Origin: Falsiroseomonas frigidaquae
GTDB taxonomy: Bacteria > Pseudomonadota > Alphaproteobacteria > Acetobacterales > Acetobacteraceae
DNA length: 64,000 nucleotides
Direction of reading: 5' to 3'
Assembly (NCBI RefSeq): GCF_012163145.1
Contig: NZ_JAAVTX010000006.1
Location: forward strand, 1 to 64,000
A program made the position numbers and the translations under genes. Positions 1 to 64,000 of the stretch are shown piece by piece. Positions within the stretch are counted from its first letter, which is position 1; every line of letters begins with the position of its first letter. Below the pieces are notes generated by a model. That model had not been told where the DNA came from. It did no database searches and saw only the letters and a program-made list of their open reading frames with translations.

Positions 1-26
1 CCGTCCGCCAGGTCAAACCGCGCCAT
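1..26 (-). CDS. N-terminus of a probable IS5-type transposase (partial)
   Basis: Only the first eight codons lie inside the window; the gene runs off the left edge. They read M-A-R-F-D-L-A-D, which resembles the usual opening of IS5-family transposases (MxRFDLxDxEW). The stem-forming repeat just upstream (30-54) could belong to the end of the element. The call rests on eight residues and on family memory, so it is tentative; any other protein beginning this way is possible. Confidence 0.35.
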
Positions 27-29
27 CCC

Positions 30-54
30 AAGGCTCCCACCAATCAGGAGCCTT
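30..54. repeat. Perfect 8-bp inverted repeat near a possible IS end
   Basis: AAGGCTCC at 30-37 is mirrored by GGAGCCTT at 47-54 with a 9-nt loop. No T-tract follows on either strand, so it is a poor terminator. It lies just upstream of the possible transposase start and could be part of the terminal sequence of that element. From 55 to 290 I see only GC-rich repetitive sequence (including two copies of GCCCTCAGGC) and no supported gene. Confidence 0.45.
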
Positions 55-190
55 GAATCAACCTGGCCGCCGCGCCGCAAGCTTTATGAGTGCAGAGCCT
101 AAGCCCTCAGGCTTTCTGAGCCCTCAGGCGCCGGGCGCCGCCTCCGGCGGCTTGGCTCGCCGCATTTGCGGCGGCGGCCGTCCGGCCGCT

Positions 191-209
191 CGCCCGCCTT
201 CGGCGGGCG
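191..209 (-). terminator. GC-rich hairpin downstream of gpt
   Basis: CGCCCGCC (191-198) pairs perfectly with GGCGGGCG (202-209) across a TTC triloop. It lies about 80 bp beyond the gpt stop codon and could act as a terminator, but there is no T-tract, so the role is uncertain. Confidence 0.3.
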
Positions 210-290
210 CAGGTTGCGATTTGCCCTGCCGGGGGACTCTGCTTTTGCTCAGGCGCCGGCCGGGCCGGAGCTGCGCGGGACCCTGGCCGC

Positions 291-779
291 CTACTTGCCG
301 TTGGCGTGGGCCTTGGCGATGGGCGCGATGAATTGCGGCTCCGTGTCCCAGGGGAACAGGATCCAGGTGTCCTGGGATACCTCGGTGATGAAGGTGTCCA
401 CATTCGGCTTGCCGGCGGGCTTGGCATAGACCGTTGCGAAATGCGCCTTGGGCAGCATCTTGCGGACCAGGCGGGCGGTGGTGCCGGTATCGACCAGGTC
501 GTCGATCAGCAGCCAGCCCTCGCCCTGGCTTTCCAGCGCGGCGGCGGGCGGCTTCACCACCTCGGGCTCGCCGCGGTGCTCCTCGTCATAGGTCACGACG
601 GAGACGGTCTCGATCAGCCGGCAATCCAGCTCCCGCGCGATGATCGCGGCGGGGATCAGGCCGCCGCGGGTGATGGCGACCATGCCCTTCCACGGGCCGC
701 GCTCCACCAGCCGCCAGGCCAGGGCCTTGGCGTCGCGATGCAGCTGGTCCCAGGTCACCGTGTAGTAGCGCGGCGCCAT
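291..779 (-). CDS. gpt: Xanthine(-guanine) phosphoribosyltransferase
   Basis: This 162-residue cytosolic purine-salvage enzyme transfers phosphoribosyl from PRPP to xanthine or guanine. The type I phosphoribosyltransferase signature is clear: the acidic PRPP loop [12 protein letters not shown] lies at about residues 90-101, preceded by a TRGGLIPAA segment (37-45) as in E. coli Gpt. The length is close to E. coli Gpt (152 residues). The gene stands alone, upstream of the CsaA-like gene on the same strand with about 70 bp between them. Base preference (xanthine or guanine) cannot be decided from sequence alone. Confidence 0.88.
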
Positions 780-848
780 TTTCTCGAATCCTGTTGGCCG
801 AAGGTGGTCAGAAACGCTTGCCGCCGTGGGTGAACCTGAAGTCCGGCG

Positions 849-1187
849 TCAAAAAAGCTTGCCGCCGTCCGGTACCTTCAGGTCCGGCTTCAGCAGCACC
901 ACGGCCCCATTCTCATCCGGCACGCCGAGCACCAGCACCTCGCTCTCGAAGCCTGCGATGCGGCGGGGCGGGAAGTTGACCACCGCCATCACCTGACGGC
1001 CGATCAGCCGGTCCGGCGTGTAGTGGACGGTGAGCTGGGCGGAGGATTTCTTCACCCCCAGCGCGCCACCGAACTCCACCCAGAGCTGGATCGCGGGCTT
1101 GCGGGCTTCCGGGAAGGGCTGCGCGTCGATGATCGTGCCGACGCGGATATCGACCTTCTCGAAATCGTCGAAGGAGATGGGGTCCAT
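849..1187 (-). CDS. CsaA-like tRNA-binding domain protein
   Basis: The product is 112 residues, the normal size for stand-alone tRNA-binding (OB-fold) proteins of the CsaA/YgjH type. The family signature F-x-K-V-D-I-R-V-G-T-I lies at residues 9-19, and the sequence ends in the usual DLKVPDGGKLF. These proteins bind the tRNA elbow or act as export-related chaperones; the role here is not known. The ATG at 1187 gives the family N-terminus MDPISFDDFEKVD, so longer in-frame extensions upstream are not needed. It is divergent from the SDR gene. Confidence 0.85.
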   Translation of the reverse strand: MDPISFDDFEKVDIRVGTIIDAQPFPEARKPAIQLWVEFGGALGVKKSSAQLTVHYTPDRLIGRQVMAVVNFPPRRIAGFESEVLVLGVPDENGAVVLLKPDLKVPDGGKLF

Positions 1188-1289
1188 GCCTATCCCTAGC
1201 CTGTGGCGCACGGGTGGGGAAGGCCTTGCACGATCCAGCCCTCCGGCGCATGGGCTTGGGCCTGCTTGCATCCCAGGAGATCCCCGAGA

Positions 1290-2051
1290 ATGCTTCCCGT
1301 CACCCCCGCCTTCCGCCTCGATGGGCTGCGCGCCCTGGTCACCGGCGCCAGCAAGGGCATCGGCCGCGCCGGCGCCGTGGCGCTGGCCACCGCGGGGGCC
1401 GAGGTGGTGCTGGCCGCCCGCAGCCTGGAGGAACTGGAGGAGACGGCGACCGCTCTGAGCGAGGCCGGCCACGCCGCCCGCGCCGCACAGCTCGATGTGA
1501 CGGACCGCGAGGCGGTGCGGGCGCTGGTAGAGGCCTCCGGCCCCTTCGACATCCTGCTGAACAATGCCGGCACCAATATCCGCGAGCCCTTCCTGGAGGT
1601 GCCCGATGCCTCCGTGGACCGGCTGCTGGACCTGAATGTCCGCGCCATGTTCACCGTGGCGCAGGCGGTGGCGAAGGGCATGGTGGAGCAGGGCAGGGGC
1701 GGCGCCATCATCAACCTGTCCTCGGTCAATGGCCATGTCGCCGGCGCCAACCGCACCGTCTACACGGCTACCAAGCACGCGATCGAGGGGCTGACCAAGG
1801 CGATGGCCTTCGAGCTCGGCCCGAAGGGCATCCGGGTGAATGCGGTGGCGCCCGGCTTCGTGGAGACGCCGCTGACCCAGGCCTTCCTGGCCGATGAAAA
1901 GGTCCGCACCAGCCAGATCCGCCGCATGCCGCTCGGCCGGATCATGACGGTGGAGGACATCATGGGCGCCATCGTCTTCCTGGCCAGCCCGGCCAGCGCC
2001 ATGGTCACCGGCACCAGCCTGGTGATCGATGGCGGCTTCCTGACGCAATAA
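1290..2051 (+). CDS. SDR-family NAD(P)-dependent oxidoreductase
   Basis: This is a 253-residue classical short-chain dehydrogenase/reductase. The cofactor motif TGASKGIG lies at 18-25, NNAG at 91-94, the catalytic Ser near 144-145 and the YxxxK pair at Tyr158/Lys162. The C-terminal V-T-G-T-x-L-x-I-D-G-G segment is typical of FabG-like members. An AGGAGA ribosome site at 1275-1280 fits the ATG at 1290 and argues against in-frame starts further upstream. The substrate is not predictable; the 3-oxoacyl-ACP reductase-like subgroup also includes sugar and gluconate dehydrogenases. Confidence 0.88.
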   Translation: MLPVTPAFRLDGLRALVTGASKGIGRAGAVALATAGAEVVLAARSLEELEETATALSEAGHAARAAQLDVTDREAVRALVEASGPFDILLNNAGTNIREPFLEVPDASVDRLLDLNVRAMFTVAQAVAKGMVEQGRGGAIINLSSVNGHVAGANRTVYTATKHAIEGLTKAMAFELGPKGIRVNAVAPGFVETPLTQAFLADEKVRTSQIRRMPLGRIMTVEDIMGAIVFLASPASAMVTGTSLVIDGGFLTQ

Positions 2052-2139
2052 ACGACAAGCGCGACCCCTGGTCGGCTTGCCGGGGGGGCAGTCCGGCGTC
2101 AAAAGCGGTGTCGACAGTTTGCCAGAAGGTCTTCCCAGC

Positions 2140-3747
2140 ATGAAGCGCGACTTCCACGCCCCCGGCCGCAGCGCCGTCTATGCCGCCAATGGCATGGCCG
2201 CCACCTCCATGCCGCAGGCGACGCTGGCGGCGTTGGATATCCTGCGCGCCGGCGGCAATGCGCTGGATGCGGCGATCGCGGCGGTGGCGGTGCTCGGCGT
2301 GGTGGAGCCCGCTTCCACCGGCATCGGCGGCGATTGCTTCTGCCTCTACGCACCGGCCGGCAAGGGCCAGGTCATCGCGCTGAACGGTTCCGGCCGCGCG
2401 CCCATGGGTGCGACGCCGGAGGCGCTGCGTGCCGCGGGCCTGACCGCCATGGTGCCGACCTCCGCCCATTCGGTGACGGTGCCCGGCGCGATCTCGGCAT
2501 GGGAGACGCTGAACAAGGCGCATGGCACCAAGGGGCTGGATGAGCTTCTGGCGCCCGCCATCCGCTACGCCGAGGAAGGTTTTTTCGTGTCTGGCCGCGT
2601 CGCCGTGGATTGGGAGAGCTCGGTCGGCAAGCTGGCGAAGCATGCCGGGGCGGCGAAGTACTTCCTGAAGGATGGCGCCGCGCCGAAGCTGGGCGACAAG
2701 TTCAGCAACCCGGCGCTGGGCGCCACCATGCGCGCCATCGGCAAGCATGGCGCCAAGGCCTTCTATGAGGGCGACATTGCCGCCGACATGGTCGCCACGC
2801 TGCGCGCCGCCGGCGGCACCCATACCGAGGCCGATTTCGCCCGCGGCGCCCGCGTCGCCGAATTCGTCGACCCGATCAGCCGCGCCTGGCGCGGGATGGA
2901 GGTGTTCCAGTGCCCGCCGAATGGCAGCGGCCTGCTGGTGCTGATGATCCTCGGCATGATCGAGAAGCTGGGTACGGCGGAGCAGGGCTTCCTCAGCCCC
3001 GAGCGCTTCCACCGCCATATCGAGGCCGCCCGCCTGGCCTATCGCGACCGCGACGCCTTCCTGGCCGACCCGTCCCAGGTCGAGGTGCCTTTGGCGAAGC
3101 TGCTGTCGGAGGGCTACATCACCGACCTGGCCAAGCTGATCAGTGACGACAAGGCGATGACCGAGATGCCGGAGGCCGGCCAGGCCGATTGGCAGAAGCA
3201 CAAGGACACGGTGTACCTGACCGTGGTGGACCGCGACGGCAACGCCTGTTCCTTCATCAACTCGCTGTTCGAGGGCTTCGGTTCCGGCATCTTCGCGGAG
3301 AAGTCGGGCGTGATGCTGCAGAATCGCGGCTTCGGCTTCCGCCTGCAGGAAGGCCACCCGAACTGCATCGCCCCAGACAAGCGGCCGATGCACACCATCA
3401 TCCCCGGCATGGTGATGAAGAACGGCGAGGCGATCATGCCCTATGGCGTGATGGGCGGGCACTACCAGCCGATGGGCCAGTCCATGTTCCTGGCCAACCA
3501 CTTCGAATACGGCCTGGACGTGCAGGAGGCGCTGGATGCGCCGCGGCTGTTCCCCTACCAGGGCAAGGTGCAGGTGGAGCGCGGCATCCCCGCCAGCGTG
3601 ATCGACCGGCTGAACCGCCTCGGCCATGAATGCGCGCTGATCGACAAGCCGCATGGCGGTGGCCAGGCGATCCTGATCGATCGGGAGCGCGGCTGTCTGG
3701 TCGGCGGCTCCGACCCGCGCAAGGATGGCTGCGCGCTCGGCTACTAG
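2140..3747 (+). CDS. Gamma-glutamyltransferase family hydrolase
   Basis: The product is 535 residues, an Ntn-hydrolase of the gamma-glutamyltranspeptidase family, which self-cleaves at a conserved Thr and hydrolyses or transfers gamma-glutamyl groups. The predicted nucleophile is Thr357 in the segment D-T-V-Y-L-T-V-V-D, aligned with TTHYSVVD of E. coli GGT. The N-terminal P-Q-A-T-L-A-A-L-D-I-L-R-A-G-G-N-A-L-D-A signature is also present. No clear signal peptide is seen at the ATG (2140), which has an AGAAGG site upstream, so this may be one of the cytoplasmic acylase-like members. The amidase at 3786 follows by 38 bp, suggesting a two-gene unit acting on amide substrates. Confidence 0.88.
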   Translation: MKRDFHAPGRSAVYAANGMAATSMPQATLAALDILRAGGNALDAAIAAVAVLGVVEPASTGIGGDCFCLYAPAGKGQVIALNGSGRAPMGATPEALRAAGLTAMVPTSAHSVTVPGAISAWETLNKAHGTKGLDELLAPAIRYAEEGFFVSGRVAVDWESSVGKLAKHAGAAKYFLKDGAAPKLGDKFSNPALGATMRAIGKHGAKAFYEGDIAADMVATLRAAGGTHTEADFARGARVAEFVDPISRAWRGMEVFQCPPNGSGLLVLMILGMIEKLGTAEQGFLSPERFHRHIEAARLAYRDRDAFLADPSQVEVPLAKLLSEGYITDLAKLISDDKAMTEMPEAGQADWQKHKDTVYLTVVDRDGNACSFINSLFEGFGSGIFAEKSGVMLQNRGFGFRLQEGHPNCIAPDKRPMHTIIPGMVMKNGEAIMPYGVMGGHYQPMGQSMFLANHFEYGLDVQEALDAPRLFPYQGKVQVERGIPASVIDRLNRLGHECALIDKPHGGGQAILIDRERGCLVGGSDPRKDGCALGY

Positions 3748-3785
3748 GCCGCGCCGCCGCTTCCCTGACAGAAGGACCCCGCCCG

Positions 3786-5282
3786 ATGACCGAACCCTGC
3801 GACCTTTCCGCCGTCGAGGCGCGCCGCCTGATCGGCGTGAAGAAGCTGTCCCCGGTGGAACTGCTGGAAAGCTGCCTCGGCCGCATCGCCGCGGTGAACC
3901 ATGCGGTGAATGCGGTGGTCGCGCTGGATGAGGACCGGGCGCGGGTGGCGGCGAAGCAGGCGGAAGACGCCGTGATGGCGGGTGCCAAGCTCGGCCCGCT
4001 GCACGGCCTGCCGATCGGCATCAAGGACCTGGAGGAGGTGGAGGGGCTGCGGACCACCTGGGGCAGCCCGATCTTCGCAAACCACATCCCGACCAAGGAT
4101 GAGGCGATGGTGACGAATATCCGCAAGGCGGGCGCCATCGTCACGGCCAAGACCAACACGCCGGAATTCGGTGCCGGCGCCAATACCCGCAACATCGTCT
4201 ATGGCGCGACGGGCAATCCCTTCGACCCGACGCGCTCCGCCGCCGGCTCCTCCGGCGGGTCCGCCGTGGCGCTGGCCTGCGGCATGTTCCCGATCTGCTC
4301 GGGCAGCGATACCGGTGGTTCGCTGCGCAACCCGGCGGCCTTCAACGGCATCGTCGGCTACCGGCCCTCGCCGGGGCTGGTGCCGGCGGAGCGGCGCGGC
4401 CATGGCTGGTCGGCACTGCCGGTGCTCGGCCCGATGGCGCGCACGGCGGAGGATGCGGCGCTGCTGCTCTACGCCATGGCGGATGACGATGCGGTGGACC
4501 CGCTGGCCTATACCCTGCCGGGTCGCCGGGTGCGCGGTGGCGACCGGGACCTGTTCCCACCCATGGCCGTGGACCTCGGCAGCCTGCGCGTGGCGGCGAC
4601 GCCGGATTTCGGCATCTCGCCGACCGAGCAGCACATCCGGCGCGTCTTCGCCAGCCGCGTCGCCGCGCTGACCCCGCTATTCGGCCGGGTCGAGGAAGCC
4701 AGCCCCGATTGCCGTGGCACCGATGAGGCGTTCGAGGTGCTGCGCGCCGCGAGCTTCCTGTCCGCCCATGCGGAGAAGGTGCGGACCCGGCCGCAGGATT
4801 GCGGGCCGAACATCATCGCCAATGTCGAGGAAGGCCTGCGCTACTCCCTGGCGGATTATTCCCGCGCGGCCAGCGAGCAGACCCGCATCTATCGCGGCTG
4901 GCAGGGCTTCTTCCAGAACCACGACATCCTCATCAGCCCGGCCATCACCATCAGCCCGCGGCCCTGGACCGAACTGTACCCGGCCGAGATCGACGGCCAG
5001 CCGACCCGCACCTATTTCCACTGGCTGTCGCTGGCCTATGCGGTGACGCTGGTGGGCCACCCGGCGATCAGCCTGCCGCTGGGCGTGGACGAGGCCGGCC
5101 TGCCTTTCGGCCTGCAGATCGTGGGGCCGCGCGGCGGCGATGCGCTGGTCATGGCCGTCGCGGTGGCGATCGAGGCGGCCGTCGCGGGCGATGCCAGCCT
5201 GGCCCGCCCGGTGCCGGATATCACGGCGCTGAAGGCCGCACCGCCGATCTCCGGCATGCAGCACTTCCGCACCTGGGGGTGA
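3786..5282 (+). CDS. Amidase-signature family hydrolase
   Basis: The product is 498 residues with the Ser-cisSer-Lys triad of the amidase signature family: Lys80 in G-L-P-I-G-I-K-D, the cis-Ser in SAAGSSGGSA (151-160) and the nucleophile Ser179 in GSDTGGS. It lies just downstream of the gamma-glutamyltransferase-like gene, probably co-transcribed. No GatB or GatC gene is nearby, so it is more likely a catabolic amidase than tRNA amidotransferase subunit A. The natural substrate is unknown. Confidence 0.88.
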   Translation: MTEPCDLSAVEARRLIGVKKLSPVELLESCLGRIAAVNHAVNAVVALDEDRARVAAKQAEDAVMAGAKLGPLHGLPIGIKDLEEVEGLRTTWGSPIFANHIPTKDEAMVTNIRKAGAIVTAKTNTPEFGAGANTRNIVYGATGNPFDPTRSAAGSSGGSAVALACGMFPICSGSDTGGSLRNPAAFNGIVGYRPSPGLVPAERRGHGWSALPVLGPMARTAEDAALLLYAMADDDAVDPLAYTLPGRRVRGGDRDLFPPMAVDLGSLRVAATPDFGISPTEQHIRRVFASRVAALTPLFGRVEEASPDCRGTDEAFEVLRAASFLSAHAEKVRTRPQDCGPNIIANVEEGLRYSLADYSRAASEQTRIYRGWQGFFQNHDILISPAITISPRPWTELYPAEIDGQPTRTYFHWLSLAYAVTLVGHPAISLPLGVDEAGLPFGLQIVGPRGGDALVMAVAVAIEAAVAGDASLARPVPDITALKAAPPISGMQHFRTWG

Positions 5283-5283
5283 C

Positions 5284-5535
5284 CTACCAGCGGCGATAGC
5301 CGCGGTTGTAGCCATGGCCCCGGCCGTAATACGGCCGGGAATAGCCATAGGAAGGCTGCCGGTAGTAGCCGCGGTGACTGTGGTGGTTGTCGTTCGCCGA
5401 GGCGATGGCCGCCACGCCCAGCGCGGCACCGGCGCCAAGCGCGAGCGAGGCCGGCACGTTCAGCGTGCCATCGGGGTTCTGGCAGGCGCCCAGCAGCAGG
5501 CTGGCAGCGAGGGCAAGGCCGGGAAGCACGCGCAT
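5284..5535 (-). CDS. Small Gly/Tyr/Arg-rich lipoprotein
   Basis: The product is 83 residues with a typical lipoprotein signal: a short charged start, a hydrophobic core and the lipobox L-L-L-G-A-C with the modified Cys at residue 18. After a small Ala/Gly-rich stretch the last 35 residues are rich in His, Tyr, Arg and Gly. A GGAGGAT ribosome site precedes the ATG. It ends two bases from the amidase stop on the opposite strand. No function can be assigned. Confidence 0.75.
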   Translation of the reverse strand: MRVLPGLALAASLLLGACQNPDGTLNVPASLALGAGAALGVAAIASANDNHHSHRGYYRQPSYGYSRPYYGRGHGYNRGYRRW

Positions 5536-5745
5536 GATCTGATCCTCCGAGGCCCTTCTTATCGCTTGCTGCTGCGGCAGGCTGAGGGCAGCGCCAAGGC
5601 AGGCGCGTCCTTAACATGGCGGCGGCATGGCGGGCGTTTCATTCCGTGTCGCAGACGGGGTCTATTTGCCTGGCGTCGGCGGGCGCTAAGGTGTCGGCAA
5701 GGGCGCCGGCCTTCCGGACACGGCGTGCCGAACCGGAGACGTCCC

Positions 5746-6717
5746 ATGATCAGTGCCACGCGCCGCAGCCTGCTGGCCACGCCCTTCCTGCTGACCCTGC
5801 CAGCCGGTGCCCAGGCACAAGCCTGGAACCCCGGCCGCCCCGTGCGGGTGATCCTGCCCTATCCGCCGGGCGGCGGCACCGACATCCTGGCCCGGGCGGT
5901 GGCGGAGGCGATGCGCCCGGCGCTCGGTCATCCGGTGCTGGTGGAGAACCGGCCCGGCGCGAATGGCGCCATCGGCAGCGATGCGCTGTCCAAGGCGGAT
6001 GGCGATGGCACCACCATCGGCATGGTCACCTCCACTCACACGCTGAACAAGTACGTCATGGCCAGCCTCAGCTACGATCCGCTGGCGGATTTCCGGCCGA
6101 TCGCGAAGATGACGACGCAGACGCTGGTCATGGTCTCCGGTACCGCACAGCCCTTCAACGACGTGGCCGGATTGCTGGCGGCGGCGCGCGCCAGGCCCGG
6201 CGCCATCGGCTTCGGCCAGACAGAGGCCGTGACGCGCTTTGCCGGCACCGAATTCGCCCGCCTGGCCGGCGTGCAGATGGAGGATGTGCCCTATCGCGGT
6301 GGCGGGCTGATGATGAACGACATCGTCGCCGGCCATCTGCCCTGCGGCTGGACCAGCACCGCCAGCGCGATGCCGCATCTGTCCACCGGCCGGGTGCGGG
6401 TACTGTGCGTCTCCACCGCGCAACGCACGCCGCTGATGCCGGATGTGCCGACGGCCCAGGAAGCGGGCGTCGCCGGCTACGACATCGCCAGTTGGGTTGG
6501 CATGTTCGGGCCGAAATCCCTGCCGCTGCCGCTGGCCGAGCAGATCCATGCGGCCGTCGCCACCGCCTATCGCGACCCCGCGCTGGTGCAGCGGTTCCAG
6601 ACGCTCGGGCTGGAGATGGATCTGCGCCCGCCTGCCGCCTTCGCGGAATTCCTTGTTGCCGATGATGCGCGCTGGGCGGAGGCGCTGCGCCACGGCCGCA
6701 TCCAGAAGGCCGGCTGA
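5746..6717 (+). CDS. Bug/TctC-family periplasmic solute-binding protein
   Basis: The product is 323 residues with an N-terminal signal peptide (R-R-S-L-L-A-T followed by a hydrophobic core, cleavage near A-Q-A). The family start of the mature domain follows: P-V-R-V-I-L-P-Y-P-P-G-G-G-T-D-I-L-A-R. Bug proteins bind small carboxylates for tripartite tricarboxylate transporters, but no tctA or tctB gene is nearby. The ATG at 5746 is chosen because the signal peptide begins there. The ligand is unknown. Confidence 0.87.
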   Translation: MISATRRSLLATPFLLTLPAGAQAQAWNPGRPVRVILPYPPGGGTDILARAVAEAMRPALGHPVLVENRPGANGAIGSDALSKADGDGTTIGMVTSTHTLNKYVMASLSYDPLADFRPIAKMTTQTLVMVSGTAQPFNDVAGLLAAARARPGAIGFGQTEAVTRFAGTEFARLAGVQMEDVPYRGGGLMMNDIVAGHLPCGWTSTASAMPHLSTGRVRVLCVSTAQRTPLMPDVPTAQEAGVAGYDIASWVGMFGPKSLPLPLAEQIHAAVATAYRDPALVQRFQTLGLEMDLRPPAAFAEFLVADDARWAEALRHGRIQKAG

Positions 6718-6814
6718 ACGCCCGTTCCATAGTACCGGGCGGCGCGGCGCCGCGGGGTCCTTTCCGACCCTGCGGCGCCTTGTCGCCGGCCTTCCCGGCC
6801 GGTCCTCCGAAAGC

Positions 6815-7069
6815 TCAGGCCTTGCCGCCCGAGAAGGCGTTGAAGGTCTGCAGCGTATAGGTGTCCTTCACCCCCGGCACGCTCTGCACCCGTTCCACCA
6901 CGAACAGGCCGATATCCTGGTCGGGCTCGAGGTAGAACTTGCCAAGCAGGTCGTACTGCCCGCTGGTGGAATGCATCTCCGACAGCTCCGGGATGCCGTC
7001 CGCCATCTCCCGCGCCACGCGATAGGCTTGGCCCATCTCGCATTTCACCATGACGAAGATGGCTCGCAT
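6815..7069 (-). CDS. Stand-alone Lrp/AsnC ligand-binding (RAM) domain protein
   Basis: The product is 84 residues and matches only the C-terminal effector-binding domain of Lrp/AsnC regulators (the beta-alpha-beta RAM fold, with the S-G-Q-Y-D-L-L-G-K segment at 36-44). No DNA-binding helix-turn-helix is present. The ATG at 7069 follows a GGAG site, and extending upstream adds only unconserved sequence. Such SMLRP proteins form oligomers and bind amino acids; the target here is unknown. The 284 bp between it and the next gene hold no further feature I can support. Confidence 0.8.
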   Translation of the reverse strand: MRAIFVMVKCEMGQAYRVAREMADGIPELSEMHSTSGQYDLLGKFYLEPDQDIGLFVVERVQSVPGVKDTYTLQTFNAFSGGKA

Positions 7070-7353
7070 CGCCTCAACTCCTGCCTTCTGGGGGCGCAGA
7101 TTGGCGCGGCGGCGGCGCGGCGGGAAGGGGCCGGGCGCGGTCGGTCGGCGCGGGGCCGAGAGGCACGAAGCTTGCATGACGATTTGCGTGGCTTTCACGC
7201 CCCGCGGCTTGCAAAATCCCGGATCGTGGGTCATTTGCCGGCTGCCATCCCGCGCTCGTGATGACGTATTCTGCAACTGGTGACGAACGGTAACGGTGGC
7301 TTCCCCGCGCCGGTGGTGCCGGGCGAGAACAACGCTGTCAGAATTGGGGTCGC

Positions 7354-8469
7354 ATGCGTACATCTTCGCAGCTTGCCGTCATGGCCCTGATCGTCGGAAC
7401 CGGCGCCGCCTGGCACATCTATGGTGAGCAGGTCGGCCTGCCGCGCCCCCTGGCGCTGGTCGGGCTGGAGGCAGCCGCCCCGACGGCGCAGCAGCGCGGC
7501 GGGCCGGGCGGCCCGGTCGGCGTCGCCGTTGCCCCGGTGCGCACCGGCGCGGTGGTGGACCGCACCGAATCGGTCGGTACCGTCCGCGCCCGGAACGCTG
7601 TTGCGATCACGGCCAAGGTCTCGGGCATCGTCACCAACATCCGCTTCGAGGAAGGCCAGAAGGTCGCCGCCGGTGACATGCTGGTGGATATGGAGGCCGC
7701 CGCGCTGCGTGCCGAGCTGGACCAGGCCCGCGCGCAGTATGACGACGCCCGCAGCCAGGCGCAGCGTGCCCGGCAGTTGCAGCCCGGCCAGTCCATCGCC
7801 GCCCAGCGGCTGGAGACGCTGGAAGCGCAGGCCCGCCAGGCCGAGGGCCGCGTGCGCGCGACCGCGGCACGGCTGGAGGAATTGCGCATCGCCGCGCCTT
7901 TCCCAGGCCGCGTCGGCCTGCGCCAGGTCAGCGTCGGCGCGCTGGTGCAGCCCGGCACTGTGGTGACCACGCTGGACGACATCGCCCGGGTCCGGGTGGA
8001 ATTCTCGGTGCCGGAGGTGTTCCTGGCCCGCGTGCAGGTCGGCAGCCAGGTCAGCGCCCGCAGCGCCGCCTTCGGCGACCGGCGCTTCACCGGCACCGTC
8101 GCCGTGATCGACACGCGCATCGATACCAATACCCGCACCGTCCGCGTCATCAGCGAATTCGACAATGCGGATGAGGCGCTGAAGCCCGGCCTGTTCATGA
8201 CGGTGGAACTGGTGCTGGCCACCCGCGCCAACGCCCTGCTCATCCCGGAGGAGGCGATCGACCCGCTCGGCGACCGCAGCTTCGTCTATGCCATCCGCGA
8301 CAACCGCGCGAAGCGCATCGAGGTCCGGCTCGGCCAGCGCCTGCGCGGCGAGGTCGAGGTGGTTTCCGGCGTCGAGGCCGGCGATGTGGTGGTGGTGCGC
8401 GGCATCCAGCGCCTGCGCAACGATGCCCCGGTGCGCGTGACCGAGACGATGACCCGCCCGACCTCCTAG
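7354..8469 (+). CDS. RND efflux periplasmic adaptor (membrane fusion protein)
   Basis: The product is 371 residues with an N-terminal membrane anchor or signal, a barrel-sandwich (lipoyl-like) domain around V-S-G-I-V-T-N-I-R-F-E-E-G-Q-K-V, a short alpha-helical hairpin (about 110-175) and the beta-barrel domain typical of HlyD/AcrA-type adaptors. It would bridge the inner-membrane RND pump encoded next to it and an outer-membrane channel. No TolC-type channel gene is in the window, so a shared one must be used. It is separated from the pump gene by a strong hairpin. Confidence 0.9.
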   Translation: MRTSSQLAVMALIVGTGAAWHIYGEQVGLPRPLALVGLEAAAPTAQQRGGPGGPVGVAVAPVRTGAVVDRTESVGTVRARNAVAITAKVSGIVTNIRFEEGQKVAAGDMLVDMEAAALRAELDQARAQYDDARSQAQRARQLQPGQSIAAQRLETLEAQARQAEGRVRATAARLEELRIAAPFPGRVGLRQVSVGALVQPGTVVTTLDDIARVRVEFSVPEVFLARVQVGSQVSARSAAFGDRRFTGTVAVIDTRIDTNTRTVRVISEFDNADEALKPGLFMTVELVLATRANALLIPEEAIDPLGDRSFVYAIRDNRAKRIEVRLGQRLRGEVEVVSGVEAGDVVVVRGIQRLRNDAPVRVTETMTRPTS

Positions 8470-8473
8470 CAGG

Positions 8474-8512
8474 AAGGCCCTCTCCACCATGTTTCATGGG
8501 GGAGAGGGCCTT
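8474..8512 (+). terminator. Strong stem-loop between the adaptor and pump genes
   Basis: A 12-bp perfect stem (8474-8485 with 8501-8512, AAGGCCCTCTCC and its complement) encloses a smaller CCAT/ATGG stem. It ends in a short TTT. It starts five bases after the adaptor stop codon and before the RND gene start at 8566. It may partly terminate or stabilise the adaptor mRNA and so set the ratio of the two proteins. Confidence 0.6.
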
Positions 8513-8565
8513 TGCGGCAGACCTCCATTGCTCGCGTTGAAGACCTAGACCAGGGAAGCCGCACG

Positions 8566-11500
8566 ATGGTGCTCTCGGACATCTCGATCAAGCGACCGGT
8601 CTTCGCGACCGTGATCAGCCTGATGCTCATCGTGCTGGGCATCGCGTCCCTGATGAAGCTGCCGATCCGCGAATATCCGGCGATCGACCCCCCGGTGGTG
8701 TCCATCACCACCACCTATCTCGGCGCCTCCGCCGGCGTGGTGGACACCCAGATCACCGAGATCATCGAGGCCGCGGTGGCCGGGATCGAGGGCATCAAGG
8801 TGATGACCTCCCTGTCGCGCGACGAGCGCAGCGCGGTGACCATCGAGTTCCAGCTTTCCCGCAACGTGGATGCCGCCTCCAACGATGTGCGCGACCGCGT
8901 GGCACGCGCGCTGGCCCGGCTGCCGGACCAGGCGGATACGCCGGTGGTGCAGAAGGTGGATGGTGATGCGCGGCCGATCCTGTGGGTGGCGCTGGTGTCT
9001 GACCAGCTCTCCGGCATGGAACTGACCGAGATCGCCCGTCGCCGCTTCGCCGACCAGCTTGCGATCGTCGAAGGCGTGGCGCAGGTGCTGGTGCTGGGGG
9101 AGCGCAAGCCCTCCATGCGGATCTGGCTCGACCGCCAGGCGCTGGCTGCCCGCGGCCTGACGGTGCAGGACGTGGAGGACGCGATCCGCCGCGAGAACAT
9201 CGAGCTGCCGGGCGGCCGTATCGAGGGCACGGCGCGCGAGCTGACCGTCCGCACCGACACCCGCATCAGCGAGCCGGCGCAGTTCCGTCAGGTGGTGCTG
9301 GCGCGGTCCGCCGGCGGGCAGGTGCTGCTCGGCGACGTGGCGCGGATCGAGGTGGCGCCGGAGGATACGCGCGGCGGCTACCGCATCAACGGCAAGCCCG
9401 GCGTCGGCCTCGGCATCCTGCGCCAATCCACGGCCAATACGTTGTCGGTCGCTGAAGGCGTGAAGGCGGAGGTCGAGCGCATCCGCGCGACGGTGCCGGA
9501 TGGGGTGGAAGTCGTCATCGGCTATGACGAGAGCACCTTCATCGCCCAGTCGATCTACGAGGTGGAGCACGCGCTGATGATCGCGCTGATCCTCGTGGTG
9601 GTCGTGATCTTCTTCTTCCTGCGGTCCTGGCGCGCCACCATCATCCCGGCGGTGGCGATCCCGGTCTCGATCATCGCGTCCTTCATCGCGCTGTCGGCGC
9701 TGGGCTTCTCGCTCAATGTGCTGACGCTGCTCGGGCTGGTGCTGGCGATCGGCCTGGTGGTGGATGACGCCATCGTGGTGCTGGAGAACATCCACCGCCG
9801 GATCGAGGAAGGCGAGGCGCCGCTGCTCGCCTCCATGCGCGGCGCGCGGGAGATTGCCTTCGCGGTGATCGCGACGACGCTGGTGCTGATCGCGGTCTTC
9901 GTGCCGCTGTCCTTCATGGGTGGCAATACCGGGCGGCTGTTCACCGAATTCGGCTTCGCCCTGGCGGCCTCCGTGCTGTTCTCGGGCCTCATCGCGCTGA
10001 CGCTGACGCCGATGATGTGCTCCAAGCTGCTCAAGGCGCATGAGGGCGAGAGCAGGCTGGTGCGCTGGACCGAGCCCTTCTTCCTCGGCATGAACTGGCT
10101 GCTGCGGACCACGCTGCGCCGCGCGCTGGCGGCGCCGGTGCTGACCATGGGCGCGGTTGCCGCGCTGACCGGGCTGGCGGTGCTGCTATTCGCCATTCTG
10201 CCCAAGGAATTCGCGCCGACCGAGGATCGCGGCGTCATCATTATCCCGACCACCGGGCCCGAAGGCGCGTCCTTCACCTATACGAATGAGCATGTGGAGC
10301 GGGTGGAGCGGGTGCTGCGGCCCTATGTGGAAAGCGGCGAGATCGCCTCGCTCTTCGCCACCGTCGGCGGCTTCCAGCGGCCGGCGCAGGCCAATGTGGC
10401 GAACATCTTCATGCGCCTGGCCCCCTGGGACCAGCGCGACCGCAAGCAGCAGGTGCTGGCGGCGGAGATGATGCCGGGGCTGCTGGCGATCCCCGGCGTG
10501 CGCGCCTTCGCGCTGAACCCGCCATCCCTCGGCCAGCGCGGCTTTCAGCCGCCGGTGCAGTTCGTCATCGGTGGCACCAGCTACGACACGCTGGTGCAGT
10601 GGCGCGATGCCTTCCTGGCGCGGGCGCGGGAGAATCCCCGGCTGCTGAACCTGGACAGCAACTACCGCGAGACCAAGCCCGAGATCCGCGTCGAGATCGA
10701 CCGCCGCAAGGCCGCCGAGCTCGGCGTCTCCATCCAGTCCATGGGCCGCACCATCGAGACGATGCTGGGCTCGCGGGAGGTCGGCACCTATGTCCAGGGC
10801 GGGCAGGAGTACAAGATCCTGCTGCAGGCGCGGGAGGAAGACCGCGCCAGCCCCTATGACCTGCAGAACATCTTCGTCCGCACCAGTAATGGCGGGCAGC
10901 TCGGCCTGATCGCCGGCTCCGGCTCCTCCCAGGGCGGGCTGGTGCCGCTGTCCAATGTGGTGACGCTGAGCGAGCGTGCCCGGCCACAATCCCTGGCGCG
11001 GGAAGACCGGGTGCGCGCTATTACCATCAGCGCCTCGCTGGCCCCCGGCTACACGCTGGGCGAGGCGCTGGCCTTCATGGAAGGCGTGGCGCGGGAAGTG
11101 CTGCCGCCCGAGGCGCGGATCAGCTATCGCGGGCAGAGCCTGGAGTTCAAGGAAAGCTCCAGCGCGCTGTACGTGACCTTCGCCATGGCGCTTCTGGTGG
11201 TGTTCCTGGTGCTGGCGGCGCAGTTCGAGAGCTTCATCCACCCCTTCATCATCCTGATGTCGACGCCCCTGGCGGTCACGGGCGGCCTTCTGGCGCTGCA
11301 ATTCACCGGGCTTTCGCTGAACATCTTCAGCCAGATCGGGCTGGTGCTGCTGATCGGGCTGATGGCGAAGAACGGCATCCTGGTGGTGGAATTCGCCAAC
11401 CAGCTGCGCGACCGCGGGCTTTCCATCCATGATGCGGTGCTGGAGGCCTCGGTCACCCGGCTGCGCCCCATCCTGATGACCTCCATCGCGACGGCCTTCG

Positions 11501-11727
11501 GCGCGCTGCCGCTGGCGCTGGCGACCGGGGCAGGGGCGGAAAGCCGGCAGGCGCTGGGCGTGGTGATCGTCGGCGGCGTCACCTTCTCCACCTTCCTGAC
11601 GCTGTATGCGGTGCCCGCGCTGTACCTGCTGCTGGCGCCCTTCACCCGGCCGATCGGCGCCATCGCGCAGAAGCTGTCGGAGCTGGAGCGGCAGCAGCCG
11701 GTGCATCACCCGGCGCCGGCGGAGTAG
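8566..11727 (+). CDS. RND-family efflux pump, inner-membrane transporter
   Basis: The product is 1053 residues, the usual length for AcrB/MexF-type HAE1 pumps. The opening L-S-D-I-S-I-K-R-P-V-F-A is the standard cytoplasmic N-terminal helix. Proton-relay aspartates are seen in the TM4 segment G-L-V-V-D-D-A-I-V-V, and the second half repeats the transmembrane set (Q-I-G-L-V-L-L-I-G-L-M-A-K-N). It forms a trimer that exports drugs or lipophilic compounds using the proton gradient. The ATG at 8566 fits family alignments better than the in-frame start at 8512. Confidence 0.93.
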   Translation: MVLSDISIKRPVFATVISLMLIVLGIASLMKLPIREYPAIDPPVVSITTTYLGASAGVVDTQITEIIEAAVAGIEGIKVMTSLSRDERSAVTIEFQLSRNVDAASNDVRDRVARALARLPDQADTPVVQKVDGDARPILWVALVSDQLSGMELTEIARRRFADQLAIVEGVAQVLVLGERKPSMRIWLDRQALAARGLTVQDVEDAIRRENIELPGGRIEGTARELTVRTDTRISEPAQFRQVVLARSAGGQVLLGDVARIEVAPEDTRGGYRINGKPGVGLGILRQSTANTLSVAEGVKAEVERIRATVPDGVEVVIGYDESTFIAQSIYEVEHALMIALILVVVVIFFFLRSWRATIIPAVAIPVSIIASFIALSALGFSLNVLTLLGLVLAIGLVVDDAIVVLENIHRRIEEGEAPLLASMRGAREIAFAVIATTLVLIAVFVPLSFMGGNTGRLFTEFGFALAASVLFSGLIALTLTPMMCSKLLKAHEGESRLVRWTEPFFLGMNWLLRTTLRRALAAPVLTMGAVAALTGLAVLLFAILPKEFAPTEDRGVIIIPTTGPEGASFTYTNEHVERVERVLRPYVESGEIASLFATVGGFQRPAQANVANIFMRLAPWDQRDRKQQVLAAEMMPGLLAIPGVRAFALNPPSLGQRGFQPPVQFVIGGTSYDTLVQWRDAFLARARENPRLLNLDSNYRETKPEIRVEIDRRKAAELGVSIQSMGRTIETMLGSREVGTYVQGGQEYKILLQAREEDRASPYDLQNIFVRTSNGGQLGLIAGSGSSQGGLVPLSNVVTLSERARPQSLAREDRVRAITISASLAPGYTLGEALAFMEGVAREVLPPEARISYRGQSLEFKESSSALYVTFAMALLVVFLVLAAQFESFIHPFIILMSTPLAVTGGLLALQFTGLSLNIFSQIGLVLLIGLMAKNGILVVEFANQLRDRGLSIHDAVLEASVTRLRPILMTSIATAFGALPLALATGAGAESRQALGVVIVGGVTFSTFLTLYAVPALYLLLAPFTRPIGAIAQKLSELERQQPVHHPAPAE

Positions 11728-11805
11728 CCCGCGCCCGCCTGGCGGAGTAGGCGCGGCCGCCGTGCCGCGCTAAATCCTCCCTTAGCAAAATCGGGAGAGT
11801 CCGGC

Positions 11806-13503
11806 GTGGCGCATGCGGCAGCACAGAGTTCCAACGGCATCGAGGCCCGCACGGGTGGCCAGCTTCTGGCCGATGCGCTGGTCGCCAATGGCGCGACCCA
11901 TGTCTTCGCCGTGCCGGGGGAAAGCTACCTCGACCTGCTGGATGGCCTCTACAACCAGCGCAACCGGATCGAGCTGGTGACCTGCCGCTTCGAGGCGGGC
12001 GCCGTCCACATGGCCGAGGCGCACGGCAAGCTGACCGGCAAGGCGGGCGTGGCCATCGTCACCCGCGGACCCGGCGCCTGCCATGCCGCGATCGGCGTGC
12101 ATGTGGCGTTCCAGGACAGCACCCCGCTGGTGCTGCTGGTCGGCCAGATCCCGATGAACGAGACGGATCGCGAAACCTTCCAGGAGGTCGATTACCGCCG
12201 CTTCTTCGGCCCCATCGCGAAGTGGGTGACGCAGATCGATGAGGCGGCGCGCATTCCCGAACTCATGGCCCATGCCTTCGATGTCGCGACTAGCGGCCGC
12301 CCCGGGCCCGTGGTGGTAGCGCTGAGCGAGGAGATGCAGAAGGACCTGGCCAGCGTGCCGGATATCGGCCCGGGCGCCGTGATGCCCGCCTATCCGGCAC
12401 CGGCCGCGCTGGACCGGATGATGGAGATGCTGGGCAAGGCGGAGCGCCCGCTGGCGATCCTCGGCGGCAGCGGCTGGACGCCGGAAGGCAAGGCGGCGAT
12501 CCGCGACTTCCTGGTCGGCAACGACATCCCCGTCGCCGTGTCCTTCCGTCGCATGGGCCTGTTCGACGGAACTTCCGCCCATTATGCGGGCGACCTGGGC
12601 GTCGGTGCCGATGCCGGGCTGGTGGCGAAGGCGCGCGAATCCGACCTGATCCTGGCCTTCGGCACCCGGCTCGGTGAGCCGGTGAGCCAGGGCTACACGC
12701 TGTTCGATTTCGCGGGGAAGCAGCCCATCATCCAGGTCCACCAGGACCAGGCGGAGATCGGCCGGGTGCACCGCGTGGCGCTCGGCATCACCGCCGACGT
12801 CAACGCCTTCGCGAAGGCCGCCGCGGCACTGCCGCGCATCGACGCGCCGCGCTGGGGCGAGTGGCGCAAGGCCGTGCGTGCGGCGCGGGAGGCTCAGGCC
12901 AAGGCGCCGAGCTACGAGGGCCCGCTGAACCTGGCCGTGGCGCTGCAGGAACTGGAAAAGGTGCTGCCGGCGGATACCATCTACACCTCCGACGCCGGCA
13001 ATTTCGCCACCTGGCCGAACCGCTTCATGCATGTGCGCGAGGGCCAGGATTTCCTGGGGCCGACCAATGGCGCGATGGGCTATGGCATCCCGGCCGCCAT
13101 CGGCGCGGCCATCACCCACCCGGACCGCACCGTGGTCTGCTTCGTCGGCGATGGCGGCGCGCTGATGACGGGGCAGGAGATGGCGACCTGCTTCCACCAG
13201 GGCGCGGCACCGATCATCCTGGTGTTCAACAACGGCATGTACGGCACCATCCGCATGTATCAGGAGCGCACCTATCCCGGCCGCGTCTCCGGCACCAAGC
13301 TGACCAACCCGGACTTCGCCCGCTTCATCGAGGCCTTCGGCGGCCATGGCGAGGTGGTGGAGGCGACCGATGAACTCGTGCCCGCCTTCCAGCGCGCCAA
13401 GGCGAGCGGCAAGGCGGCGATCATCGAGATCCGCATGAACCCGGAACAGGTGACAAACCGCGCCACCATCGAGCAGCTTCGGGCGCAGGCCAAGAAGGCC
13501 TGA
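11806..13503 (+). CDS. Thiamine-diphosphate-dependent enzyme, acetolactate synthase-like
   Basis: The product is 565 residues with the three-domain layout of ThDP decarboxylases and synthases: an N-terminal PYR domain with the activating Glu63 in R-F-E-A-G-A, a central TPP_enzyme_M domain and a C-terminal PP domain with the metal-ThDP motif G-D-G-G to N-N (V-G-D-G-G-A...V-F-N-N). The start is GTG at 11806 with GGGAGAG upstream. There is no ilvN regulatory subunit gene beside it, so it is likely a catabolic relative (benzoylformate, oxalyl-CoA or similar). The substrate is unknown. Confidence 0.85.
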   Translation: MAHAAAQSSNGIEARTGGQLLADALVANGATHVFAVPGESYLDLLDGLYNQRNRIELVTCRFEAGAVHMAEAHGKLTGKAGVAIVTRGPGACHAAIGVHVAFQDSTPLVLLVGQIPMNETDRETFQEVDYRRFFGPIAKWVTQIDEAARIPELMAHAFDVATSGRPGPVVVALSEEMQKDLASVPDIGPGAVMPAYPAPAALDRMMEMLGKAERPLAILGGSGWTPEGKAAIRDFLVGNDIPVAVSFRRMGLFDGTSAHYAGDLGVGADAGLVAKARESDLILAFGTRLGEPVSQGYTLFDFAGKQPIIQVHQDQAEIGRVHRVALGITADVNAFAKAAAALPRIDAPRWGEWRKAVRAAREAQAKAPSYEGPLNLAVALQELEKVLPADTIYTSDAGNFATWPNRFMHVREGQDFLGPTNGAMGYGIPAAIGAAITHPDRTVVCFVGDGGALMTGQEMATCFHQGAAPIILVFNNGMYGTIRMYQERTYPGRVSGTKLTNPDFARFIEAFGGHGEVVEATDELVPAFQRAKASGKAAIIEIRMNPEQVTNRATIEQLRAQAKKA

Positions 13504-13510
13504 TGGGCCG

Positions 13511-14725
13511 GTGCCGCGCATCGAGGTCCTCGACGATGCGCTGCTGATCCCCGCCTCGGGCCGCTGGCAGGAACCGCCGCTGCGGCCCGGGGCACAGGGG
13601 CGCACCGTCTATGATGGCGGGGTCTATGCCGGGAGTGGCGAGCCGCTCGACCTCGCGCGTCATGTCGGCGGCAATACCGCCAACATCCCGGCCGCCATCG
13701 CCCCGTCGGTGCAGGCGGAGTGGCTGCCGGGCACCTGGCTGTTCGGCGGCTGGCTGCGCCGGCATTTCGGACACTTCGTGAACGAATCCCTCGGCCGGCT
13801 CTGGGCCTGGCCGGGCCTCGACGAGGCGCCGCGCGGGCTCATCTTCCTGCCCTTCGACTGGCGCCTGGGCGCGAACCAGCCGGAAGTGGCGCATGGGCCG
13901 GCGGATGCGGCGTGGCTGCCGGAGATACTTGCGTTGCTCGGCATCGCGCCGCCGCCGGAGATCCACGTGGTGACCGCGCCGGTCCGGGTCGCGCGGCTGG
14001 TGGTTCCCCAGCAGCTTTCCCTGCTCGACACGCCCGGGGAACCGGAAGCGCCGCGGCTGCACCGCCGCTTCCTGCGCGGCACCGCCGCGCCCGGGGTGCC
14101 GACCGGGCGCGGCTACCTGTCCCGCAGCCGCCTGCCCTCCGACCTGCCGAGCTTCATCCTGGAGGGTGCGCTGGATGCGAATTTCGCCCGCGCCGGCTAC
14201 CGGGTGATCCATCCGGAGATGCTGTCGATCGCCCAGCAGGTGGAGGCCTATCGCGGCCTGTCCACGCTGGTCTGTGCCGAGGGCTCCGCCATTCATCTCG
14301 CGGCCATCCACCTGCCGGATGATGTGCGGCTCGGCATGCTCTGGCGGCTTGGCGTCCGGCACCCGCCGATGTTCCGGCAGCTTCGCGTGGCGGGGCTGCC
14401 GCCACCAGCGGAGTTCACGCGGATTGCTGGCGTCATCGCTTCCGCCTCGCCGGGCCAGCCCTCACCGGAGGAGAGCCTGGTCGGGGTGAACTGGCGGAAG
14501 GCGCGGGCCGTGCCGGATTTCGCGCTTCTGGGGCAGGATCTGGCAGCGGCGGGATTCCTCGATGCGCGGCACTGGCAGGTGCCGCCGGCAGAGGAGGTGG
14601 CCGCCGCCATCGCGGCGCATCTGGCGGAGCTGCGCCGGCTGGCGCCCCGGCAGCACCATGCCTGGATCCCGGCCGCCCGGATGCCCTGGCGCAGCGCCCG
14701 GGGCGATGGAGCCGGGGCGGCCTGA
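13511..14725 (+). CDS. GT61-like glycosyltransferase (DUF563)
   Basis: The product is 404 residues. The segment H-F-G-H-F-V-N-E-S-L-G-R-L-W-A (about 77-91) and the C-terminal pattern Q-V-E-A-Y-R-G-L-S-T-L-V-C-A-E-G-S-A-I-H-L resemble the glycosyltransferase 61 family, where an x-G-x-G/S-x-x-x-x-N/H region follows a position of the E-Q-I type. These enzymes usually add sugars to capsule or surface glycans. The start is GTG at 13511, seven bases after the previous stop, so the gene may be translationally linked to the ThDP enzyme. The family call is moderate and the acceptor is unknown. Confidence 0.6.
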   Translation: MPRIEVLDDALLIPASGRWQEPPLRPGAQGRTVYDGGVYAGSGEPLDLARHVGGNTANIPAAIAPSVQAEWLPGTWLFGGWLRRHFGHFVNESLGRLWAWPGLDEAPRGLIFLPFDWRLGANQPEVAHGPADAAWLPEILALLGIAPPPEIHVVTAPVRVARLVVPQQLSLLDTPGEPEAPRLHRRFLRGTAAPGVPTGRGYLSRSRLPSDLPSFILEGALDANFARAGYRVIHPEMLSIAQQVEAYRGLSTLVCAEGSAIHLAAIHLPDDVRLGMLWRLGVRHPPMFRQLRVAGLPPPAEFTRIAGVIASASPGQPSPEESLVGVNWRKARAVPDFALLGQDLAAAGFLDARHWQVPPAEEVAAAIAAHLAELRRLAPRQHHAWIPAARMPWRSARGDGAGAA

Positions 14726-14746
14726 TCCGTGGGTCCGGATCGCGCG

Positions 14747-15442
14747 CTAACCCAGCCTGATCTGCTCCAACCCGGCGAAGCTCATCGTCTCGCCCTTGAC
14801 GGTGACCTGGCCGCTGGCGGTCGCCGGGTTGCCGGCGGCGTCGAAGAAGCCGAACAGGCCGTTGCCCAGGCTGCGGAGTTCCAGCCCGCCATCGACCGTC
14901 AGGCCCATCCGCAGGATGTCCTCGGGCAGGTTGGGCAGGTGCAGCGTGTCGAGGCCGCTGCCGCCGTCGAAGCGGTCGCTGCCATCGCCGGGGCGCCAGA
15001 CATAGCTGTCGTCGCCGGCGCCGCCGAAGGCCCGGTCCGCGGCGCCGTCGCCGGTGCCGCCGCTGATCACGTCATCGCCGCCGATGGCCGGGTTGCCGGC
15101 GCTGTCGCCGTAGATGGTGTCCTGGCCGGCGCCGCCATCGAGCGTGTCGTTGCCGGAGAAGACCAGCTCGACCGGGTCGCCATTCACGAGGCTCGCGGCC
15201 ATGAAGTTGTCGCCATGGATGACATCGTTGCCGGCGCTGCCGGCCGCGCTGTCGTCGCCCTGGCCCATGCGGATGGTGTCCTGGCCGGCCCCGCCGGTGA
15301 AGCTGGCATCGGCGTCGCCATGGTCGATGAAGGACATGCCCGCCTCCGGCTCCACCGGGGCTGGCTGCCCCTTGCCGCCCGTGACCCGTGCCAGCTCCGC
15401 CTCGCTCAGCGGCTGTCTTCCGCGGAAATGCTGTGCCGGCAT
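14747..15442 (-). CDS. Short RTX-type calcium-binding protein with a double-glycine leader
   Basis: The product is 231 residues. From about residue 50 it carries RTX-like nonapeptide repeats (GGAGQDTI, GGAGDDSY, GGSGLDTL and others) that bind calcium in beta-rolls after export. The N-terminus, MPAQHFRGRQ then PLSEAELARVTGG, fits the LSxxELxxVxGG leader cut by C39-peptidase ABC exporters; cleavage would fall after residue 23. No type I exporter gene is adjacent. The ATG at 15442 is chosen because it puts the leader at the N-terminus. Confidence 0.7.
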   Translation of the reverse strand: MPAQHFRGRQPLSEAELARVTGGKGQPAPVEPEAGMSFIDHGDADASFTGGAGQDTIRMGQGDDSAAGSAGNDVIHGDNFMAASLVNGDPVELVFSGNDTLDGGAGQDTIYGDSAGNPAIGGDDVISGGTGDGAADRAFGGAGDDSYVWRPGDGSDRFDGGSGLDTLHLPNLPEDILRMGLTVDGGLELRSLGNGLFGFFDAAGNPATASGQVTVKGETMSFAGLEQIRLG

Positions 15443-15546
15443 GGGGGCTGATCCTGCTGCTTTCCCTGTGGTGGTACAGGATGGCGCCGCCCCCGCGCCA
15501 CGCCCGCAACGCCTTTCGCGGCGAAAGGCGTTGCCTGTGGCGGCGG

Positions 15547-16515
15547 CTACTCCGGCTGCAGCCCGGTGGAGCGCACCAGTTCCTGCCACAGGCCGCGCTG
15601 GGTCCGCATCAGCGTCGCGAAGGCTTCCGGCGTGCTGGGGTAGGGGGCGTTGCCGTTGGCGGCCAGGCGCTCGATCATCTGCGGCTTCTTCAGCCCGTCA
15701 TTGATCGCGGCATTCATGCGCGCCACGATCGGCGCCGGGATGCCCTTCGGCCCCATCACGGCCGAGAAGCTCGGCAGGTCGTAATTCGGCACGCCCTGTT
15801 CCTGCACGGTCGGGTATTCCGGCGCCAGCGGCCAGCGCGTCGGGTTGGTCACCGCCAGCGCCCTCACCTGGCCGGCGCGGACCGTGCCGATGATGCCGGA
15901 GTAGCTGTCGAACACCACCTGGATGTTGCCGGCGATGAGGTCCGCCAGCGCCGGCGCCGCGCCGCGATACGGCACATGCGTCAGTTCCGTGCCGGTGCGC
16001 TGCATGAACAGCACGCCGAGCATGTGGTTGGCGCCACCGGCACCGGCCGAGCCATAGTTCAGCTTGCTTGGATTGGCCTTCGCATACGCGACCAGTTCCT
16101 GGATGTTGTTGATGGGCAGGCCTGGATGCACGCAGACCATGGCGGTGCCGGTCGCGAAGGTGGCAATTGCGGAAAAGTCGTCCACCCCCTCATAGCCCGG
16201 TGTCTTGAACAGCAGCGGCGCGCCGAGGTGGGAAGAAGGGCTCGCCATCATCACCGTGTAGCCATCGGGCGCGGACTGCGCGACATGCGCTGTGCCGATG
16301 GTGCCGCCCGCGCCGGCGCGGTTGTCCACCACCACCGGAACGCCCAGGCCATCCGACAGCGCCTGCGCCTGCAGGCGCCCGGCGATGTCGCTGGCGCCGC
16401 CGGGCGGGTAGGGGACTACCAGGCGGATCTGGCGCGCCGGCCAGGCAGGCTGGGCGAGTGCGGGCGTTGCAAGCAGACCTGCCGCGATGACGGGCAGGTG
16501 GCGACGGCTGATCAT
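15547..16515 (-). CDS. Bug/TctC-family periplasmic solute-binding protein
   Basis: The product is 322 residues: signal peptide M-I-S-R-R-H-L-P-V-I-A-A-G-L-L-A then A-L-A-Q, followed by the family opening R-L-V-V-P-Y-P-P-G-G-A-S-D-I-A-G-R and V-V-V-D-N-R-A-G-A-G-G. The ATG at 16515 starts the signal peptide directly; an in-frame ATG 33 bp upstream would add a non-signal extension. It lies on the same strand just downstream of a gamma-glutamyltransferase-like gene. No tctAB partner is nearby. Confidence 0.87.
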   Translation of the reverse strand: MISRRHLPVIAAGLLATPALAQPAWPARQIRLVVPYPPGGASDIAGRLQAQALSDGLGVPVVVDNRAGAGGTIGTAHVAQSAPDGYTVMMASPSSHLGAPLLFKTPGYEGVDDFSAIATFATGTAMVCVHPGLPINNIQELVAYAKANPSKLNYGSAGAGGANHMLGVLFMQRTGTELTHVPYRGAAPALADLIAGNIQVVFDSYSGIIGTVRAGQVRALAVTNPTRWPLAPEYPTVQEQGVPNYDLPSFSAVMGPKGIPAPIVARMNAAINDGLKKPQMIERLAANGNAPYPSTPEAFATLMRTQRGLWQELVRSTGLQPE

Positions 16516-16592
16516 GGGCGGACTCCGGACCGGCATTGAATCGATCAATTCAATGCAAGATCAGGGCCGCCTACAAGTGCTAACGGCCGCCG

Positions 16593-18380
16593 TCAGCGAC
16601 CGACAGCGTAGCCCTGCATGCCGCGCGGATTGGCACCCGCGAACAACTGGCCATCGGCTTCCTGCCGCGCGCCGGTCAGCCGGCCCTCGGACCAGTCGCC
16701 GCCGACATCCACCAGATGCCCGCGCGCGGTCAGCAGCCGGGCGACTTCCGGCGCGTAGCGGCCTTCCAGCACCACCTTGCCGGGGCGGGCGACGCGCGGC
16801 CAGAAGCTGCTCGGCCAGTGTTCCGTGTGGAAGGCGGGCGCGTCGATCGCCTGCTGGATGCCCATGGCGTGGTCCACCATGCGGGTGAACATGATGGGCT
16901 GCCACTGGTCCTGCTGTTCCCCGCCCGGCGTGCCGAAGCTCATCCAGGGGCGGCCATCCTTCAGCGCCATGGCCGGGGACAGCGTGGTGCGCGGCCGCTT
17001 GCCCGGCTTGAGCCCGTTCGGCAGGTTCTCGTCCAACCAGAACATCTGCCCGCGCGTGCCGAGGCAGAAGCCCAGGCCCGGGATCGCCGGCGAGGATTGG
17101 AACCAGCCGCCGGAGGGCGTGGCGGAGACCATGTTGCCCTGCGCGTCGATGACGTCGATGTGGCAGGTATCAGCCCCCGAGACGCCGAGGCGCGCCACCG
17201 TGGGCTCGCCGGCACCCGGCGCGCGGGTCAGCAATTCCATCCGGCTGACCGCGTCATGGTCCACCCAGGGGGTCGCCATGCCGGGCAGGCTGCCGGGGCG
17301 GAGATCCAGGCTCGCGGCCTCGCCCACCAGCTTGCGGCGTTCGGCGGCATATTCGTCGGACAGCAGATGGTGGATCGGCACATCGACGAAATCGGGGTCG
17401 CCGTAGAAGGCTTCCCGGTCCGCGAAGGCCAGCTTCATGCATTCGATCACGGTGTGGGCATATTGCTCGCCCATCGGGTCCATCCCCGCCAGGTCGAAGC
17501 CCTCCAGCAGCGCGAGGGTCTGCAGCATCGCCGGCCCCTGGCTCCAGACGCCGCATTTCAGCACCGTGTGGCCACGATACTCGCGCCGCAGCGGGGCTTC
17601 CTGGCTGGCGCGCCAATGGGACATGTCATGCGCCGTCAGCACGCCCTTGTGGCGCTGGCCGGAGGCATCGAGCAGCGCCTCCTTCGCGAAGAACTCGCCG
17701 ATTGCCTCGGCGACGAAGCCGCCATACCAGGCGTTGCGCGCCGCATCGATCTGCGCCACCCGGTCATGGCCCGCCGCCTCCGCCTCCCGCAGCACCCGCT
17801 CCCACGTCCGGCCGAGGGTGGGGTTGGCGTAGAGGCCGCCGGCGACGGGGCCGCCGTTCCGCAGCCAGATCTCGGCGCTGGTCGGCCATTCCGTCTCGAA
17901 CAGCGGCTTCACCGTGTTCAGGGTGGCGACCACGCGCGGTACGTAGTGGATGCCGCGATGGGCGTAGCCGATGGCGTAGGACAGCACGTCGCGCAGCGAC
18001 CAGGTGCCGTAGTCACGCAGCATCAGCGCCCAGGCGTCGAAGGCGCCAGGCACCATGGCGGGCAGGAAGCCGGTGCCGGGGATCAGGTCCAGCCCCAGCT
18101 CGTTCTTCACATGTGCGACGGTCAGCCCGGCCGGCGCCACGCCCTGGCCGCAGATCACGCGCTGCGCGCCAGCCTTGGCGTCGTGGATGATGATCGGGCA
18201 GTCGCCGCCCGGGCCGTTCAAATGCGGCTCCGCCACCTGCAGCGTGAAGCCCGCGGCGACGGCCGCGTCGAAGGCGTTGCCGCCACGTTCCAGCACCGCC
18301 ATGCCAACCTGCGAGGCGATCCAGTGGGTGGAGGCGACGACACCGAAAGTGCCGGCGATTTCGGGGCGCGTCGTGAACAT
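16593..18380 (-). CDS. Gamma-glutamyltransferase family hydrolase (second copy)
   Basis: The product is 595 residues. It shares the N-G-P-G-G-D and G-G-N-A-F-D-A-A-V-A signatures of the family; the predicted self-processing nucleophile is Thr405 in G-A-D-T-C-H-I-D-V-I-D. It is only distantly similar to the copy at 2140 and lacks an obvious signal peptide. The ATG at 18380 gives the family start (T-R-P-E-I-A-G-T-F-G-V-V-A-S-T). Its downstream neighbour on the same strand is a Bug protein, so a peptide or amide uptake-and-cleavage unit is possible. Confidence 0.85.
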   Translation of the reverse strand: MFTTRPEIAGTFGVVASTHWIASQVGMAVLERGGNAFDAAVAAGFTLQVAEPHLNGPGGDCPIIIHDAKAGAQRVICGQGVAPAGLTVAHVKNELGLDLIPGTGFLPAMVPGAFDAWALMLRDYGTWSLRDVLSYAIGYAHRGIHYVPRVVATLNTVKPLFETEWPTSAEIWLRNGGPVAGGLYANPTLGRTWERVLREAEAAGHDRVAQIDAARNAWYGGFVAEAIGEFFAKEALLDASGQRHKGVLTAHDMSHWRASQEAPLRREYRGHTVLKCGVWSQGPAMLQTLALLEGFDLAGMDPMGEQYAHTVIECMKLAFADREAFYGDPDFVDVPIHHLLSDEYAAERRKLVGEAASLDLRPGSLPGMATPWVDHDAVSRMELLTRAPGAGEPTVARLGVSGADTCHIDVIDAQGNMVSATPSGGWFQSSPAIPGLGFCLGTRGQMFWLDENLPNGLKPGKRPRTTLSPAMALKDGRPWMSFGTPGGEQQDQWQPIMFTRMVDHAMGIQQAIDAPAFHTEHWPSSFWPRVARPGKVVLEGRYAPEVARLLTARGHLVDVGGDWSEGRLTGARQEADGQLFAGANPRGMQGYAVGR

Positions 18381-18465
18381 TTGCGGGTATTTCCGTCTTG
18401 CGGCTTGAGACTGCCGATAGGCGCAGGCAGAAGCGTCATGGTCAATATTGCGGTGCAGAACAACG

Positions 18466-19044
18466 ATGCTGGTGCCTGTGGTCGGGCCCTCCGGGGCGGG
18501 GAAGGATACGCTGATGGACGCGGCCCGCGCGCGGCTGGCACGCGACCCGCGCTTCGTCTTCGCCCGCCGCCACATCACCCGCCCCGCCGAGGCGGGTGGC
18601 GAGGACCACCTGCCGCTCAGCGTCACGGAATTCCGCCGGATGCAGCAGGAAGGCGGCTTCGCCCTGTGGTGGGAGGCGCATGGGCTGCTCTACGGCATCC
18701 CATCCGCCATGGAGGTTGCGCTGGAAGGCGGCCGCGTCGTGGTCGCCAACCTGTCCCGCACCGTGCTGGCGGAGGCAGCCTCGCGCTACCCCATGCGTAT
18801 CCTGAACATCACGGCGCCGTACCACGTGCTGGCCGCGAGGCTGGCCGCGCGCGGCCGCGAATCGGCCGCGGATATCGAGTCCCGCCTGGCGAGGGAGGCG
18901 GTGCTGCCCGCCGCGCTGCCGGTCGAGACAGTGCTCAACGACGGCAGCGTGGAACAGGGGGTGGAGCGCGTGCTGGCCGCGCTCAGCCGAGCAGCGGCAG
19001 ACGCTCGGCCAACAGAAAAGGCGCACCCGGCCCCGCCTGGGTGA
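18466..19044 (+). CDS. phnN: Ribose 1,5-bisphosphate phosphokinase
   Basis: The product is 192 residues and makes PRPP from ribose 1,5-bisphosphate, the last step of C-P lyase phosphonate use. The P-loop G-P-S-G-A-G-K-D lies near residue 8, followed by R-R-H-I-T-R-P and E-D-H-L-P-L-S typical of PhnN and guanylate-kinase-like folds. It is the only phn gene before 25.6 kb on the plus strand. Its 3' end overlaps by 62 bp, tail to tail, with the DUF1045 gene. The ATG at 18466 puts the P-loop at its usual distance; in-frame TTG at 18448 is the alternative. Confidence 0.85.
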   Translation: MLVPVVGPSGAGKDTLMDAARARLARDPRFVFARRHITRPAEAGGEDHLPLSVTEFRRMQQEGGFALWWEAHGLLYGIPSAMEVALEGGRVVVANLSRTVLAEAASRYPMRILNITAPYHVLAARLAARGRESAADIESRLAREAVLPAALPVETVLNDGSVEQGVERVLAALSRAAADARPTEKAHPAPPG

Positions 19045-19657
19045 ACAGGCACAGCTCCGTCACCCGGCGGGGCTGGGCCGGCACGTCGCCAAGATGCGCG
19101 GCGAGCGCGGGGCGTACCACCGCCATCTCGGCCTCATTCAGCCGGCGCGAGAGCGTGACGTGGAACCACCATTCCTCGAAGACATAGTGGTAGCCCCAGC
19201 GGTGCAGGTTTTCCCGCTGCGGCGCGGTCATGCGTTCGGGACGGCGGCGGGCGATCTCGTCTTCCGTCGGCGGCACGCGATGCGCATCGAGGCCGGCGAC
19301 GCAGGCATCACAAAGCGCCTGCAGGTCGTCGGATCGCTCCGTCTCCAGCAGCGCCAGGAAGCCGTGATGCTCGGCCAGGTGCAGCGGCGGCAGGGCGAAG
19401 GGCCGTGTCCGCAGCGCCAGCGCCATGGCATCCTCGCGCAGCGCCGCATAGCTGGTGGCAATGCGGAAGGGCGGTTTCATCGTGGCGTGCAGGCCGTAGC
19501 CGCGCGCATCCCTGGTGATCTCCGCGATGTCGAGGCCGGGCAGGGCGGGCTGCCGGATGGTGGCGCCGGTTTCGGTATCCCGGCCGAGCCATTGCGAGCC
19601 GAGCCGGTGCAGCGGGTCTTCCAGCCGCGGCGCCCAGTAGATGCCGGCGCGCATCAT
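18983..19657 (-). CDS. DUF1045 phosphonate-metabolism protein (2H phosphoesterase fold)
   Basis: The product is 224 residues and belongs to the DUF1045 family found in C-P lyase loci. Two HxT motifs of the 2H phosphoesterase superfamily are seen: His57-x-Thr59 in G-L-H-A-T-M and His166-x-Thr168 in W-F-H-V-T-L. In E. coli the cyclic ribose phosphate made by C-P lyase is opened by PhnP, and no phnP gene is in this locus, so I infer that this protein may do that step. It lies 211 bp downstream of phnM and may be part of the same transcript. Two adjacent ATGs (19657, 19654) could start it. Confidence 0.75.
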   Translation of the reverse strand: MMRAGIYWAPRLEDPLHRLGSQWLGRDTETGATIRQPALPGLDIAEITRDARGYGLHATMKPPFRIATSYAALREDAMALALRTRPFALPPLHLAEHHGFLALLETERSDDLQALCDACVAGLDAHRVPPTEDEIARRRPERMTAPQRENLHRWGYHYVFEEWWFHVTLSRRLNEAEMAVVRPALAAHLGDVPAQPRRVTELCLFTQAGPGAPFLLAERLPLLG

Positions 19658-19694
19658 GCCAAATGACTCCCTCTCCACCCGTCAGGGGGGGGAG

Positions 19695-19806
19695 GGTTGG
19701 GGTGGGGGGGGCTTTGCAGGATGAGAGAAGCCGAGGTGCTGGGCGTAAGATACGCAGTGCCCGCCGGGAGGCCGCGCCCGAACGGCACGCCCCCCCCACC
19801 CCGACC
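19695..19806. repeat. Imperfect 17-bp G/C-tract inverted repeat in the phnM-DUF1045 gap
   Basis: A G-tract arm at 19695-19711 (GGTTGGGG then T and eight G) is mirrored with one mismatch by a C-tract arm at 19790-19806, 78 bp apart. The gap also carries CTCCCTCTCC-type ends (near 19668 and 19850). The layout resembles non-coding REP/MITE-like intergenic elements. The stem could affect phnM-DUF1045 mRNA. Confidence 0.5.
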
Positions 19807-19868
19807 AGCCTTTGGCGTTGCGGCAGTGCCGCAACCCCCAGCATGCGGGGGAGGGAGAAGAAGCCCAC

Positions 19869-21008
19869 TCACGCGATGCGTTCCCCGGCGCGCCACACCT
19901 TCCGCACCACGGCATGTCCCTCATGCGGCCGGATCTGCACCAGATCGGCGCGCAGCCCGGCTTCCAGGCGGCCGCGATCGGTGAAGCCCGCCATCCGCGC
20001 GGCGGTGTCCGTGATCATCGCGATCGCGGCCGGCAGCGTCGTGTGGCCCTGGCCGGCGGCGAGCCAGGCGGCCTCCACCATGGCGGGGGGCACGTAGTCA
20101 CTGGCCAGCACATCCACCGCCTGGTCATGCATCAGGTCCGAAACCGCGACATTGCCCGAGTGGCTGCCGCCGCGGATGATGTTGGGCGCGCCGGCGATCA
20201 CCTGCACGCCGAGCTTCTTGGCCGCCTGCGCGGCCTCCAGCGTCACCGGGAATTCGCTGATGGTGATGCCGTCCGCCGCGTTGCGGGCGATGCCCTCGGG
20301 GCTGTCATCGTCATGGCTGGCCAGCGGCAGGTTGCGGTAGGCGATGCGATCCAGCAGCCAGCGGCGGTTCGGCTCCAGCAGCTTCGCGCGCTGTTCCAGC
20401 AATTCGGTGATCCGCTGGTCCACCTGCGCCGCCGTCTTGCCGTTGCGGATGCGCATCTGGCGATAGCGTTCCACGTCCCGGTACTGGCCCACGCCCGGCG
20501 AGTGGTCCATGAAGCTGACCATGCGGACCAGCTTGTGGTCGGCCGCCATTTCCACCAGTTCGCGCATGTCGGCGGCGGGGATCTCGCAGCGCAGGTGCAG
20601 GAAGTGGTCGGATTTCAGCAGGCCGGTCCCGGTCAGCGCGTCCAGGTCCTGCACGCCCTCCACGAAGGTCTGGGTGCGGCCGACATCGAAGCCGAGATCG
20701 CCGAGGCACAGCGCATCCAGCACCGTGGTGACGCCGGCGGCCGCCGTCTGGCTGTCATGCGCGAGCATGGCGGAACGCGACGGCCAGCGCGCCGTGGCGC
20801 GGGGCTGCACCTGGCGTTCCAGATTGTCCGTATGCACATCGACGATGCCGGGGATCAAATGGTCGCCGTCGAGGTCGATGGCACCGGGCGCATGGCTGCG
20901 GCCGGGCTGGATCTCCGCAATGCGGTCTCCACGGATCACCAGCGTGCCGTGCAGGACCTCACCCGCCAGGACAAGGTGCGCGTTGGTCAGAATGACTTCG
21001 GGAATCAT
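19869..21008 (-). CDS. phnM: Ribose 1-methylphosphonate 5-triphosphate diphosphatase
   Basis: The product is 379 residues, an amidohydrolase-fold enzyme that removes pyrophosphate from alpha-D-ribose 1-methylphosphonate 5-triphosphate. Metal-site features are present: V-D-V-H-T-D-N-L-E at about 57-65, S-F-M-D-H-S-P-G-V-G-Q, the S-H-D-D-D-S segment and A-P-N-I-I-R-G-G-S-H-S-G-N. It is the last gene of the compact minus-strand phn operon and overlaps phnL by 4 bp. Confidence 0.92.
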   Translation of the reverse strand: MIPEVILTNAHLVLAGEVLHGTLVIRGDRIAEIQPGRSHAPGAIDLDGDHLIPGIVDVHTDNLERQVQPRATARWPSRSAMLAHDSQTAAAGVTTVLDALCLGDLGFDVGRTQTFVEGVQDLDALTGTGLLKSDHFLHLRCEIPAADMRELVEMAADHKLVRMVSFMDHSPGVGQYRDVERYRQMRIRNGKTAAQVDQRITELLEQRAKLLEPNRRWLLDRIAYRNLPLASHDDDSPEGIARNAADGITISEFPVTLEAAQAAKKLGVQVIAGAPNIIRGGSHSGNVAVSDLMHDQAVDVLASDYVPPAMVEAAWLAAGQGHTTLPAAIAMITDTAARMAGFTDRGRLEAGLRADLVQIRPHEGHAVVRKVWRAGERIA

Positions 21009-21703
21009 GCGGCGTCCTGGATTGGCAAAACTTCGAACAGGCGATCAGCCACCTGGTCGCGGATTTGGGTGTCGTGGAAGATGCCGATCAGCGCCGCGCC
21101 GCGGGCCTTGGCCTCCGCGATCAGCGTGACGACCACCTGGCGGTTTACCGGGTCGAGGCTGGCGGTGGGCTCATCGAGCAGCAGCACGGGGTAGTCCGCG
21201 GCAAAGCCACGCGCCAGGTTGATACGCTGCTGCTCACCGCCCGAGAAGGTGGCCGGCGGCAGGTCGTGCAGGCGCGCGGGCAGGTTCAGGCGGGTCAGCA
21301 GTTCCGTGGCACGGGCCAGCGCCGCCCCGGCCGGAACGCCACGGGCGCGCAACGGCTCCGCCACGATGTCGCGGGCGCCGATGCGGGGGATCACACGCAG
21401 GAACTGCGAGACATAGCCCAGCGTCTCCCGCCGTATCTCCCGCACCAGCATGGGGTCCGCCGCGGCAAGGTCCACCAGTTCGCCGCGATGGCGGATCAGG
21501 ATGCGGCCCGAACCGGCGCCGTAATTGCCGTAGAGGCAACGCATCAGCGTGGATTTGCCGGCGCCCGAAGGACCGGCCAGCGCCACGCACTCGCCCGGCG
21601 CGACGCTGAAATCCACATCGGCGAGGACCGGGATGCGGACATCCCCCTGCAGATGCAGCCGAAATTCCTTGGACAGTCCTTCGGTGGCCAGGGAGATGCT
21701 CAT
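21005..21703 (-). CDS. phnL: C-P lyase ABC-type ATPase PhnL
   Basis: The product is 232 residues with Walker A G-P-S-G-A-G-K-S, the signature F-S-G-G-E-Q-Q-R and Walker B P-V-L-L-L-D-E-P-T. PhnL is an ABC-fold protein linked to the C-P lyase core complex and needed for phosphonate use, not a transporter subunit. It overlaps phnK and phnM by 4 bp each, so translational coupling is likely. Confidence 0.92.
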   Translation of the reverse strand: MSISLATEGLSKEFRLHLQGDVRIPVLADVDFSVAPGECVALAGPSGAGKSTLMRCLYGNYGAGSGRILIRHRGELVDLAAADPMLVREIRRETLGYVSQFLRVIPRIGARDIVAEPLRARGVPAGAALARATELLTRLNLPARLHDLPPATFSGGEQQRINLARGFAADYPVLLLDEPTASLDPVNRQVVVTLIAEAKARGAALIGIFHDTQIRDQVADRLFEVLPIQDAA

Positions 21704-22473
21704 GCCGCCAGCACCGAGGAAACCAGGAGTTGCGTGTAGGGGTGCTGCGGGTCGTCCAGCACCCGGTCGGTCAGCCCGCTTTCCACCACCACGCCATGCC
21801 GCATCACCAGCATCCGGTGCGCCAGCAGGCGGGCGGCGGCGATGTCATGCGTCACGATCAGCACGGCCAGGCCAAGGTCGGCGACCAGCGCGCGGATCAG
21901 GTCGAGCAGCCGGGCCTGGACGGAGACATCGAGGCCGCCGGTCGGCTCATCCATGAAGACCAGTTTTGGTAATGTCACCAGCGTGCGGGCGATCTGCAGG
22001 CGCTGCTGCATGCCGCCCGAGAATTTCGCCGGGACCTCGTCCATGCGCGCCGGGTCGATCTCGACGCGGGTCAGCCAGTGGGAGGCTTGTTCCCGGATAT
22101 TGCCGTAGTGGCGGGCGCCGGTGGCCATCAGCCGCTCGCCGATATTGCCGCCGGCCGAGACCGCCATGCGGAGGCCATCGCGCGGGTTCTGATGCACGAA
22201 GCCCCATTCCGTGCGCATCAGGCGACGGCGCGCGGCCTCGCTCATGCCGAGCACGTCCTGGCCGAGATAGGAGACCTCCCCGGCATCCGGGCGCATCAGG
22301 CCGGACAGCACGCGCAGCAGCGTGGTCTTGCCGCTGCCGGATTCACCGACGATGGCGACGACCTCGCCGGGGTGGATATCGAGATCCACGCCATCCAGCG
22401 CGGCGATGCGGCCGAAGCGGAGGGTGAGGTCGCGGGCGGTGAGGAGGGGGGTCTTCGAGGAGCGCTCGTTCAT
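21700..22473 (-). CDS. phnK: C-P lyase ABC-type ATPase PhnK
   Basis: The product is 257 residues with Walker A G-E-S-G-S-G-K-T, signature F-S-G-G-M-Q-Q-R-L and Walker B L-V-F-M-D-E-P-T. PhnK docks on PhnJ in the C-P lyase core complex. The ATG at 22473 overlaps the phnJ stop (ATGA), which fixes the start; the in-frame extension upstream lies inside phnJ. Similarity to oligopeptide ABC ATPases is expected for this family. Confidence 0.92.
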   Translation of the reverse strand: MNERSSKTPLLTARDLTLRFGRIAALDGVDLDIHPGEVVAIVGESGSGKTTLLRVLSGLMRPDAGEVSYLGQDVLGMSEAARRRLMRTEWGFVHQNPRDGLRMAVSAGGNIGERLMATGARHYGNIREQASHWLTRVEIDPARMDEVPAKFSGGMQQRLQIARTLVTLPKLVFMDEPTGGLDVSVQARLLDLIRALVADLGLAVLIVTHDIAAARLLAHRMLVMRHGVVVESGLTDRVLDDPQHPYTQLLVSSVLAA

Positions 22474-23321
22474 TCCGCCGCTTCCTTCATCGCCTGCCGC
22501 TCGCTGCAGAAATCCGTGTCCGAACACACGAAGATCCGCCCGCCGACATCATCCGTCAGCACCTCGTCCAGATACGTATCGCCCGACCCGCACAACTCGC
22601 AGACATGCGGCGCGCGGATCGGCCGGAAGGGGTGGTCGTCGAAATCCAGGCTTTTCACCGACGTATAGGGCGGCACGGCATAGATCCGCTTCTCCCGCCC
22701 CGCGCCGAACAGCTGTAGCGCCGGCATCTGGTCCATCTTCGGATTATCGAAGGCGGGAATGGGGGACGGCGACATCAGGTAACGGCCATTCACCATCACC
22801 GGGTAGCTGTAGCTGGTTGCGATATGGCCGTGGCGGGCGATGTCCTCGTACAGCTTCACATGCATCAGCCCGTAATCGGCCATGGCATGCATCCGCCGCG
22901 TCTCCGCGATGCGCGGCTCCAGCCTTCCGAGCGGTTCCGGGATCGGCACCTGATAGACCAGGATCTGGTCCTCCCGCAGCTTGCGTTCCGGGATGCGGTG
23001 GCGGGTCTGGATGATGGTGGCGGCTTCCGTGCTTTCGGTGGTCGCGATCCCGGCGGTGCGGCGGAAGAAGGCGCGGATGGACACCGCATTGGTGGTGTCG
23101 TCGCTGCCCTGGTCGATCACCTTCAGCACATCGGCCGGTCCAAGCACCGCCGCCGTCACCTGGATGCCGCCCGTGCCCCAGCCATAGGGCAGCGGCATCT
23201 CGCGCGATCCGAAGGGCACCTGGTGGCCGGGGATGGCGACCGCCTTGAGGATGGCCCGGCGGATCATCCGCTTCGTGCTCTCATCCAGATAGGCGAAGTT
23301 GTAGCCGGGATCGTGCGTCAC
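22470..23321 (-). CDS. phnJ: Carbon-phosphorus lyase radical-SAM subunit
   Basis: The product is 283 residues and cleaves the C-P bond of ribose 1-phosphonate 5-phosphate using an iron-sulfur cluster and S-adenosylmethionine. Key residues fall at the E. coli positions: Gly32 (glycyl radical) in P-G-H-Q-V-P-F-G and the cysteines 241, 244, 266 and 272 in CELC...FVCSDTDFC. The start is GTG at 23321, overlapping the phnI stop (GTGA); this gives the E. coli-like length and the in-register residues. Confidence 0.95.
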   Translation of the reverse strand: MTHDPGYNFAYLDESTKRMIRRAILKAVAIPGHQVPFGSREMPLPYGWGTGGIQVTAAVLGPADVLKVIDQGSDDTTNAVSIRAFFRRTAGIATTESTEAATIIQTRHRIPERKLREDQILVYQVPIPEPLGRLEPRIAETRRMHAMADYGLMHVKLYEDIARHGHIATSYSYPVMVNGRYLMSPSPIPAFDNPKMDQMPALQLFGAGREKRIYAVPPYTSVKSLDFDDHPFRPIRAPHVCELCGSGDTYLDEVLTDDVGGRIFVCSDTDFCSERQAMKEAAE

Positions 23322-24388
23322 TTCGCCGCCTCCACGCTGGCCCTCATGGTGCGGACATTCTCCAGTTCCGACTGGAAATCGACGTAGTGCGGCAGCTTCA
23401 GATGCTCGACGAAGCCGGTGGCTTCGACATTGTCGCAATGCGACAGCACGAATTCCTGCTGCTGCGCCGGCGCCTCCGCCGCTTCACCCAGTTCGGATGC
23501 GCGCAGCGCGCGATCGACCAGCGCCATGGACATCGCCTTGCGCTCGCCATGGCCGAAGACCAGGCCATAGCCGCGGGTGAATTGCGGCGGCTCCGTCCGG
23601 CTGCCCTTGAACTGGTTCACCATCTGGCATTCGGTGACGGTGATGTCGCCGAGGTCGATCTCGAAGCCCAGCTCCGGCGGTGTGAAGCCCACCGCCACCT
23701 CGCCCATGCGGATCTCGCCGACGAAGGGGTGGTTGCCGCCATAGCCGCGCTGCGTCGAATAGCCGAGCGACAGCAGAAAACCCTCATCGCCCCGCGCCAG
23801 CGCCTGCAGGCGCAGCGCACGGTCGGCGGGGAAGGAGAGCGGTTCCCGGGTGAGGTCGCCCGGCTCCGCCTCACTTTCCGCTTCCCGCTGCATCAGCCCC
23901 TCGCGGGCCAGCATTTCCGTCACGCGCGGGGTGGGCTCATTGTTCGCTTCCGCTTCAGGCGCCCCGCTGGGCAACTGGCCCGCGGCAGCCAGGCGAAAAT
24001 CGAGCAGGCGGTGGGTGTAGTCGAAGGTCGGGCCCAGCACCTGGCCGCCCGGCAGGTCCTTGTAGGTGGCGCTGATGCGGCGCTGGATCGCCATGGCGTT
24101 GGTATCCAGCGGGGCGCTGGCGCCGAAGCGGGGCAGGGTGGTGCGATAGGCGCGCAGCAGGAAGGCGGCCTCGATCAGGTCGCCACGGGACTGCTTCACC
24201 GCCAGCGCGGCCAAGCCGCGGTCGTGGCAGGAGCCTTCCGCCATCACCCGGTCCACGGCGAGCCCAAGCTGCGCCTGCACCTGGTCCGCGGTCAGTTCCG
24301 GCAGGGCCGGGTCGCCGCGGCCGGTCTCGTCCAGCCAGGCATGGGCGGCGCCGATCGCGCGCTCACCGCCCTTGGTCGCGACATACAT
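23318..24388 (-). CDS. phnI: C-P lyase core subunit PhnI
   Basis: The product is 356 residues, the size of E. coli PhnI. Together with PhnG, PhnH and PhnL it attaches the phosphonate to ribose triphosphate by displacing adenine from ATP. The opening M-Y-V-A-T-K-G-G-E-R-A-I and the segments G-Y-G-G-N-H-P-F-V-G-E-I-R and F-V-L-S-H-C-D-N-V-E-A-T-G are family hallmarks. It is separated from phnH by three bases and overlaps phnJ by 4 bp. Confidence 0.94.
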   Translation of the reverse strand: MYVATKGGERAIGAAHAWLDETGRGDPALPELTADQVQAQLGLAVDRVMAEGSCHDRGLAALAVKQSRGDLIEAAFLLRAYRTTLPRFGASAPLDTNAMAIQRRISATYKDLPGGQVLGPTFDYTHRLLDFRLAAAGQLPSGAPEAEANNEPTPRVTEMLAREGLMQREAESEAEPGDLTREPLSFPADRALRLQALARGDEGFLLSLGYSTQRGYGGNHPFVGEIRMGEVAVGFTPPELGFEIDLGDITVTECQMVNQFKGSRTEPPQFTRGYGLVFGHGERKAMSMALVDRALRASELGEAAEAPAQQQEFVLSHCDNVEATGFVEHLKLPHYVDFQSELENVRTMRASVEAAK

Positions 24389-24391
24389 GGC

Positions 24392-25030
24392 TCAGCCTTC
24401 CTCGATCGCGACGCTGCGCGGCAGGGCGGCGATGGCATCCCCGGCGCAGAGAATCACATCCACCCCGCAGGGCGTCCGCGCGCGGTTCGTCGCCCAATCG
24501 GCCAGGAACCCCGCCGGCGCGCCGGTGACCTTCAGGCGGTGCGATTCGCGAATGCCCGGGCCGGTCAGGCGCCAGCCGGCGCCTTCCTCCAGCGCCGTCA
24601 CGTCCAGGATCAGCGTGGCGCCACGCTCCGGCTCCTCCTCCGTCCCGGGGTCCAGCGCCAGCAGCCCTGCCGCAGGGTCCAGCACGAATTGCGCCGCGCC
24701 GGCGGCCACCTGCGGCGCGCCGCAATGGAAGCGCACCCAGGCTTCCGCCTCCGGGCCGGCGGCGAGGCGGATCCGCGTCTCGGCATCCACCAGGGTCAGC
24801 AGCACGGCGGCGGCGGCGGCGGACAGGCCGGGCGGCAGTTCCGGCAGAAGCGGCACGCGCTGCACCTGGCCGGGGCGGCTCATCGCCTGCAGCACCGCAC
24901 GGAAGCCGGCCTGGGCGTCCAGCACAGGGTCGGCGAAGCCGGGGAATGTGGTGCCGGAGGCGCCGGGGAATGTGGTGCCGGAGGCACCGGAGAATATGGT
25001 GCCGGAGGCGCCGGGGGCGTTCGTGCTCAT
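24392..25030 (-). CDS. phnH: C-P lyase core subunit PhnH with a repeat-built N-terminal extension
   Basis: The product is 212 residues. The PhnH domain starts near residue 32 (F-A-D-P-V-L-D-A-Q-A-G-F-R), as E. coli PhnH does near its N-terminus. It is preceded by three A-S-G-T-x-F-x-G units encoded by 24-bp tandem repeats (24939-25010), not part of the family. The ATG at 25030 overlaps the phnG stop (ATGA), so the extension appears to be translated. PhnH supports the PhnGHIJ core complex. Confidence 0.88.
   Translation of the reverse strand: MSTNAPGASGTIFSGASGTTFPGASGTTFPGFADPVLDAQAGFRAVLQAMSRPGQVQRVPLLPELPPGLSAAAAAVLLTLVDAETRIRLAAGPEAEAWVRFHCGAPQVAAGAAQFVLDPAAGLLALDPGTEEEPERGATLILDVTALEEGAGWRLTGPGIRESHRLKVTGAPAGFLADWATNRARTPCGVDVILCAGDAIAALPRSVAIEEG
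24939..25010 (-). repeat. Three 24-bp tandem repeats inside the phnH 5' end
   Basis: Units at 24939-24962, 24963-24986 and 24987-25010. The first two differ only in their last base; the third differs at a few positions. Because the unit is a multiple of three the reading frame is kept, giving A-S-G-T-x-F-x-G repeats. It looks like a recent slippage expansion. Confidence 0.85.
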
Positions 25031-25494
25031 CGCATCTGGGTCATGGTGAAGAACTCCACGCGCGTTGCTGCCGCCTTTCGGGCCTGGCTCGCCCGCCGAT
25101 CGGCCTGGGCGCGTTCCAGCGGGCCGATCACCGCCGCCTCCAGCCCCGGGCGGCGCTCCGGGTCCTGCATCAGCGCATCGAGCAGCGCGGCAAGTTCCGC
25201 CTGGCGCGCATCGCGGCCGGCGACATAGCCATGGCCGACGGTGCCATCCGCCAGGCGCACGGCGCAGCGGGTGACGGTCATCTCGCCGAGGTTGAAGGGT
25301 GCGCCATCCCCGCCGGTGCGGCCGCGCACCATCACCAGCCCGGTCTCCGGCCCGCGCAGGCGCTTATGCGCCGGCAGGCCGGGCAGCGGATCCAGCCGCG
25401 CGGCAATCTCGGCGGCTTCGGCCCGCGCCAGGATGGACATCCAGCGGCGTCGTGCGGGAGGATCAGGGAGGGGGGTTGTCTGTGCTTTGCTCAT
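25027..25494 (-). CDS. phnG: C-P lyase core subunit PhnG
   Basis: The product is 155 residues from the ATG at 25494. The family segment R-R-R-W-M-S-I-L-A-R-A (about 15-25) and G-E-M-T-V-T-R-C-A-V-R are seen. It is the first gene of the operon, with an ATGA junction to phnH. An in-frame TTG at 25518 would add eight residues but lies inside the PhnF-type operator, so the ATG is preferred. Confidence 0.88.
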   Translation of the reverse strand: MSKAQTTPLPDPPARRRWMSILARAEAAEIAARLDPLPGLPAHKRLRGPETGLVMVRGRTGGDGAPFNLGEMTVTRCAVRLADGTVGHGYVAGRDARQAELAALLDALMQDPERRPGLEAAVIGPLERAQADRRASQARKAAATRVEFFTMTQMR

Positions 25495-25506
25495 GGGGTG
25501 CTCGAT

Positions 25507-25518
25507 TTGTATAGACAA
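25507..25518. promoter_or_regulatory. PhnF-type operator
   Basis: The sequence TTGTATAGACAA (TTGT-N4-ACAA) lies in the 127-bp gap between the divergent phnG and phnF genes. It closely matches the GntR-family PhnF site known from mycobacteria (TGGTATAGACCA). Its position suggests that PhnF represses the phnGHIJKLM operon and perhaps itself. Confidence 0.7.
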
Positions 25519-25621
25519 CTAGTCATCCGCCCCGATAAGGTCAAGCAAAACTCGCATAAGGCGACCGGGAGGGGTTTGAACTTTCGATGACGAACCGGAC
25601 AGCAAGGGGCCTTCCCTATTC

Positions 25622-26386
25622 ATGACGGATGACCCGAACGGACCCGAGGCGCTGCCCGCCGGCGGCCTGCTGGCGCGCGGCCAGGGCGTGGCGTTGTGGC
25701 GGCAGATCGCGCAGCGGCTGGAACGCGACATTGCCAGCGGCGTCCATGCCCCCGGCGGCCGCCTGCCGACCGAGGCCGAGCTCGCCGGCCAGTACAACGT
25801 CAACCGCCACACCGTGCGCCGCGCGATGGAGGAGCTGGAAGGCCGCGGCCTGGTCCGCATCGAACAGGGCCGCGGCAGCTTCGTGGCCGAGGATGTGGTG
25901 GATTACAGCCTCGGCCCGCGCACCCGCTTCTCCGAGATCATCCGCCGGCAGAACCGGGAACCGGGCGGGCGCATCCTGCGGGTGTCGGAGATGGCGGCGG
26001 AAACGGGGCTTGCCGAACAACTCGGCATCCGCCGTGGCCGGCCGGTGATCGTGGTGGAGCGGCTGTCGCTGGCCGATGGCAGGCCTCTGGTGCTCGGCAC
26101 GCACCATTTCCCGGCGACGCGATTCGGCCGGCTGCCCGATCTGCTGAGAGCCGATCCCTCCATCACCGCGGCGCTGACCGCCTGCGGCGTGCCGGATTAC
26201 CGCCGCCGCGTTACCCGCATCACCGCCCGCCTGCCGACGCCTGAGGAGGCGGAGCTGCTGCAGCAATCGCGCAACCGCCCGGTGCTGGTGACGGAAGCGG
26301 TGAATATCGATCCGGCCGGGGAGGTGGTGGATGTCTCCACCGGCCGCTACGCCGCCGGCCGTGCGCAGCTTGTCGTGGAGTCCTGA
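25622..26386 (+). CDS. phnF: GntR/HutC-type phosphonate operon regulator
   Basis: The product is 254 residues: an N-terminal winged helix (about 25-90, L-P-T-E-A-E-L-A-G-Q-Y-N-V-N-R-H-T-V-R-R) and a C-terminal UTRA effector domain (about 110-250). It is divergent from the phn operon and follows a PhnF-type operator. It likely represses phn genes until phosphonate or phosphate starvation signals bind the UTRA domain. The gene at 26389 starts two bases after its stop. Confidence 0.88.
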   Translation: MTDDPNGPEALPAGGLLARGQGVALWRQIAQRLERDIASGVHAPGGRLPTEAELAGQYNVNRHTVRRAMEELEGRGLVRIEQGRGSFVAEDVVDYSLGPRTRFSEIIRRQNREPGGRILRVSEMAAETGLAEQLGIRRGRPVIVVERLSLADGRPLVLGTHHFPATRFGRLPDLLRADPSITAALTACGVPDYRRRVTRITARLPTPEEAELLQQSRNRPVLVTEAVNIDPAGEVVDVSTGRYAAGRAQLVVES

Positions 26387-26388
26387 AC

Positions 26389-27543
26389 TTGGCCCCCGGT
26401 TCTCAGCCTTGGTTGATCGAGCGCGGCGACGCGCTGCTGGATGATGCGCTGCGCCCTGCCGCCGTGGCGCTGGCGGATGGCAAGGTGGCCGCGGTCGCCC
26501 CGCCGGGGGCCCGGCGCTTCGACGCCAGCGGGCTGTATGTGCTGCCCGGCCTGGTGGATATCCATGGCGATGCGCATGAGCGACAGATGCAGCCGCGCCC
26601 GGGCATCGGCTTCCCGCATGGCCTCGGCATGCGCGATTCGGCGGCGCAGCTGCTGGCCGCCGGCATCACCACCGCCTGCCTCGGCGTGACCCTGTCCTGG
26701 GAACCCGGCCTGCGCGGCATCGCCGCCTGGCGGGCCACGCTGGCGGCGGTGGAGGCGCTGTGCCCGCTGGGCGGCTGCGACATCCGCATCCATTGCCGGT
26801 ATGAGGCGGACAACCTGGACGTGGTGGAGGAATTGCTGGCCGACATGGCAGCCGGCCGCGTCGCGCTGCTGGCCTTCAACGACCACACCCCGAGCATCGT
26901 GAAGCGCCTGCCGGATGTGGCGAAGGCGGCCGCCTATGCCCAGCGTGGCGGCGTGCCGGTCCTTGAATTCGCCCGGCTGGCGGAGGCCGCCCTGGCGCGT
27001 CGCGCGGAGGTGCCCGCCGCGCATGCGCGGCTCGCCGCCGCGGCGCGGGATGCCGGCATCCCCATGCTGAGCCATGACGACGCCACGCCCGAGGCCCGCG
27101 CGCATTTCCGCGGCCTCGGCGCGCAGGTGTGCGAGTTTCCGATGTCGGAAGCCGTGGCCCAGGCGGCGCGGGATGCGGGCGAGCATGTGGTGATGGGCGC
27201 GCCGAATGTAGTGCGCGGCGGCAGCCACATGGGCTGGGGCAGCGCCGCGCCGATGGCGGAACAGGGCCTCGTGACCATCCTGGCCTCCGACTACTACTGG
27301 CCGGCGATGCTGGAGGCGGCCTTCGTCATGGCCGGCCGCGGCGTGCTGGATCTGCCAGCCGCCTGGGCTCTGGTTTCCGCGAACCCGGCGGAGGCCGCGG
27401 GGCTGGCCGATCGGGGCCGCATCGCGCCGGGACTGCGCGGCGATGTGGTGGTGGTGGACCCGGCACGGCGCGCGCCGCTGGCAACCTTCTGCCAGGGCAG
27501 GCTGGCCTGGCTGGCGGCGGAGGCGGCGGGGAGGGTGGGCTGA
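26389..27543 (+). CDS. phnM: Second PhnM-like diphosphatase
   Basis: The product is 384 residues from a TTG start two bases after the phnF stop, so it is probably co-translated with phnF. It keeps the PhnM metal-site pattern (V-D-I-H-G-D-A-H-E, F-N-D-H-T-P, L-S-H-D-D-A-T-P, A-P-N-V-V-R-G-G-S-H-M-G and a conserved A-S-D-Y-Y-W-P-A-M). It differs widely from the copy at 19869. It may act on another ribosyl phosphonate, or back up the first enzyme; this is inference. Confidence 0.8.
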   Translation: MAPGSQPWLIERGDALLDDALRPAAVALADGKVAAVAPPGARRFDASGLYVLPGLVDIHGDAHERQMQPRPGIGFPHGLGMRDSAAQLLAAGITTACLGVTLSWEPGLRGIAAWRATLAAVEALCPLGGCDIRIHCRYEADNLDVVEELLADMAAGRVALLAFNDHTPSIVKRLPDVAKAAAYAQRGGVPVLEFARLAEAALARRAEVPAAHARLAAAARDAGIPMLSHDDATPEARAHFRGLGAQVCEFPMSEAVAQAARDAGEHVVMGAPNVVRGGSHMGWGSAAPMAEQGLVTILASDYYWPAMLEAAFVMAGRGVLDLPAAWALVSANPAEAAGLADRGRIAPGLRGDVVVVDPARRAPLATFCQGRLAWLAAEAAGRVG

Positions 27544-27585
27544 CCGGCGCTTGCCGGCCGGCGGTGTCCTCCGCCTCGGGCAGCT

Positions 27586-28521
27586 TCAGCCTCCCTCCTC
27601 ATCCTCGGTGGGCAATTCGCAGCGGTTGTGGATATGCGTCGCCGCCACCGCGGCGTGGCCCATGGCAATGACGATCTGGTCGAGCCCGCGCACGATGTCC
27701 CCGGCGGCGTAGAGGCCCTTCACGCTGGTCTGGTTGTGCGCGTCCACGACCAGCGCCCCCTTCTCGTCATGCTCGGCGCCCAGGGCACGGCCGAGGCCGG
27801 AGCGGTAGTGCAGGCCTAGCGCGGAATAGAGCACGTCGAACCGATGCTCCTGCCCGCCACCGCGCAGCACCGCGACCCGCCCATTGGCGATGTCGAGGCC
27901 GGTGATCGGATCCGCCACGAGACGGATGTCGAGCCGGGCCGCGAGCGCGCGCTGCTGCTCATCCAGGGCGAGAGGCTTGCCGAGGGTGAGCAGGGTGACG
28001 CGGTCCGAATAGGTACGTGCGATGAAGGCGGCCTCGCCCAGGCCATGTGCGCCATGGCCGATGACGGCGATGCTGCGGTCGCGCGCCTCGTAGCCGTCGC
28101 AGATCGGGCAGTAGCGCACCAGGCCGCGGCGTACCGCATCCGGCAGGTCGGGCAGTTCCGGCTCCACATCCACCGCGCCGGTCGCCAGCAGCACGCGGCG
28201 GGCGACGACCTCGCCCGAGGCTTCCGCGCCCTCGATCCGGGCGGTGAAGCCGGTGGGCGTGCGGTGCAGGGCGGTGACCTCCCCCTGCCGGATGGCGATG
28301 CCGTAGCGGGCCAGATGCTCGCGCTGGCGTGCCAGCAGGTCGGGCCCGCCGATGCCCTCGGCGAAGAAGGGAATGTTGTGGCTGGTGGGGATCCAGGCCG
28401 CGCGCGGCGCGCCGGCATCCACCAGCAGCACGCGGCGCTTGAAGCGCGCGAGGTAAAGCGCGGCCGTCATCCCCGCGGGGCCGGCACCAATGATCAGGCA
28501 ATCCTGCAGGTTTTCGGGCAT
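27586..28521 (-). CDS. Thioredoxin-reductase-like NAD(P)/FAD oxidoreductase
   Basis: The product is 311 residues with an N-terminal FAD motif G-A-G-P-A-G-M, a redox-active C-P-I-C-D-G pair (CxxC) in the usual thioredoxin-reductase position and an NAD(P)-binding G-H-G-A-H-G-L-G motif. The end K-G-L-Y-A-A-G-D-I-V contains the conserved FAD-contacting Gly-Asp. No thioredoxin gene lies nearby, and a partner is unknown. The ATG at 28521 follows AGGGGG. Confidence 0.85.
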   Translation of the reverse strand: MPENLQDCLIIGAGPAGMTAALYLARFKRRVLLVDAGAPRAAWIPTSHNIPFFAEGIGGPDLLARQREHLARYGIAIRQGEVTALHRTPTGFTARIEGAEASGEVVARRVLLATGAVDVEPELPDLPDAVRRGLVRYCPICDGYEARDRSIAVIGHGAHGLGEAAFIARTYSDRVTLLTLGKPLALDEQQRALAARLDIRLVADPITGLDIANGRVAVLRGGGQEHRFDVLYSALGLHYRSGLGRALGAEHDEKGALVVDAHNQTSVKGLYAAGDIVRGLDQIVIAMGHAAVAATHIHNRCELPTEDEEGG

Positions 28522-28557
28522 GCCCCCTGCAACGCGGGCCGGCCGCATCCGTGCTGG

Positions 28558-29061
28558 TTACGCAGGTGGATCGGCCGTCCGGATCGGCGGCGCCGCCTGT
28601 GCCCGCCTGATCGCCGCCTGCGCCATCGCATCCAGCGCGTTGAGAAACCGCGACTTGTCGGCACCCGCCATCGGTGGCGGGCCGCCGCCCATGCCCAGCT
28701 CCCGCAGATGCTGCGACATGGCGCGGCCGGCGAGCGCGCTGCCGATGTTGTTCTCGGTCCAGGGGTGGCCCTTGAAGTTCAGCGCGAAGGCGCCCTTGGC
28801 CAGGCAGCGCGCGGCCAGCGGGATATCCGCTGTCATGCAGATATCCGTGGGCGTCGCGGCATCGGCGATCCAGTCATCCGCCTTGTCCGCGCCATCGGTG
28901 ACGATGACGATCCGTGTGCGGCCGCCCGGCGGGCGGATGGGGCGGGACCCGTTGGAGATGAAGATGGTCTCGAGGCCCAGCCGGCCGGCGACGCGGAGGA
29001 TCTCTTCGCGCACCGGGCAGGCATCGGCATCGACGAGGAAGCGTGGTTCGCCTTGTCCCAT
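28558..29061 (-). CDS. YaiI/YqxD-family (DUF188) protein
   Basis: The product is 167 residues with the family pattern V-D-A-D-A-C-P-V (10-17), V-T-D-G-A-D-K-A-D-D and T-A-D-I-P-L-A. DUF188 proteins have a PIN-like nuclease-type fold, but their function is not settled. The C-terminus is Ala/Pro rich. The gene stands between the flavoprotein and the thiamine transporter genes on the same strand. Confidence 0.88.
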   Translation of the reverse strand: MGQGEPRFLVDADACPVREEILRVAGRLGLETIFISNGSRPIRPPGGRTRIVIVTDGADKADDWIADAATPTDICMTADIPLAARCLAKGAFALNFKGHPWTENNIGSALAGRAMSQHLRELGMGGGPPPMAGADKSRFLNALDAMAQAAIRRAQAAPPIRTADPPA

Positions 29062-29115
29062 CGATTCAGACCTCCGGTGCTCGGCTACGCTTGCGCCCTT
29101 CGGTCATCGATGGGC

Positions 29116-30078
29116 TCATCGCCCCTGCGTAGCGGGCGGCAGCTCCACCGCATAGCTCTCGATCGGCGGCACGCTGCGGATCATGCGGCGCTCCACCAGG
29201 AAGCGGGCGAAACGGTCATAGCGGTTGCGGTCCAGCGCGCCGGGGCTCAGCGAGAAGCGGTTCGCGGTGCTGGCGAAGGCGCGGCGGTTCAGCTCGTTGT
29301 CCAGCTCCCGGCGGGGACCGGCGATGAACATGCGCCAGGATTCCTCCGGGTTGTTCACCAGGAAGTGGGTCGCAGCCTCCGTCGCATCGATAAAGCGGCG
29401 CAGCAGCGGGTCCTGCGCGCGGTCGCGATGGGCGATGTAGATCAGCTCGTCATAGGCCGGCATGCCGTATTGCTCGGGGAAGAAGGCGCGGCCGGGGCGA
29501 TTCTCCAGGTCGAGCTGATGCAGCTCGAAATTGCGGAAGCCGCCGAGGATGGCGTCCACCTGGCCCGACATCAGCGCCGAGGACAGGCCGAAATTCACGT
29601 TCACCAGGCGGATGTCGGACAGGCCGAGGCCGACGCTTTCCAGCATCGCGCCCATGGTCACTTCCTCGAACCCGGCCACGGAATACCCCACGCGCTTGCC
29701 GCGGAGGTCCGCCAGGCTGCGCACCGGGCCGTCCCGCAGCACGGTCAGCGTCGACAGCGGCGTGGCGACCAGCGTGCCGACGCGGATCAGCGGCAGTCCC
29801 TGTTCCACCGCCAGGTACAGGTTCTTCTGGTAGAACACGCCGATATCGGCCCGCCGCGCGCCAACCAGCCGCGGCGGGTCGTTCGGATCGGCCGGCGCGA
29901 CGATCCGCACATCGAGGCCGGCGCGGGCAAAGTCGCCGCGCTCCTGTGCGATGATGATGGGCGCGTGGTCCGGGTTGATGAACCAGTCCAGCAGCACCGT
30001 CAGCGGGGCCGGCGCCGGCTGCGCGTGCAGCGGCGTGGCGAACAGCAGCAGGGCCAGAAGGGCCAGGATGCGCTTCAT
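29116..30078 (-). CDS. thiY: Thiamine-precursor ABC transporter, periplasmic binding protein
   Basis: The product is 320 residues with a signal peptide ending near L-H-A-Q. The mature start L-D-W-F-I-N-P-D-H-A-P-I is typical of the NMT1/THI5-like ThiY group that binds HMP-type pyrimidines (e.g. N-formyl-4-amino-5-aminomethyl-2-methylpyrimidine). It is third in an operon behind a TPP riboswitch and overlaps the permease gene by 4 bp, which supports the thiamine-precursor role. Confidence 0.85.
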   Translation of the reverse strand: MKRILALLALLLFATPLHAQPAPAPLTVLLDWFINPDHAPIIIAQERGDFARAGLDVRIVAPADPNDPPRLVGARRADIGVFYQKNLYLAVEQGLPLIRVGTLVATPLSTLTVLRDGPVRSLADLRGKRVGYSVAGFEEVTMGAMLESVGLGLSDIRLVNVNFGLSSALMSGQVDAILGGFRNFELHQLDLENRPGRAFFPEQYGMPAYDELIYIAHRDRAQDPLLRRFIDATEAATHFLVNNPEESWRMFIAGPRRELDNELNRRAFASTANRFSLSPGALDRNRYDRFARFLVERRMIRSVPPIESYAVELPPATQGR

Positions 30079-30833
30079 GTCGTGACCTTTTCGGTGAGAA
30101 GGGAATCGGGCTGCCAGGGGATCGCCCTTCGCAGCAGCCAGTCGGTGGCGAACCACAGGGCCAGGGCCATCAGCATCAGCACGAACAGCGCGGCGAACAT
30201 CACATCCGTCTGGCTGCGCCCATTGGCGTGCAGCATCAGGTAGCCAAGCCCCGCCGAGGCCCCGACCCATTCGCCGACCACCGCGCCGATCGGTGCGACG
30301 GCCGCCGCGACCCGAAGGCCGGAGGCCAGGGAGGGCAGCGCCGCCGGCACCCGCACCCGCCACAGCAGGGACAGGCGGCCGGCGCCCATGGTGGCTGCCA
30401 GGTCGAGCATCCCCGGCTCCGTCCGCCGCAGCCCGTCATAGAAGGCGGTGGCGACGGGGAAGAAGATGATGAGGGTGGCCATCGCCACCTTGCTGGCGAT
30501 GCCGAAGCCCAGCCACAGCGTCAGCAGCGGCGCGATGGCGAAGACCGGGATGGCCTGGCTGATCAGCAGCAGCGGCAACAGCCAGCGCCGCCCCTCCCGC
30601 CACGCCACCAGCACCAGCGCGGTGGCGACGCCGAGCAGCGAACCCAGCGCCAGGCCGAGCAGGATCTCGGAGGCCGTGATCAGCGCGTGGTGGAAGATGC
30701 TCTCCCAGCGATCCGCCAGGGCAAGCGCAACGCGGCTCGGCGCCGGCAGCAGGAAGGGCGGCACTTCGGTCAGCCAGACTAAGCCCTGCCACAGCAGCAC
30801 CAGGCCGAGGGCAGCGAGAAACCCGCGGATCAT
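30075..30833 (-). CDS. thiX: Thiamine-precursor ABC transporter, permease
   Basis: The product is 252 residues with about six hydrophobic segments and the binding-protein-dependent permease (EAA-type) loop around A-A-T-M-G-A-G-R-L-S-L-L-W-R-V-R-V-P-A-A. It is an SsuC/TauC-type permease by fold, and its position between the ATPase and ThiY-like genes downstream of a TPP riboswitch indicates pyrimidine-precursor import. 4-bp overlaps on both sides suggest coupling. Confidence 0.85.
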   Translation of the reverse strand: MIRGFLAALGLVLLWQGLVWLTEVPPFLLPAPSRVALALADRWESIFHHALITASEILLGLALGSLLGVATALVLVAWREGRRWLLPLLLISQAIPVFAIAPLLTLWLGFGIASKVAMATLIIFFPVATAFYDGLRRTEPGMLDLAATMGAGRLSLLWRVRVPAALPSLASGLRVAAAVAPIGAVVGEWVGASAGLGYLMLHANGRSQTDVMFAALFVLMLMALALWFATDWLLRRAIPWQPDSLLTEKVTT

Positions 30834-31576
30834 GCCACTGCCTCCGCCAGGCGTTCGAGCAGCGCGGCCTGGGCCTCCAGCAGCGCCGGATCGCCGGCTG
30901 GGCGAGGGGGGGCGCCGGTAGGGACGGGCACCGCCACCGGCACGGCGGGGGCGCCGGTCAGCACGAAGATCTGGTCCGCCAGGCGCAGCGCCTCCAGCGG
31001 GTCATGTGTCACCAGCAGCACGGTGCGGCCGGCCAGAAGGCGGGCGGATAGGGACTGCATGCGGTGGCGCGTCGGGGCATCCACGGCGCTGAAGGGCTCG
31101 TCCATCAGCACCAGAGGGCGGTCTTCCATCAGCGTGCGGGCCAGCGCCACGCGCTGGCGCATGCCGCCGGAAAGCTGCGCCGGGCTCTTGCCCTGATCGG
31201 CCGGCACCAGCCCGACCTCGGCCAGCATGGCCCGCGCCCGCGCCAGATCCGGCGCCTCGCCGCGTAGATGCGCGCCCAGGGTGATGTTGCCGAGCACGTC
31301 CCGCCAGGGCGCCAGCAGGTCCTGCTGCGCCATGTAGGCGACCCGCCCGGCCAGCGCCGCGCCATCCTCCGCCTGCACCGAACCGCCCGCCGGCACCGGC
31401 AGCAGCCCGGCGACCAGCCGCAGCAGGGTGGATTTGCCGGAGCCCGATGGCCCGAGCAGCGCCGTCGTGCGCCCGCCAGGCACGGCCAGGTCAAGCGCCC
31501 CCAGCACCGGCTGCCCCCCAAGGGACAGGCCACGCGGCAAGACGATACGGAATCCGGGCGTAGTGAGGCTGGGCAA
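30830..31576 (-). CDS. thiZ: Thiamine-precursor ABC transporter, ATPase
   Basis: The product is 248 residues with Walker A G-P-S-G-S-G-K-S, signature L-S-G-G-M-R-Q-R and Walker B L-V-L-M-D-E-P-F. The start is a TTG at 31576, three bases after the TPP aptamer; the aptamer's AAGGGAA end supplies the ribosome site. The C-terminal 40 residues are Pro/Val/Ala rich. It is the first gene of the riboswitch-controlled operon. Confidence 0.85.
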   Translation of the reverse strand: MPSLTTPGFRIVLPRGLSLGGQPVLGALDLAVPGGRTTALLGPSGSGKSTLLRLVAGLLPVPAGGSVQAEDGAALAGRVAYMAQQDLLAPWRDVLGNITLGAHLRGEAPDLARARAMLAEVGLVPADQGKSPAQLSGGMRQRVALARTLMEDRPLVLMDEPFSAVDAPTRHRMQSLSARLLAGRTVLLVTHDPLEALRLADQIFVLTGAPAVPVAVPVPTGAPPRPAGDPALLEAQAALLERLAEAVA

Positions 31577-31579
31577 GAC

Positions 31580-31674
31580 ACCGTTCCCTTCGCCGGCATG
31601 ACCCGGATCAGGTTCGTGGGGTCGCGGGGACTGCCCCGCCTCTCAGCCCCCTATGGGCTCCCCCCGATGACGGT
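31580..31674 (-). promoter_or_regulatory. TPP riboswitch (THI element)
   Basis: On the minus strand the conserved cores are present in order: GGAGCC, GGCTGAGAGG, and then GAACCTGATCCGGGTCATGC followed by CGAAGGGAA. ACCGT (31670-31674) can pair with ACGGT (31580-31584) to close P1. The Shine-Dalgarno AAGGGAA is part of the aptamer end and sits about eight bases from the TTG start, so bound TPP would hide it and block translation of the ABC transporter. Confidence 0.93.
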
Positions 31675-31856
31675 TGGATGTATGCGGTGCCGCCCGGAGC
31701 CTGACAAGCCCCCGCCGGGGTTGCAGCCCGCGACCCGGAAACGTGTCCTCCTCCCGCTTGTGTAGCCTGCGGAACATAAGCGGGTTTGCACTACAAGTGT
31801 CTGTTTTCAAAAGAAAAAATTTGACGCGACGCGTCCCGGGGGCGTAGGAACCCGGC

Positions 31857-32414
31857 ATGTCACCTGTCGCCATCACCGTCCTCGCCCTCGGCATGTCCGT
31901 GGATGCTTTCGCGGCCGCCCTCAGCCGGGGTGCCACCGGACAGCGCGTCCGCATGGGCGATGCGCTGCGGACCGGGGCGGTGTTCGGCGCGGTGGAGATG
32001 GCGACCCCGGTGCTCGGCTGGTGCCTCGGCATCCTGGCGGCGGGGCAGATCGCGGCCGTCGACCATTGGGTGGCCTTCACCCTGCTTGGCCTGGTCGGGC
32101 TGCATTGCCTCTATGCGGCGCTGCGCCGCGCGCCGGATGCGCCGCCGCGCAGCCGCTCCGTCTGGATGCTGGTGGCGGTCGCCATCGGCACCAGCATCGA
32201 CGCGATGGCGGTGGGCGTGTCGCTGGCGGTGCTGGAGGTGGATATCTGGGTGGTGGCGCCAGCCATCGGCCTGGCCACCTTCATCATGGCGACCGGCGGG
32301 ATGATGGCCGGGCGGCTACTCGGCAGCCGATTCGGGCGGGGGGCGGAGGCGCTGGCCGGGCTGGCGCTGATCGCGCTCGGCACCTCCATCCTGCTGGAGC
32401 ATCTGGCCGGATAA
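31857..32414 (+). CDS. mntP: Manganese efflux pump MntP
   Basis: The product is 185 residues with six hydrophobic segments in two repeats of three. Each half has the family motif with acidic membrane residues: [10 protein letters not shown] (11-20) and [11 protein letters not shown] (about 111-121). It exports Mn(II). The 180-bp upstream region has an AT-rich stretch (31795-31834) with the inverted repeat TTTTC/GAAAA, but I see no yybP-ykoY riboswitch. Confidence 0.92.
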
Positions 32415-32440
32415 GCCGGGCGGCCCCATGTTGGCGGGGC

Positions 32441-33568
32441 ATGCGACCCCTCCTGATCGGTTCCGAAATCTACCGCGGCTCCACCTATGGGCCGAAGCAC
32501 CCGCTGGCGATTCCGCGCGTCTCCACCATGCTGGACCTGGTGCACGCCATGGGATGGGTGGCGCCGGGCCAGTATGTGGACAGCCCGCGCGCCACGCCGG
32601 AACAGCTCACCCGCTTCCATACGTCCGACTATGTGACGGCGCTGATGCAGGCGGAGGCGTCCCAGGCGGTGGACCCGGCGCATCGCGAACGCCACCGCAT
32701 CGGCGCGGATGGCAACCCGGTGTATCGCGAGGTCTTCTCCCGACCCGCCACCGGCGCCGGCGGCGTGATGCTGGCGGCGCGGCTGACGGCGGAGGGCGGT
32801 GTGGTGCATGTGCCGGGCGGCGGCACGCATCACGGCCAGCCGGACCGTGCCAGCGGCTTCTGCTACCTGAACGACGCGGTGCTGGGACTGATGACCTGGC
32901 TCGACCAGGGCCTGACCAACATCCTGTACCTGGATATCGACGCGCATCACGGCGATGGCGTGGAGGCGGCCTTCGCTGATGATCCGCGCGTCTTCACCGT
33001 CTCGGTGCACGAGGCCGGGCGTTGGCCGAATACCGGGCCGGTGGAGAACCGGGCAGGGGGCCACGCCCGCAACCTGCCGGTGCCGGAGGGCTTCAACGAC
33101 AGCGAGATGGATTTTCTCCAGCGCCACGCCATCCTGCCCATCCTGCGGCAGCGCCGGCCGCAGGCGGTGATGCTGCAATGCGGGGCGGATGCGATCGCCG
33201 AGGACCCGCTTTCCCGCCTTGCCCTGTCCAACGCCGCCCACCGCAGCGTGGTGCAGGCGCTGATGGGTGTGGCGCCGCGGCTGATCGTGCTTGGCGGCGG
33301 CGGCTATAACCCCTGGTCCGTGGCGCGCTGCTGGGCCGGCGTCTGGGCCACGCTGAACCGCCTGCCGATTCCGCCCTGCATTCCCGCCTCCGCCGAGGCC
33401 GTGCTGCGGGGCCTGGCCTGGACGCGGGCGGCCGGGCGCAACCCGCCGGAGGCGTGGTTCACCTCCATCGCCGATGCACCGCGCCCCGGCCCTGTGCGGC
33501 CGGAAATCCGGGCGCTGGCCGCGCGCACCCTGGAAGGGTTGCCGGAGGCTGCTAAGGTGCCCGCATGA
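32441..33568 (+). CDS. Histone-deacetylase-family (AcuC-like) amidohydrolase
   Basis: The product is 375 residues. The arginase/deacetylase active site is complete: His130-His131 in G-G-T-H-H-G, zinc ligands Asp168 and His170 in L-D-I-D-A-H-H-G-D-G, Asp255 in A-E-D-P, and the transition-state Tyr289 in G-G-G-G-Y-N. Bacterial members remove acyl groups from proteins or small amines (AcuC, acetylpolyamine). Its stop overlaps the next gene's start (ATGA). The substrate is not predictable. Confidence 0.9.
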   Translation: MRPLLIGSEIYRGSTYGPKHPLAIPRVSTMLDLVHAMGWVAPGQYVDSPRATPEQLTRFHTSDYVTALMQAEASQAVDPAHRERHRIGADGNPVYREVFSRPATGAGGVMLAARLTAEGGVVHVPGGGTHHGQPDRASGFCYLNDAVLGLMTWLDQGLTNILYLDIDAHHGDGVEAAFADDPRVFTVSVHEAGRWPNTGPVENRAGGHARNLPVPEGFNDSEMDFLQRHAILPILRQRRPQAVMLQCGADAIAEDPLSRLALSNAAHRSVVQALMGVAPRLIVLGGGGYNPWSVARCWAGVWATLNRLPIPPCIPASAEAVLRGLAWTRAAGRNPPEAWFTSIADAPRPGPVRPEIRALAARTLEGLPEAAKVPA

Positions 33569-34047
33569 TCACACGCCGCCCCCTGCTCGCCGTCCTCGGC
33601 CTGTTCGCCGCCACCCAGGCCCGGGCCCAGCCGGGCGTGGACCGCCCCCAGCCGAAGCTGCCGACGGAGCCGCTGGTCATCATCGGCCGCGACGGCACCC
33701 GCCATACCTTCCAGGTCGAGATGGCGGTCAGCCCGGACCACCAGATGATCGGCCTGATGTTCCGCCCGACCGTCGGCGCGAATGAGGGCATGCTGTTCGA
33801 CTGGGGCCAGCCGCGCGAGAGCAGCATGTGGATGCGGAATACGCTTGCCTCGCTTGATATGCTGTTCATCGCGGCGGACGGCCGCATCCACCGCATCGCG
33901 GAACGCACCGTGCCGCAGAGCCTGACGCCGATCGACAGCCGTGGCCCGGTTCGCGCCACGCTGGAATTGCAGGCCGGCATTACGGAGAAGCTGGACATCC
34001 GCGTCGGCGACCGCGCGCTGCACCGCATCTTCGGCAATGCGCCGTGA
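33565..34047 (+). CDS. DUF192 secreted protein
   Basis: The product is 160 residues: a signal peptide (about 1-22, ending A-R-A-Q) and a DUF192 domain with the family features E-M-A-V-S-P-D-H-Q-M-I-G-L-M-F-R, E-G-M-L-F-D and S-M-W-M-R-N-T-L-A-S-L-D-M-L-F-I. The function of DUF192 is not known. It overlaps the deacetylase-family gene by 4 bp and ends 41 bp before tRNA-Pro. Confidence 0.88.
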   Translation: MITRRPLLAVLGLFAATQARAQPGVDRPQPKLPTEPLVIIGRDGTRHTFQVEMAVSPDHQMIGLMFRPTVGANEGMLFDWGQPRESSMWMRNTLASLDMLFIAADGRIHRIAERTVPQSLTPIDSRGPVRATLELQAGITEKLDIRVGDRALHRIFGNAP

Positions 34048-34088
34048 CTCTTGCCCTTCGGCGCCCCGGCCCGTAGGTATCCGCCATT

Positions 34089-34162
34089 CGGGGTGTGGCG
34101 CAGCCTGGTAGCGCGCCTGTTTTGGGTACAGGAGGTCCTCGGTTCGATTCCGGGCACCCCGA
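34089..34162 (+). tRNA. tRNA-Pro (anticodon TGG)
   Basis: A full cloverleaf can be drawn: acceptor CGGGGTG paired with CACCCCG, D-arm GCGC...GCGC, anticodon stem CCTGT/ACAGG with loop TTTGGGT, and T-arm with GTTCGATTC. The CCA end is not encoded. It lies about 850 bp left of the integrated element; I found no matching repeat that would make it that element's attachment site. Confidence 0.95.
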
Positions 34163-34209
34163 TCCTTGTTCCGCTGAATTCGAAAATCCTGGAGCCGTCC
34201 GGGGGCCGC

Positions 34210-34290
34210 AGCAGGTCGCGAAGATGCCCTGCATCGGTCCAATCACCGCCTCGGCGCTCGTTGCCACCGTTCGGGCGCGAGCCCGATCCA
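34210..34290 (+). pseudogene. Possible IS110-type transposase fragment
   Basis: The plus-strand reading Q-V-A-K-M-P-C-I-G-P-I-T-A-S-A-L-V-A-T-V resembles the conserved C-terminal Transposase_20 core of IS110/IS116/IS902 enzymes (G-I-G-P-x-T-A-x-A-L-V-A). Nothing else of the gene is recognisable, and the frame does not continue into the usual F-A-A-W-L-G-L segment. It is short, so the match could be chance, but a relic beside a tRNA is plausible. Confidence 0.4.
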
Positions 34291-34509
34291 GGCGGCGCAG
34301 TGGCGCACCGAGGCCGTGAATTGCATCAGGGCCAGCGGCCATGCGCCGCATCAACAGGCCGGGATACGTCGCCCCAGCCAGAGCTCCACCTCCTTCGTGT
34401 TCGACACCCGCCAGGCCAAGGCGCAGCCTCTTGCCGGAGAAGGGAGAGCGTGTTCCTGGCAGCCGGCGTTGCGTGGTAGCGAGCGCGCAGGATGAAGGGA
34501 CGGGCTACC

Positions 34510-34804
34510 ATGACCAAGGAGCAGAACCGGCCTGCGACGCCGCAACCGCTGGATGACGCCGCGCTTGACGTCGGACGGGTGACCATTCCGGAGGCCCGTT
34601 GCCCTGGCGCAGCCAAGGCGATGGCGGAACGGGCGGCGGCGGCGCGGGCCCCTTCGGCGGTGCGGATGGCGCAGGCTTCGGCGGCCGTGGCGACGGCCTG
34701 ATGTTCACCCTGGAGGGGAATGGCGGCGCGGCAGGCGGCGAGACGGGTGACGATGGCGGGGTTAGCGGCCTCGACGGCAGCGCGGGGAATGCGACCGGCG
34801 GCTG
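34510..34804 (+). pseudogene. Possible frameshifted Gly-rich protein with a leader-like start
   Basis: The reading from the ATG at 34510 begins M-T-K-E-Q-N-R-P-A-T-P-Q-P-L-D-D-A-A-L-D-V, which resembles double-glycine leader starts (LDxxxLxxV), then runs into non-conserved sequence. A different frame from about 34569 gives a Gly-rich stretch (G-D-G-G-T-G-G-G-G-A-G-P-F-G-G-A-D-G-A) to a stop at 34804. A single frame change near 34570 would join them. It is speculative. The rest of 34163-35000 holds nothing else I can support. Confidence 0.3.
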
Positions 34805-34967
34805 ACCGCTTCGTATCGGCCTCACCCGCGCCACATGGCGGGCATGGCACGGGCACAACAAGGCACGGCCGGCCACCAGGTCGCGCGTCCGGCTGCAGGA
34901 CCGGCCTCAAGGGGCCGCGAAGGCGCGAATCGCGCGAAACGATCCGCTGGCAGTTTGGGCGGCGGAT

Positions 34968-35026
34968 TAGGTTTGCCGTGAGGCCTCGAAAGGCCCGGGA
35001 TACCTGTCATCATGGCGGATGGAGTG
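34968..35026. repeat. Left attachment repeat (att)
   Basis: About 59 bp that match 51400-51458 with a few mismatches and one gap. They start TAGGTTTGCCG, share GCCTCGAAAGGCCCGG, and end with the exact 17-bp TCATGGCGGATGGAGTG. The last part copies the final bases of tRNA-Ser and nothing more of the tRNA, so this is the junction away from the intact tRNA gene. Confidence 0.85.
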
Positions 35027-35159
35027 TCTGCCATGGCGCCCCGGGCGCAGCATGAGCGGCGTCCCACGCTGTTCCATGCCGAAGCAAGTTCCGGCTCCAT
35101 GTCACGGTTAAGGCGGGATTTTCGGCACAGCCACGCGGCTTAACAATCCCGGCGCGTAT

Positions 35160-35445
35160 CCCAGCGGTTCCTTCCGGCGCCGCTGCTCTTGGGGGTAGAA
35201 TTGGGGGTAGCGCGGGCAGCGCCGGTGAGGCTCTTCCCAAAGGACGGGATGCAGGCCGCGGCCGGCCAAACCACCAGGCAAAGTGGCACCCCTACCAGAT
35301 GCGGGGCGTGCGGCCGGAGTGCCGGCCGAGCGTGGCGGGCGCGCCCTGTAGGTGACGCCGGCCGGATCCAGGAGCTGGGTCTATCCCTGCACCCGAAGCG
35401 CCAGGGGCGGGGGCCGGCCTCGGCACGGAGCGGGAAGCGATGGCG
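35160..35445 (+). pseudogene. Relic of a second integrase 5' end
   Basis: This stretch matches the upstream region and first codons of the intact integrase (36920-37205): shared blocks include GGTTCCTTC..GCCGCTG.TCTTGGG, GGGGTAGCG, GCGGCCGGAG, GTGACGCCGG and ACCCGAAGC. One frame from 35349 reads V-T-P-A-G-S-R-S-W-V-Y-P-C-T-R-S, against V-T-P-D-G-A-K-S-W-I-L-R-Y-T-R-S in the intact copy. The frame is broken in several places and the catalytic part is gone. It suggests an earlier element at the same site. Confidence 0.75.
35189..35210. repeat. Paired TTGGGGGTAG decamers, left end
   Basis: TTGGGGGTAG occurs at 35189-35198 and 35201-35210, 12 bp apart start to start. A matching pair with the same spacing sits beside the right attachment repeat (51381, 51393). 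They are candidate arm-type sites for the integrase; this is inference from position and spacing. Confidence 0.55.
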
Positions 35446-35497
35446 CATCGTCTCGGGCGACAAGGTTGCGTTGCGAACGCCGAGAAGAAGTCTGCGG

Positions 35498-35764
35498 CTA
35501 CTCCGCACCGCCCTGTGGCGTCCTGAGCCTCACGCCTGCCCCGCCGCCGTTCTCGGCTATGAACACGACGCCAGCAGCCTCCAGGGCTGCGCGGATGGCG
35601 GCAAGGGTGGATGCTTTCAAAGCCTCGCCGCGCTCTAGCCGGGCGATGGTGTTGGCCGCCACGGCGGCGGCCTGAGCCAGTTCCCGCACCCCTAGGCCCG
35701 TTGCGGCGCGCGCCATCTTGCACTGGATCGGGAGGAGAATCGCCGCAGGGTTACTATTTTGCAT
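35498..35764 (-). CDS. XRE-family repressor
   Basis: The product is 88 residues with a Cro/CI helix-turn-helix (about 20-65): V-R-E-L-A-Q-A-A-A-V-A-A-N-T-I-A-R-L-E-R-G followed by T-L-A-A-I-R-A-A-L-E-A-A-G-V-V-F. This compact type is common in alphaproteobacterial mobile elements. The gene is divergent from the gene at 35877. A perfect inverted repeat covers its start codon, so it probably controls itself. It may be the element's repressor, but it does not look like a full CI protein with a peptidase domain. Confidence 0.85.
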   Translation of the reverse strand: MQNSNPAAILLPIQCKMARAATGLGVRELAQAAAVAANTIARLERGEALKASTLAAIRAALEAAGVVFIAENGGGAGVRLRTPQGGAE

Positions 35765-35802
35765 TGCGCTAAAATAGTATCCGTGTTGCGATAACGGGGC
35801 AA
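35753..35802 (-). promoter_or_regulatory. Promoter and operator of the XRE gene
   Basis: On the minus strand -10 TACTAT (35774-35779) and a weak -35 TTGCCC (35797-35802) are 17 bp apart, so transcription would begin close to the ATG (35764) and give a leaderless or very short leader. The perfect inverted repeat ACTATTTT (35753-35760) and AAAATAGT (35771-35778) spans the start codon and touches the -10, as expected for autorepression. Confidence 0.65.
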
Positions 35803-35876
35803 GAGATTGCGGCCGAGCGAGGCGTTCGCACCGCCACCGCCCGGCCTGACCACAACGCGAGCTAGGAGAGCGCGCT

Positions 35877-36347
35877 ATGGCTAAGGCCCAGGATATCACG
35901 CCCAAGATGGGCAGACGAACAGTTGCCGCGGCCGCGGTGGGGCTGGCTCTCCCGGCTGCTGCCACTGCGCCGCCGCCAGCCTTGCTGCTGAACCTGGCAG
36001 CCCCCGCGCAGCCTGCCGCGCTGCTGGACACTGCCGCCGACGCCCAGTTGATCGAGCGGCTGGGGGTCTATCTGGCGGCTGTCGTCACCTACAACACGGC
36101 GCCGGGTGACGTCTTCGAAGCGGAGGAAGATCCTCTATGGCAGGCAGTTCAGGCAGCGAGTGCAGCCGTGAAGGCCACACCACCCCGGAGCCTCGCGGGT
36201 ATCGTGGCGCTGGCTCGCGTGGCGGTGGCGCTGGCCAGCCATGAGCGGAGCGAGGACGGCGGCTGGTCTGATCGCCCGGCCGGTGACTTCGCACAGGCCC
36301 TCACGCTGGACCTGCTGCGCCTCTATGGTGCCGAGGCGGCGGCGTGA
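35877..36347 (+). CDS. Hypothetical protein with a Tat-like start (paralogue of 41180)
   Basis: The product is 156 residues with a TAGGAGAG ribosome site. The N-terminus has M-G-R-R-T-V followed by an Ala-rich hydrophobic run, like a twin-arginine signal, but export is unproven. The domain from about 50 to 150 (L-G-V-Y-L-A-A-V...D-P-L-W-Q-A-V...P-P-R-S-L-A-G-I-V-A-L-A-R-V-A) is repeated in the product of 41180. It is the first of three genes with 4-bp overlaps. No function is known. Confidence 0.75.
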   Translation: MAKAQDITPKMGRRTVAAAAVGLALPAAATAPPPALLLNLAAPAQPAALLDTAADAQLIERLGVYLAAVVTYNTAPGDVFEAEEDPLWQAVQAASAAVKATPPRSLAGIVALARVAVALASHERSEDGGWSDRPAGDFAQALTLDLLRLYGAEAAA

Positions 36348-36550
36348 GCGCCCCGACGCGCGCAGAGAGCGCACAGGACACGCCGCACGGCCCCAGCGCC
36401 GTTATCCTGCAATTCCCCAAGCCGCAGCGAGCCATCGCTCCCTTGCGGGCGAATGCACCCGACGCCGCGCGGCTGGTCGCCGCCTTCGCCTACCTGGCCG
36501 GCGTCTTGGCGAGCGTGCGGCGGGCCCGCCTGACTGGCGGTGCCGCATGA
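36344..36550 (+). CDS. Small hypothetical protein
   Basis: The product is 68 residues from a GTG that overlaps the previous stop (GTGA), and its own stop overlaps the next ATG (ATGA). The segment A-V-I-L-Q-F-P-K-P is followed by a short helical region. I do not recognise it. Tight coupling on both sides supports that it is real. Confidence 0.6.
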   Translation: MSAPTRAESAQDTPHGPSAVILQFPKPQRAIAPLRANAPDAARLVAAFAYLAGVLASVRRARLTGGAA

Positions 36551-36792
36551 ATAGTGCGCCATGGACCCCGCCACCTCCCGATCCCTACGCGCATTTCCGG
36601 CCGATTCCCTGCGTAAGTGCGGGCTGTCCGCTGGTGCAGGGGTGCGACCGCGCCATGTCGCGCGGGTTCCTCGCCGTCCCTTGTCCTGTGCTCGGCAGCC
36701 GCCGCGTGGCGCTTAAGCCGTTCCTGACCGTGCGGCGGCGCCGCGCCGGCGAGGGTCAGCCACCACCGCCAACGCGCACACAGGGCGACTAG
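36547..36792 (+). CDS. Small Cys/Pro-containing hypothetical protein
   Basis: The product is 81 residues. It starts at an ATGA overlap with the previous gene. It has Pro-rich ends and four cysteines (P-C-V-S-A-G-C-P-L-V-Q-G-C and V-P-C-P), which could bind a metal. It is not recognised. The end of the coupled trio is followed by about 220 bp before the integrase. Confidence 0.55.
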   Translation: MNSAPWTPPPPDPYAHFRPIPCVSAGCPLVQGCDRAMSRGFLAVPCPVLGSRRVALKPFLTVRRRRAGEGQPPPPTRTQGD

Positions 36793-37015
36793 GCGACCAG
36801 GTGCGCCAGCATTGCGGCGCGCGGGTGCCGTTCCCGGGCGCGTTATTCCGGCGCAAATTTCGGCTGTAGGCCTCAGCTAAGGCACCATTTCAGGGCCGCG
36901 CTGCATGCCTCAGCCGTCTCGGCTCGCTTCCTGCTGATTCCTTCGGTGCCGCTGGTCTTGGGAATCAGTTCAGGGGTAGCGTGCGCAACTGCAGCACCGG
37001 TAGGCACTTCCGACG

Positions 37016-38374
37016 ATGCCGAAATTGACCGTCGCGGTGGTCCGCGCCGCCAAGCACTCGGGCAAACCCACCAGCACCGGGAAGCTGCGGCCGGAGCGCC
37101 TGCCAGATGGTGGCGGGCTCGCCCTGCAGGTGACGCCGGATGGCGCGAAGAGCTGGATCCTCCGCTACACCCGAAGCTCCAAGGCGCGTGAGATGGGCCT
37201 CGGCCCGTGCGATCCCGACGGCCGTCGCGGCCTGAGCCTGGCCGATGCGCGGGATGCGGCCGAGGCCGCGCGTCGGACGCTCCGCGCTGGCGCCGATCCG
37301 ATCGAAGCGCGGGAGGCGGAGCGCGCGGCGCGCCAGCGGGCCGAGGCCGAGGCGAAGGCCGCCGCAGTGACCTTCCGCGACGCGGCGCGCGCCACTGTGG
37401 ATGCGAAGCAGGGCGGATGGTCCAGTCCGAAGCACGCCGCGCAATGGCTCGCGACGCTGGAACAGCACGCCCATCCGATCCTCGGCGACATGCCTGTTTC
37501 CGATGTCGGGACGCCGCACGTGTTGCAGGTGCTGCGCCCCATCTGGTCGCAGATCCCCGAAACTGCATCGCGCCTGCGCCAGCGCATCGAGGCCATTCTT
37601 GACCTGGCGCGGGTGCGCGGCTGGCGCGCCGGCGACAACCCGGCCCGCTGGCGCGGCCTACTTTCCGAAGAACTCCCGCCGCCGAGGCGCGTGAAGCGTG
37701 TGCAGCACCGCCCGGCCCTGCCGTGGCAGCGGCTGCCGGCCTTCATGGCTGCGCTGGCGCAGGTGGAGGGGCAGGGGGCCGCAGCGCTCCGCTTCGCCAT
37801 CCTTACCGCCGCTCGAACCGGCGAAGTGCGCGGCGCGACCTGGGGAGAGGTTGATCTGGATGCGGCGCTGTGGATCGTGCCAGGCGCCCGGATGAAGGGC
37901 CGTCGCACCCATCGCGTTCCGCTGTCGGCAGCCGCAGTGGACGTGCTTCGCGCGGCCCGTCCGGCTGACCCGAAGCGCGCCGATCTGATCTTCGGTGCCA
38001 CCGCCACCCGCGCCATCTCCGACATGACGCTCTCCGCGGTGGTGCGGCGGATGAACGAACCGGGGCCCGGCGCAGATCCGGACGCGCCGCCGGAGTGGTG
38101 CGACCAGGAGGGCCGGGCGGTGGTGCCCCATGGCTTCCGCAGCACCTTTCGCGATTGGGCGGGCGAGATCCGGCCGGAGGGGCGGGAGGTGGTGGAACGC
38201 GCGCTGGCCCATTCGGTGAGGGACAAGGTGGAGGCCGCCTATGCCCGATCGGACCTACTCGAGAAGCGCCGGCCGCTGATGGAAGCGTGGGGCGAATGGG
38301 CCGGCCGCCCCGCCGGGGGTGGTGAGCTGCGGAGCATTGTAGCAGCGCGCGCCAGGCGCCAGGCGCTTGGATAG
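37016..38374 (+). CDS. int: Tyrosine-type integrase (P4-like)
   Basis: The product is 452 residues with an N-terminal DUF4102-type arm-binding region (about 1-90), a core-binding domain (about 115-215) and a catalytic domain. The catalytic residues are complete: Arg267 (A-A-R-T-G-E), His372-x-x-Arg375 (P-H-G-F-R), His399 (A-H-S-V) and Tyr409 (A-A-Y-A-R-S). It should recombine the 17-bp core at tRNA-Ser. It lies at the end away from the intact tRNA gene. Confidence 0.93.
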   Translation: MPKLTVAVVRAAKHSGKPTSTGKLRPERLPDGGGLALQVTPDGAKSWILRYTRSSKAREMGLGPCDPDGRRGLSLADARDAAEAARRTLRAGADPIEAREAERAARQRAEAEAKAAAVTFRDAARATVDAKQGGWSSPKHAAQWLATLEQHAHPILGDMPVSDVGTPHVLQVLRPIWSQIPETASRLRQRIEAILDLARVRGWRAGDNPARWRGLLSEELPPPRRVKRVQHRPALPWQRLPAFMAALAQVEGQGAAALRFAILTAARTGEVRGATWGEVDLDAALWIVPGARMKGRRTHRVPLSAAAVDVLRAARPADPKRADLIFGATATRAISDMTLSAVVRRMNEPGPGADPDAPPEWCDQEGRAVVPHGFRSTFRDWAGEIRPEGREVVERALAHSVRDKVEAAYARSDLLEKRRPLMEAWGEWAGRPAGGGELRSIVAARARRQALG

Positions 38375-38440
38375 CGCGCTGCAGCCTTTGATCCCTGGGA
38401 CGCCGCTGGCGGAGCCGAGCCGCAGAACCAGTGCCATCTC

Positions 38441-38752
38441 GTGGTGCTGCTGGCTGAGGCGCGCATCGGCGCCGAGCTGACGGCGGCGCAGGCGCGGGGC
38501 GCGGTCGCCACGCAGGCCGAACATGGCAGGGGCGTCCAGGCGAGTGCCCGCGCCTCGGGCACTTGCGCAACCCTCGCCGAGATCGGCATTCCGAGCCGGC
38601 GCGTCAGCGAGATGAATAAGCTCGCGCAGGCGGGAGAACAGGCGATCCGTGAGGTTGCAGCCGCTGCAGGGCAGGGAAGGGGCGCATCTCGGCCGGAGGA
38701 GCACAGTCGGTACCTGCAGGCGCCGCAGCGCGGGCGGGCTGAGGGCCTGTAG
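38441..38752 (+). pseudogene. Degraded ParB/phage-regulator-like reading frame
   Basis: The reading from GTG 38441 (103 residues) resembles the region of small mobile-element proteins where A-E-x-R-x-G-E-L-L is followed by a charged loop and L-x-D-L-G-I-x-x-x-x-x-x-x-W/E: here A-E-A-R-I-G-A-E-L-T-A-A...T-L-A-E-I-G-I-P-S-R-R-V-S-E-M-N-K-L-A-Q-A. The start is uncertain and the C-terminus is not conserved, so it is probably a fragment. Confidence 0.4.
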
Positions 38753-38889
38753 CAGGGCTACCACCCGCACCTGGCTTCGACGGCTTAATCGGCGCGTCTC
38801 TCGTTGAGGTGCAAAGACTCGTCCCGTATGGTGTTTCAACGAAGCCGCGTCGCCGGCACCGGGAGAAGTACCGTGAGGGCAAGGCAGCA

Positions 38890-39594
38890 GTGAATGCCAT
38901 CAGCCAGTTCCTGGGGGTAGGCGTCTACGAGGTGACGCAGGCGGCCCGACTTGCCGAGGTGCCCCCGCGCCAAGCGCGCGCCTGGGTGAAGGGCTACGCT
39001 CGCCCCGCCAATGATGCCGGAAAGCCGGACCGTAAGCCGCTGCTGGGTTCGCGACTGTCGTCGGCGACTGCCGATCCTCTGGTGACGTTCGCCGACCTCA
39101 TAGAAATGAGATTCTGCGGCCATTTTCGTAAGGCTGGATTTTCATGGCCGCGTATTCTCAAGCACCTACCTGAGTTTCGCCGCGTGCTGCGTCAGGAGCA
39201 GCGCACCGGGCGCCTGACTTTCGAGAGCGATGGCGTGACGATCCTCGCCCAGGCGGTGGCGGCGGACGGCGTGAAGAAGGGCCTCGAGCTCGCATCGCGT
39301 CAGCATGTCATGGTGGACCTCCTGCAAAGAACCTTCCGGGAGGAGCTTAGCTTCTCCGCGGATGGCTTCATTGAAGCTTGGCGCCCTCGCGCGCAGTACC
39401 GGCACGTGCTGATCGACCCGAACCGCCAGTTTGGAGAGCCTATTGTTGAACCCGGTGTGCCGGCCGCGATTCTCGCGGAGGACCTGATCCGGCTCGGCGG
39501 AGACGCAGCCAAGGTGGCCCGCCGGTACAACGTCGAACCGGATGCCGTGATAGAAGCGCACCGCTTCCAGACCGACCTTCGGCCGGCGGCTTGA
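38890..39594 (+). CDS. DUF433-type antitoxin
   Basis: The product is 234 residues from GTG 38890 (GAGGGCAAGG upstream). An N-terminal MerR-like helix-turn-helix (about 8-35, V-T-Q-A-A-R-L-A-E-V-P-P-R-Q-A-R-A-W-V) precedes a linker and a C-terminal DUF433 segment (about 170-230, I-D-P-N-R-Q-F-G-E-P-I-V-E-P-G-V-P-A-A-I-L-A-E). DUF433 proteins are paired with PIN-like toxins. The stop overlaps the toxin start. The exact N-terminus is uncertain, with in-frame starts from 38809. Confidence 0.78.
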   Translation: MNAISQFLGVGVYEVTQAARLAEVPPRQARAWVKGYARPANDAGKPDRKPLLGSRLSSATADPLVTFADLIEMRFCGHFRKAGFSWPRILKHLPEFRRVLRQEQRTGRLTFESDGVTILAQAVAADGVKKGLELASRQHVMVDLLQRTFREELSFSADGFIEAWRPRAQYRHVLIDPNRQFGEPIVEPGVPAAILAEDLIRLGGDAAKVARRYNVEPDAVIEAHRFQTDLRPAA

Positions 39595-40055
39595 GGATCG
39601 TCATAGACGCATGCCTGCCGCCTTGGCTGGTGGAATGCTTGACGCCCATCGCTGAACCCTGCGGCTGTCGTGTCGAGCACGTGACGCGCCTTTATGGGCA
39701 GGGATGTAAGGACCCGGACTGGATTGGCCGGCTGACCAGCGAAGGCGGGGCGCTTTTCATCACCCACGACCGCCAGATGCGCCGCAGGCCTCTAGAGATC
39801 CAGGCGCTCCTGGCGTCGTCCTGCGTCGGAATCGTGCTGGCGCCCGGCTGGCAGGACGATGATGACCACGTGCTCGTGGCTCGCCTCCTGCTTCATTGGC
39901 CGTTGATCCTTGAGGCGGCAAAGGAGACGCCGCCGCAGCTGCGCGAGCTGGGATGGTCTTTGAAAATGAAGCCGCCGCGAAACTGGCGCGGCTGGGACAA
40001 GATCGCGGGCCGACTGACTCAACATCGCCCCCGGGGCCCTCACCCAAAAGAGTAG
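39591..40055 (+). CDS. PIN-like (DUF5615-type) toxin
   Basis: The product is 154 residues from a TTG that overlaps the antitoxin stop (TTGA). PIN-type acidic residues are in place: Asp6 in V-I-D-A-C-L-P, Asp41/Asp43 in C-K-D-P-D-W and Asp60 in F-I-T-H-D-R. Such proteins are predicted Mg-dependent ribonucleases neutralised by the preceding DUF433 partner. It may help keep the element in the host. The target RNA is unknown. Confidence 0.78.
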   Translation: MRIVIDACLPPWLVECLTPIAEPCGCRVEHVTRLYGQGCKDPDWIGRLTSEGGALFITHDRQMRRRPLEIQALLASSCVGIVLAPGWQDDDDHVLVARLLLHWPLILEAAKETPPQLRELGWSLKMKPPRNWRGWDKIAGRLTQHRPRGPHPKE

Positions 40056-40416
40056 CTGGTCTGACATCAAGGCCGTCAGTCTTCCACTGCCGCGGTGGAC
40101 GGTGGAGGAAGCGAACAAGTTCTGCCTCGCGCGCCGCCGCATGCCTCCATCTGGCACCGAAGCCCTTGCCACCTACCGCCGAAAAATGAAGGCTTCGGGT
40201 CGAGGCGCATGACCGTTGCCAGCTTGTGAATTGCACGCGCGCTTCAGCTATCCAGCGATCGCCCCAATTCCCTCCGCATCCCCCACGCAGTTCTGGCGCA
40301 GAAGGCGCCGGGGCGCGACGGGCCCGGGCCGGTTGGCACTCTCGGCGAAAGCCTGGCCGACCACATCAAGACCCGGCCGGTACCCCACTCGCAATGGGCG
40401 CCGCTCGGCCGCTCAA
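40056..40416. other. Intergenic stretch with no supported gene
   Basis: Between the toxin stop and the 3' end of the Arc-like gene I see no conserved reading frame, RNA or clear repeat. The short open frames on both strands have no start signal and no recognisable residues. Confidence 0.5.
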
Positions 40417-40812
40417 CTAATCGTTTAAATCATCGCGAGATGGTCGGCTTTTCAATAGTTCTTTCAGCTCATCGAGTTGCTTCGCGATCAGATTCATGGA
40501 TGCCGTAAGTCGGCGGCCATCCACGGCCGTGAAAGCTGGCAGGACGCTACTCGGGCTCACACGTCCACCAGCCTCCGCCTCTATCTGTGCCTGCAACAGG
40601 GCTCGCTCCGCCTCCGCCTGCAATTGGGCTCGCTCCATCTGTGCCTGCAATTGGGCCTGCAGTCGCTCGCGACGAGTCGCGCTGAACGACATTTGGAGCC
40701 GCCCAACGACCTCCGCGTTCAATGAACGTCCGTTCGCCTTGGCGGCGGCTTCCAGCTCTTCCTTCAGGGCCGGAGGCGCCCTGAACCTGATCTCAGGATC
40801 GTCGCGAGCCAT
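40417..40812 (-). CDS. Arc-like ribbon-helix-helix repressor
   Basis: The product is 131 residues. Residues 5-50 fit the Arc/Mnt family (I-R-F-R-A-P-P-A-L-K-E-E-L-E-A-A-A-K-A-N-G-R-S-L-N-A-E-V-V-G-R-L), followed by a Gln/Ala/Glu-rich coiled-coil stretch (about 47-82) built from L-Q-A-Q type repeats and a C-terminal helix. The extension would support oligomer formation. It is divergent from another ribbon-helix-helix gene across an operator-like gap. Confidence 0.87.
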   Translation of the reverse strand: MARDDPEIRFRAPPALKEELEAAAKANGRSLNAEVVGRLQMSFSATRRERLQAQLQAQMERAQLQAEAERALLQAQIEAEAGGRVSPSSVLPAFTAVDGRRLTASMNLIAKQLDELKELLKSRPSRDDLND

Positions 40813-40844
40813 TTCCGCACAATTTCCACACGAAATATGTTGAC

Positions 40845-40888
40845 ATGATACCCGCACCGTGGGGAATGTCACTCCACACCGTGTGGAG
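40845..40888. promoter_or_regulatory. Divergent promoter/operator between two RHH genes
   Basis: On the minus strand a good promoter reads -35 GTGACA (40867-40872), 16-bp spacer, -10 TATCAT (40845-40850), giving a leader of about 30 nt to the Arc-like gene. The perfect 17-bp palindrome CTCCACAC-C-GTGTGGAG (40872-40888) touches its -35. A TTGACA (40840-40845) on the plus strand could serve the other gene but lacks a good -10. Confidence 0.7.
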
Positions 40889-40897
40889 ACAAACTCT

Positions 40898-41104
40898 ATG
40901 GCAAACCCGACCGTCGGTCTCACCCTGCGCGTTGCGCCCGGCGTGCACGCCCGCCTGAAGTCGATCGCGAGGCGTGAACGACGCAGCCTGACAGGCCAAA
41001 TTCTGCACATCATCGAAGCCGCTGTCGCTTGCGAAAAAAACGAGAGCTTCGCGCCGAGCGCCGATGAATCGCTGTCGGCGGCGACGCCCGCGCAGCACGC
41101 GTAG
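40898..41104 (+). CDS. Small ribbon-helix-helix DNA-binding protein
   Basis: The product is 68 residues. V-G-L-T-L-R-V-A-P-G-V-H-A-R-L-K-S-I-A-R-R-E-R-R-S-L-T-G-Q-I-L-H fits an Arc-like RHH: a beta-strand, helix A and helix B. The tail is short and Ser/Ala rich. It is divergent from the Arc-like gene, so the pair may form a small two-regulator switch. Confidence 0.82.
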   Translation: MANPTVGLTLRVAPGVHARLKSIARRERRSLTGQILHIIEAAVACEKNESFAPSADESLSAATPAQHA

Positions 41105-41179
41105 CAGCGCCGCCGCCGAACACCGGCCGGCGCCCGCTGCAACGGGCAGCCCGGCCTGACACCACCGAAGGAGTCGGTC

Positions 41180-41806
41180 ATGTCTCGTGCAGCAACGTAT
41201 TCGCCCGCCACCGAATGTCCAGACGGATCGGCGCCGCATCCTGGCGACGATGCCGCGATATGCGAGGCCGGAGCGCAACCCGTGTCTCCGCCGCTCGTCA
41301 CCGCGGCGGAAACCACGATCGCCAAGGCTGCGCCTCCGCGCGCACGCCGGGCCGTCGCAGATCCCCGAACCCGTGCGCCGGGGCCCCGGGTTCGCGCTCC
41401 CGCCAGCAGGTGCGGCACAACGGCCCGCGCCGCACGGGCCGCTTCCGCTGCTGGGGTGCCGGCGCTGGCTGCAGACCACGCCGACGCAGGCATCCTTGTG
41501 GCATGTGCCGAGCACCAGGCGGCGCTGGTGGAAGTCAACCGCGATGGCGGCGACCTTGAGCCCGAAGACTGCCCGCTGACGCAGCGCTATCTGAAGGCGC
41601 TCGCGGCGGTGCGCCATGCGGTGGAGCCGCAGAGCATCGCCGGCATCCTGGCGCTGGCGCAATCCGTTGTGGCCGAGGCGCAGCAGGATCCACGTCACGC
41701 CGAAAGTGGGCACGACGTGCCCGCAGAATGGGGCGGCCATGCGCTCAACATCCTGAAGGCGCTGCTGCGCCTGGCCGGCCCGCCGTCGGCGCGACGCTCA
41801 ACATGA
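41180..41806 (+). CDS. Hypothetical protein (paralogue of 35877)
   Basis: The product is 208 residues with a GAAGGAG site. The first 95 residues are Ala/Pro/Arg rich and look disordered. The C-terminal half (A-A-L-V-E-V-N...E-D-C-P-L-T-Q-R-Y-L-K-A-L-A-A-V...S-I-A-G-I-L-A-L-A-Q-S-V-V) repeats the domain in the product of 35877. Its stop overlaps the next start. Function unknown. Confidence 0.7.
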   Translation: MSRAATYSPATECPDGSAPHPGDDAAICEAGAQPVSPPLVTAAETTIAKAAPPRARRAVADPRTRAPGPRVRAPASRCGTTARAARAASAAGVPALAADHADAGILVACAEHQAALVEVNRDGGDLEPEDCPLTQRYLKALAAVRHAVEPQSIAGILALAQSVVAEAQQDPRHAESGHDVPAEWGGHALNILKALLRLAGPPSARRST

Positions 41807-41949
41807 CGACGAACACTCAAGGCGCACCGGCGCCGAGCCGGCCGCGCGCGGAGGCTGTTCGACCAGCCATCCGGCACCGCTTCCGGCACCCGAAACACGC
41901 ATCCGCGCCGCGCCGCCGTGCCCGGCACACCGTGAAGGAATCCCGATGA
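41803..41949 (+). CDS. Small basic hypothetical protein
   Basis: The product is 48 residues, rich in Arg, Pro and Ala, fitted between neighbours by ATGA overlaps at both ends. It is not recognised. The overlaps suggest it is translated, though the sequence could also be a spacer with chance reading. Confidence 0.45.
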   Translation: MTTNTQGAPAPSRPRAEAVRPAIRHRFRHPKHASAPRRRARHTVKESR

Positions 41950-42164
41950 AGGTGAATTCGCCGCAGCCCGAAGCGGTGCCGTTGCCGAAGGCGCCCGCGC
42001 TATTCGGGTTGTCCCGCTCGACCCTTTACCGGCTGGCTGCGGAGGGGAAGGTGCGGCTCCTGAAGGTAGGGCGCGCGACGCTGGTGGACGCCGCCAGCGT
42101 GCGCGCCTTCCTTGCCGCAGCGCCAACCGTCGATGTCCGGCAGCGCCGTAGGCGGGCGGCGTGA
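41946..42164 (+). CDS. AlpA/excisionase-like DNA-binding protein
   Basis: The product is 72 residues with an AlpA/MerR-like winged helix: A-L-F-G-L-S-R-S-T-L-Y-R-L-A-A-E-G-K-V-R-L-L-K-V-G-R-A-T-L-V. Such proteins act as excisionases or integrase activators in P4-like elements. Its position among replication genes fits that, but a simple regulator is equally possible. Overlaps link it to both neighbours. Confidence 0.8.
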   Translation: MKVNSPQPEAVPLPKAPALFGLSRSTLYRLAAEGKVRLLKVGRATLVDAASVRAFLAAAPTVDVRQRRRRAA

Positions 42165-42487
42165 GCGCACGAAGCATGGCGGCTGGCCCTGCACTCGGTG
42201 CGGCGCCGGTGCCGCTGAACGCCGCGGCGCTGCCCTACCTCGAGGCGATTGCGATGGAGCTGCTGCCAGGCGCCCGCCGGCGCGGCGCGGAACTCCGAGC
42301 CGGATCGCGCGGCGAGGCCGGCGCAGATGTTCGCTTGTGCCTCATCACGGGGCGGTGGTGGCACCGCCACACCTGCCAGGAAGGCGAGGGGGCCGTGAGC
42401 CTGTTGGCGGTGCTGCGAAGCACCAGCGAAGCCGATGCGGCCGCGTGCGTGGCGTCCTGGATGGCTGAACGCGGGGTGCTGGGGTGA
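42161..42487 (+). CDS. Primase-N-like hypothetical protein
   Basis: The product is 108 residues from a GTG overlapping the previous stop (GTGA). The part from about 30 to 100 (L-L-P-G-A-R-R-R-G-A-E-L-R-A-G...G-R-W-W-H-R-H-T-C-Q-E-G-E-G-A-V-S-L) resembles the front of phage/plasmid primase-helicases, where N-G-R-x-x-G-x-E-W-x-x-G precedes a zinc-binding segment. No full primase is encoded. The call is tentative. Confidence 0.45.
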   Translation: MSARSMAAGPALGAAPVPLNAAALPYLEAIAMELLPGARRRGAELRAGSRGEAGADVRLCLITGRWWHRHTCQEGEGAVSLLAVLRSTSEADAAACVASWMAERGVLG

Positions 42488-42518
42488 AGGTGCTGCGGAC
42501 AGGGCGGAGCGCCACCCT

Positions 42519-43469
42519 ATGAGCAATTCGGCGCTCCGGTGGGCGCGCGCGTCGCGCGGCCTCACGCCTGCACAAAAATTCGTTCTCCTCGTCTTGGCCG
42601 ATGCAGCGCGGGAGCCGTCGAAGGACGGCGCGGGCCGGGAGGACGACTACACCTGTTGGATTGCCGCTGCCGCCATCGCGGAGGAGACCGGCCTTTCCGA
42701 CCGGGGGGTCCGCGATGCGCTGCACGACTTGATCGAGGCCGGCGCGATTCGCGGCGTCATGAGCAGGGGCGTGCACCCGCGCTGGACCCTCGTGGTGGAG
42801 AACAAAGGCACGACGTTCGCGAAAAAGCGGAACGGGGTTCCGGTTCAGAAGCGCAGCCACAGGCCGGCAAATCGGCCCCTGCCGTCGACCGAAGATCGGA
42901 ACCCGGTTCCGGACGAGGATCGGAACCTCGTTCCGAACCAAAATCGGAACAGCATTCCTTTTGAACCGGAACCGGATTCCGTGAAATCGGAACCACGTTC
43001 CCTGAGATCGGAACCGGGTTCCCATAAACCCTCTAGAACCCTTACTGAACCCTCATCTAACCCAAAGGCGCGCGAGGCGCGCGCTGCGGTGGTGGTGGAC
43101 CTGCCGGCCTGGCTGTCTCCCGAGCACTGGGACGCCTGGTGCCGGCACCGTCGAGGCAAGCACTGGACCCAGGAAGCCGCGGTGCTTTCCATCCGCGAGT
43201 TGGGCAAGCATCGCGAAGACGGCCACGACCCAGCCGACGTGATCGCCCACTCAATCGCCAGCGGGTACCGCGGCCTCTTCGCCCCCAACCGCCGCGCTGC
43301 AGCGGCAGGCAGCGGCGCATCGGGGCTTAACCAATCACGTTACCGGAACAAACAGGCAACGCCGGCGAGCGCCTTCACCGCCATGAGGGAAATGGCCGAG
43401 GCCAGTTCTCCGGCCGGCGGTGGCGAGCGGCCGCGGCACGAGATCGATGGGGACTTCGAGGCCAGATGA
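42519..43469 (+). CDS. Replication-initiator-like protein (lambda O-like layout)
   Basis: The product is 316 residues: an N-terminal winged helix-turn-helix (about 10-100, L-T-P-A-Q-K-F-V-L-L-V-L-A...A-A-I-A-E-E-T-G-L-S-D-R-G-V-R), a linker (about 104-170) encoded by repeated dyads, and a C-terminal helical part. The dyads are read in two frames (R-N-P-V-P, R-N-L-V-P, R-N-S-I-P and then E-P-E-P-D-S, E-P-R-S-L), so they matter as DNA. By analogy with lambda O the protein would bind them to start replication. The ATG at 42519 gives the helix-turn-helix start. Confidence 0.78.
   Translation: MSNSALRWARASRGLTPAQKFVLLVLADAAREPSKDGAGREDDYTCWIAAAAIAEETGLSDRGVRDALHDLIEAGAIRGVMSRGVHPRWTLVVENKGTTFAKKRNGVPVQKRSHRPANRPLPSTEDRNPVPDEDRNLVPNQNRNSIPFEPEPDSVKSEPRSLRSEPGSHKPSRTLTEPSSNPKAREARAAVVVDLPAWLSPEHWDAWCRHRRGKHWTQEAAVLSIRELGKHREDGHDPADVIAHSIASGYRGLFAPNRRAAAAGSGASGLNQSRYRNKQATPASAFTAMREMAEASSPAGGGERPRHEIDGDFEAR
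42829..43064. repeat. Iteron array and AT-richer repeats: candidate replication origin
   Basis: Seven dyads GGAAC-N3-(G/A)TTCC start at 42829, 42898, 42922, 42946, 42968, 42989 and 43010. After the first, spacings are 24, 24, 22, 21 and 21 bp, about two helical turns. Four AACCC(T/A) repeats follow at 43027, 43037, 43048 and 43059 (10-11 bp apart) in an AT-richer stretch. Iterons inside the initiator gene followed by an unwinding region is the lambda ori plan. Confidence 0.8.
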
Positions 43470-44230
43470 ACCAGATCGCACCCATCCGCCCGGGCGCCAG
43501 TACCGAACCGCTACCGGAGGCGCCGCCGCGGATTGCTCCCATGTCGCAGGCAGCGGAGGAAGCCGTTTCGCTAGCTGTATCAGCGCGCGAGGCCAGGCCC
43601 GACAACGATGCGCCGCGCCTCGCTGCTGGCCAGGTCGCGGTGGTCCAGGAGGAGATCTCGAAACGCCTGGCGGCGCTCGAGCGAGCCCTCTCCGGCGGCT
43701 GCGACGATCCGACCATCAATTCGTGGCTGATGATTTGCGCCGGGATGATTGGCCACCCGCGCGACCCGGACGAAATGCGGATACGCTTCACCGCGCTACG
43801 CGCCGCGCTGCGCGAGCTCCCCCGGCGGTGCTTCACGCTTCGATCCGCCAAGGCGGTCGCCGCAGCCCATAAATGGTTTCCGGGCCTTCACGAGATGCTC
43901 GCCATCCTGACGCCCGAAACCGATGACCTGCGCCGCGAGCGCGCCAGGCTGCATGCCGCCATGAACACCTTCCGCGCCGGCCCGGCCGAGCCGCCCGCCA
44001 CGCCGGCAGAGCGGGAGGCGATGGCAGCCGCGGCACGCGCGCGCGTGGCGGAGCTGCTGGCCAGCTCGCGCGAAGACAGGGCGCGGCCCGGTGGCGATCG
44101 GCCGCTGCATTATTCTCCGGAAGCTCTTTTGGCCCACTATCAGCGCACCGCTTCCGGTGGTGGCCCGTTCGCCAAAATCGCGGCGTTCCGCGTGCAGCAT
44201 TTGCGCCGACAACTCGGCAAAGATGAGTGA
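43466..44230 (+). CDS. Hypothetical replication-associated protein
   Basis: The product is 254 residues, starting at an ATGA overlap with the initiator-like gene. The central part (I-N-S-W-L-M-I-C-A-G-M-I-G...C-F-T-L-R-S-A-K-A-V-A-A-A-H-K-W-F-P-G-L-H-E-M-L) is helical and basic. In lambda-like modules the gene after O is the helicase loader P, so a loader role is suggested by position and size only. I see no Walker motifs. Confidence 0.6.
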   Translation: MNQIAPIRPGASTEPLPEAPPRIAPMSQAAEEAVSLAVSAREARPDNDAPRLAAGQVAVVQEEISKRLAALERALSGGCDDPTINSWLMICAGMIGHPRDPDEMRIRFTALRAALRELPRRCFTLRSAKAVAAAHKWFPGLHEMLAILTPETDDLRRERARLHAAMNTFRAGPAEPPATPAEREAMAAAARARVAELLASSREDRARPGGDRPLHYSPEALLAHYQRTASGGGPFAKIAAFRVQHLRRQLGKDE

Positions 44231-44630
44231 CGAAGCGGCAGCCGCCGGCGACGTGGCGCCACCGCCGGGATCGGCCCTGGCGCGAGCGCTGGCGGCGCTG
44301 GCGGCCGCACTGGCCGGTGGTGACGACGCGCAGCGGGCAGCGGTGGAGGCGATGCTCCCGAAGTGGGTATCGCGCGGCGCACGCCTGGATCGACGCGATG
44401 CGGCGATCCGCGACGCGCTTTCTGGCCACCTCCCACGATCGGTGGCGGCGAAGGCCCTGGAGGCCGAGCTCAGGCGCGCGTGCACGGTGGCTTCGCCAGG
44501 CCAAGGTGATGCGCGTCGAAAACTTGTAGCTGAGATCCTCGATCTCAACGCCGGCCGCCCGCTGGCTTGGCGCCAGCTTCTGAACATCGCGGCTGCGAAC
44601 CGCACACCGCGTTGCAATAATCTCCCGTAG
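44223..44630 (+). CDS. Hypothetical protein
   Basis: The product is 135 residues, overlapping the previous gene by 8 bp. It is Ala-rich and helical, with a basic central part (K-W-V-S-R-G-A-R-L-D-R-R-D-A-A-I-R) and I-L-D-L-N-A-G-R-P-L-A near the end. Not recognised. It closes the replication-type cluster before the tape-measure gene. Confidence 0.55.
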   Translation: MSDEAAAAGDVAPPPGSALARALAALAAALAGGDDAQRAAVEAMLPKWVSRGARLDRRDAAIRDALSGHLPRSVAAKALEAELRRACTVASPGQGDARRKLVAEILDLNAGRPLAWRQLLNIAAANRTPRCNNLP

Positions 44631-44662
44631 AAATTGCAACAGATGGCGCCGAAACTGTAACC

Positions 44663-47600
44663 ATGAGCGGCAGTCGCAACATCACCTTGAGTCTCAGCGT
44701 GGCCGGGGCGGAAGAAACGCTCCGCAAGCTGCGCGAGCTCGGGCCGGCCGGCGAGGGGGTTCTGAAGCGGCTGGAGGATGCGGCGCAGAAGGCGGCCGGA
44801 CGGGGCGGCCAGACTGGGCTCAGCACGGTATCTGCCGCGGCGACCGAGGCCACCCGGGCGCTGGAAGGCATGGGCAGCCGGCTTGGTCCAATCGGCGGGA
44901 TCCTGTCGTCCATCGGCGTTGGTGGCGCCGCGGCGGCGGCGGCGTTGGCCGGCATCGGTGTTGCCGGGACAGCGGTGGCCCGCGCCGGCGACCAGATGGA
45001 GGCGACGCTGGGTCGGTTGGCCAGCGCGACCGGATCCGTATCGGCAGCGGCCGATGTCTACGACAAGCTCTATCGGATCAGCCTGCAGACCGGCGTCAGC
45101 ATCGGCGACAGCGCGGGGGCGTTCCAGCGCTTCGCCATCGCAGGGCGCGAGATCGGGGCGACGAACGAGCAGGTCCTCAAGCTGGTCCAGACCATCCAGC
45201 AGGCCGGCCGCATCGCCGGCGCATCCACCCAGGAGACACAGTCCGCGACGCAGCAGCTGGGCCAGGCGCTGGCTTCCGGAGTTCTGCAGGGCGACGAGTT
45301 GCGCTCCATCCTGGAGAACATGCCGAACCTGGCGGTGGCGCTGGCGCGCGAACTGGGTGTCGGCGTGGGCGAACTGCGCCGGATGGGCAGCGAAGGCCAG
45401 CTCACGGCCGATCGCGTCATGCCGGCGCTCCTTCGCTCCGCCGAAGGCATCAACGAGGAGTTCGGCAAGCTGCCGCCGACCATGGAACGCGGGTTTCAGG
45501 CGCTGGGCACAGCGACGACCCGTTTCCTGGCCGACCTCGACCAGGCCCTGGGCCTATCGCAGGGGATCGCGCGCACGCTGACCGGCGCGGCCAGCGCCAT
45601 CGACGCGGTGCGCCGCGGGCTGCTGCCCACCGCCGGCGAGCGAGCCACCAATGATGTGGCAGGATCCGAGGCTCGCGTCTCGGAACTCCGCCGCCAGCTT
45701 GAGCAGTTCGAGCCTGGGCTGAGGTCGCAGCAGCAGCGCGGCAGCATCCGGTCCGAACTGGTGGGCGTCGCCGCTTCGCAGACCGGATCGGATCGCCGAG
45801 CCGAACTTCAGGCGCAGCTCGAGCAGGAGCTGGAAGTGCTGGCCACGGCGCAGGTGCGCGCCCTGGCAATCCAGCAGGAAGGGGACCTCCGCGCCTTCAA
45901 CGAGGCGGTCGAGGCCGGGGAGCGGCGTACCGCCTCCAGGCGCCAGCAACTCGACCAAGGCCTGGAGGCGTTGCGTTCGTCCTATGACAAGGAACGCACG
46001 ATCCGTGCGACGCACGAGCGCGCGGTCTCCGCCATCAACGAGCAGCTGGAGCGTGGCGCGATCAACCAGGCTGAGGCTCAGCGCCTCACCGCCGCGGCCG
46101 ACCGCGAGCGCGCTGATGCGCTGAAGTCGCTGGAGGAGCGGGGGCGAGGCGCGGCCAGGGCGCTGCAGGACGTCAACCGCTCCATCTACGAGGCATCCTC
46201 CGACCCGAACCAGACCGTTTTCCCGGTCAGCGCGGTTCAGCCTTCGCTGGACCGGATGACGGCGGCGCGGCGCGCCGCAGATGAGCGGGCGCAGGAGCAG
46301 CGCAGCCAGAACGAGCAGCGGTTCCTCGAGCGCCAGGCGCAGGACAACAAGCGGACCACCGACGACATCGTGCGGTACGGCGCCGAGGCGTTTGCCGACA
46401 TGTACGACCAGAACGGCCGCGGCTTCGCTGGCCTGATGGACAGCATGTGGGCGACGTTCAGGCGGACCATTGCGAGGATGGCTGCCGAGGCGCTGATCCG
46501 ACCGATCGTGCAGCCCATCGTGGCCGCGTTCGCAGGTGGCGGTGGCGGTGCTGGTCTATCCGCCTTGGGCGGCGTCTCTGCCGGCGGTGGTGGCGCCGCA
46601 GGCGGCATGCTCGGCAGCCTGTCGAACCTCTACTCGCTCGGCAGCAGCGCATACAGCGCCTACACGGGCGCAAGCGCGACTGGAATCGCGGCCGGCATCA
46701 ACAGCCTCGGCGTCAGCAGCGGTCTGTTCGGTAACGGCGTCGCGGTCTCGACAGGCGCGAACGGGATGCTACTCGGCGGCGGAGCTGCCTCGAGCGGTGC
46801 GGTCTCCCAGGCGGGGTTGTTCGGTTCCACCACCGCCTCAGCGGCGCTCGGCGGCATCGGCCTGGGATTTGCAGGCGGCTCGCTGCTGGGCGGGTACCTG
46901 GCGGGGGACAGCGAGGCGCGCCAGACCAACGCCCAGATCGGCGCCGGCGCCGGGTCCATTGCTGGCTTCGCCATCGGGACCATGCTCGGCGGCCCGGTTC
47001 TCGGCGCGATCCTCGGCGGCCTGATGGGCGGCGGCGCCGGCGGCCTGATCGGCCCGGGCCCCAAGACCAACGCCTATGGCTACACGCTGACGAGCCAGAA
47101 CGGCATGTTCGGTCTCGACCCGCTTTCCATGACCGGTGACGGCCTGGAAGGCGAGGAGGCTTATGCCCAGGCGCAGCAGTACCTGGCCCAGGCCAATGCC
47201 CGCCTGTACGGGGCCGGCATTTCGGTCAACGACAACCGGCGCGCCATCACGGCCGGCGGCGTGCGGCCTACCGACGGCAGCCAGGACGCGAGCTTTGCTG
47301 AGGCGATCAACCGCTTCAGCTTCTCGTCGCAGAACGAGAATGTCCAGACCGCGCTGAACACCATCACAGGCGGCGTGGATGCGGCGGTCGCGTCCGCGGA
47401 GTTCGTCACCGGCACATACGAAGCAATGCTTCGGCTCCGCGAGCCTGTCTCGGCGTTCGACGCCGCGGTCCAGCAGATCACGGGCACCTTTGGTCCAGCG
47501 ATCGAGCAGGCCCGCAACTATGGGCTGGCCACGGCCGAGCTGGAGGCGATCCAGGCTGAGCAGGTCGCCAAGGTGATCGCGGACCGCAACGCGGCGTACC

Positions 47601-48301
47601 AGGCGCTGAACGACAACATCACGGTCGAGTTCTTCCGTGCCATCGGCCGAGACGTCGAGGCGGCGCTGCTCGAATTCGACATGCAGGCGGCCGCAAACCT
47701 GCGCCAGACCCGCGACGCGCTGGAGAGCATGGCGGCGTCCAGCGAGGATACGGCGACGCAGCTTGCCCGTCTGGAAGAGGTGCAGGCCCTCCAGCGCGCG
47801 AAGATCCAGGCCGACGCATCGGCGCCGCCCTCCACTGGGGCTACCGTGGACACAGCGGGCGACCGCGCCGCCCGAGGGCTCATGGAACAGCTGACCTTCG
47901 GTGGGCTTGGAGGCTTGTCCCCGGAGGCTCAGACCACCGCAGCAAGGCAGGCTCTGGAGGCCGCGCGGCAGGCAGTCATGGCCGATCCGTCGAGCGCCAA
48001 CGTCACGGAGTTCAGCCGGGTCGCGCAATCGACCCTTGGCGTGATCCGCGGCATCGAGGGCACCACCAGCAGCTTCGGCTCTCTCACCGGCCTGGTTTCC
48101 GACACCATCCGTACCGTGGCGCCGAACGCTGACGTCGCGAACCTCGGCAGCGTCGTCGACGCCACGGTCCAGGGCGCGAATGTCGTGGCCGATGCAGTCC
48201 TGAGCAGCGGCGGCGCGACCAAGGCGGTGCTGAGTGAATTGCTGATCGGCTTCACCCGCTTGTCGGCGCAGGTCGCCGCGCTTGCCGCGCGAGCCGCATA
48301 A
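44663..48301 (+). CDS. Phage tail tape-measure protein
   Basis: The product is 1212 residues. An N-terminal tape-measure domain (about 85-280) carries G-V-S-I-G-D-S-A-G-A-F-Q-R-F and L-A-S-G-V-L-Q-G-D-E-L-R-S-I-L-E-N-M-P typical of TMP_3. Long helical and coiled stretches follow, then two Gly-rich hydrophobic parts (about 620-680 and 730-800) and a helical end. It would set tail length and help DNA passage. It is intact, although most structural genes are missing. Confidence 0.92.
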   Translation: MSGSRNITLSLSVAGAEETLRKLRELGPAGEGVLKRLEDAAQKAAGRGGQTGLSTVSAAATEATRALEGMGSRLGPIGGILSSIGVGGAAAAAALAGIGVAGTAVARAGDQMEATLGRLASATGSVSAAADVYDKLYRISLQTGVSIGDSAGAFQRFAIAGREIGATNEQVLKLVQTIQQAGRIAGASTQETQSATQQLGQALASGVLQGDELRSILENMPNLAVALARELGVGVGELRRMGSEGQLTADRVMPALLRSAEGINEEFGKLPPTMERGFQALGTATTRFLADLDQALGLSQGIARTLTGAASAIDAVRRGLLPTAGERATNDVAGSEARVSELRRQLEQFEPGLRSQQQRGSIRSELVGVAASQTGSDRRAELQAQLEQELEVLATAQVRALAIQQEGDLRAFNEAVEAGERRTASRRQQLDQGLEALRSSYDKERTIRATHERAVSAINEQLERGAINQAEAQRLTAAADRERADALKSLEERGRGAARALQDVNRSIYEASSDPNQTVFPVSAVQPSLDRMTAARRAADERAQEQRSQNEQRFLERQAQDNKRTTDDIVRYGAEAFADMYDQNGRGFAGLMDSMWATFRRTIARMAAEALIRPIVQPIVAAFAGGGGGAGLSALGGVSAGGGGAAGGMLGSLSNLYSLGSSAYSAYTGASATGIAAGINSLGVSSGLFGNGVAVSTGANGMLLGGGAASSGAVSQAGLFGSTTASAALGGIGLGFAGGSLLGGYLAGDSEARQTNAQIGAGAGSIAGFAIGTMLGGPVLGAILGGLMGGGAGGLIGPGPKTNAYGYTLTSQNGMFGLDPLSMTGDGLEGEEAYAQAQQYLAQANARLYGAGISVNDNRRAITAGGVRPTDGSQDASFAEAINRFSFSSQNENVQTALNTITGGVDAAVASAEFVTGTYEAMLRLREPVSAFDAAVQQITGTFGPAIEQARNYGLATAELEAIQAEQVAKVIADRNAAYQALNDNITVEFFRAIGRDVEAALLEFDMQAAANLRQTRDALESMAASSEDTATQLARLEEVQALQRAKIQADASAPPSTGATVDTAGDRAARGLMEQLTFGGLGGLSPEAQTTAARQALEAARQAVMADPSSANVTEFSRVAQSTLGVIRGIEGTTSSFGSLTGLVSDTIRTVAPNADVANLGSVVDATVQGANVVADAVLSSGGATKAVLSELLIGFTRLSAQVAALAARAA

Positions 48302-48403
48302 CATGGCGGCCGTGGCGTACCCGCTGCAACATCGACGTCAGGGGACATTGAAGCTGCCGAGGCAGATCAAGGCGCTCGTGATGTGTTGGAAGGAGCTGGC
48401 CCG

Positions 48404-48772
48404 ATGACGCCGGACGAAGCCGCCTTGCTCGGTGCGCAATGCGATGCGATCCGCGGCATTATCGTCAGGGCGCTTTCCCAACTTGAGCCTTCACGCGTCG
48501 AGCTGAGTCGACTCCTTGAGCTGATCCCGGACAAGGAATGCCCGGGCGCCCTGCGCATCCGCCTGATGCTCATGGAGCTTCGCGCCGTAGCCGCGGAGAC
48601 CATCGTGCAGGGCGTGGCGCAGCATGCCGCCGCCCTCAGCTCGGCAGGCACGGCAGCCGCCAGCAAGTCAGCCGGATCGGGCGCGCAGGTTCTGCCATTC
48701 CGTCCCTTCCTCGTGCCGGCCTCTGTAACCCCCAGCCAGTCCGAGATATCGGAAACGAGGCCCGGCGCGTGA
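48404..48772 (+). CDS. Hypothetical tail-module protein
   Basis: The product is 122 residues with GGAAGGAGC upstream. Helical N-terminus (A-L-L-G-A-Q-C-D-A-I-R-G-I-I-V-R-A-L) and a Ser/Ala/Pro-rich end. Not recognised. It follows the tape-measure gene and overlaps the next start. Confidence 0.55.
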   Translation: MTPDEAALLGAQCDAIRGIIVRALSQLEPSRVELSRLLELIPDKECPGALRIRLMLMELRAVAAETIVQGVAQHAAALSSAGTAAASKSAGSGAQVLPFRPFLVPASVTPSQSEISETRPGA

Positions 48773-49176
48773 TGCAGGTAATTTCCGCCGCGCAGCACCA
48801 GAGGCCAGTTGCGCGCCTGGTCGTGGTGCGGAACGGCAGGCCGTTGCCACATGGCGAGTTGAGTGCATTGCGCCGACCCAGGCAGGTGGTCACCGTCGCC
48901 GATGACGTCACGCGCTGCGTAGGGCCGTCCGGCTTCAGTGGCGCACTCGATCTTGTGCACTGGGCCAGCGCGGTGGTGGTGACGACGCACATTGGCACCG
49001 ATGCCGACCGCGCGCTGATTGTAGCGCAGGCGCGCCGGCGCCCGCGGGTCCTGGTCGTGATGACGCGCCCGGAACAGGTGCAGTCCTGGCACGACTACGT
49101 AAACGGCCGGTTTCCGCGCAAGCCGATCACCCTCCGCACCTGCTCCGCAGTGGGTGCCGATTCAGCGAAGACGTGA
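48772..49176 (+). CDS. Hypothetical tail-module protein
   Basis: The product is 134 residues; ATG 48772 or GTG 48769 (GTGA overlap) starts it. Alternating strands (A-R-L-V-V-V-R-N-G-R-P, V-V-T-V-A-D-D-V-T) suggest a small beta-rich protein. Not recognised. Confidence 0.55.
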   Translation: MQVISAAQHQRPVARLVVVRNGRPLPHGELSALRRPRQVVTVADDVTRCVGPSGFSGALDLVHWASAVVVTTHIGTDADRALIVAQARRRPRVLVVMTRPEQVQSWHDYVNGRFPRKPITLRTCSAVGADSAKT

Positions 49177-49191
49177 GCGAAGGAGAAGGTG

Positions 49192-49488
49192 ATGCTCGAC
49201 GTAGACCGGCTGGCCACGGAAATGGTCAATGGCTGTCAGATACTGCTCGAGAAGCAGATGGGCCCGCTTCGCGAGCAGATGGCCGCCGCCGAGGCACGCA
49301 TGACCAGATTAGAAGAAGACCAACTCCGGTTCTCGGGTACGTGGCAGGCATCCGCGAAGTATCGACGTGGCGACCTGGTGACCCATCAGGGAGGACTCTG
49401 GTTCTGCTGCGCCGCCAGCGAAGGCACGAGGCCCGGCGAGGCGTCCGGCGGCTGGCAGTTGGCCGTCAAGCGCGGCGCAGCCGAATGA
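49192..49488 (+). CDS. Phage protein with a carbohydrate-binding-like C-terminus
   Basis: The product is 98 residues. An N-terminal coiled coil (about 15-48) is followed by F-S-G-T-W-Q-A-S-A-K-Y-R-R-G-D-L-V-T-H-Q-G-G-L-W-F, the W...Y..G..V...G..W pattern of small chitin-binding-like modules on phage tail or baseplate proteins. The ATG at 49192 follows AGGAGAAGG. Its stop overlaps the ClpP-like gene start (ATGA). Confidence 0.7.
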   Translation: MLDVDRLATEMVNGCQILLEKQMGPLREQMAAAEARMTRLEEDQLRFSGTWQASAKYRRGDLVTHQGGLWFCCAASEGTRPGEASGGWQLAVKRGAAE

Positions 49489-50552
49489 CCGATACGGCGG
49501 CAATGATCGCGCAAGTCAGGCAGCGGTCGAAATCCGCAGCCTTGGATCATCTCCCCGCCCTGCAGCGTTGGAGCGCCACAACGGTAGGCATCCTGCACAA
49601 CGGGCTGCAAACAGTCGTGCAGGCATACAGCGGGGATCGAATTTCCGACACCTACGCAAGCCCCTCGGTCCGCTCCCTGCTGGGTTGCCTGCTGGATGCG
49701 GCCGACCTTCAAGCTGAAATCGCTCAGCGGATCGACGCGGAGACGAGCGCGCTTGCCGCGGCTTCGGTTGGCCTCATTGCGGCGGAGGCCGATTGCCGAC
49801 GCAGCCGGCGCTCCGAGACCGCCTCGTGGCCAGACGAGCAGCAAAACGAAGCGGCGTTGCAGGCCTACTTCACGGCCCTGCCGCAGTTGCCCGCACAAGC
49901 CGCGATGCCGGGCACTCTCGGCGGCTTGGTTGAGGCAGCCGATGAGGCGGCGCGCTCGCTGCTGCGCCGCCGCCTCAACAGCCGCCTGGTCGCCCGCCAA
50001 GCCCCAGCCGAGCCGCCCATTCTGGTGCGGTTGCATGGCGGCATCGGCCCCGCCGCGTTCTCCGCCGCGACGATTGAGGCGATCCTTGATCGTCATCCAG
50101 GCCGAGCCATCGTGCTTGACATCGATTCACTGGGCGGTTCGGTGGCCGAGGAAGACGGCATCTGCGCCGCCATTGCGGCCCACCCGGCAAGGGTTGAAGC
50201 CTACGTTTCGGGACGCTGCGCAAGCGCCGCCACGCTCGTGCTCCTCGCGTGCTATCCGCGCTCCTGCGCTGCAGAGGCCACGTTCATGGTCCATCATCCA
50301 GCGACGGAGACCGCGCTGGTAGGCGCGCGCATGGATGCCGCGTGGCTACGACGGCAGGCGGAGCGCCTTGACGATGGTCAGGCGCACGCGCTGATCACCT
50401 ACGCGACCGAAACCCAGACGCCTCCGGCGATGCTGCGCCTATGGCAGCGGCGCGGCGAGGACTTTTGCTTCAGCGCCGTGGAAGCGAGGCGTTGGGGCTG
50501 GGTTCAGCGCATTGGGGATCGTCCGCACGCGATCGAGGAGCCAACTGCATGA
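49485..50552 (+). CDS. ClpP-like serine protease (phage type)
   Basis: The product is 355 residues. The N-terminal 170 residues are helical and unrecognised. The C-terminal part is ClpP-like: V-L-D-I-D-S-L-G-G-S-V (210-220), nucleophile Ser247 in S-G-R-C-A-S-A-A-T and His270 or His271 in M-V-H-H-P. In phages such proteases mature head proteins and usually sit beside portal genes, none of which is here. The substrate is therefore an open question. Confidence 0.82.
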   Translation: MTDTAAMIAQVRQRSKSAALDHLPALQRWSATTVGILHNGLQTVVQAYSGDRISDTYASPSVRSLLGCLLDAADLQAEIAQRIDAETSALAAASVGLIAAEADCRRSRRSETASWPDEQQNEAALQAYFTALPQLPAQAAMPGTLGGLVEAADEAARSLLRRRLNSRLVARQAPAEPPILVRLHGGIGPAAFSAATIEAILDRHPGRAIVLDIDSLGGSVAEEDGICAAIAAHPARVEAYVSGRCASAATLVLLACYPRSCAAEATFMVHHPATETALVGARMDAAWLRRQAERLDDGQAHALITYATETQTPPAMLRLWQRRGEDFCFSAVEARRWGWVQRIGDRPHAIEEPTA

Positions 50553-50722
50553 CCGAGTTTGAAGCCCGTCAGGCCGAGGCCGACAGCGACCGCGCGGCGG
50601 AGGACCGCATCCGGGTGCTTTATGCCGAGTACATCGCCGCCGTTGCGCGGATCCGGAAAGAGCGGGCAGACGCGAAGGAGGCGGCCCACTCCGGCGCGCG
50701 TGGCTGCGGCCACGGACACTGA
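50549..50722 (+). CDS. Small coiled-coil hypothetical protein
   Basis: The product is 57 residues, starting at an ATGA overlap with the protease gene. Charged helical sequence (A-E-A-D-S-D-R-A-A-E-D-R-I-R-V-L-Y-A-E-Y-I) and a His/Gly/Cys tail. Not recognised. Confidence 0.55.
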   Translation: MTEFEARQAEADSDRAAEDRIRVLYAEYIAAVARIRKERADAKEAAHSGARGCGHGH

Positions 50723-50966
50723 GCGCCTCGGGGGCGATGATCGGCTCGGACGTTCGGCTCAGGCTGGCCGACAGCCATCGGCGCAGCCCGGGCGGGCCAG
50801 GCCACATCGGCAGGACTGCCCGCCAGTCCAGATGCGTCGAGCAACGCACCGGGGGGGGTGTCCAAGTCCTGAGACGCCGCAGCGCCGGGACCGCACCCAC
50901 TCCCATTCACAGAATTTTCCGGGCTGTTTGATTTGCGACCCTTTGATTTCGGATAGGACAGAAGTC

Positions 50967-51236
50967 ATGCCACGCGGTGGTGCGCGTCCGGGTGCCGGTC
51001 GCCCGAGGAAGTTCGAAATCACAGGCTGGGCGCGGGCTGCTCCGGCGGCGCCGGCAATGGGCGCCAAGCGGAGAATTCATGCGGGCGATGCCGTCGGCGG
51101 AGGCGCCGGAAGGGGGCCGGATCCCGGGGCCACGGCCGGTAGCCCCACCGCATCTGGTCAGCAATCCGCAGCGCCGCCGCCCGCCTCCATTGGCACTGAC
51201 GATCCGCCGGCGCCCCGGCTCCAGGCCGAAGGGTGA
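50967..51236 (+). pseudogene. Broken terminase-small-subunit-like gene
   Basis: The reading from ATG 50967 begins M-P-R-G-G-A-R-P-G-A-G-R-P-R-K-F-E, the usual N-terminus of a phage small terminase. After about 25 residues it turns Gly/Pro rich, while another frame gives G-E-F-M-R-A-M-P-S-A-E-A-P-E-G (near 51077), like the E-x-M-L-x-V-M-x-D segment of the same family. A frameshift between is likely. No large terminase follows; the right att comes about 165 bp later. Confidence 0.5.
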
Positions 51237-51380
51237 TGCTGCGCCGCAGACGCAGGGCCATGCCTCCGGCCGCCAAGTCGCGCCGCCAGCCGCCGAATCG
51301 CGCCTCCGCCGGATCAGGGCTCGCGCGATTCAGCCGAAACGAAACGCAACTGGTTTCGGCGCCGAAGGATATTCTATGCC

Positions 51381-51402
51381 TTGGGGGTAGGGGGAGGGGT
51401 AG
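51381..51402. repeat. Paired decamers, right end
   Basis: TTGGGGGTAG at 51381-51390 and GGAGGGGTAG at 51393-51402, again 12 bp apart, just inside the right attachment repeat. They match the pair at 35189-35210. Confidence 0.5.
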
Positions 51403-51458
51403 GTTTGCCGCGATGCCTCGAAAGGCCCGGATTTCCTGGCGTCATGGCGGATGGAGTG
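51400..51458. repeat. Right attachment repeat (att) at tRNA-Ser
   Basis: This is the copy of the left repeat (34968-35026) that runs into the intact tRNA-Ser. The exact 17-bp core is 51442-51458; it holds the CCA-end, the discriminator, the 3' acceptor strand and the first T-stem bases of the tRNA. Confidence 0.85.
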
Positions 51459-51534
51459 GGATTCGAACCCACGGTGGGCGTAAACCCACGGCGGTTTTCA
51501 AGACCGCTGCAATCGACCGCTCTGCCACCCATCC
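51445..51534 (-). tRNA. tRNA-Ser (anticodon TGA)
   Basis: A class II tRNA with a long variable arm. Acceptor GGATGGG pairs with TCCATCC, anticodon stem loop reads CGGTC-TTGAAAA-CCG with anticodon TGA, the variable arm is GTGGG...CCCAC-like, and the T-arm has GTTCGAATC. CCA is encoded (complement of 51445-51447). Its 3' end is the integration target; the gene is intact next to the right att. Confidence 0.95.
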
Positions 51535-51873
51535 GTCCAGTGTCTTGAAGCGCTTAAGACTGGAACTTCTGCGCTTGCGACACTGTGCCGACCTTTAGAC
51601 CGGGCGGGTGTTTCTGCGCCATGCATGGCGGAAAACCTAGTCCGGCAGGCTAGCCAGCCAGCTGCACTATATCTCTGTCGCCGTCGCAGAGGAATGTCCC
51701 AGCCTGCAATCCCATGGCCAGGGCCAAGGGCCGGCTTCCGAGGCGCATGTCACGGTTGAGCGGATAGGCCAGCACGGCAGCCAGAAGGCGAAGCCTGGCC
51801 GGGGCCCCAGCAGCAGGCTGCACCGGAATATGGGCCGGTCGCGCCGCTGGTCTGGCCCTCCGGCGGGCCTGGC
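51535..51873. other. Intergenic stretch upstream of tRNA-Ser
   Basis: No gene is supported here. A near-palindrome (51542-51560, GTCTTGAAGCGCTTAAGAC, one mismatched pair) lies upstream of the tRNA and may belong to its promoter region. The rest shows no clear structure. Confidence 0.45.
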
Positions 51874-51903
51874 GGCGGGGCGCGTCGCTTGCGGCGCGCC
51901 CCG
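51874..51903 (-). terminator. GC hairpin downstream of the Bug gene
   Basis: GCGGGGCGCG (51874-51883) pairs perfectly with CGCGCCCCGC (51894-51903) across a 10-nt loop, 12 bases beyond the 3' end of the Bug gene. There is no T-tract, so it may be a Rho-independent-like structure of high-GC type. Confidence 0.5.
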
Positions 51904-51915
51904 CGCGCTATCCGC

Positions 51916-52860
51916 TCAACTCAGCGTAAGGCCAGCACGGTTCGCCACGTCAACCCAGCGTGCCATGTCCAGCTCGATGGAGCGCTTCAGGCTGTCGCCG
52001 ATCTCGTATTGCGGCTCGAAGCCGCGCAGCCCCATCTCGGCGACCAGCGCCTCATCCTCCAGCGCCACCTTCACCATCTGCTCAAGCCGGCGCTTAAGCT
52101 CCGCGGAGGCGCCGATCGGCGTGCACAGCGAATAGGTGAGCTCGGCGCCATAGCCGGGCAGGAATTCACCGACCGTCGGCAGGTCGGGCAGCATCCGCGA
52201 CCGCTGTGCCGAGGCCGTCGCCAGGGCGCGCAGCTTGCCGTCCTGGATCAGCGGCAGCACCGCGCTCATCGAGCCGAACATCATCTGTACCTCGTTGCCG
52301 AGGATGCCGACCACGGAAGGCCCGGTGCCGCGGTAATGGACGTTCTCGATCCGCGTCCCCGCCATCAGGTCGAACATCACCGCCGCCAGATGCTGGGACG
52401 CCAGCGGGCCGGAGGTGCCGTGGTTCACCTTGCCCGGATTCGCCTTCACATAGGCGATGAACTCCGGGACCGTGCGCGCGGGGATGGTCTGGTTGACCAC
52501 CAGGATGTTGTGCGTCGCCGCGACGCGGACGACGTGGTCCACCACGCTGCGAGGGTCGAAATTGTCGCGCAGGATCGACACGGTGCCGTTGAACAGCAGC
52601 GTATAGCCATCCGGCGGCGCCTGCCCGACCGCGCGGGTGCCGATCATGCCGCCGGCGCCGCCCCGGTTCTCGATGACGACGGCCTGGCCGAGGATCTGCG
52701 CGAACTTGTTGCCGAGGATGCGGCCCGCGATGTCGGTGCCGCCGCCGGGCGGGTAGGGGATCACCAGCCGGACCGGCCGCGACGGCCAGGTCTCGGCGAT
52801 GGCCGGGGCGGCCAGCGCCAGGCCCGCGGTGGCGGCGAAAAGGGCTCTTCTCTGGATCAT
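51916..52860 (-). CDS. Bug/TctC-family periplasmic solute-binding protein
   Basis: The product is 314 residues with signal peptide M-I-Q-R-R-A-L-F-A-A-T-A-G-L-A-L-A-A-P then A-I-A-E, and the mature start V-R-L-V-I-P-Y-P-P-G-G-G-T-D-I-A-G-R. It lies 75 bp downstream of the CaiB cluster on the same strand, so it likely imports the acid or ester degraded by that cluster. The ATG at 52860 begins the signal peptide. No tctAB partner is near. Confidence 0.88.
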   Translation of the reverse strand: MIQRRALFAATAGLALAAPAIAETWPSRPVRLVIPYPPGGGTDIAGRILGNKFAQILGQAVVIENRGGAGGMIGTRAVGQAPPDGYTLLFNGTVSILRDNFDPRSVVDHVVRVAATHNILVVNQTIPARTVPEFIAYVKANPGKVNHGTSGPLASQHLAAVMFDLMAGTRIENVHYRGTGPSVVGILGNEVQMMFGSMSAVLPLIQDGKLRALATASAQRSRMLPDLPTVGEFLPGYGAELTYSLCTPIGASAELKRRLEQMVKVALEDEALVAEMGLRGFEPQYEIGDSLKRSIELDMARWVDVANRAGLTLS

Positions 52861-52935
52861 GTCTCGGTTCCTCCCGAAGGTGATCCGGACGGGTTGGTCC
52901 CGTTCCGGCGATTGGTGGTCGGCGAGCACCGCCTG

Positions 52936-53991
52936 TCAGGCGGCGGGCCCTCGCCTTGGCTTGGTCGCGACGACGCCGGCCTGCTCCAGCGCGGCGATCT
53001 CCGCCTCCTGCAATCCGGCTTCGGCCAGCACCGCGTGGTTGTCGGCACCAAGTCCGCTGGTGCCGGCAGTGATGCGCGGTGGGTTGCTGGCGAAGCGGAA
53101 GGGCAGCCCCTTGGCCGGCACGCCCTGCGGGTCGCGCAGGATGGCGGTGCCGGCGGTGAAGTCGGCGGCATGGGCGAGGGCGCTGGCATCGCGCACCGGC
53201 ACGCTGCCGCCCGACCACTCGGCCCGCAGCCCATCCTGCCGCGCCACCACCTGTTGCGCCGGGTCCCGCGGGTCGTGATTGCCCCGGCGCGTGCTGGCCG
53301 CGCCGGCCGCGGCGGCGACCAGTTCCTCGCCCAGCAGGAAGGAGGTCAGCTCGCGCTGCGACAGGTCCAGATGCGCGCCTTCGCCGGTGGCGTCGCGCTG
53401 CATCAGCGCGGCGACGACGGCGCCGGCGGCGAACAGGCAGACCACCTGGTCGGGATAGTTGATGTTGCGCCCGGTGATCACCGGCTCGCCCGCCGCATCC
53501 CCGGTCAGGGCGGCGAGGCCGCTGGTCCCTTCCAGCGTCGAGCCGAAGGACACCAGGTCGCGATCCGGCCCATCCTCGCCCTGCGAGGAAATGCTGACGA
53601 TGACCAGGCGCGGGAAGCGCTGCCGCAGCAGGGCCGGCGCCAATTCGAAGCCGGCCAGAATGCCGCGCCGGAAGTTCTCCACCAGCACATCCGCGCCTTC
53701 CAGGATACGCAGCAGCACCGCCGCGCCGCGCGGGTCCTTCAGGTCGAGGCAGACGGACCGCTTGCCGCGATTGGTGAAATTGTAGAAGGGCGAGCGGTTC
53801 CACCAATCGGTGGCGGCCTCCGCGCCCACCCAGTCGCGGAAGGGATCCAGCGCATTCGGGCCCTCGACCTTCACCACCTCGGCGCCGAGGTCGAGCAGCA
53901 AAGTCGAGCTGGCCGCGCCGGCCGTGAGCCAGCCGAGATCGACCACCCGGATGCCGGCGAGGGGTAGCGGATCATGCATCGCGTCATGCAT
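52936..53991 (-). CDS. CaiB/BaiF (class III) CoA-transferase
   Basis: The product is 351 residues. It has the family opening I-R-V-V-D-L-G-W-L-T-A-G-A and D-L-G-A-E-V-V-K-V-E-G-P, and the segment N-R-G-K-R-S-V-C-L-D-L-K-D-P-R-G. The usual catalytic Asp of the family lies after the C-L-D-L-K region (A-D-V-L-V-E-N-F-R), but its exact position is not certain. It moves CoA between acyl-CoA and a carboxylate. It overlaps the sister gene at 53984 by 8 bp, suggesting a heterodimer or tandem pair. Confidence 0.85.
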   Translation of the reverse strand: MHDAMHDPLPLAGIRVVDLGWLTAGAASSTLLLDLGAEVVKVEGPNALDPFRDWVGAEAATDWWNRSPFYNFTNRGKRSVCLDLKDPRGAAVLLRILEGADVLVENFRRGILAGFELAPALLRQRFPRLVIVSISSQGEDGPDRDLVSFGSTLEGTSGLAALTGDAAGEPVITGRNINYPDQVVCLFAAGAVVAALMQRDATGEGAHLDLSQRELTSFLLGEELVAAAAGAASTRRGNHDPRDPAQQVVARQDGLRAEWSGGSVPVRDASALAHAADFTAGTAILRDPQGVPAKGLPFRFASNPPRITAGTSGLGADNHAVLAEAGLQEAEIAALEQAGVVATKPRRGPAA

Positions 53992-54985
53992 CGGCCGGAA
54001 GCTCCTGTTCGGCGCGGCGCCAATCCGGCCGTGCGCCATCCACCAGCAGGGGCAGTCGGGGGGCGCCGTCGCGGGCCAGGAAGTGTCGTGCGGCATATTG
54101 CCGGTCCGCCAGCAATTCGGTGGGCGACAGCACCGGGCCGATCGGGATGCGGCGCGCCTGCGCGGCAGCGGTGATCTCGGCGCGGCTGCGGGCGACGAAC
54201 CAGGGGCGCAGGATGTCGTCCAGCGCATCCAGGTTCTGGCCGCGCGTCTTCTGCGTGGCGAAGTCGGCATGGGACAGGCGCGGATCGCCGACCATGTCGC
54301 GCAGCGCCGGCCAATCCTTCGCCATATAGACCAGGCAGACATGGCCATCGGCGGCCGGCAGCGTATGCCAGCCGCCACGCTGCTCCCGCGACGCCGCGGC
54401 ATCGCCCAGCAGCAGCACGGAGGCTGCGGCCTTCCAGTTCAGCCAGCAGGCCACGTCGAACAGCGAGACATCGACGGTGTCCGGCCGCCCGGCTCGCAGC
54501 CCGGCGGCCAGCGCGGTGAAGGCCGAAAGCCCCGCCGCATAGGCGCCCTGATGCCCGCCGAGGCGCACCGGCACGCCCTGCCGCGGCTGCACCGCCGCCA
54601 GGATGCCGGACAGCCCGAGCAGGCCAAGCTCGCTCATCGGCGGGTCGTCGCCGGCGCCGAAGACGCTGAGCCGCACCTTCAAGGGCGCTGCGACGCCTTC
54701 GAGCGCCAGGCTGTCGCCGATCGCGGCGTCGAAGCGCATCTCGCACGGCGCCGCGGCGCTGCGCCCGGCCAGAAGGAAGCGCGCCAGGCCGCTGCTGCCA
54801 TCCGGCAGCAGCGGCGGCAGCATCGCCAGAGGGTCCGCGCCCTCGGCCGGCGCACGCACCACCTCCGCGCCGAAATCCGCGGCCAGCCGCGCGGCCATCG
54901 CCACCGCCAGCGCGTGCGGCAATTGCGCGGCCCGGGCCGACAGGTCCAGCACGCGGCGGCCGGCGAAGGGTCCTGGCTTGTCCAT
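53984..54985 (-). CDS. CaiB/BaiF-like CoA-transferase, divergent
   Basis: The product is 333 residues. It keeps the fold features (R-V-L-D-L-S-A-R, A-D-F-G-A-E-V-V-R-A, G-H-Q-G-A-Y-A-A-G and V-D-V-S-L-F-D-V-A) but the catalytic-loop region typical of active members (N-F-R-P after the D-L-K-x-x-x-G block) is missing or replaced. It may be a non-catalytic partner of the gene at 52936. A 21-aa step from its neighbour's length also differs from the usual 380-400 residues of the family. Confidence 0.72.
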   Translation of the reverse strand: MDKPGPFAGRRVLDLSARAAQLPHALAVAMAARLAADFGAEVVRAPAEGADPLAMLPPLLPDGSSGLARFLLAGRSAAAPCEMRFDAAIGDSLALEGVAAPLKVRLSVFGAGDDPPMSELGLLGLSGILAAVQPRQGVPVRLGGHQGAYAAGLSAFTALAAGLRAGRPDTVDVSLFDVACWLNWKAAASVLLLGDAAASREQRGGWHTLPAADGHVCLVYMAKDWPALRDMVGDPRLSHADFATQKTRGQNLDALDDILRPWFVARSRAEITAAAQARRIPIGPVLSPTELLADRQYAARHFLARDGAPRLPLLVDGARPDWRRAEQELPADA

Positions 54986-55065
54986 GTGATCCTCCCGGAT
55001 GCGCCACCCGCCGGCTATCCGCGGCAGGGTGGCGTGGCGGGCCGCCGGCGGGCGGCCCGGCGTGT

Positions 55066-55845
55066 TCAGGCGCCCTGGCCGGGGTTCTTGATCCCGGCCG
55101 CGAAGCGCGCATTGCCCTCGGCCTGCGCCGTGGTCTGCGCCCGGATGGTAAGGTTCACCATCTGGCCGTGGTCCATGGCTTCCTGCCAGTCGGTGATGAA
55201 GGCGGGGATGCGGTCCAGCGCCTTCTTGCTTTCGGCCAGCGCCACGCCGTCGAAGCGGGCGACCTGCGCCGCGATCTCCGCCGCGCGCGGCAGCAGCGCC
55301 TCCGGCGCCACCACCTCCGTCACCATGCCCCAGCGTTCCGCCGTGGCGCCGTCGATGCGGTTGGTGGTCAGCACCAGCCAGGCGGCACGCTTGCGGCTGA
55401 CGCCGGAAAGCTGGATCGCCGGGCCGGCCATGCCGGGATAGGTGGCGAAGCCCATCTCCGGGCAGCCGATGCTGGCCTCCGTGCTGGCGATGGCGATGTC
55501 GCAGACATTCAGCAGCGTGGCGCCGCCGCCCAGCGCCAGGCCGTTCACCGCGGCGATGAAGATCGCCGGATGCGCGCGGATCGCCATGTTCACGGCGATC
55601 CATTCATCGCCCGCGCCCTCGATGCCGGCGGCGCGGTCGGCCTCGCGTTCCTTCAGGTCCATGCCGGCGCAGAAGGCGGTGCCGGTGCCGGTGAGCACGA
55701 TGGCGCGCACCTCGCCGCGCAACGCCGCGAAGGCGGCCAGCAGGCCCTGCCGGCTGGCGCGGTCCATGGCGTTGCGCTTGGCCGCGCGATCGATGCGGAT
55801 CTCCGCCCAGCCATCATGCCGGGTGACCAGGATCGGGCCGCTCAT
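55066..55845 (-). CDS. Enoyl-CoA hydratase/isomerase family protein
   Basis: The product is 259 residues with the crotonase oxyanion segments F-C-A-G-M-D-L (58-64) and A-A-V-N-G-L-A-L-G-G-G-A (about 98-109). The first catalytic Glu of hydratases is not clearly placed, so isomerase, hydratase or another crotonase activity is possible. It overlaps the DUF35 gene by 4 bp. Confidence 0.86.
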   Translation of the reverse strand: MSGPILVTRHDGWAEIRIDRAAKRNAMDRASRQGLLAAFAALRGEVRAIVLTGTGTAFCAGMDLKEREADRAAGIEGAGDEWIAVNMAIRAHPAIFIAAVNGLALGGGATLLNVCDIAIASTEASIGCPEMGFATYPGMAGPAIQLSGVSRKRAAWLVLTTNRIDGATAERWGMVTEVVAPEALLPRAAEIAAQVARFDGVALAESKKALDRIPAFITDWQEAMDHGQMVNLTIRAQTTAQAEGNARFAAGIKNPGQGA

Positions 55846-56300
55846 GCGGCGGCACCCACGGGGGCTTCCACGGACGCTTCCATGGGGGGCGCTTCCACGG
55901 GACCGAATTGCGGCAGCAGGAAACCCTCCGGCCCACCGGGGAAGCGCACTTCCAGGCGCATGCCGATGCGCGCGTCGGCGGCCGTCATGCCGTCCAGGTT
56001 GGTCAGCAGGAACGGACCCTCATCCAGCTTCACCATGACGACCGGGTAGGGCATCTCGTCCTTCATCCCGGCGAAGTAGTTCTGGTGGAACACGACGAAG
56101 GACCACAGCTCGCCCTGGCCGGATGCCTCGGTCCATTCCCATTCCGGCCGGCCGGTGAAGGGCGAGACGGGGGCAGGGGGGAAGAAGCAGCGGCCGGTCG
56201 CGGTGCAGCGCTGCAGGATCAGCCGGCGCTCGCCGCAGGCTTGCCAGAACGGCCGGTTCCAGTTGTCGACGACCGGTGCGGGGCGGGTCGCGAGGCTCAT
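55842..56300 (-). CDS. DUF35-type OB-fold acyl-CoA-associated protein
   Basis: The product is 152 residues of the DUF35 family, which partner SCP-x thiolases. F-W-Q-A-C-G-E-R-R-L-I-L-Q-R-C and G-R-C-F-F-P-P are the rubredoxin-like zinc region (only some Cys kept), followed by the OB-fold. The C-terminus has a short P-x-M-E-A-S-V-E-A repeat. 4-bp overlaps link it to the hydratase and thiolase genes. Confidence 0.85.
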   Translation of the reverse strand: MSLATRPAPVVDNWNRPFWQACGERRLILQRCTATGRCFFPPAPVSPFTGRPEWEWTEASGQGELWSFVVFHQNYFAGMKDEMPYPVVMVKLDEGPFLLTNLDGMTAADARIGMRLEVRFPGGPEGFLLPQFGPVEAPPMEASVEAPVGAAA

Positions 56301-57475
56301 GCATCCCTCCTCAGGATCAGGCTCTGCGCGATGTTGGTGGCGCAGATGTATTGCATCGCCTGGGCATTCGGGATCTGCCGGTCGCCGCAATCGTCGCGCA
56401 GCTGGCGCACGCATTCGGCGATGATGCCCCAGCCCTGCATGTAGCTGTCGGACAGATGTCCGCCGGAGGTATTGGTCGGCCAGCGCCCGGTTCCGAGTTG
56501 CAGCGTGCCATCCCGGACGAAATCGCCGCCCTCGCCAGGTTTGCAGAAGCCGAGCCCCTCCAGGCTGAACAGCACGGTGGGCGAGAAATTGTCGTAGATG
56601 CCGAGACCCTGGATATCCTCCCGCCCGATGCCGGCGCGGTCGTAGACGCTCTGGCAAGCGCCCAGCGTCGGCTGCCAGAAATCATCCGGCGGCGCGCTGC
56701 CGTAATGGAAGGCGTCCTGCCGCGCATAGCCGGACAGCAGCACGGGCGGTCGCTTCATGTCCCGCGCGCGCTCCGCGCTGGTCAGGATCCAGGCGACGGC
56801 GCCATCGTTGATCAGGCAATAGTCGAGCAGCTTCAGCGGCTCGCAGATCGGCCGCGCGCGGGCGTGGTCGTCGCGCGTGATCGGCCGGCCATGCATCACC
56901 GCATCCGGGTTCAGGCAGGCATGGTGGCGGAAGGCCTCCGCCACCCAGCCGAGATCGGCATGCGTGGTGCCGTACTGGTGCATGTGGCGCTGCCACATCA
57001 TGGCGTGGATCGCACCCGGGCTGGTCATGCCCCAGGGGCTCCACTGGCTGTCGCCGCCGCCATACATCATGCGGACGGAGCGGCCATTGTTGCCGTAGAC
57101 CAGCGCGATGGTCTTCGCCGCGCCCGTGGCGATGGCCTGCGCCGCCAGCGCCAGCGACACTCCGGAGAACCGGCCGGGCGCCTCCGTCAGCAGGCAGTAT
57201 TGCGGGTTGATGCCCATCATCTCGGCGAAGCGTTCGTAGGACGGCATGCGATTGACGATCAGGCCATCGATATCGCCCGGCTTCAGCCCGGCATCGTCGA
57301 GCGCAGCGTTCAGCGCCTCGCAGCCCAGGCCGTAGGAATCGGTCTCGGGGAAGTTGCCGTAGCGCGTGGTGCCTATGCCGGCGAAGGCCACGGTGTCGCG
57401 CATCGCCCAGGGCTGCTGCAGGCCGGGCGCCTTGAGGCCCGGCGTGTCGGTGCTCGGCGCAAAATCAGCCGGCAT
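56297..57475 (-). CDS. SCP-x-type thiolase / acetyl-CoA acetyltransferase-like protein
   Basis: The product is 392 residues. Thiolase-fold blocks are present (F-A-G-I-G-T-T-R-Y-G, A-G-L-K-P-G-D-I-D-G-L, N-T-S-G-G-H-L-S-D-S-Y) but the usual early active-site Cys is not obvious; members of this group, paired with DUF35 proteins, act in side-chain thiolysis or condensations. It heads the coupled pair with DUF35 and is likely co-transcribed with the CoA-transferase cluster. Confidence 0.82.
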   Translation of the reverse strand: MPADFAPSTDTPGLKAPGLQQPWAMRDTVAFAGIGTTRYGNFPETDSYGLGCEALNAALDDAGLKPGDIDGLIVNRMPSYERFAEMMGINPQYCLLTEAPGRFSGVSLALAAQAIATGAAKTIALVYGNNGRSVRMMYGGGDSQWSPWGMTSPGAIHAMMWQRHMHQYGTTHADLGWVAEAFRHHACLNPDAVMHGRPITRDDHARARPICEPLKLLDYCLINDGAVAWILTSAERARDMKRPPVLLSGYARQDAFHYGSAPPDDFWQPTLGACQSVYDRAGIGREDIQGLGIYDNFSPTVLFSLEGLGFCKPGEGGDFVRDGTLQLGTGRWPTNTSGGHLSDSYMQGWGIIAECVRQLRDDCGDRQIPNAQAMQYICATNIAQSLILRRDA

Positions 57476-57559
57476 GGTGTTTCCTCATGATCTGTCGTTT
57501 CTCCCGTCCATGATGCTGCGCCGGCGCGGTGCCGCGCCGACAGAGCCTAATGTCTCAGC

Positions 57560-58612
57560 CTAGACCAACCCCTGGTTTGGCTCAGGCGCCAGCCGGCCGA
57601 GCCGGTCGCGCGCCGCGGCGGCCTCGTCCATCAGGCGGTCCATGATCGCGCCGATCGGCTCCACGCGATCGATGAAGCAGGCGGCTGCACCCATCGAGAG
57701 CATCCCGCGCTCCACATCGCCGTCGCGGTAGCAGGCGTCGCGGCTTAGGCTGCCGGCCAGCAGGTCGGCGAAATCCGCGTGTTCCGTCAGCCCCGCCGCC
57801 TCTCGCCGCCGCACCTCGCGCAGCGTGGCATTGTCCAGGACCCGCCAGGCGCCGCCGAGCGCGGGCTTGCCGGCGAAGGCGACGGCGCTGTCCGCCTCCC
57901 CGGCCGCGACCAGCCGCGCCTTGTAGGCGGGGTGGGCGCTGACCTCTGTGCCGGCCAGGAAGCGGGTGCCGATCACCACCGCATCGGCACCGACCGCCAG
58001 CGCCGCCAACACCTGGCCGCCGGTGCCGATGCCGCCGCCGATGGCGAAGGGGATGCGCAGGCGGCCGGCGGCGATGGCGCCGCCGAGCGTCGCCGGCATG
58101 TCCGTGTTGATGCCGGGGTGGCCGCCGCATTCCATGCCCACCAGCGCCACCGCATGCACGCCCAGCCGTTCCGCGCTCAGCGCATGTCGGATGGTCGGCA
58201 CCTTGTGGATGACGATGCCACCGGCATCGCGGATCCTGCGGATCAGATCATCCGCCGGCGCCCGGCCCGCGGTCTCGAAATGCCGCACGCCCGCCGCCAG
58301 CGCGGCGTCCAGGTAGTCCATCAGTGGCACGGCGGTATGGCGGGAGGTGGAGAGGTTGACGCCGAAGGGCAGGCCGCCAGCCAACTCCCGGCAGCGTTGC
58401 AACTGCCCCCGGAAGGCCGGCAGGTCGGCGGAGGAGCGGGAGGTGATGAAGCCCATGCCCCCGGCCCGGACCACGGCCGCGACATAGGGCGCATCGGCCA
58501 GCCACATCAGCCCGCCGGCCAGGACCGGGTGGCGGATGCCGAACAGCTCGGTGATCGCGGTGCTGAACAGCGGCGCGCGCTGCCCCGGCGGCCTGGCGGG
58601 CCCGTCATGCAT
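57560..58612 (-). CDS. Nitronate-monooxygenase-family FMN enzyme
   Basis: The product is 350 residues. FMN-binding barrel segments are seen: P-V-L-A-G-G-L-M-W-L-A, A-L-V-G-M-E-C-G-G-H-P-G and G-G-I-G-T-G-G-Q-V-L-A-A-L-A-V-G-A-D-A-V-V-I-G-T-R-F. The family oxidises nitronates, but many members near acyl-CoA genes act on other substrates (e.g. enoyl reductase-like). It is divergent from a LysR gene, which likely controls it. Confidence 0.83.
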   Translation of the reverse strand: MHDGPARPPGQRAPLFSTAITELFGIRHPVLAGGLMWLADAPYVAAVVRAGGMGFITSRSSADLPAFRGQLQRCRELAGGLPFGVNLSTSRHTAVPLMDYLDAALAAGVRHFETAGRAPADDLIRRIRDAGGIVIHKVPTIRHALSAERLGVHAVALVGMECGGHPGINTDMPATLGGAIAAGRLRIPFAIGGGIGTGGQVLAALAVGADAVVIGTRFLAGTEVSAHPAYKARLVAAGEADSAVAFAGKPALGGAWRVLDNATLREVRRREAAGLTEHADFADLLAGSLSRDACYRDGDVERGMLSMGAAACFIDRVEPIGAIMDRLMDEAAAARDRLGRLAPEPNQGLV

Positions 58613-58707
58613 GGCTGGTTTCCTCCGCCCGGCAGCATGGGCCCGCCGCCGCGCGGCCGACAGGCGCGCAGTTTGACGGCTAGGCCAAGCCAGGATTAGG
58701 CTGCGGC

Positions 58708-59592
58708 ATGACAAGCCGGCTGCCGCCGCTGGACGACCTGCACGCCTTTTCGCTGGTCGCGGAGACGGTGAGCCTGACGCGGGCGGCGGCCCGGCTGAAT
58801 GTCAGCCAGCCTGCCATCAGCAAGCGCATCCAGTCGCTGGAGGCGCGCCTCGGCGTTGCGCTGGTGGCGCGCCGTGCCAACCGCATCGTGCTGACCGAAG
58901 CCGGCGCCCGCTATGCCAGCGCCCTGGCGGAGGGGTTCTCGCTGCTGCAGGGCGCGACGGAGGCCCTGCTGCGGCCGCCCGCCGGGTCGCTAAGGGTGCG
59001 CGCCTACACCACCTGGGCGCTGCGCTGGCTGATCCCGCGCCTGCCGAACTACTACCGGCTGCAATCCGACCATTCGGTGGAGGTCACCACCTCCCTCCTG
59101 CCGGTCGATTTCGCCAGCGACCCGGTGGATGTCGCGGTGCGCATGGGCGCGGCCTCCAGCCCGGTGCCCGGGGCGACGCGGCTGCAGCGCTACACCGTTT
59201 CGCCCTTCGGTTCGCCCGCGGTGGCGGCGGCGCTGGGCGGGCGGTTCGGGGAGGCGACCCTGCTGCTCAGCCTGGCGCGGCCACGCGACTGGGCAAGCTG
59301 GGGCGCCGCCAGTGGCACCGCGCTGCCCAGCCGCACCGTCGCCTTCGAGAGTACGAGCCTGGCGATCCAGGCCGCGATCGAGGGCATCGGCCTGGTCATC
59401 GCGGCCCCCATGCTGGTCGAGGAGGATGTGCGCGAGGGCCGGCTGGTGGCCCTGGCCGACACGCCGGTGGCGACCGAGGATTACTACTGGCTGCTGCTGC
59501 CGCCCGGGCGGGTCAGGCCGGAGGCGGTGATGTTCTCCGGCTGGCTGCTGCACGAGATGAGCCTGCAGGCAGCGGCCAGCCCAGGCGCCTGA
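58708..59592 (+). CDS. LysR-family transcriptional regulator (GcvA-like)
   Basis: The product is 294 residues: an N-terminal winged helix (about 8-65, F-S-L-V-A-E-T-V-S-L-T-R-A-A-A-R-L-N-V-S-Q-P-A-I-S-K-R-I) and a LysR substrate-binding domain (about 95-290). The gap of 95 bp to the divergent flavoprotein gene is where its operator should lie. It probably responds to an acid or CoA-related inducer of the neighbouring cluster. Confidence 0.9.
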   Translation: MTSRLPPLDDLHAFSLVAETVSLTRAAARLNVSQPAISKRIQSLEARLGVALVARRANRIVLTEAGARYASALAEGFSLLQGATEALLRPPAGSLRVRAYTTWALRWLIPRLPNYYRLQSDHSVEVTTSLLPVDFASDPVDVAVRMGAASSPVPGATRLQRYTVSPFGSPAVAAALGGRFGEATLLLSLARPRDWASWGAASGTALPSRTVAFESTSLAIQAAIEGIGLVIAAPMLVEEDVREGRLVALADTPVATEDYYWLLLPPGRVRPEAVMFSGWLLHEMSLQAAASPGA

Positions 59593-59612
59593 GCCGGATG
59601 GCGGCGCGGCGA

Positions 59613-60569
59613 TCAGACCGGCGACTGCTGCGGCATGACGGATTTCCAGACCTCCACCTCGGCTCTCATCATCTCGGCAAATTCGGCCGGCGTGCCGAAT
59701 TGTGCCGTGACACCAAGGCTGACGAAGCGTTCGATGACCGCCGGGTCGCGAAGAATGGCGTGGAACTCGCGGTTGAGGCGATCGACGATCACGGGTGGCA
59801 ATTGCCGCGGCCCGATGATGCCGTTGAAGCTGGTGTGCACATAGCCAAGCCCGGCCTCGGTCGCGCTGCGCAGATGCGGCAGGATGGATGATCGGTGCCG
59901 CCCGGTCGTGACCAGCGGCCGCACGGTGCCGGACTGGATGAGCGGCAGCGTCGGGCCGATGACATCGATGCCGGCATCGACCGTGCCGTTGAACACGGCG
60001 GCCAGCAGGTCGGGCGTGGTGCGGAAGGAAACCGGCTCGATCGACATCGGGCCCTGGACGCGCAGCTTGTCCACCCGCGGCGTGCCGACCCCGCCCACGG
60101 TGAGGAAGCCCGGCCGCGCGCGGTCGGCCGCGACCATGTCCTCGATGGTCTGGAACGGCGAGTTCGGCCCGACCACGATGACATGGTCGAAATAGCCGCA
60201 CTGGGTGATGAAGGCGAAATCAGTCAGCGGGCGATAGGGAAGGTTCGGCGCCACGAAAGGCGAGATGGCGAGCGTCTCCGCCGACAGCATGATGGTGTGG
60301 CCGTCGGGCGCCGCCTGTGCGGTGGCCGCGGCGGCGACGATGCTGCCCGCACCCGGCCTGTTCTCCACCACGACAGGCTGGCCCAGCGCCTCGGAAAGCT
60401 TCGGTGCCATGAGCCGCGCCATGATGTCCGCGACGCCGCCGGCCGCGAAGCCGACGATGATCCTGATGGGCCGGCTGGGCCAGGCGGTGTCCCGTGCCTG
60501 GGCATTCGCGCGCATCGCCGGGGCCAGCATGAGCCCAGCCGCAAGGCTCGCCATTCGACGCCTGTACAT
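59613..60569 (-). CDS. Bug/TctC-family periplasmic solute-binding protein
   Basis: The product is 318 residues with a signal peptide (M-Y-R-R-R-M-A-S-L-A-A-G-L then A-N-A-Q) and the mature start I-R-I-I-V-G-F-A-A-G-G-V-A-D-I-M-A-R. The usual Y-P-P-G-G is changed to F-A-A-G-G, which occurs in a Bug subgroup. It lies 105 bp downstream of the DUF6282 gene and may feed it a substrate. Confidence 0.87.
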   Translation of the reverse strand: MYRRRMASLAAGLMLAPAMRANAQARDTAWPSRPIRIIVGFAAGGVADIMARLMAPKLSEALGQPVVVENRPGAGSIVAAAATAQAAPDGHTIMLSAETLAISPFVAPNLPYRPLTDFAFITQCGYFDHVIVVGPNSPFQTIEDMVAADRARPGFLTVGGVGTPRVDKLRVQGPMSIEPVSFRTTPDLLAAVFNGTVDAGIDVIGPTLPLIQSGTVRPLVTTGRHRSSILPHLRSATEAGLGYVHTSFNGIIGPRQLPPVIVDRLNREFHAILRDPAVIERFVSLGVTAQFGTPAEFAEMMRAEVEVWKSVMPQQSPV

Positions 60570-60674
60570 TTCGACGGTTCCTTCCTCGGGGTTCCGGCCT
60601 TCAGCGGCCGATTATCCTGTTGTGTTATCCAAGCTGGGGCATTGATCGCCGCTTGCTGGGTCAGGCCGTACCGG

Positions 60675-61619
60675 TCAGGCCGTTGCGGTCTGCCCGCCGG
60701 ATCCAGCGGCCGGCTCAAGGCCGAGCAGCGTCGCGGCGTTGGTCGCGACGAGCTTGCGAAGATCCGGCTTGGACACCTGCTGGTCGAGCAGCATCCGGAC
60801 CATGCCGCGGAATCCTTCCAACGGTCGCGGCGCGTTCTGCTGGCCCAGATCGGACGACAGGATCGTGCGATCGACGCCCGCGACCTCGATCATGTGCAGC
60901 ATGTCCGCGGCGGTGAACCGCGCCTTGCCGCCGATCCACATGCAGATCGAGTGCTCGATATAGGCGCCGATCCCGACCAGCGCCCGGATGTCATCATCGG
61001 TGCAGCCGATGAGGTAGCCCGGATGGTTGACCAGCAGGCGGTTCACGCCACGGCGCTTCGCCTCCTCGAAGACCTTGATCAGCTCGGCCGCATCCAGGTG
61101 ACCACCCGCCAGGATCGCATCGGCTTCCGCCACGAGATCCAGCACCTGCTTGGTCGCATCGCTCACCTGGCCATTCGCGTCGGTGGCGCGCAGCGGGATG
61201 GCATCGAGCATCTTGCGCGCGGTCTTCGGAAAGGTGCTGGCATGGCCGAGCATCTGGTCGATGTGATTGGCCGCCGAGAGCGTCGGCAACCAGACGATCC
61301 TGGCGCCGATCGCCAGTGCATGGTCCACCGCATGCGGGTTGATGCCGCCCGAGGCGTTGTTGAGCGCGATGCCGGAGAACAGCTTCACGCCCAGTTCGGG
61401 AAACAGCTTCTCGAGGATCGCCGCATGGGCGACGCCGAGATAGAAGTGGTCCTTGTACAGCAGCGCGCGAAATCCGGCCGCAGCGCAATCCAGCAGCGCC
61501 TCATGATGATCCAGGATGCGCGGCATGGCGGCCGGGCCGCTGTGGCAGTGCAGGTCGACGGCGCCGACCAGCAACTCCGCGATCTCGGCGTCGCGTTCGA
61601 CGGAGGGCGTGCTCATCAT
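60675..61619 (-). CDS. DUF6282 amidohydrolase-like protein
   Basis: The product is 314 residues from ATG 61619 (AAGGAAC upstream; an adjacent ATG at 61616 is possible). A metal-site D-L-H-C-H-S-G-P (about 21-28) and K-D-H-F-Y, H-P and S-D-L-G segments fit a TIM-barrel metal-dependent hydrolase. The substrate is unknown. The gene probably forms a unit with the Bug protein and the upstream IclR regulator. Confidence 0.78.
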   Translation of the reverse strand: MMSTPSVERDAEIAELLVGAVDLHCHSGPAAMPRILDHHEALLDCAAAGFRALLYKDHFYLGVAHAAILEKLFPELGVKLFSGIALNNASGGINPHAVDHALAIGARIVWLPTLSAANHIDQMLGHASTFPKTARKMLDAIPLRATDANGQVSDATKQVLDLVAEADAILAGGHLDAAELIKVFEEAKRRGVNRLLVNHPGYLIGCTDDDIRALVGIGAYIEHSICMWIGGKARFTAADMLHMIEVAGVDRTILSSDLGQQNAPRPLEGFRGMVRMLLDQQVSKPDLRKLVATNAATLLGLEPAAGSGGQTATA

Positions 61620-61812
61620 GCTGTTCCTTTCAGGGTTCTCGGTAGCGGTGCCGCCGCGCCATCCGGGCATCCGCAGGCGCTAAGCGCGCCGTCGATGCTG
61701 CGCGGGCTTGACCGCGGGCCGTGGCCGTCGCGTGCTTCGCCGAGCATCCGCGCGCGCTGCATTGAGCGTACCTCTCCCTTCGCAGCGCCCGAGCTGGCGA
61801 TGCCGGAGGAGA

Positions 61813-62670
61813 TTATCGCGACGTCCGGGAGCGGGGCGGAATGAACTGCGCCATTTCATCAGGTGAAACGCAGTCGGCGCCGGGGCCGGCGCGCAGGATG
61901 GCAAGCTGCCGTTCCGTCGCCCGCACGGCCGCCCGCAACGCGGGCAGGATCTCGTCCCGCAACGTCGCCTCCGGCACTGCCGAACGGTAGAAGCCGATCC
62001 CGATCGTTGCGACGACGCGACCCCGCTCCCGGATCGGCATGGCGACGGTATTGGAGTTGCGCGGCTCGACCTGCGGGTCGCGTTCCGCGAAGCCCTCCCG
62101 ACGCACCGTCGCGATGATCGATCGGGCTGTTGCCATCAGGTCGGGTGGATGATCCTCGCCGGGCGGCCGCGCGGCCACCATGCGCAGCAGGGCCTGGCGC
62201 TCCTGCGCCGGACAGAAGGCGAGGTAGGCGCGGCCAAGCCCGCGTCCCAGCAGGCTCAGGCGCAGCCCGACCGTGGAGTGGATGGGGGCCATGTGGCTGT
62301 CGGGAATGGTGCTGAAGCAGATCACCACGGCGTCCTGCTCGGGCACCGCCACGGCGGCCGGCCATTTCAGCTGCTGCGTCAGGCGGATCGCGGAGGGCCG
62401 CGCGGCCTCGACGACCAGCGGCCCGCCATGGAAGCCGGCACTGAGATTGGTCACCAGGGAGGTGACCTGATAGCCGTCCAGCCGCGCACCGCTGGCGACG
62501 TATCCGGCGGCGACCAGCGTCTCGAGCAGCCGGACCAGGGTCGGCTTTGGCAGCCCGGTGGCGCGGTGCAATTCGGCGATGCTGACACTGCGCCGGCGAT
62601 TCACCTCCTCCAGCACATTGAGGGCGCGCAGCACGGATTGCACGGCTTTGTAGGAGGGCATGGCCGGCAT
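61813..62670 (-). CDS. IclR-family transcriptional regulator
   Basis: The product is 285 residues from ATG 62670; in-frame starts at 62697 and 62661 are possible. An N-terminal winged helix (about 5-65, A-L-N-V-L-E-E-V-N...S-I-A-E-L-H-R-A-T-G-L-P-K-P-T-L-V-R-L) is followed by an IclR effector domain (about 80-260). It lies upstream of the DUF6282 gene on the same strand, with about 190 bp between; the gap shows no clear operator. Confidence 0.88.
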   Translation of the reverse strand: MPAMPSYKAVQSVLRALNVLEEVNRRRSVSIAELHRATGLPKPTLVRLLETLVAAGYVASGARLDGYQVTSLVTNLSAGFHGGPLVVEAARPSAIRLTQQLKWPAAVAVPEQDAVVICFSTIPDSHMAPIHSTVGLRLSLLGRGLGRAYLAFCPAQERQALLRMVAARPPGEDHPPDLMATARSIIATVRREGFAERDPQVEPRNSNTVAMPIRERGRVVATIGIGFYRSAVPEATLRDEILPALRAAVRATERQLAILRAGPGADCVSPDEMAQFIPPRSRTSR

Positions 62671-62760
62671 GCTCGATCCGCCATCAATCCTCCGCAAGAT
62701 GCGCCGGGGCGTCCGATGTGGCGGAGCAGGCCGGCCCGGCGCGCCGACCGCTGCGCCAAA

Positions 62761-64000
62761 TCACTCGACCGGCGACAGGCCATCCACCAGGCCCAGCACC
62801 GCGTCGATGTGGCTGGGCCAGTCCGGCGCTTCCCATCCCGTAATCCGCCGCAGCTGTGCCGCGCGCCGGGGCGCCGTGGGGCTGGCATAGTCCTCGACCG
62901 CCCGCTGCCACGCCAGCAGGTCCAGCGGGTCGAGGAACTCAGGCGCCTGGCCGCCGATCTCCCGGTGCGCGGCGATGTCGCTGCAGAGCACCGGCGTGCC
63001 GCGCGCCAGGGCCTCGGCAACGGGCAGGCCGAAACCCTCGATGAAGGAGGGCATGAGCAGGGCGCGCGCATGGTCCATCAGCCCGGCCACCACGCCATCC
63101 GAAACCCGGCCCATCTCCAGCACATGCGGGCGCAGGCGGTCGCAGCGGTCCAGCAGGTCCAGCACCTGTTCATTGTCCCAGCCGCGATTGCCGACGATGA
63201 CCAGCTTCGGCACCGGCCCTGGCGTAGCCTCCGCCAGCCTGCGCCACAGATGCAGCAGCATCAGGTGGTTCTTGCGCGGCTCGATGGTGCCTAGGCAGAG
63301 GAAGAATGGCGTGTCGCCCAGGCCGGTTGGCAGCGGCGCGGCGCGGCGGGGCGCAACGCCGAGGGGGGCGGCCAGCAGCGGCAGGCCGGGCGGCAGCAGG
63401 GGTCGCAGCAGCGCCGCGGTGGCCGTGGAATTGGCAATCACGGCGCTGGCATGCCGGCTGATGGTCCGCATCCGCCGCCGATGCCGCACCGTCTCGGCGG
63501 TAGCCACATATTCCGGCCAGTCCAGCGGAATCAGATCATGCACCAGCGGAACCAGCCGCGCGCCGCTGCGCCGCAGCAGGCAGGCCACCGCCTCGGTATG
63601 CGCCATGGGATGGTGTGAGACATTGAGATAGACCGGCGCGGGCGCGCCTTGTGCCAGCGCCGGTGGCGCGCGCCAATGCGCCAGGCTGCCGGCGAACAGG
63701 GCCAGCGCCTGCGGCGCCAGGCGGGGCAGGGTGCCGGCCTGCCATGCCGGCCCAACGGCGCGCACCAGCGCCGAGGTGCGCGCATGCGGTAGCAGGCCGA
63801 AGCCGCCACGATAGTCGAAGGCGATGAAGCGGAGCCGGTCCCCGGCCTCCATCAGCAGATGCTCGGCATAGGCAAGCTCGACCCGATCCACACCGGTCAG
63901 GGTGCCGCGGAACACGCGCCAGAGCAGGCGCGACAGATCCAGCCAGATCGGCGCCGCGCCATCTGCCCGCGGCCGCGGGCGGGGCGGGACGCGCAGGACA
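62761..64000 (-). CDS. GT4-type glycosyltransferase (partial, runs off the right edge)
   Basis: The open frame covers 62761 to the window edge and continues beyond it, so the N-terminus is not seen. The visible part has a GT4 (GT-B fold) pattern: G-T-L-T-G-V-D-R-V-E-L near the front, P-F-F-L-C-L-G-T-I-E-P-R-K-N-H at the hinge and S-F-I-E-G-F-G-L-P-V-A-E-A-L-A-R-G-T-P-V, where the E-x-x-x-x-x-x-x-E motif binds the nucleotide sugar. It would build surface polysaccharide. The sugar is unknown. Confidence 0.88.
   Translation of the reverse strand, partial: VLRVPPRPRPRADGAAPIWLDLSRLLWRVFRGTLTGVDRVELAYAEHLLMEAGDRLRFIAFDYRGGFGLLPHARTSALVRAVGPAWQAGTLPRLAPQALALFAGSLAHWRAPPALAQGAPAPVYLNVSHHPMAHTEAVACLLRRSGARLVPLVHDLIPLDWPEYVATAETVRHRRRMRTISRHASAVIANSTATAALLRPLLPPGLPLLAAPLGVAPRRAAPLPTGLGDTPFFLCLGTIEPRKNHLMLLHLWRRLAEATPGPVPKLVIVGNRGWDNEQVLDLLDRCDRLRPHVLEMGRVSDGVVAGLMDHARALLMPSFIEGFGLPVAEALARGTPVLCSDIAAHREIGGQAPEFLDPLDLLAWQRAVEDYASPTAPRRAAQLRRITGWEAPDWPSHIDAVLGLVDGLSPVE

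Follow-up and report, generated by a model that had tools for sequence, protein, structure and literature searches.

A probable lambda-type replication origin inside the O-like initiator gene of an integrated phage-like element of Falsiroseomonas frigidaquae

Why should a short inverted repeat recur seven times inside one protein-coding gene, and go on recurring after the reading frame it occupies has changed? The question is raised by gene 42519..43469 of Falsiroseomonas frigidaquae, which lies in a stretch of 64,000 nucleotides (contig NZ_JAAVTX010000006.1, positions 1 to 64,000) that we analysed as a whole and call the window. First-pass annotation had placed seven GGAAC-N3-(G/A)TTCC dyads in this gene, with units 2-4 in one frame and units 5-7 in another owing to a 22-bp step between units 4 and 5, and had described their spacing as about two helical turns. 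All of this was borne out. The matches to GGAACNNN(G/A)TTCC are exact (n=7), start at 42829, 42898, 42922, 42946, 42968, 42989 and 43010, and follow one another at steps of 69, 24, 24, 22, 21 and 21 bp, that is, at about two turns once the 69-bp gap is passed; unit 1 shares the frame of units 2-4.

42829..42841, gene frame 1: dyad 1, GGAACGGGGTTCC
42898..42910, gene frame 1: dyad 2, GGAACCCGGTTCC
42922..42934, gene frame 1: dyad 3, GGAACCTCGTTCC
42946..42958, gene frame 1: dyad 4, GGAACAGCATTCC
42968..42980, gene frame 2: dyad 5, GGAACCGGATTCC
42989..43001, gene frame 2: dyad 6, GGAACCACGTTCC
43010..43022, gene frame 2: dyad 7, GGAACCGGGTTCC

The 64-kb window has no exact forward match to GGAAC-N3-RTTCC beyond these seven. 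With one mismatch allowed there are 19 matches on both strands, against a mean of 4.88 and a largest value of 14 in 100 shuffles, and dinucleotide shuffles of the gene (3,000) contain at most one exact dyad each. Redraws that keep the protein of gene 42519..43469, with codons drawn at the frequencies found in seven other window ORFs, have no dyad in 8,591 of 10,000 cases and three at most. The 24 codons with a dyad base at the third position are also rarer than expected (mean usage 0.340 vs 0.465), and usage as low was reached in 19 of 10,000 draws for the same amino acids. Seven dyads where the redraws give no more than three, together with the low usage of the dyad codons, indicate that the protein does not explain the dyads.

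The protein itself is of interest, and the parts of the gene that concern us are these.

42519..43469, plus strand: O-like replication initiator gene, 316 aa, identified by PHROG 678 and hhalign
42519..42794, plus strand: N-terminal winged-helix domain, residues 1-92, proposed iteron-binding domain
42699..42737, plus strand: recognition helix, residues 61-73, with R65 (helix H61-73 in the model)
43119..43259, plus strand: C-terminal helical domain, residues 201-247 (AlphaFold2 helices 201-210, 218-233 and 238-247)

Residues 8-296 match PHROG 678, 'replication initiation O-like', with E 1.7e-29, and hhalign of the family of the window protein with four lambda-type O proteins gives a probability of 98.3 and E 1.3e-14 over 224 aligned columns. 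A tblastn search with the window protein matched parts of 34 phage records, including O of Gifsy-1/2 and mEpX1, and it is the C-terminal helical domain that resembles these and other O proteins. Pfam HTH_36 is matched at E 2.9e-5 with 24.2 bits, under the cut-off of 25. Up to E 0.1, the Pfam search returned neither Phage_rep_O (PF04492) nor a RepA_N domain for the window protein; PF04492 is matched by one of 28 members of its family vs all four lambda-type proteins. On these profile comparisons the window protein is a remote relative of lambda O. Among 28 O-like proteins, two match the DnaT DNA-binding domain (PF17948) and five match DnaD_N. The gene is present as a single copy in its own genome. 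The dyads are positioned 310-503 bp into the coding sequence, with the winged-helix domain encoded upstream of the array and the helical domain downstream, and the same layout is found in many phage O genes. The linker over the array has low confidence in the AlphaFold2 model; it is probably disordered, its sequence following the needs of the DNA.

Is the arrangement of dyads peculiar to this gene? A dyad-pair DNA scan of viral contigs matched 56 contigs, in 38 of which an iterated HMM detected an O-like ORF. Applied to the ORFs of all loci, the HMM detected O-like ORFs in 45 loci, made up of the 38 viral ones, 3 of the 119 genome loci listed, the window's own copy and loci from protein searches; L005, which is the same place as L002, was dropped before counting. 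Removal of redundancy at 80% identity left 40 O-like genes, the window included, and 39 of these have at least two dyads with at most one mismatch. Frame changes of the kind seen in the window are a natural means of telling DNA-level selection from selection on the protein. They are the rule here, since the dyads use more than one frame in 31 of the 39 genes (the window among them) and all three frames in 13; a single frame holds all dyads in eight, including genome locus G047. Dyad steps of up to 60 bp (n=122) are most often 22 bp (44), 21 bp (27) or 23 bp (13), with 13 longer steps at 32-35 bp, 4 at 44-46 bp, and others at 16-17, 27, 30, 38-42, 48 and 55 bp. Peptide-level repeats would give multiples of three; 49 of the 122 steps are divisible by three. 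The dyad-pair pattern forced at least one step of 18-28 bp per contig, and the 26 steps above 28 bp, which the pattern did not select, have a phase coherence of 0.42 to 0.46 at periods of 10.5 to 12 bp. Helical phasing of the dyads is visible in them, not sharp.

These counts bear on the proposal that tandem duplication of a linker motif (R-N-x-V-P) at the peptide level made the repeats, which would then have no DNA function. Units 2-4, in a single frame at 24-bp steps, and the eight genes with one shared dyad frame are what such duplication might leave behind, but 31 of 39 genes change frame, the window gene with them, synonymous redraws lose the dyads, and the linker is modelled at low confidence, as disorder would give. 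A peptide-level explanation is hardly credible on this evidence. The earlier argument that protein selection would not keep one DNA motif across a frame change stands, given both the ceiling of three dyads in the redraws and the multi-frame majority among the dyad genes.

Relatives of the window gene are rare, and the dyads do not accompany all of them. The window protein found no relative in the viral contigs by protein search, and its search of 100 whole genomes, its own included, gave matches in three: its own copy, G047, with six dyads in a single frame, and G052, whose O-like protein has the peptide repeat NRHHMP/NRHHVP and is encoded by a gene without GGAAC dyad. Protein searches with the relatives L007 and L002 returned 23 loci, two of them known dyad contigs and the other 21 without GGAAC dyad, so the dyads mark one branch of the family and not the whole of it. 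Matches to the 21 dyad-less loci are mostly to the C-terminal half, with L308 and L311 matching in the N-terminal part too; other repeats occur in L308, L310, L315 and L316, and none were seen in some other dyad-less loci. We saw no case of the linker peptide being kept without the dyads, in searches that found no close homologue of the window gene for comparison.

Dyad pairs are also found away from O-like ORFs, in 18 of the viral contigs, six of which were inspected. Four GGAAC dyads of L008 (12933-13013, steps of 23, 23 and 22 bp) fall in several frames of a 259-aa ORF that has no PHROG match and no O-like HMM match, and L024, L026, L033, L043 and L053 match tail, exonuclease or other families. 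Eight viral contigs (L009-L012, L016, L028, L037 and L044) each have two and no more GGAACNNNGTTCC dyads, with a step of 25 bp. In most of these contigs only a short ORF, or none, spans the pair, and this is perhaps another recurrent element. Hoylesella loescheii (several contigs) and Prevotella denticola have several separate GGAAC-pair loci each, mostly with a 22-bp step (L064, L089, L111, L116, L129, L136 and others), perhaps representing a dispersed repeat.

The sequence of the iterons is correlated with a residue of the recognition helix. The column of R65 has R or K in 38 of 39 GGAAC genes vs Q in 26 of 33 TGCA-iteron genes. Its agreement with iteron class, 68 of 72, is the best among the columns compared, with 34 of 106 genes having other iterons left out (R, 11, and Q, 10, are mixed there) and 3 of 109 N-terminal parts dropped as too short; it is also the top column by mutual information. 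Independent events behind this link are few (three supported pairs; p 0.25 by a sign test). Presumably RNA copied from any perfect DNA dyad can pair as well, and the dyads might accordingly be read as hairpins in the O messenger, with 5-bp stems and 3-nt loops; neither the step classes of 21-24 and 32-35 bp nor the link to a recognition-helix residue has an evident reason at the RNA level, however, and we consider hairpins very improbable.

Immediately behind the dyads lies a second element, for which four AACCC repeats at 10-11 bp in an AT-richer stretch had been claimed.

43027..43064, plus strand: four AACC(C) direct repeats, proposed unwinding or single-strand element

This description agrees with what we find. 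The repeats start at 43027, 43037, 43048 and 43059 (steps 10, 11 and 11), occupy three frames, and lie in a 38-bp stretch of 47% GC, compared with 66% for the gene and 69.8% for the window; the stretch is AT-richer, not AT-rich. A chain of four AACC at steps of 9-13 bp appeared in none of 3,000 shuffles (seven reached three) and in 2 of 3,000 protein-preserving redraws, and by the latter count the AACC array alone is weaker than the dyads and partly explained by the peptide.

Related repeats recur behind the iterons of other O-type genes. The 39 dyad genes were selected without reference to AACCRTCA. The 70 bp past the last dyad, 2,708 bp over all of these genes, contain 22 copies of it, and the remaining 26,228 bp not one; the opposite strand has none, and shuffles have a mean of 0.09 and a maximum of 1. 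At least one exact copy is found in 11 of these genes and at least two in 6, and the AACC core occurs at least once in the 70 bp past the last dyad in 28 and is absent there in 11. Several low-GC dyad genes have a plain AT-rich stretch instead of AACC repeats, and L051, L052 and L055 are GC-rich yet without AACC behind the dyads. The four repeats of the window include no exact AACCRTCA and so fall outside a class defined by two or more copies; they resemble it in place, strand, step and AACC core, and may be a divergent copy of it.

A three-copy AACCRTCA pattern, derived from the dyad genes, was then scanned over viral contigs regardless of gene content. Among the matches listed, the array is inside an O-like ORF in 91 of 120 contigs, on the coding strand in 91 of 91. 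We inspected by eye the 29 listed contigs whose array is not within an O-like ORF: in about eight the array seems to be at a contig end that retains the C-terminal half of an O-like protein, two are beside an O-like match with a broken frame, and most others are simple or other coding repeats. Seventy representatives (set A, 70% identity cut) have arrays in more than one frame in 64 cases, with steps of 10 (41), 11 (67) and 12 bp (32) dominating where the pattern allowed 9-14. The 170 bp before the array contain a 7-mer repeated at least three times in 66 of 69 genes, compared with 4 of 69 when the opening 170 bp of the same ORFs are taken, one of the 70 set-A genes being left out as too near a contig end. 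Steps of these 7-mers include 22 (81), 17 (41), 21 (34) and 23 bp (25), and the iteron units themselves differ widely in sequence. A scan with ACAAAAGACA, a pattern taken from lambda-type O genes, gave a parallel result, with arrays inside O-like ORFs in 111 of 120 viral contigs among the matches listed, on the coding strand in 111 of 111, and likewise behind many different iterons. Copies of AACCRTCA in fifteen O-like genes from named phages or plasmids number two or three in 5 genes, one in 2 and zero in 8. Pseudomonas phi2, MD8, TC7, Stenotrophomonas CUB19 and Bordetella PHB09 have iterons followed by two or three coding-strand AACCRTCA, the iterons being of CCCGCA/TGCACCC or AAAGGGTGCA types and not the GGAAC dyads of the window; a Massilia plasmid and Sphingopyxis VSN-002 have a single copy.

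Which part of the protein goes with the second repeat? N-terminal parts of AACCRTCA genes (67 of the 70 representatives) and of ACAAAAGACA genes (109 of 111, with redundancy kept) form two clusters without a cross match at E 1e-4. Between the C-terminal parts, in contrast, there are 408 cross matches, and AACCRTCA and ACAAAAGACA genes mix in clusters of 39+24, 3+24, 8+18 and 1+6, other clusters being of one kind. Twenty of the 120 listed AACCRTCA arrays lie in ORFs that also match the lambda-type HMM (the first HMM had all 20), and of the 12 of these ORFs that are listed, 11 match the lambda-type HMM from position 153, i.e., in the C-terminal part, and L194 from 75. By these sequence comparisons the type of repeat goes with the N-terminal half of O, and not with the C-terminal half or the iteron sequence. 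Since C-terminal parts are common to both repeat classes, it is unlikely that the C-terminal half reads the repeat specifically, and the N-terminal half, or a host factor going with it, would fit that role better. The association could also come from simple linkage in the 5' part of the gene, and selection would be needed to keep the second repeat while the proteins diverge.

These observations suggest a general scheme, in which O-type origins would have two parts: a variable iteron array that provides specificity, and a conserved strand-specific repeat, AACCRTCA or ACAAAAGACA according to N-terminal family, that would be a sequence-read opening element, present also in GC-rich genomes without an AT-rich tract. 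A single winged helix would recognise both, contacting the iterons with its recognition helix and the opened strand with a conserved face. We offer this as a tentative proposal that may well hold, short of calling it probable. The literature matches listed include no publication of AACCRTCA or ACAAAAGACA repeats in phage origins, nor of such a two-part rule.

Palindromes that would suit a winged-helix dimer resemble operators, and transcription factors, CRP for one, make up many of the VIA-align rows obtained with the N-terminal domain. The dyads could on these grounds be operators for O itself, or for a repressor of the O operon, and no part of an origin. Their position 310-503 bp into the O-like coding sequence, which matches the place of the lambda iterons, and the arrays of regular step followed in many genes by a second repeat make a purely regulatory role improbable; operator and origin functions of the dyads can coexist.

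Comparison with known origins favours replication. The lambda origin lies in gene O, where inverted repeats are occupied by dimers of O and 40 bp of adjacent A+T-rich DNA open, according to a passage of PMC5043065; a passage of PMC7466680 adds that O of lambda, P27 and 933W bind single strands of the A+T-rich tract. The lambda record has four annotated iterons in O, at the place that corresponds to the window dyads. Lambda and the window share dyad-symmetric iterons at steps of about two turns in the linker region of an initiator gene, and remote protein homology over most of the length. They differ in the iteron sequence, in the N-terminal domain, which in the window is HTH_36-like and without PF04492 match, and in what follows the iterons: an AT-rich tract in lambda, and in the window AACC-type repeats with a 10-11 bp step that are 47% GC and not A-rich. 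Lambda has P after O, whereas the next gene of the window is no recognised P. As judged from sequence, the window has a lambda-like anatomy that is new in the iteron sequence, the N-terminal branch and the second element. A 4.6-kb Klebsiella plasmid record (L330, NZ_CP080357.1) has CII-family, O-like, ATP-binding and ren genes and looks like a natural lambda-dv-type miniplasmid.

Plasmid initiators offer further parallels. The RK2 oriV is not known to lie inside the initiator gene. It has iterons plus neighbouring direct repeats of which TrfA, the initiator, binds one strand, specific binding to one strand of their repeats being described for TrfA and plasmid Rep proteins in a passage of PMC4081077, which also says that repeats had been noted in the lambda AT-rich tract; the initiator there is a plasmid Rep protein, and the 13-mers are AT-rich, unlike the window stretch. 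The Rep of pSK41 binds boxes within its own gene, and the part of the protein encoded there is dispensable (PMC5703833). As proposed for the window, the N-terminal domain of this RepA_N plasmid initiator binds boxes central in its own gene (PMC5703833); the pSK41 initiator belongs to another protein family, and the window protein has no RepA_N match.

The genomic surroundings indicate what kind of replicon such an origin would serve.

34967..35026: left imperfect direct repeat, candidate attachment site
37016..38374, plus strand: tyrosine integrase of the element (Pfam Phage_integrase and Phage_int_M; PHROG 1 integrase, E 6.8e-47)
43466..44230, plus strand: gene adjoining O, in the position of lambda P, all-helical protein, homologues beside O
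51399..51458: right imperfect direct repeat, candidate attachment site, overlapping the 3' end of tRNA-Ser(TGA)
51445-51534, minus strand: tRNA-Ser(TGA)

Among the ORFs of loci L001-L300, homologues of 43466..44230 occur only beside O-like genes (L002, L035, L036 and L060). Its product has an all-helical model with pLDDT 72.8, no Pfam match past the cut-off, no PHROG match and no PDB match at E 0.001, and no recognisable P-like or DnaC-like helicase-loader relative was found; that it is a helicase loader would be a guess. The candidate element, 34967-51458, with about 16.4 kb between the repeats, contains the integrase, the O-like gene, a tape-measure gene and a head-protease domain. No capsid family was found in the element ORFs tested, and the sole packaging match among them is a weak one of a small HTH protein (41946-42164) to a terminase small subunit family, E 0.0036. 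Genus searches for an empty site matched chiefly tRNA genes. The element may be a satellite-like element or a decayed prophage.

In the latter case the array could be a recognisable relic of an origin that no longer fires, a reading compatible with a lambda-type origin. The short distance between the candidate attachment sites, the lack of a capsid family and the weak packaging match among the ORFs tested in spite of the tape-measure and head-protease genes, and the divergence of the second element would all fit decay. The O-like gene is nevertheless a full-length open frame with seven exact dyads, the gene after it likewise has an open frame and has homologues next to O in other loci, and the small size suits a phage satellite too; we regard a dead origin as rather unlikely, while giving it real weight.

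It is thus very probable that the dyads and the repeats behind them form the origin from which an integrated phage-like element replicates, and that this origin lies within the O-like initiator gene of the element in the manner of lambda. The candidate origin named by first-pass annotation has gained the PHROG 678 and hhalign matches of its gene, the frame changes in 31 of 39 dyad genes, and a second repeat that recurs behind iterons. On this reading, O dimers would bind the dyads through the winged helix, with R65 in the recognition helix; the dyads, two turns apart, would lie approximately on one face of the DNA helix; the complex would open the AACC stretch; and one strand of it, either the coding strand with the repeats or its complement, may be held by O while the host helicase is loaded.

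To our knowledge, most temperate phage origins have not been mapped. If the two-part rule is true, a short DNA pattern would locate the origin, the initiator and the strand polarity in phage genomes without experiments. The shared second repeat also raises a directly testable question, that is, whether O-type initiators melt DNA through recognition of one strand, as has been shown for DnaA and plasmid Rep proteins.
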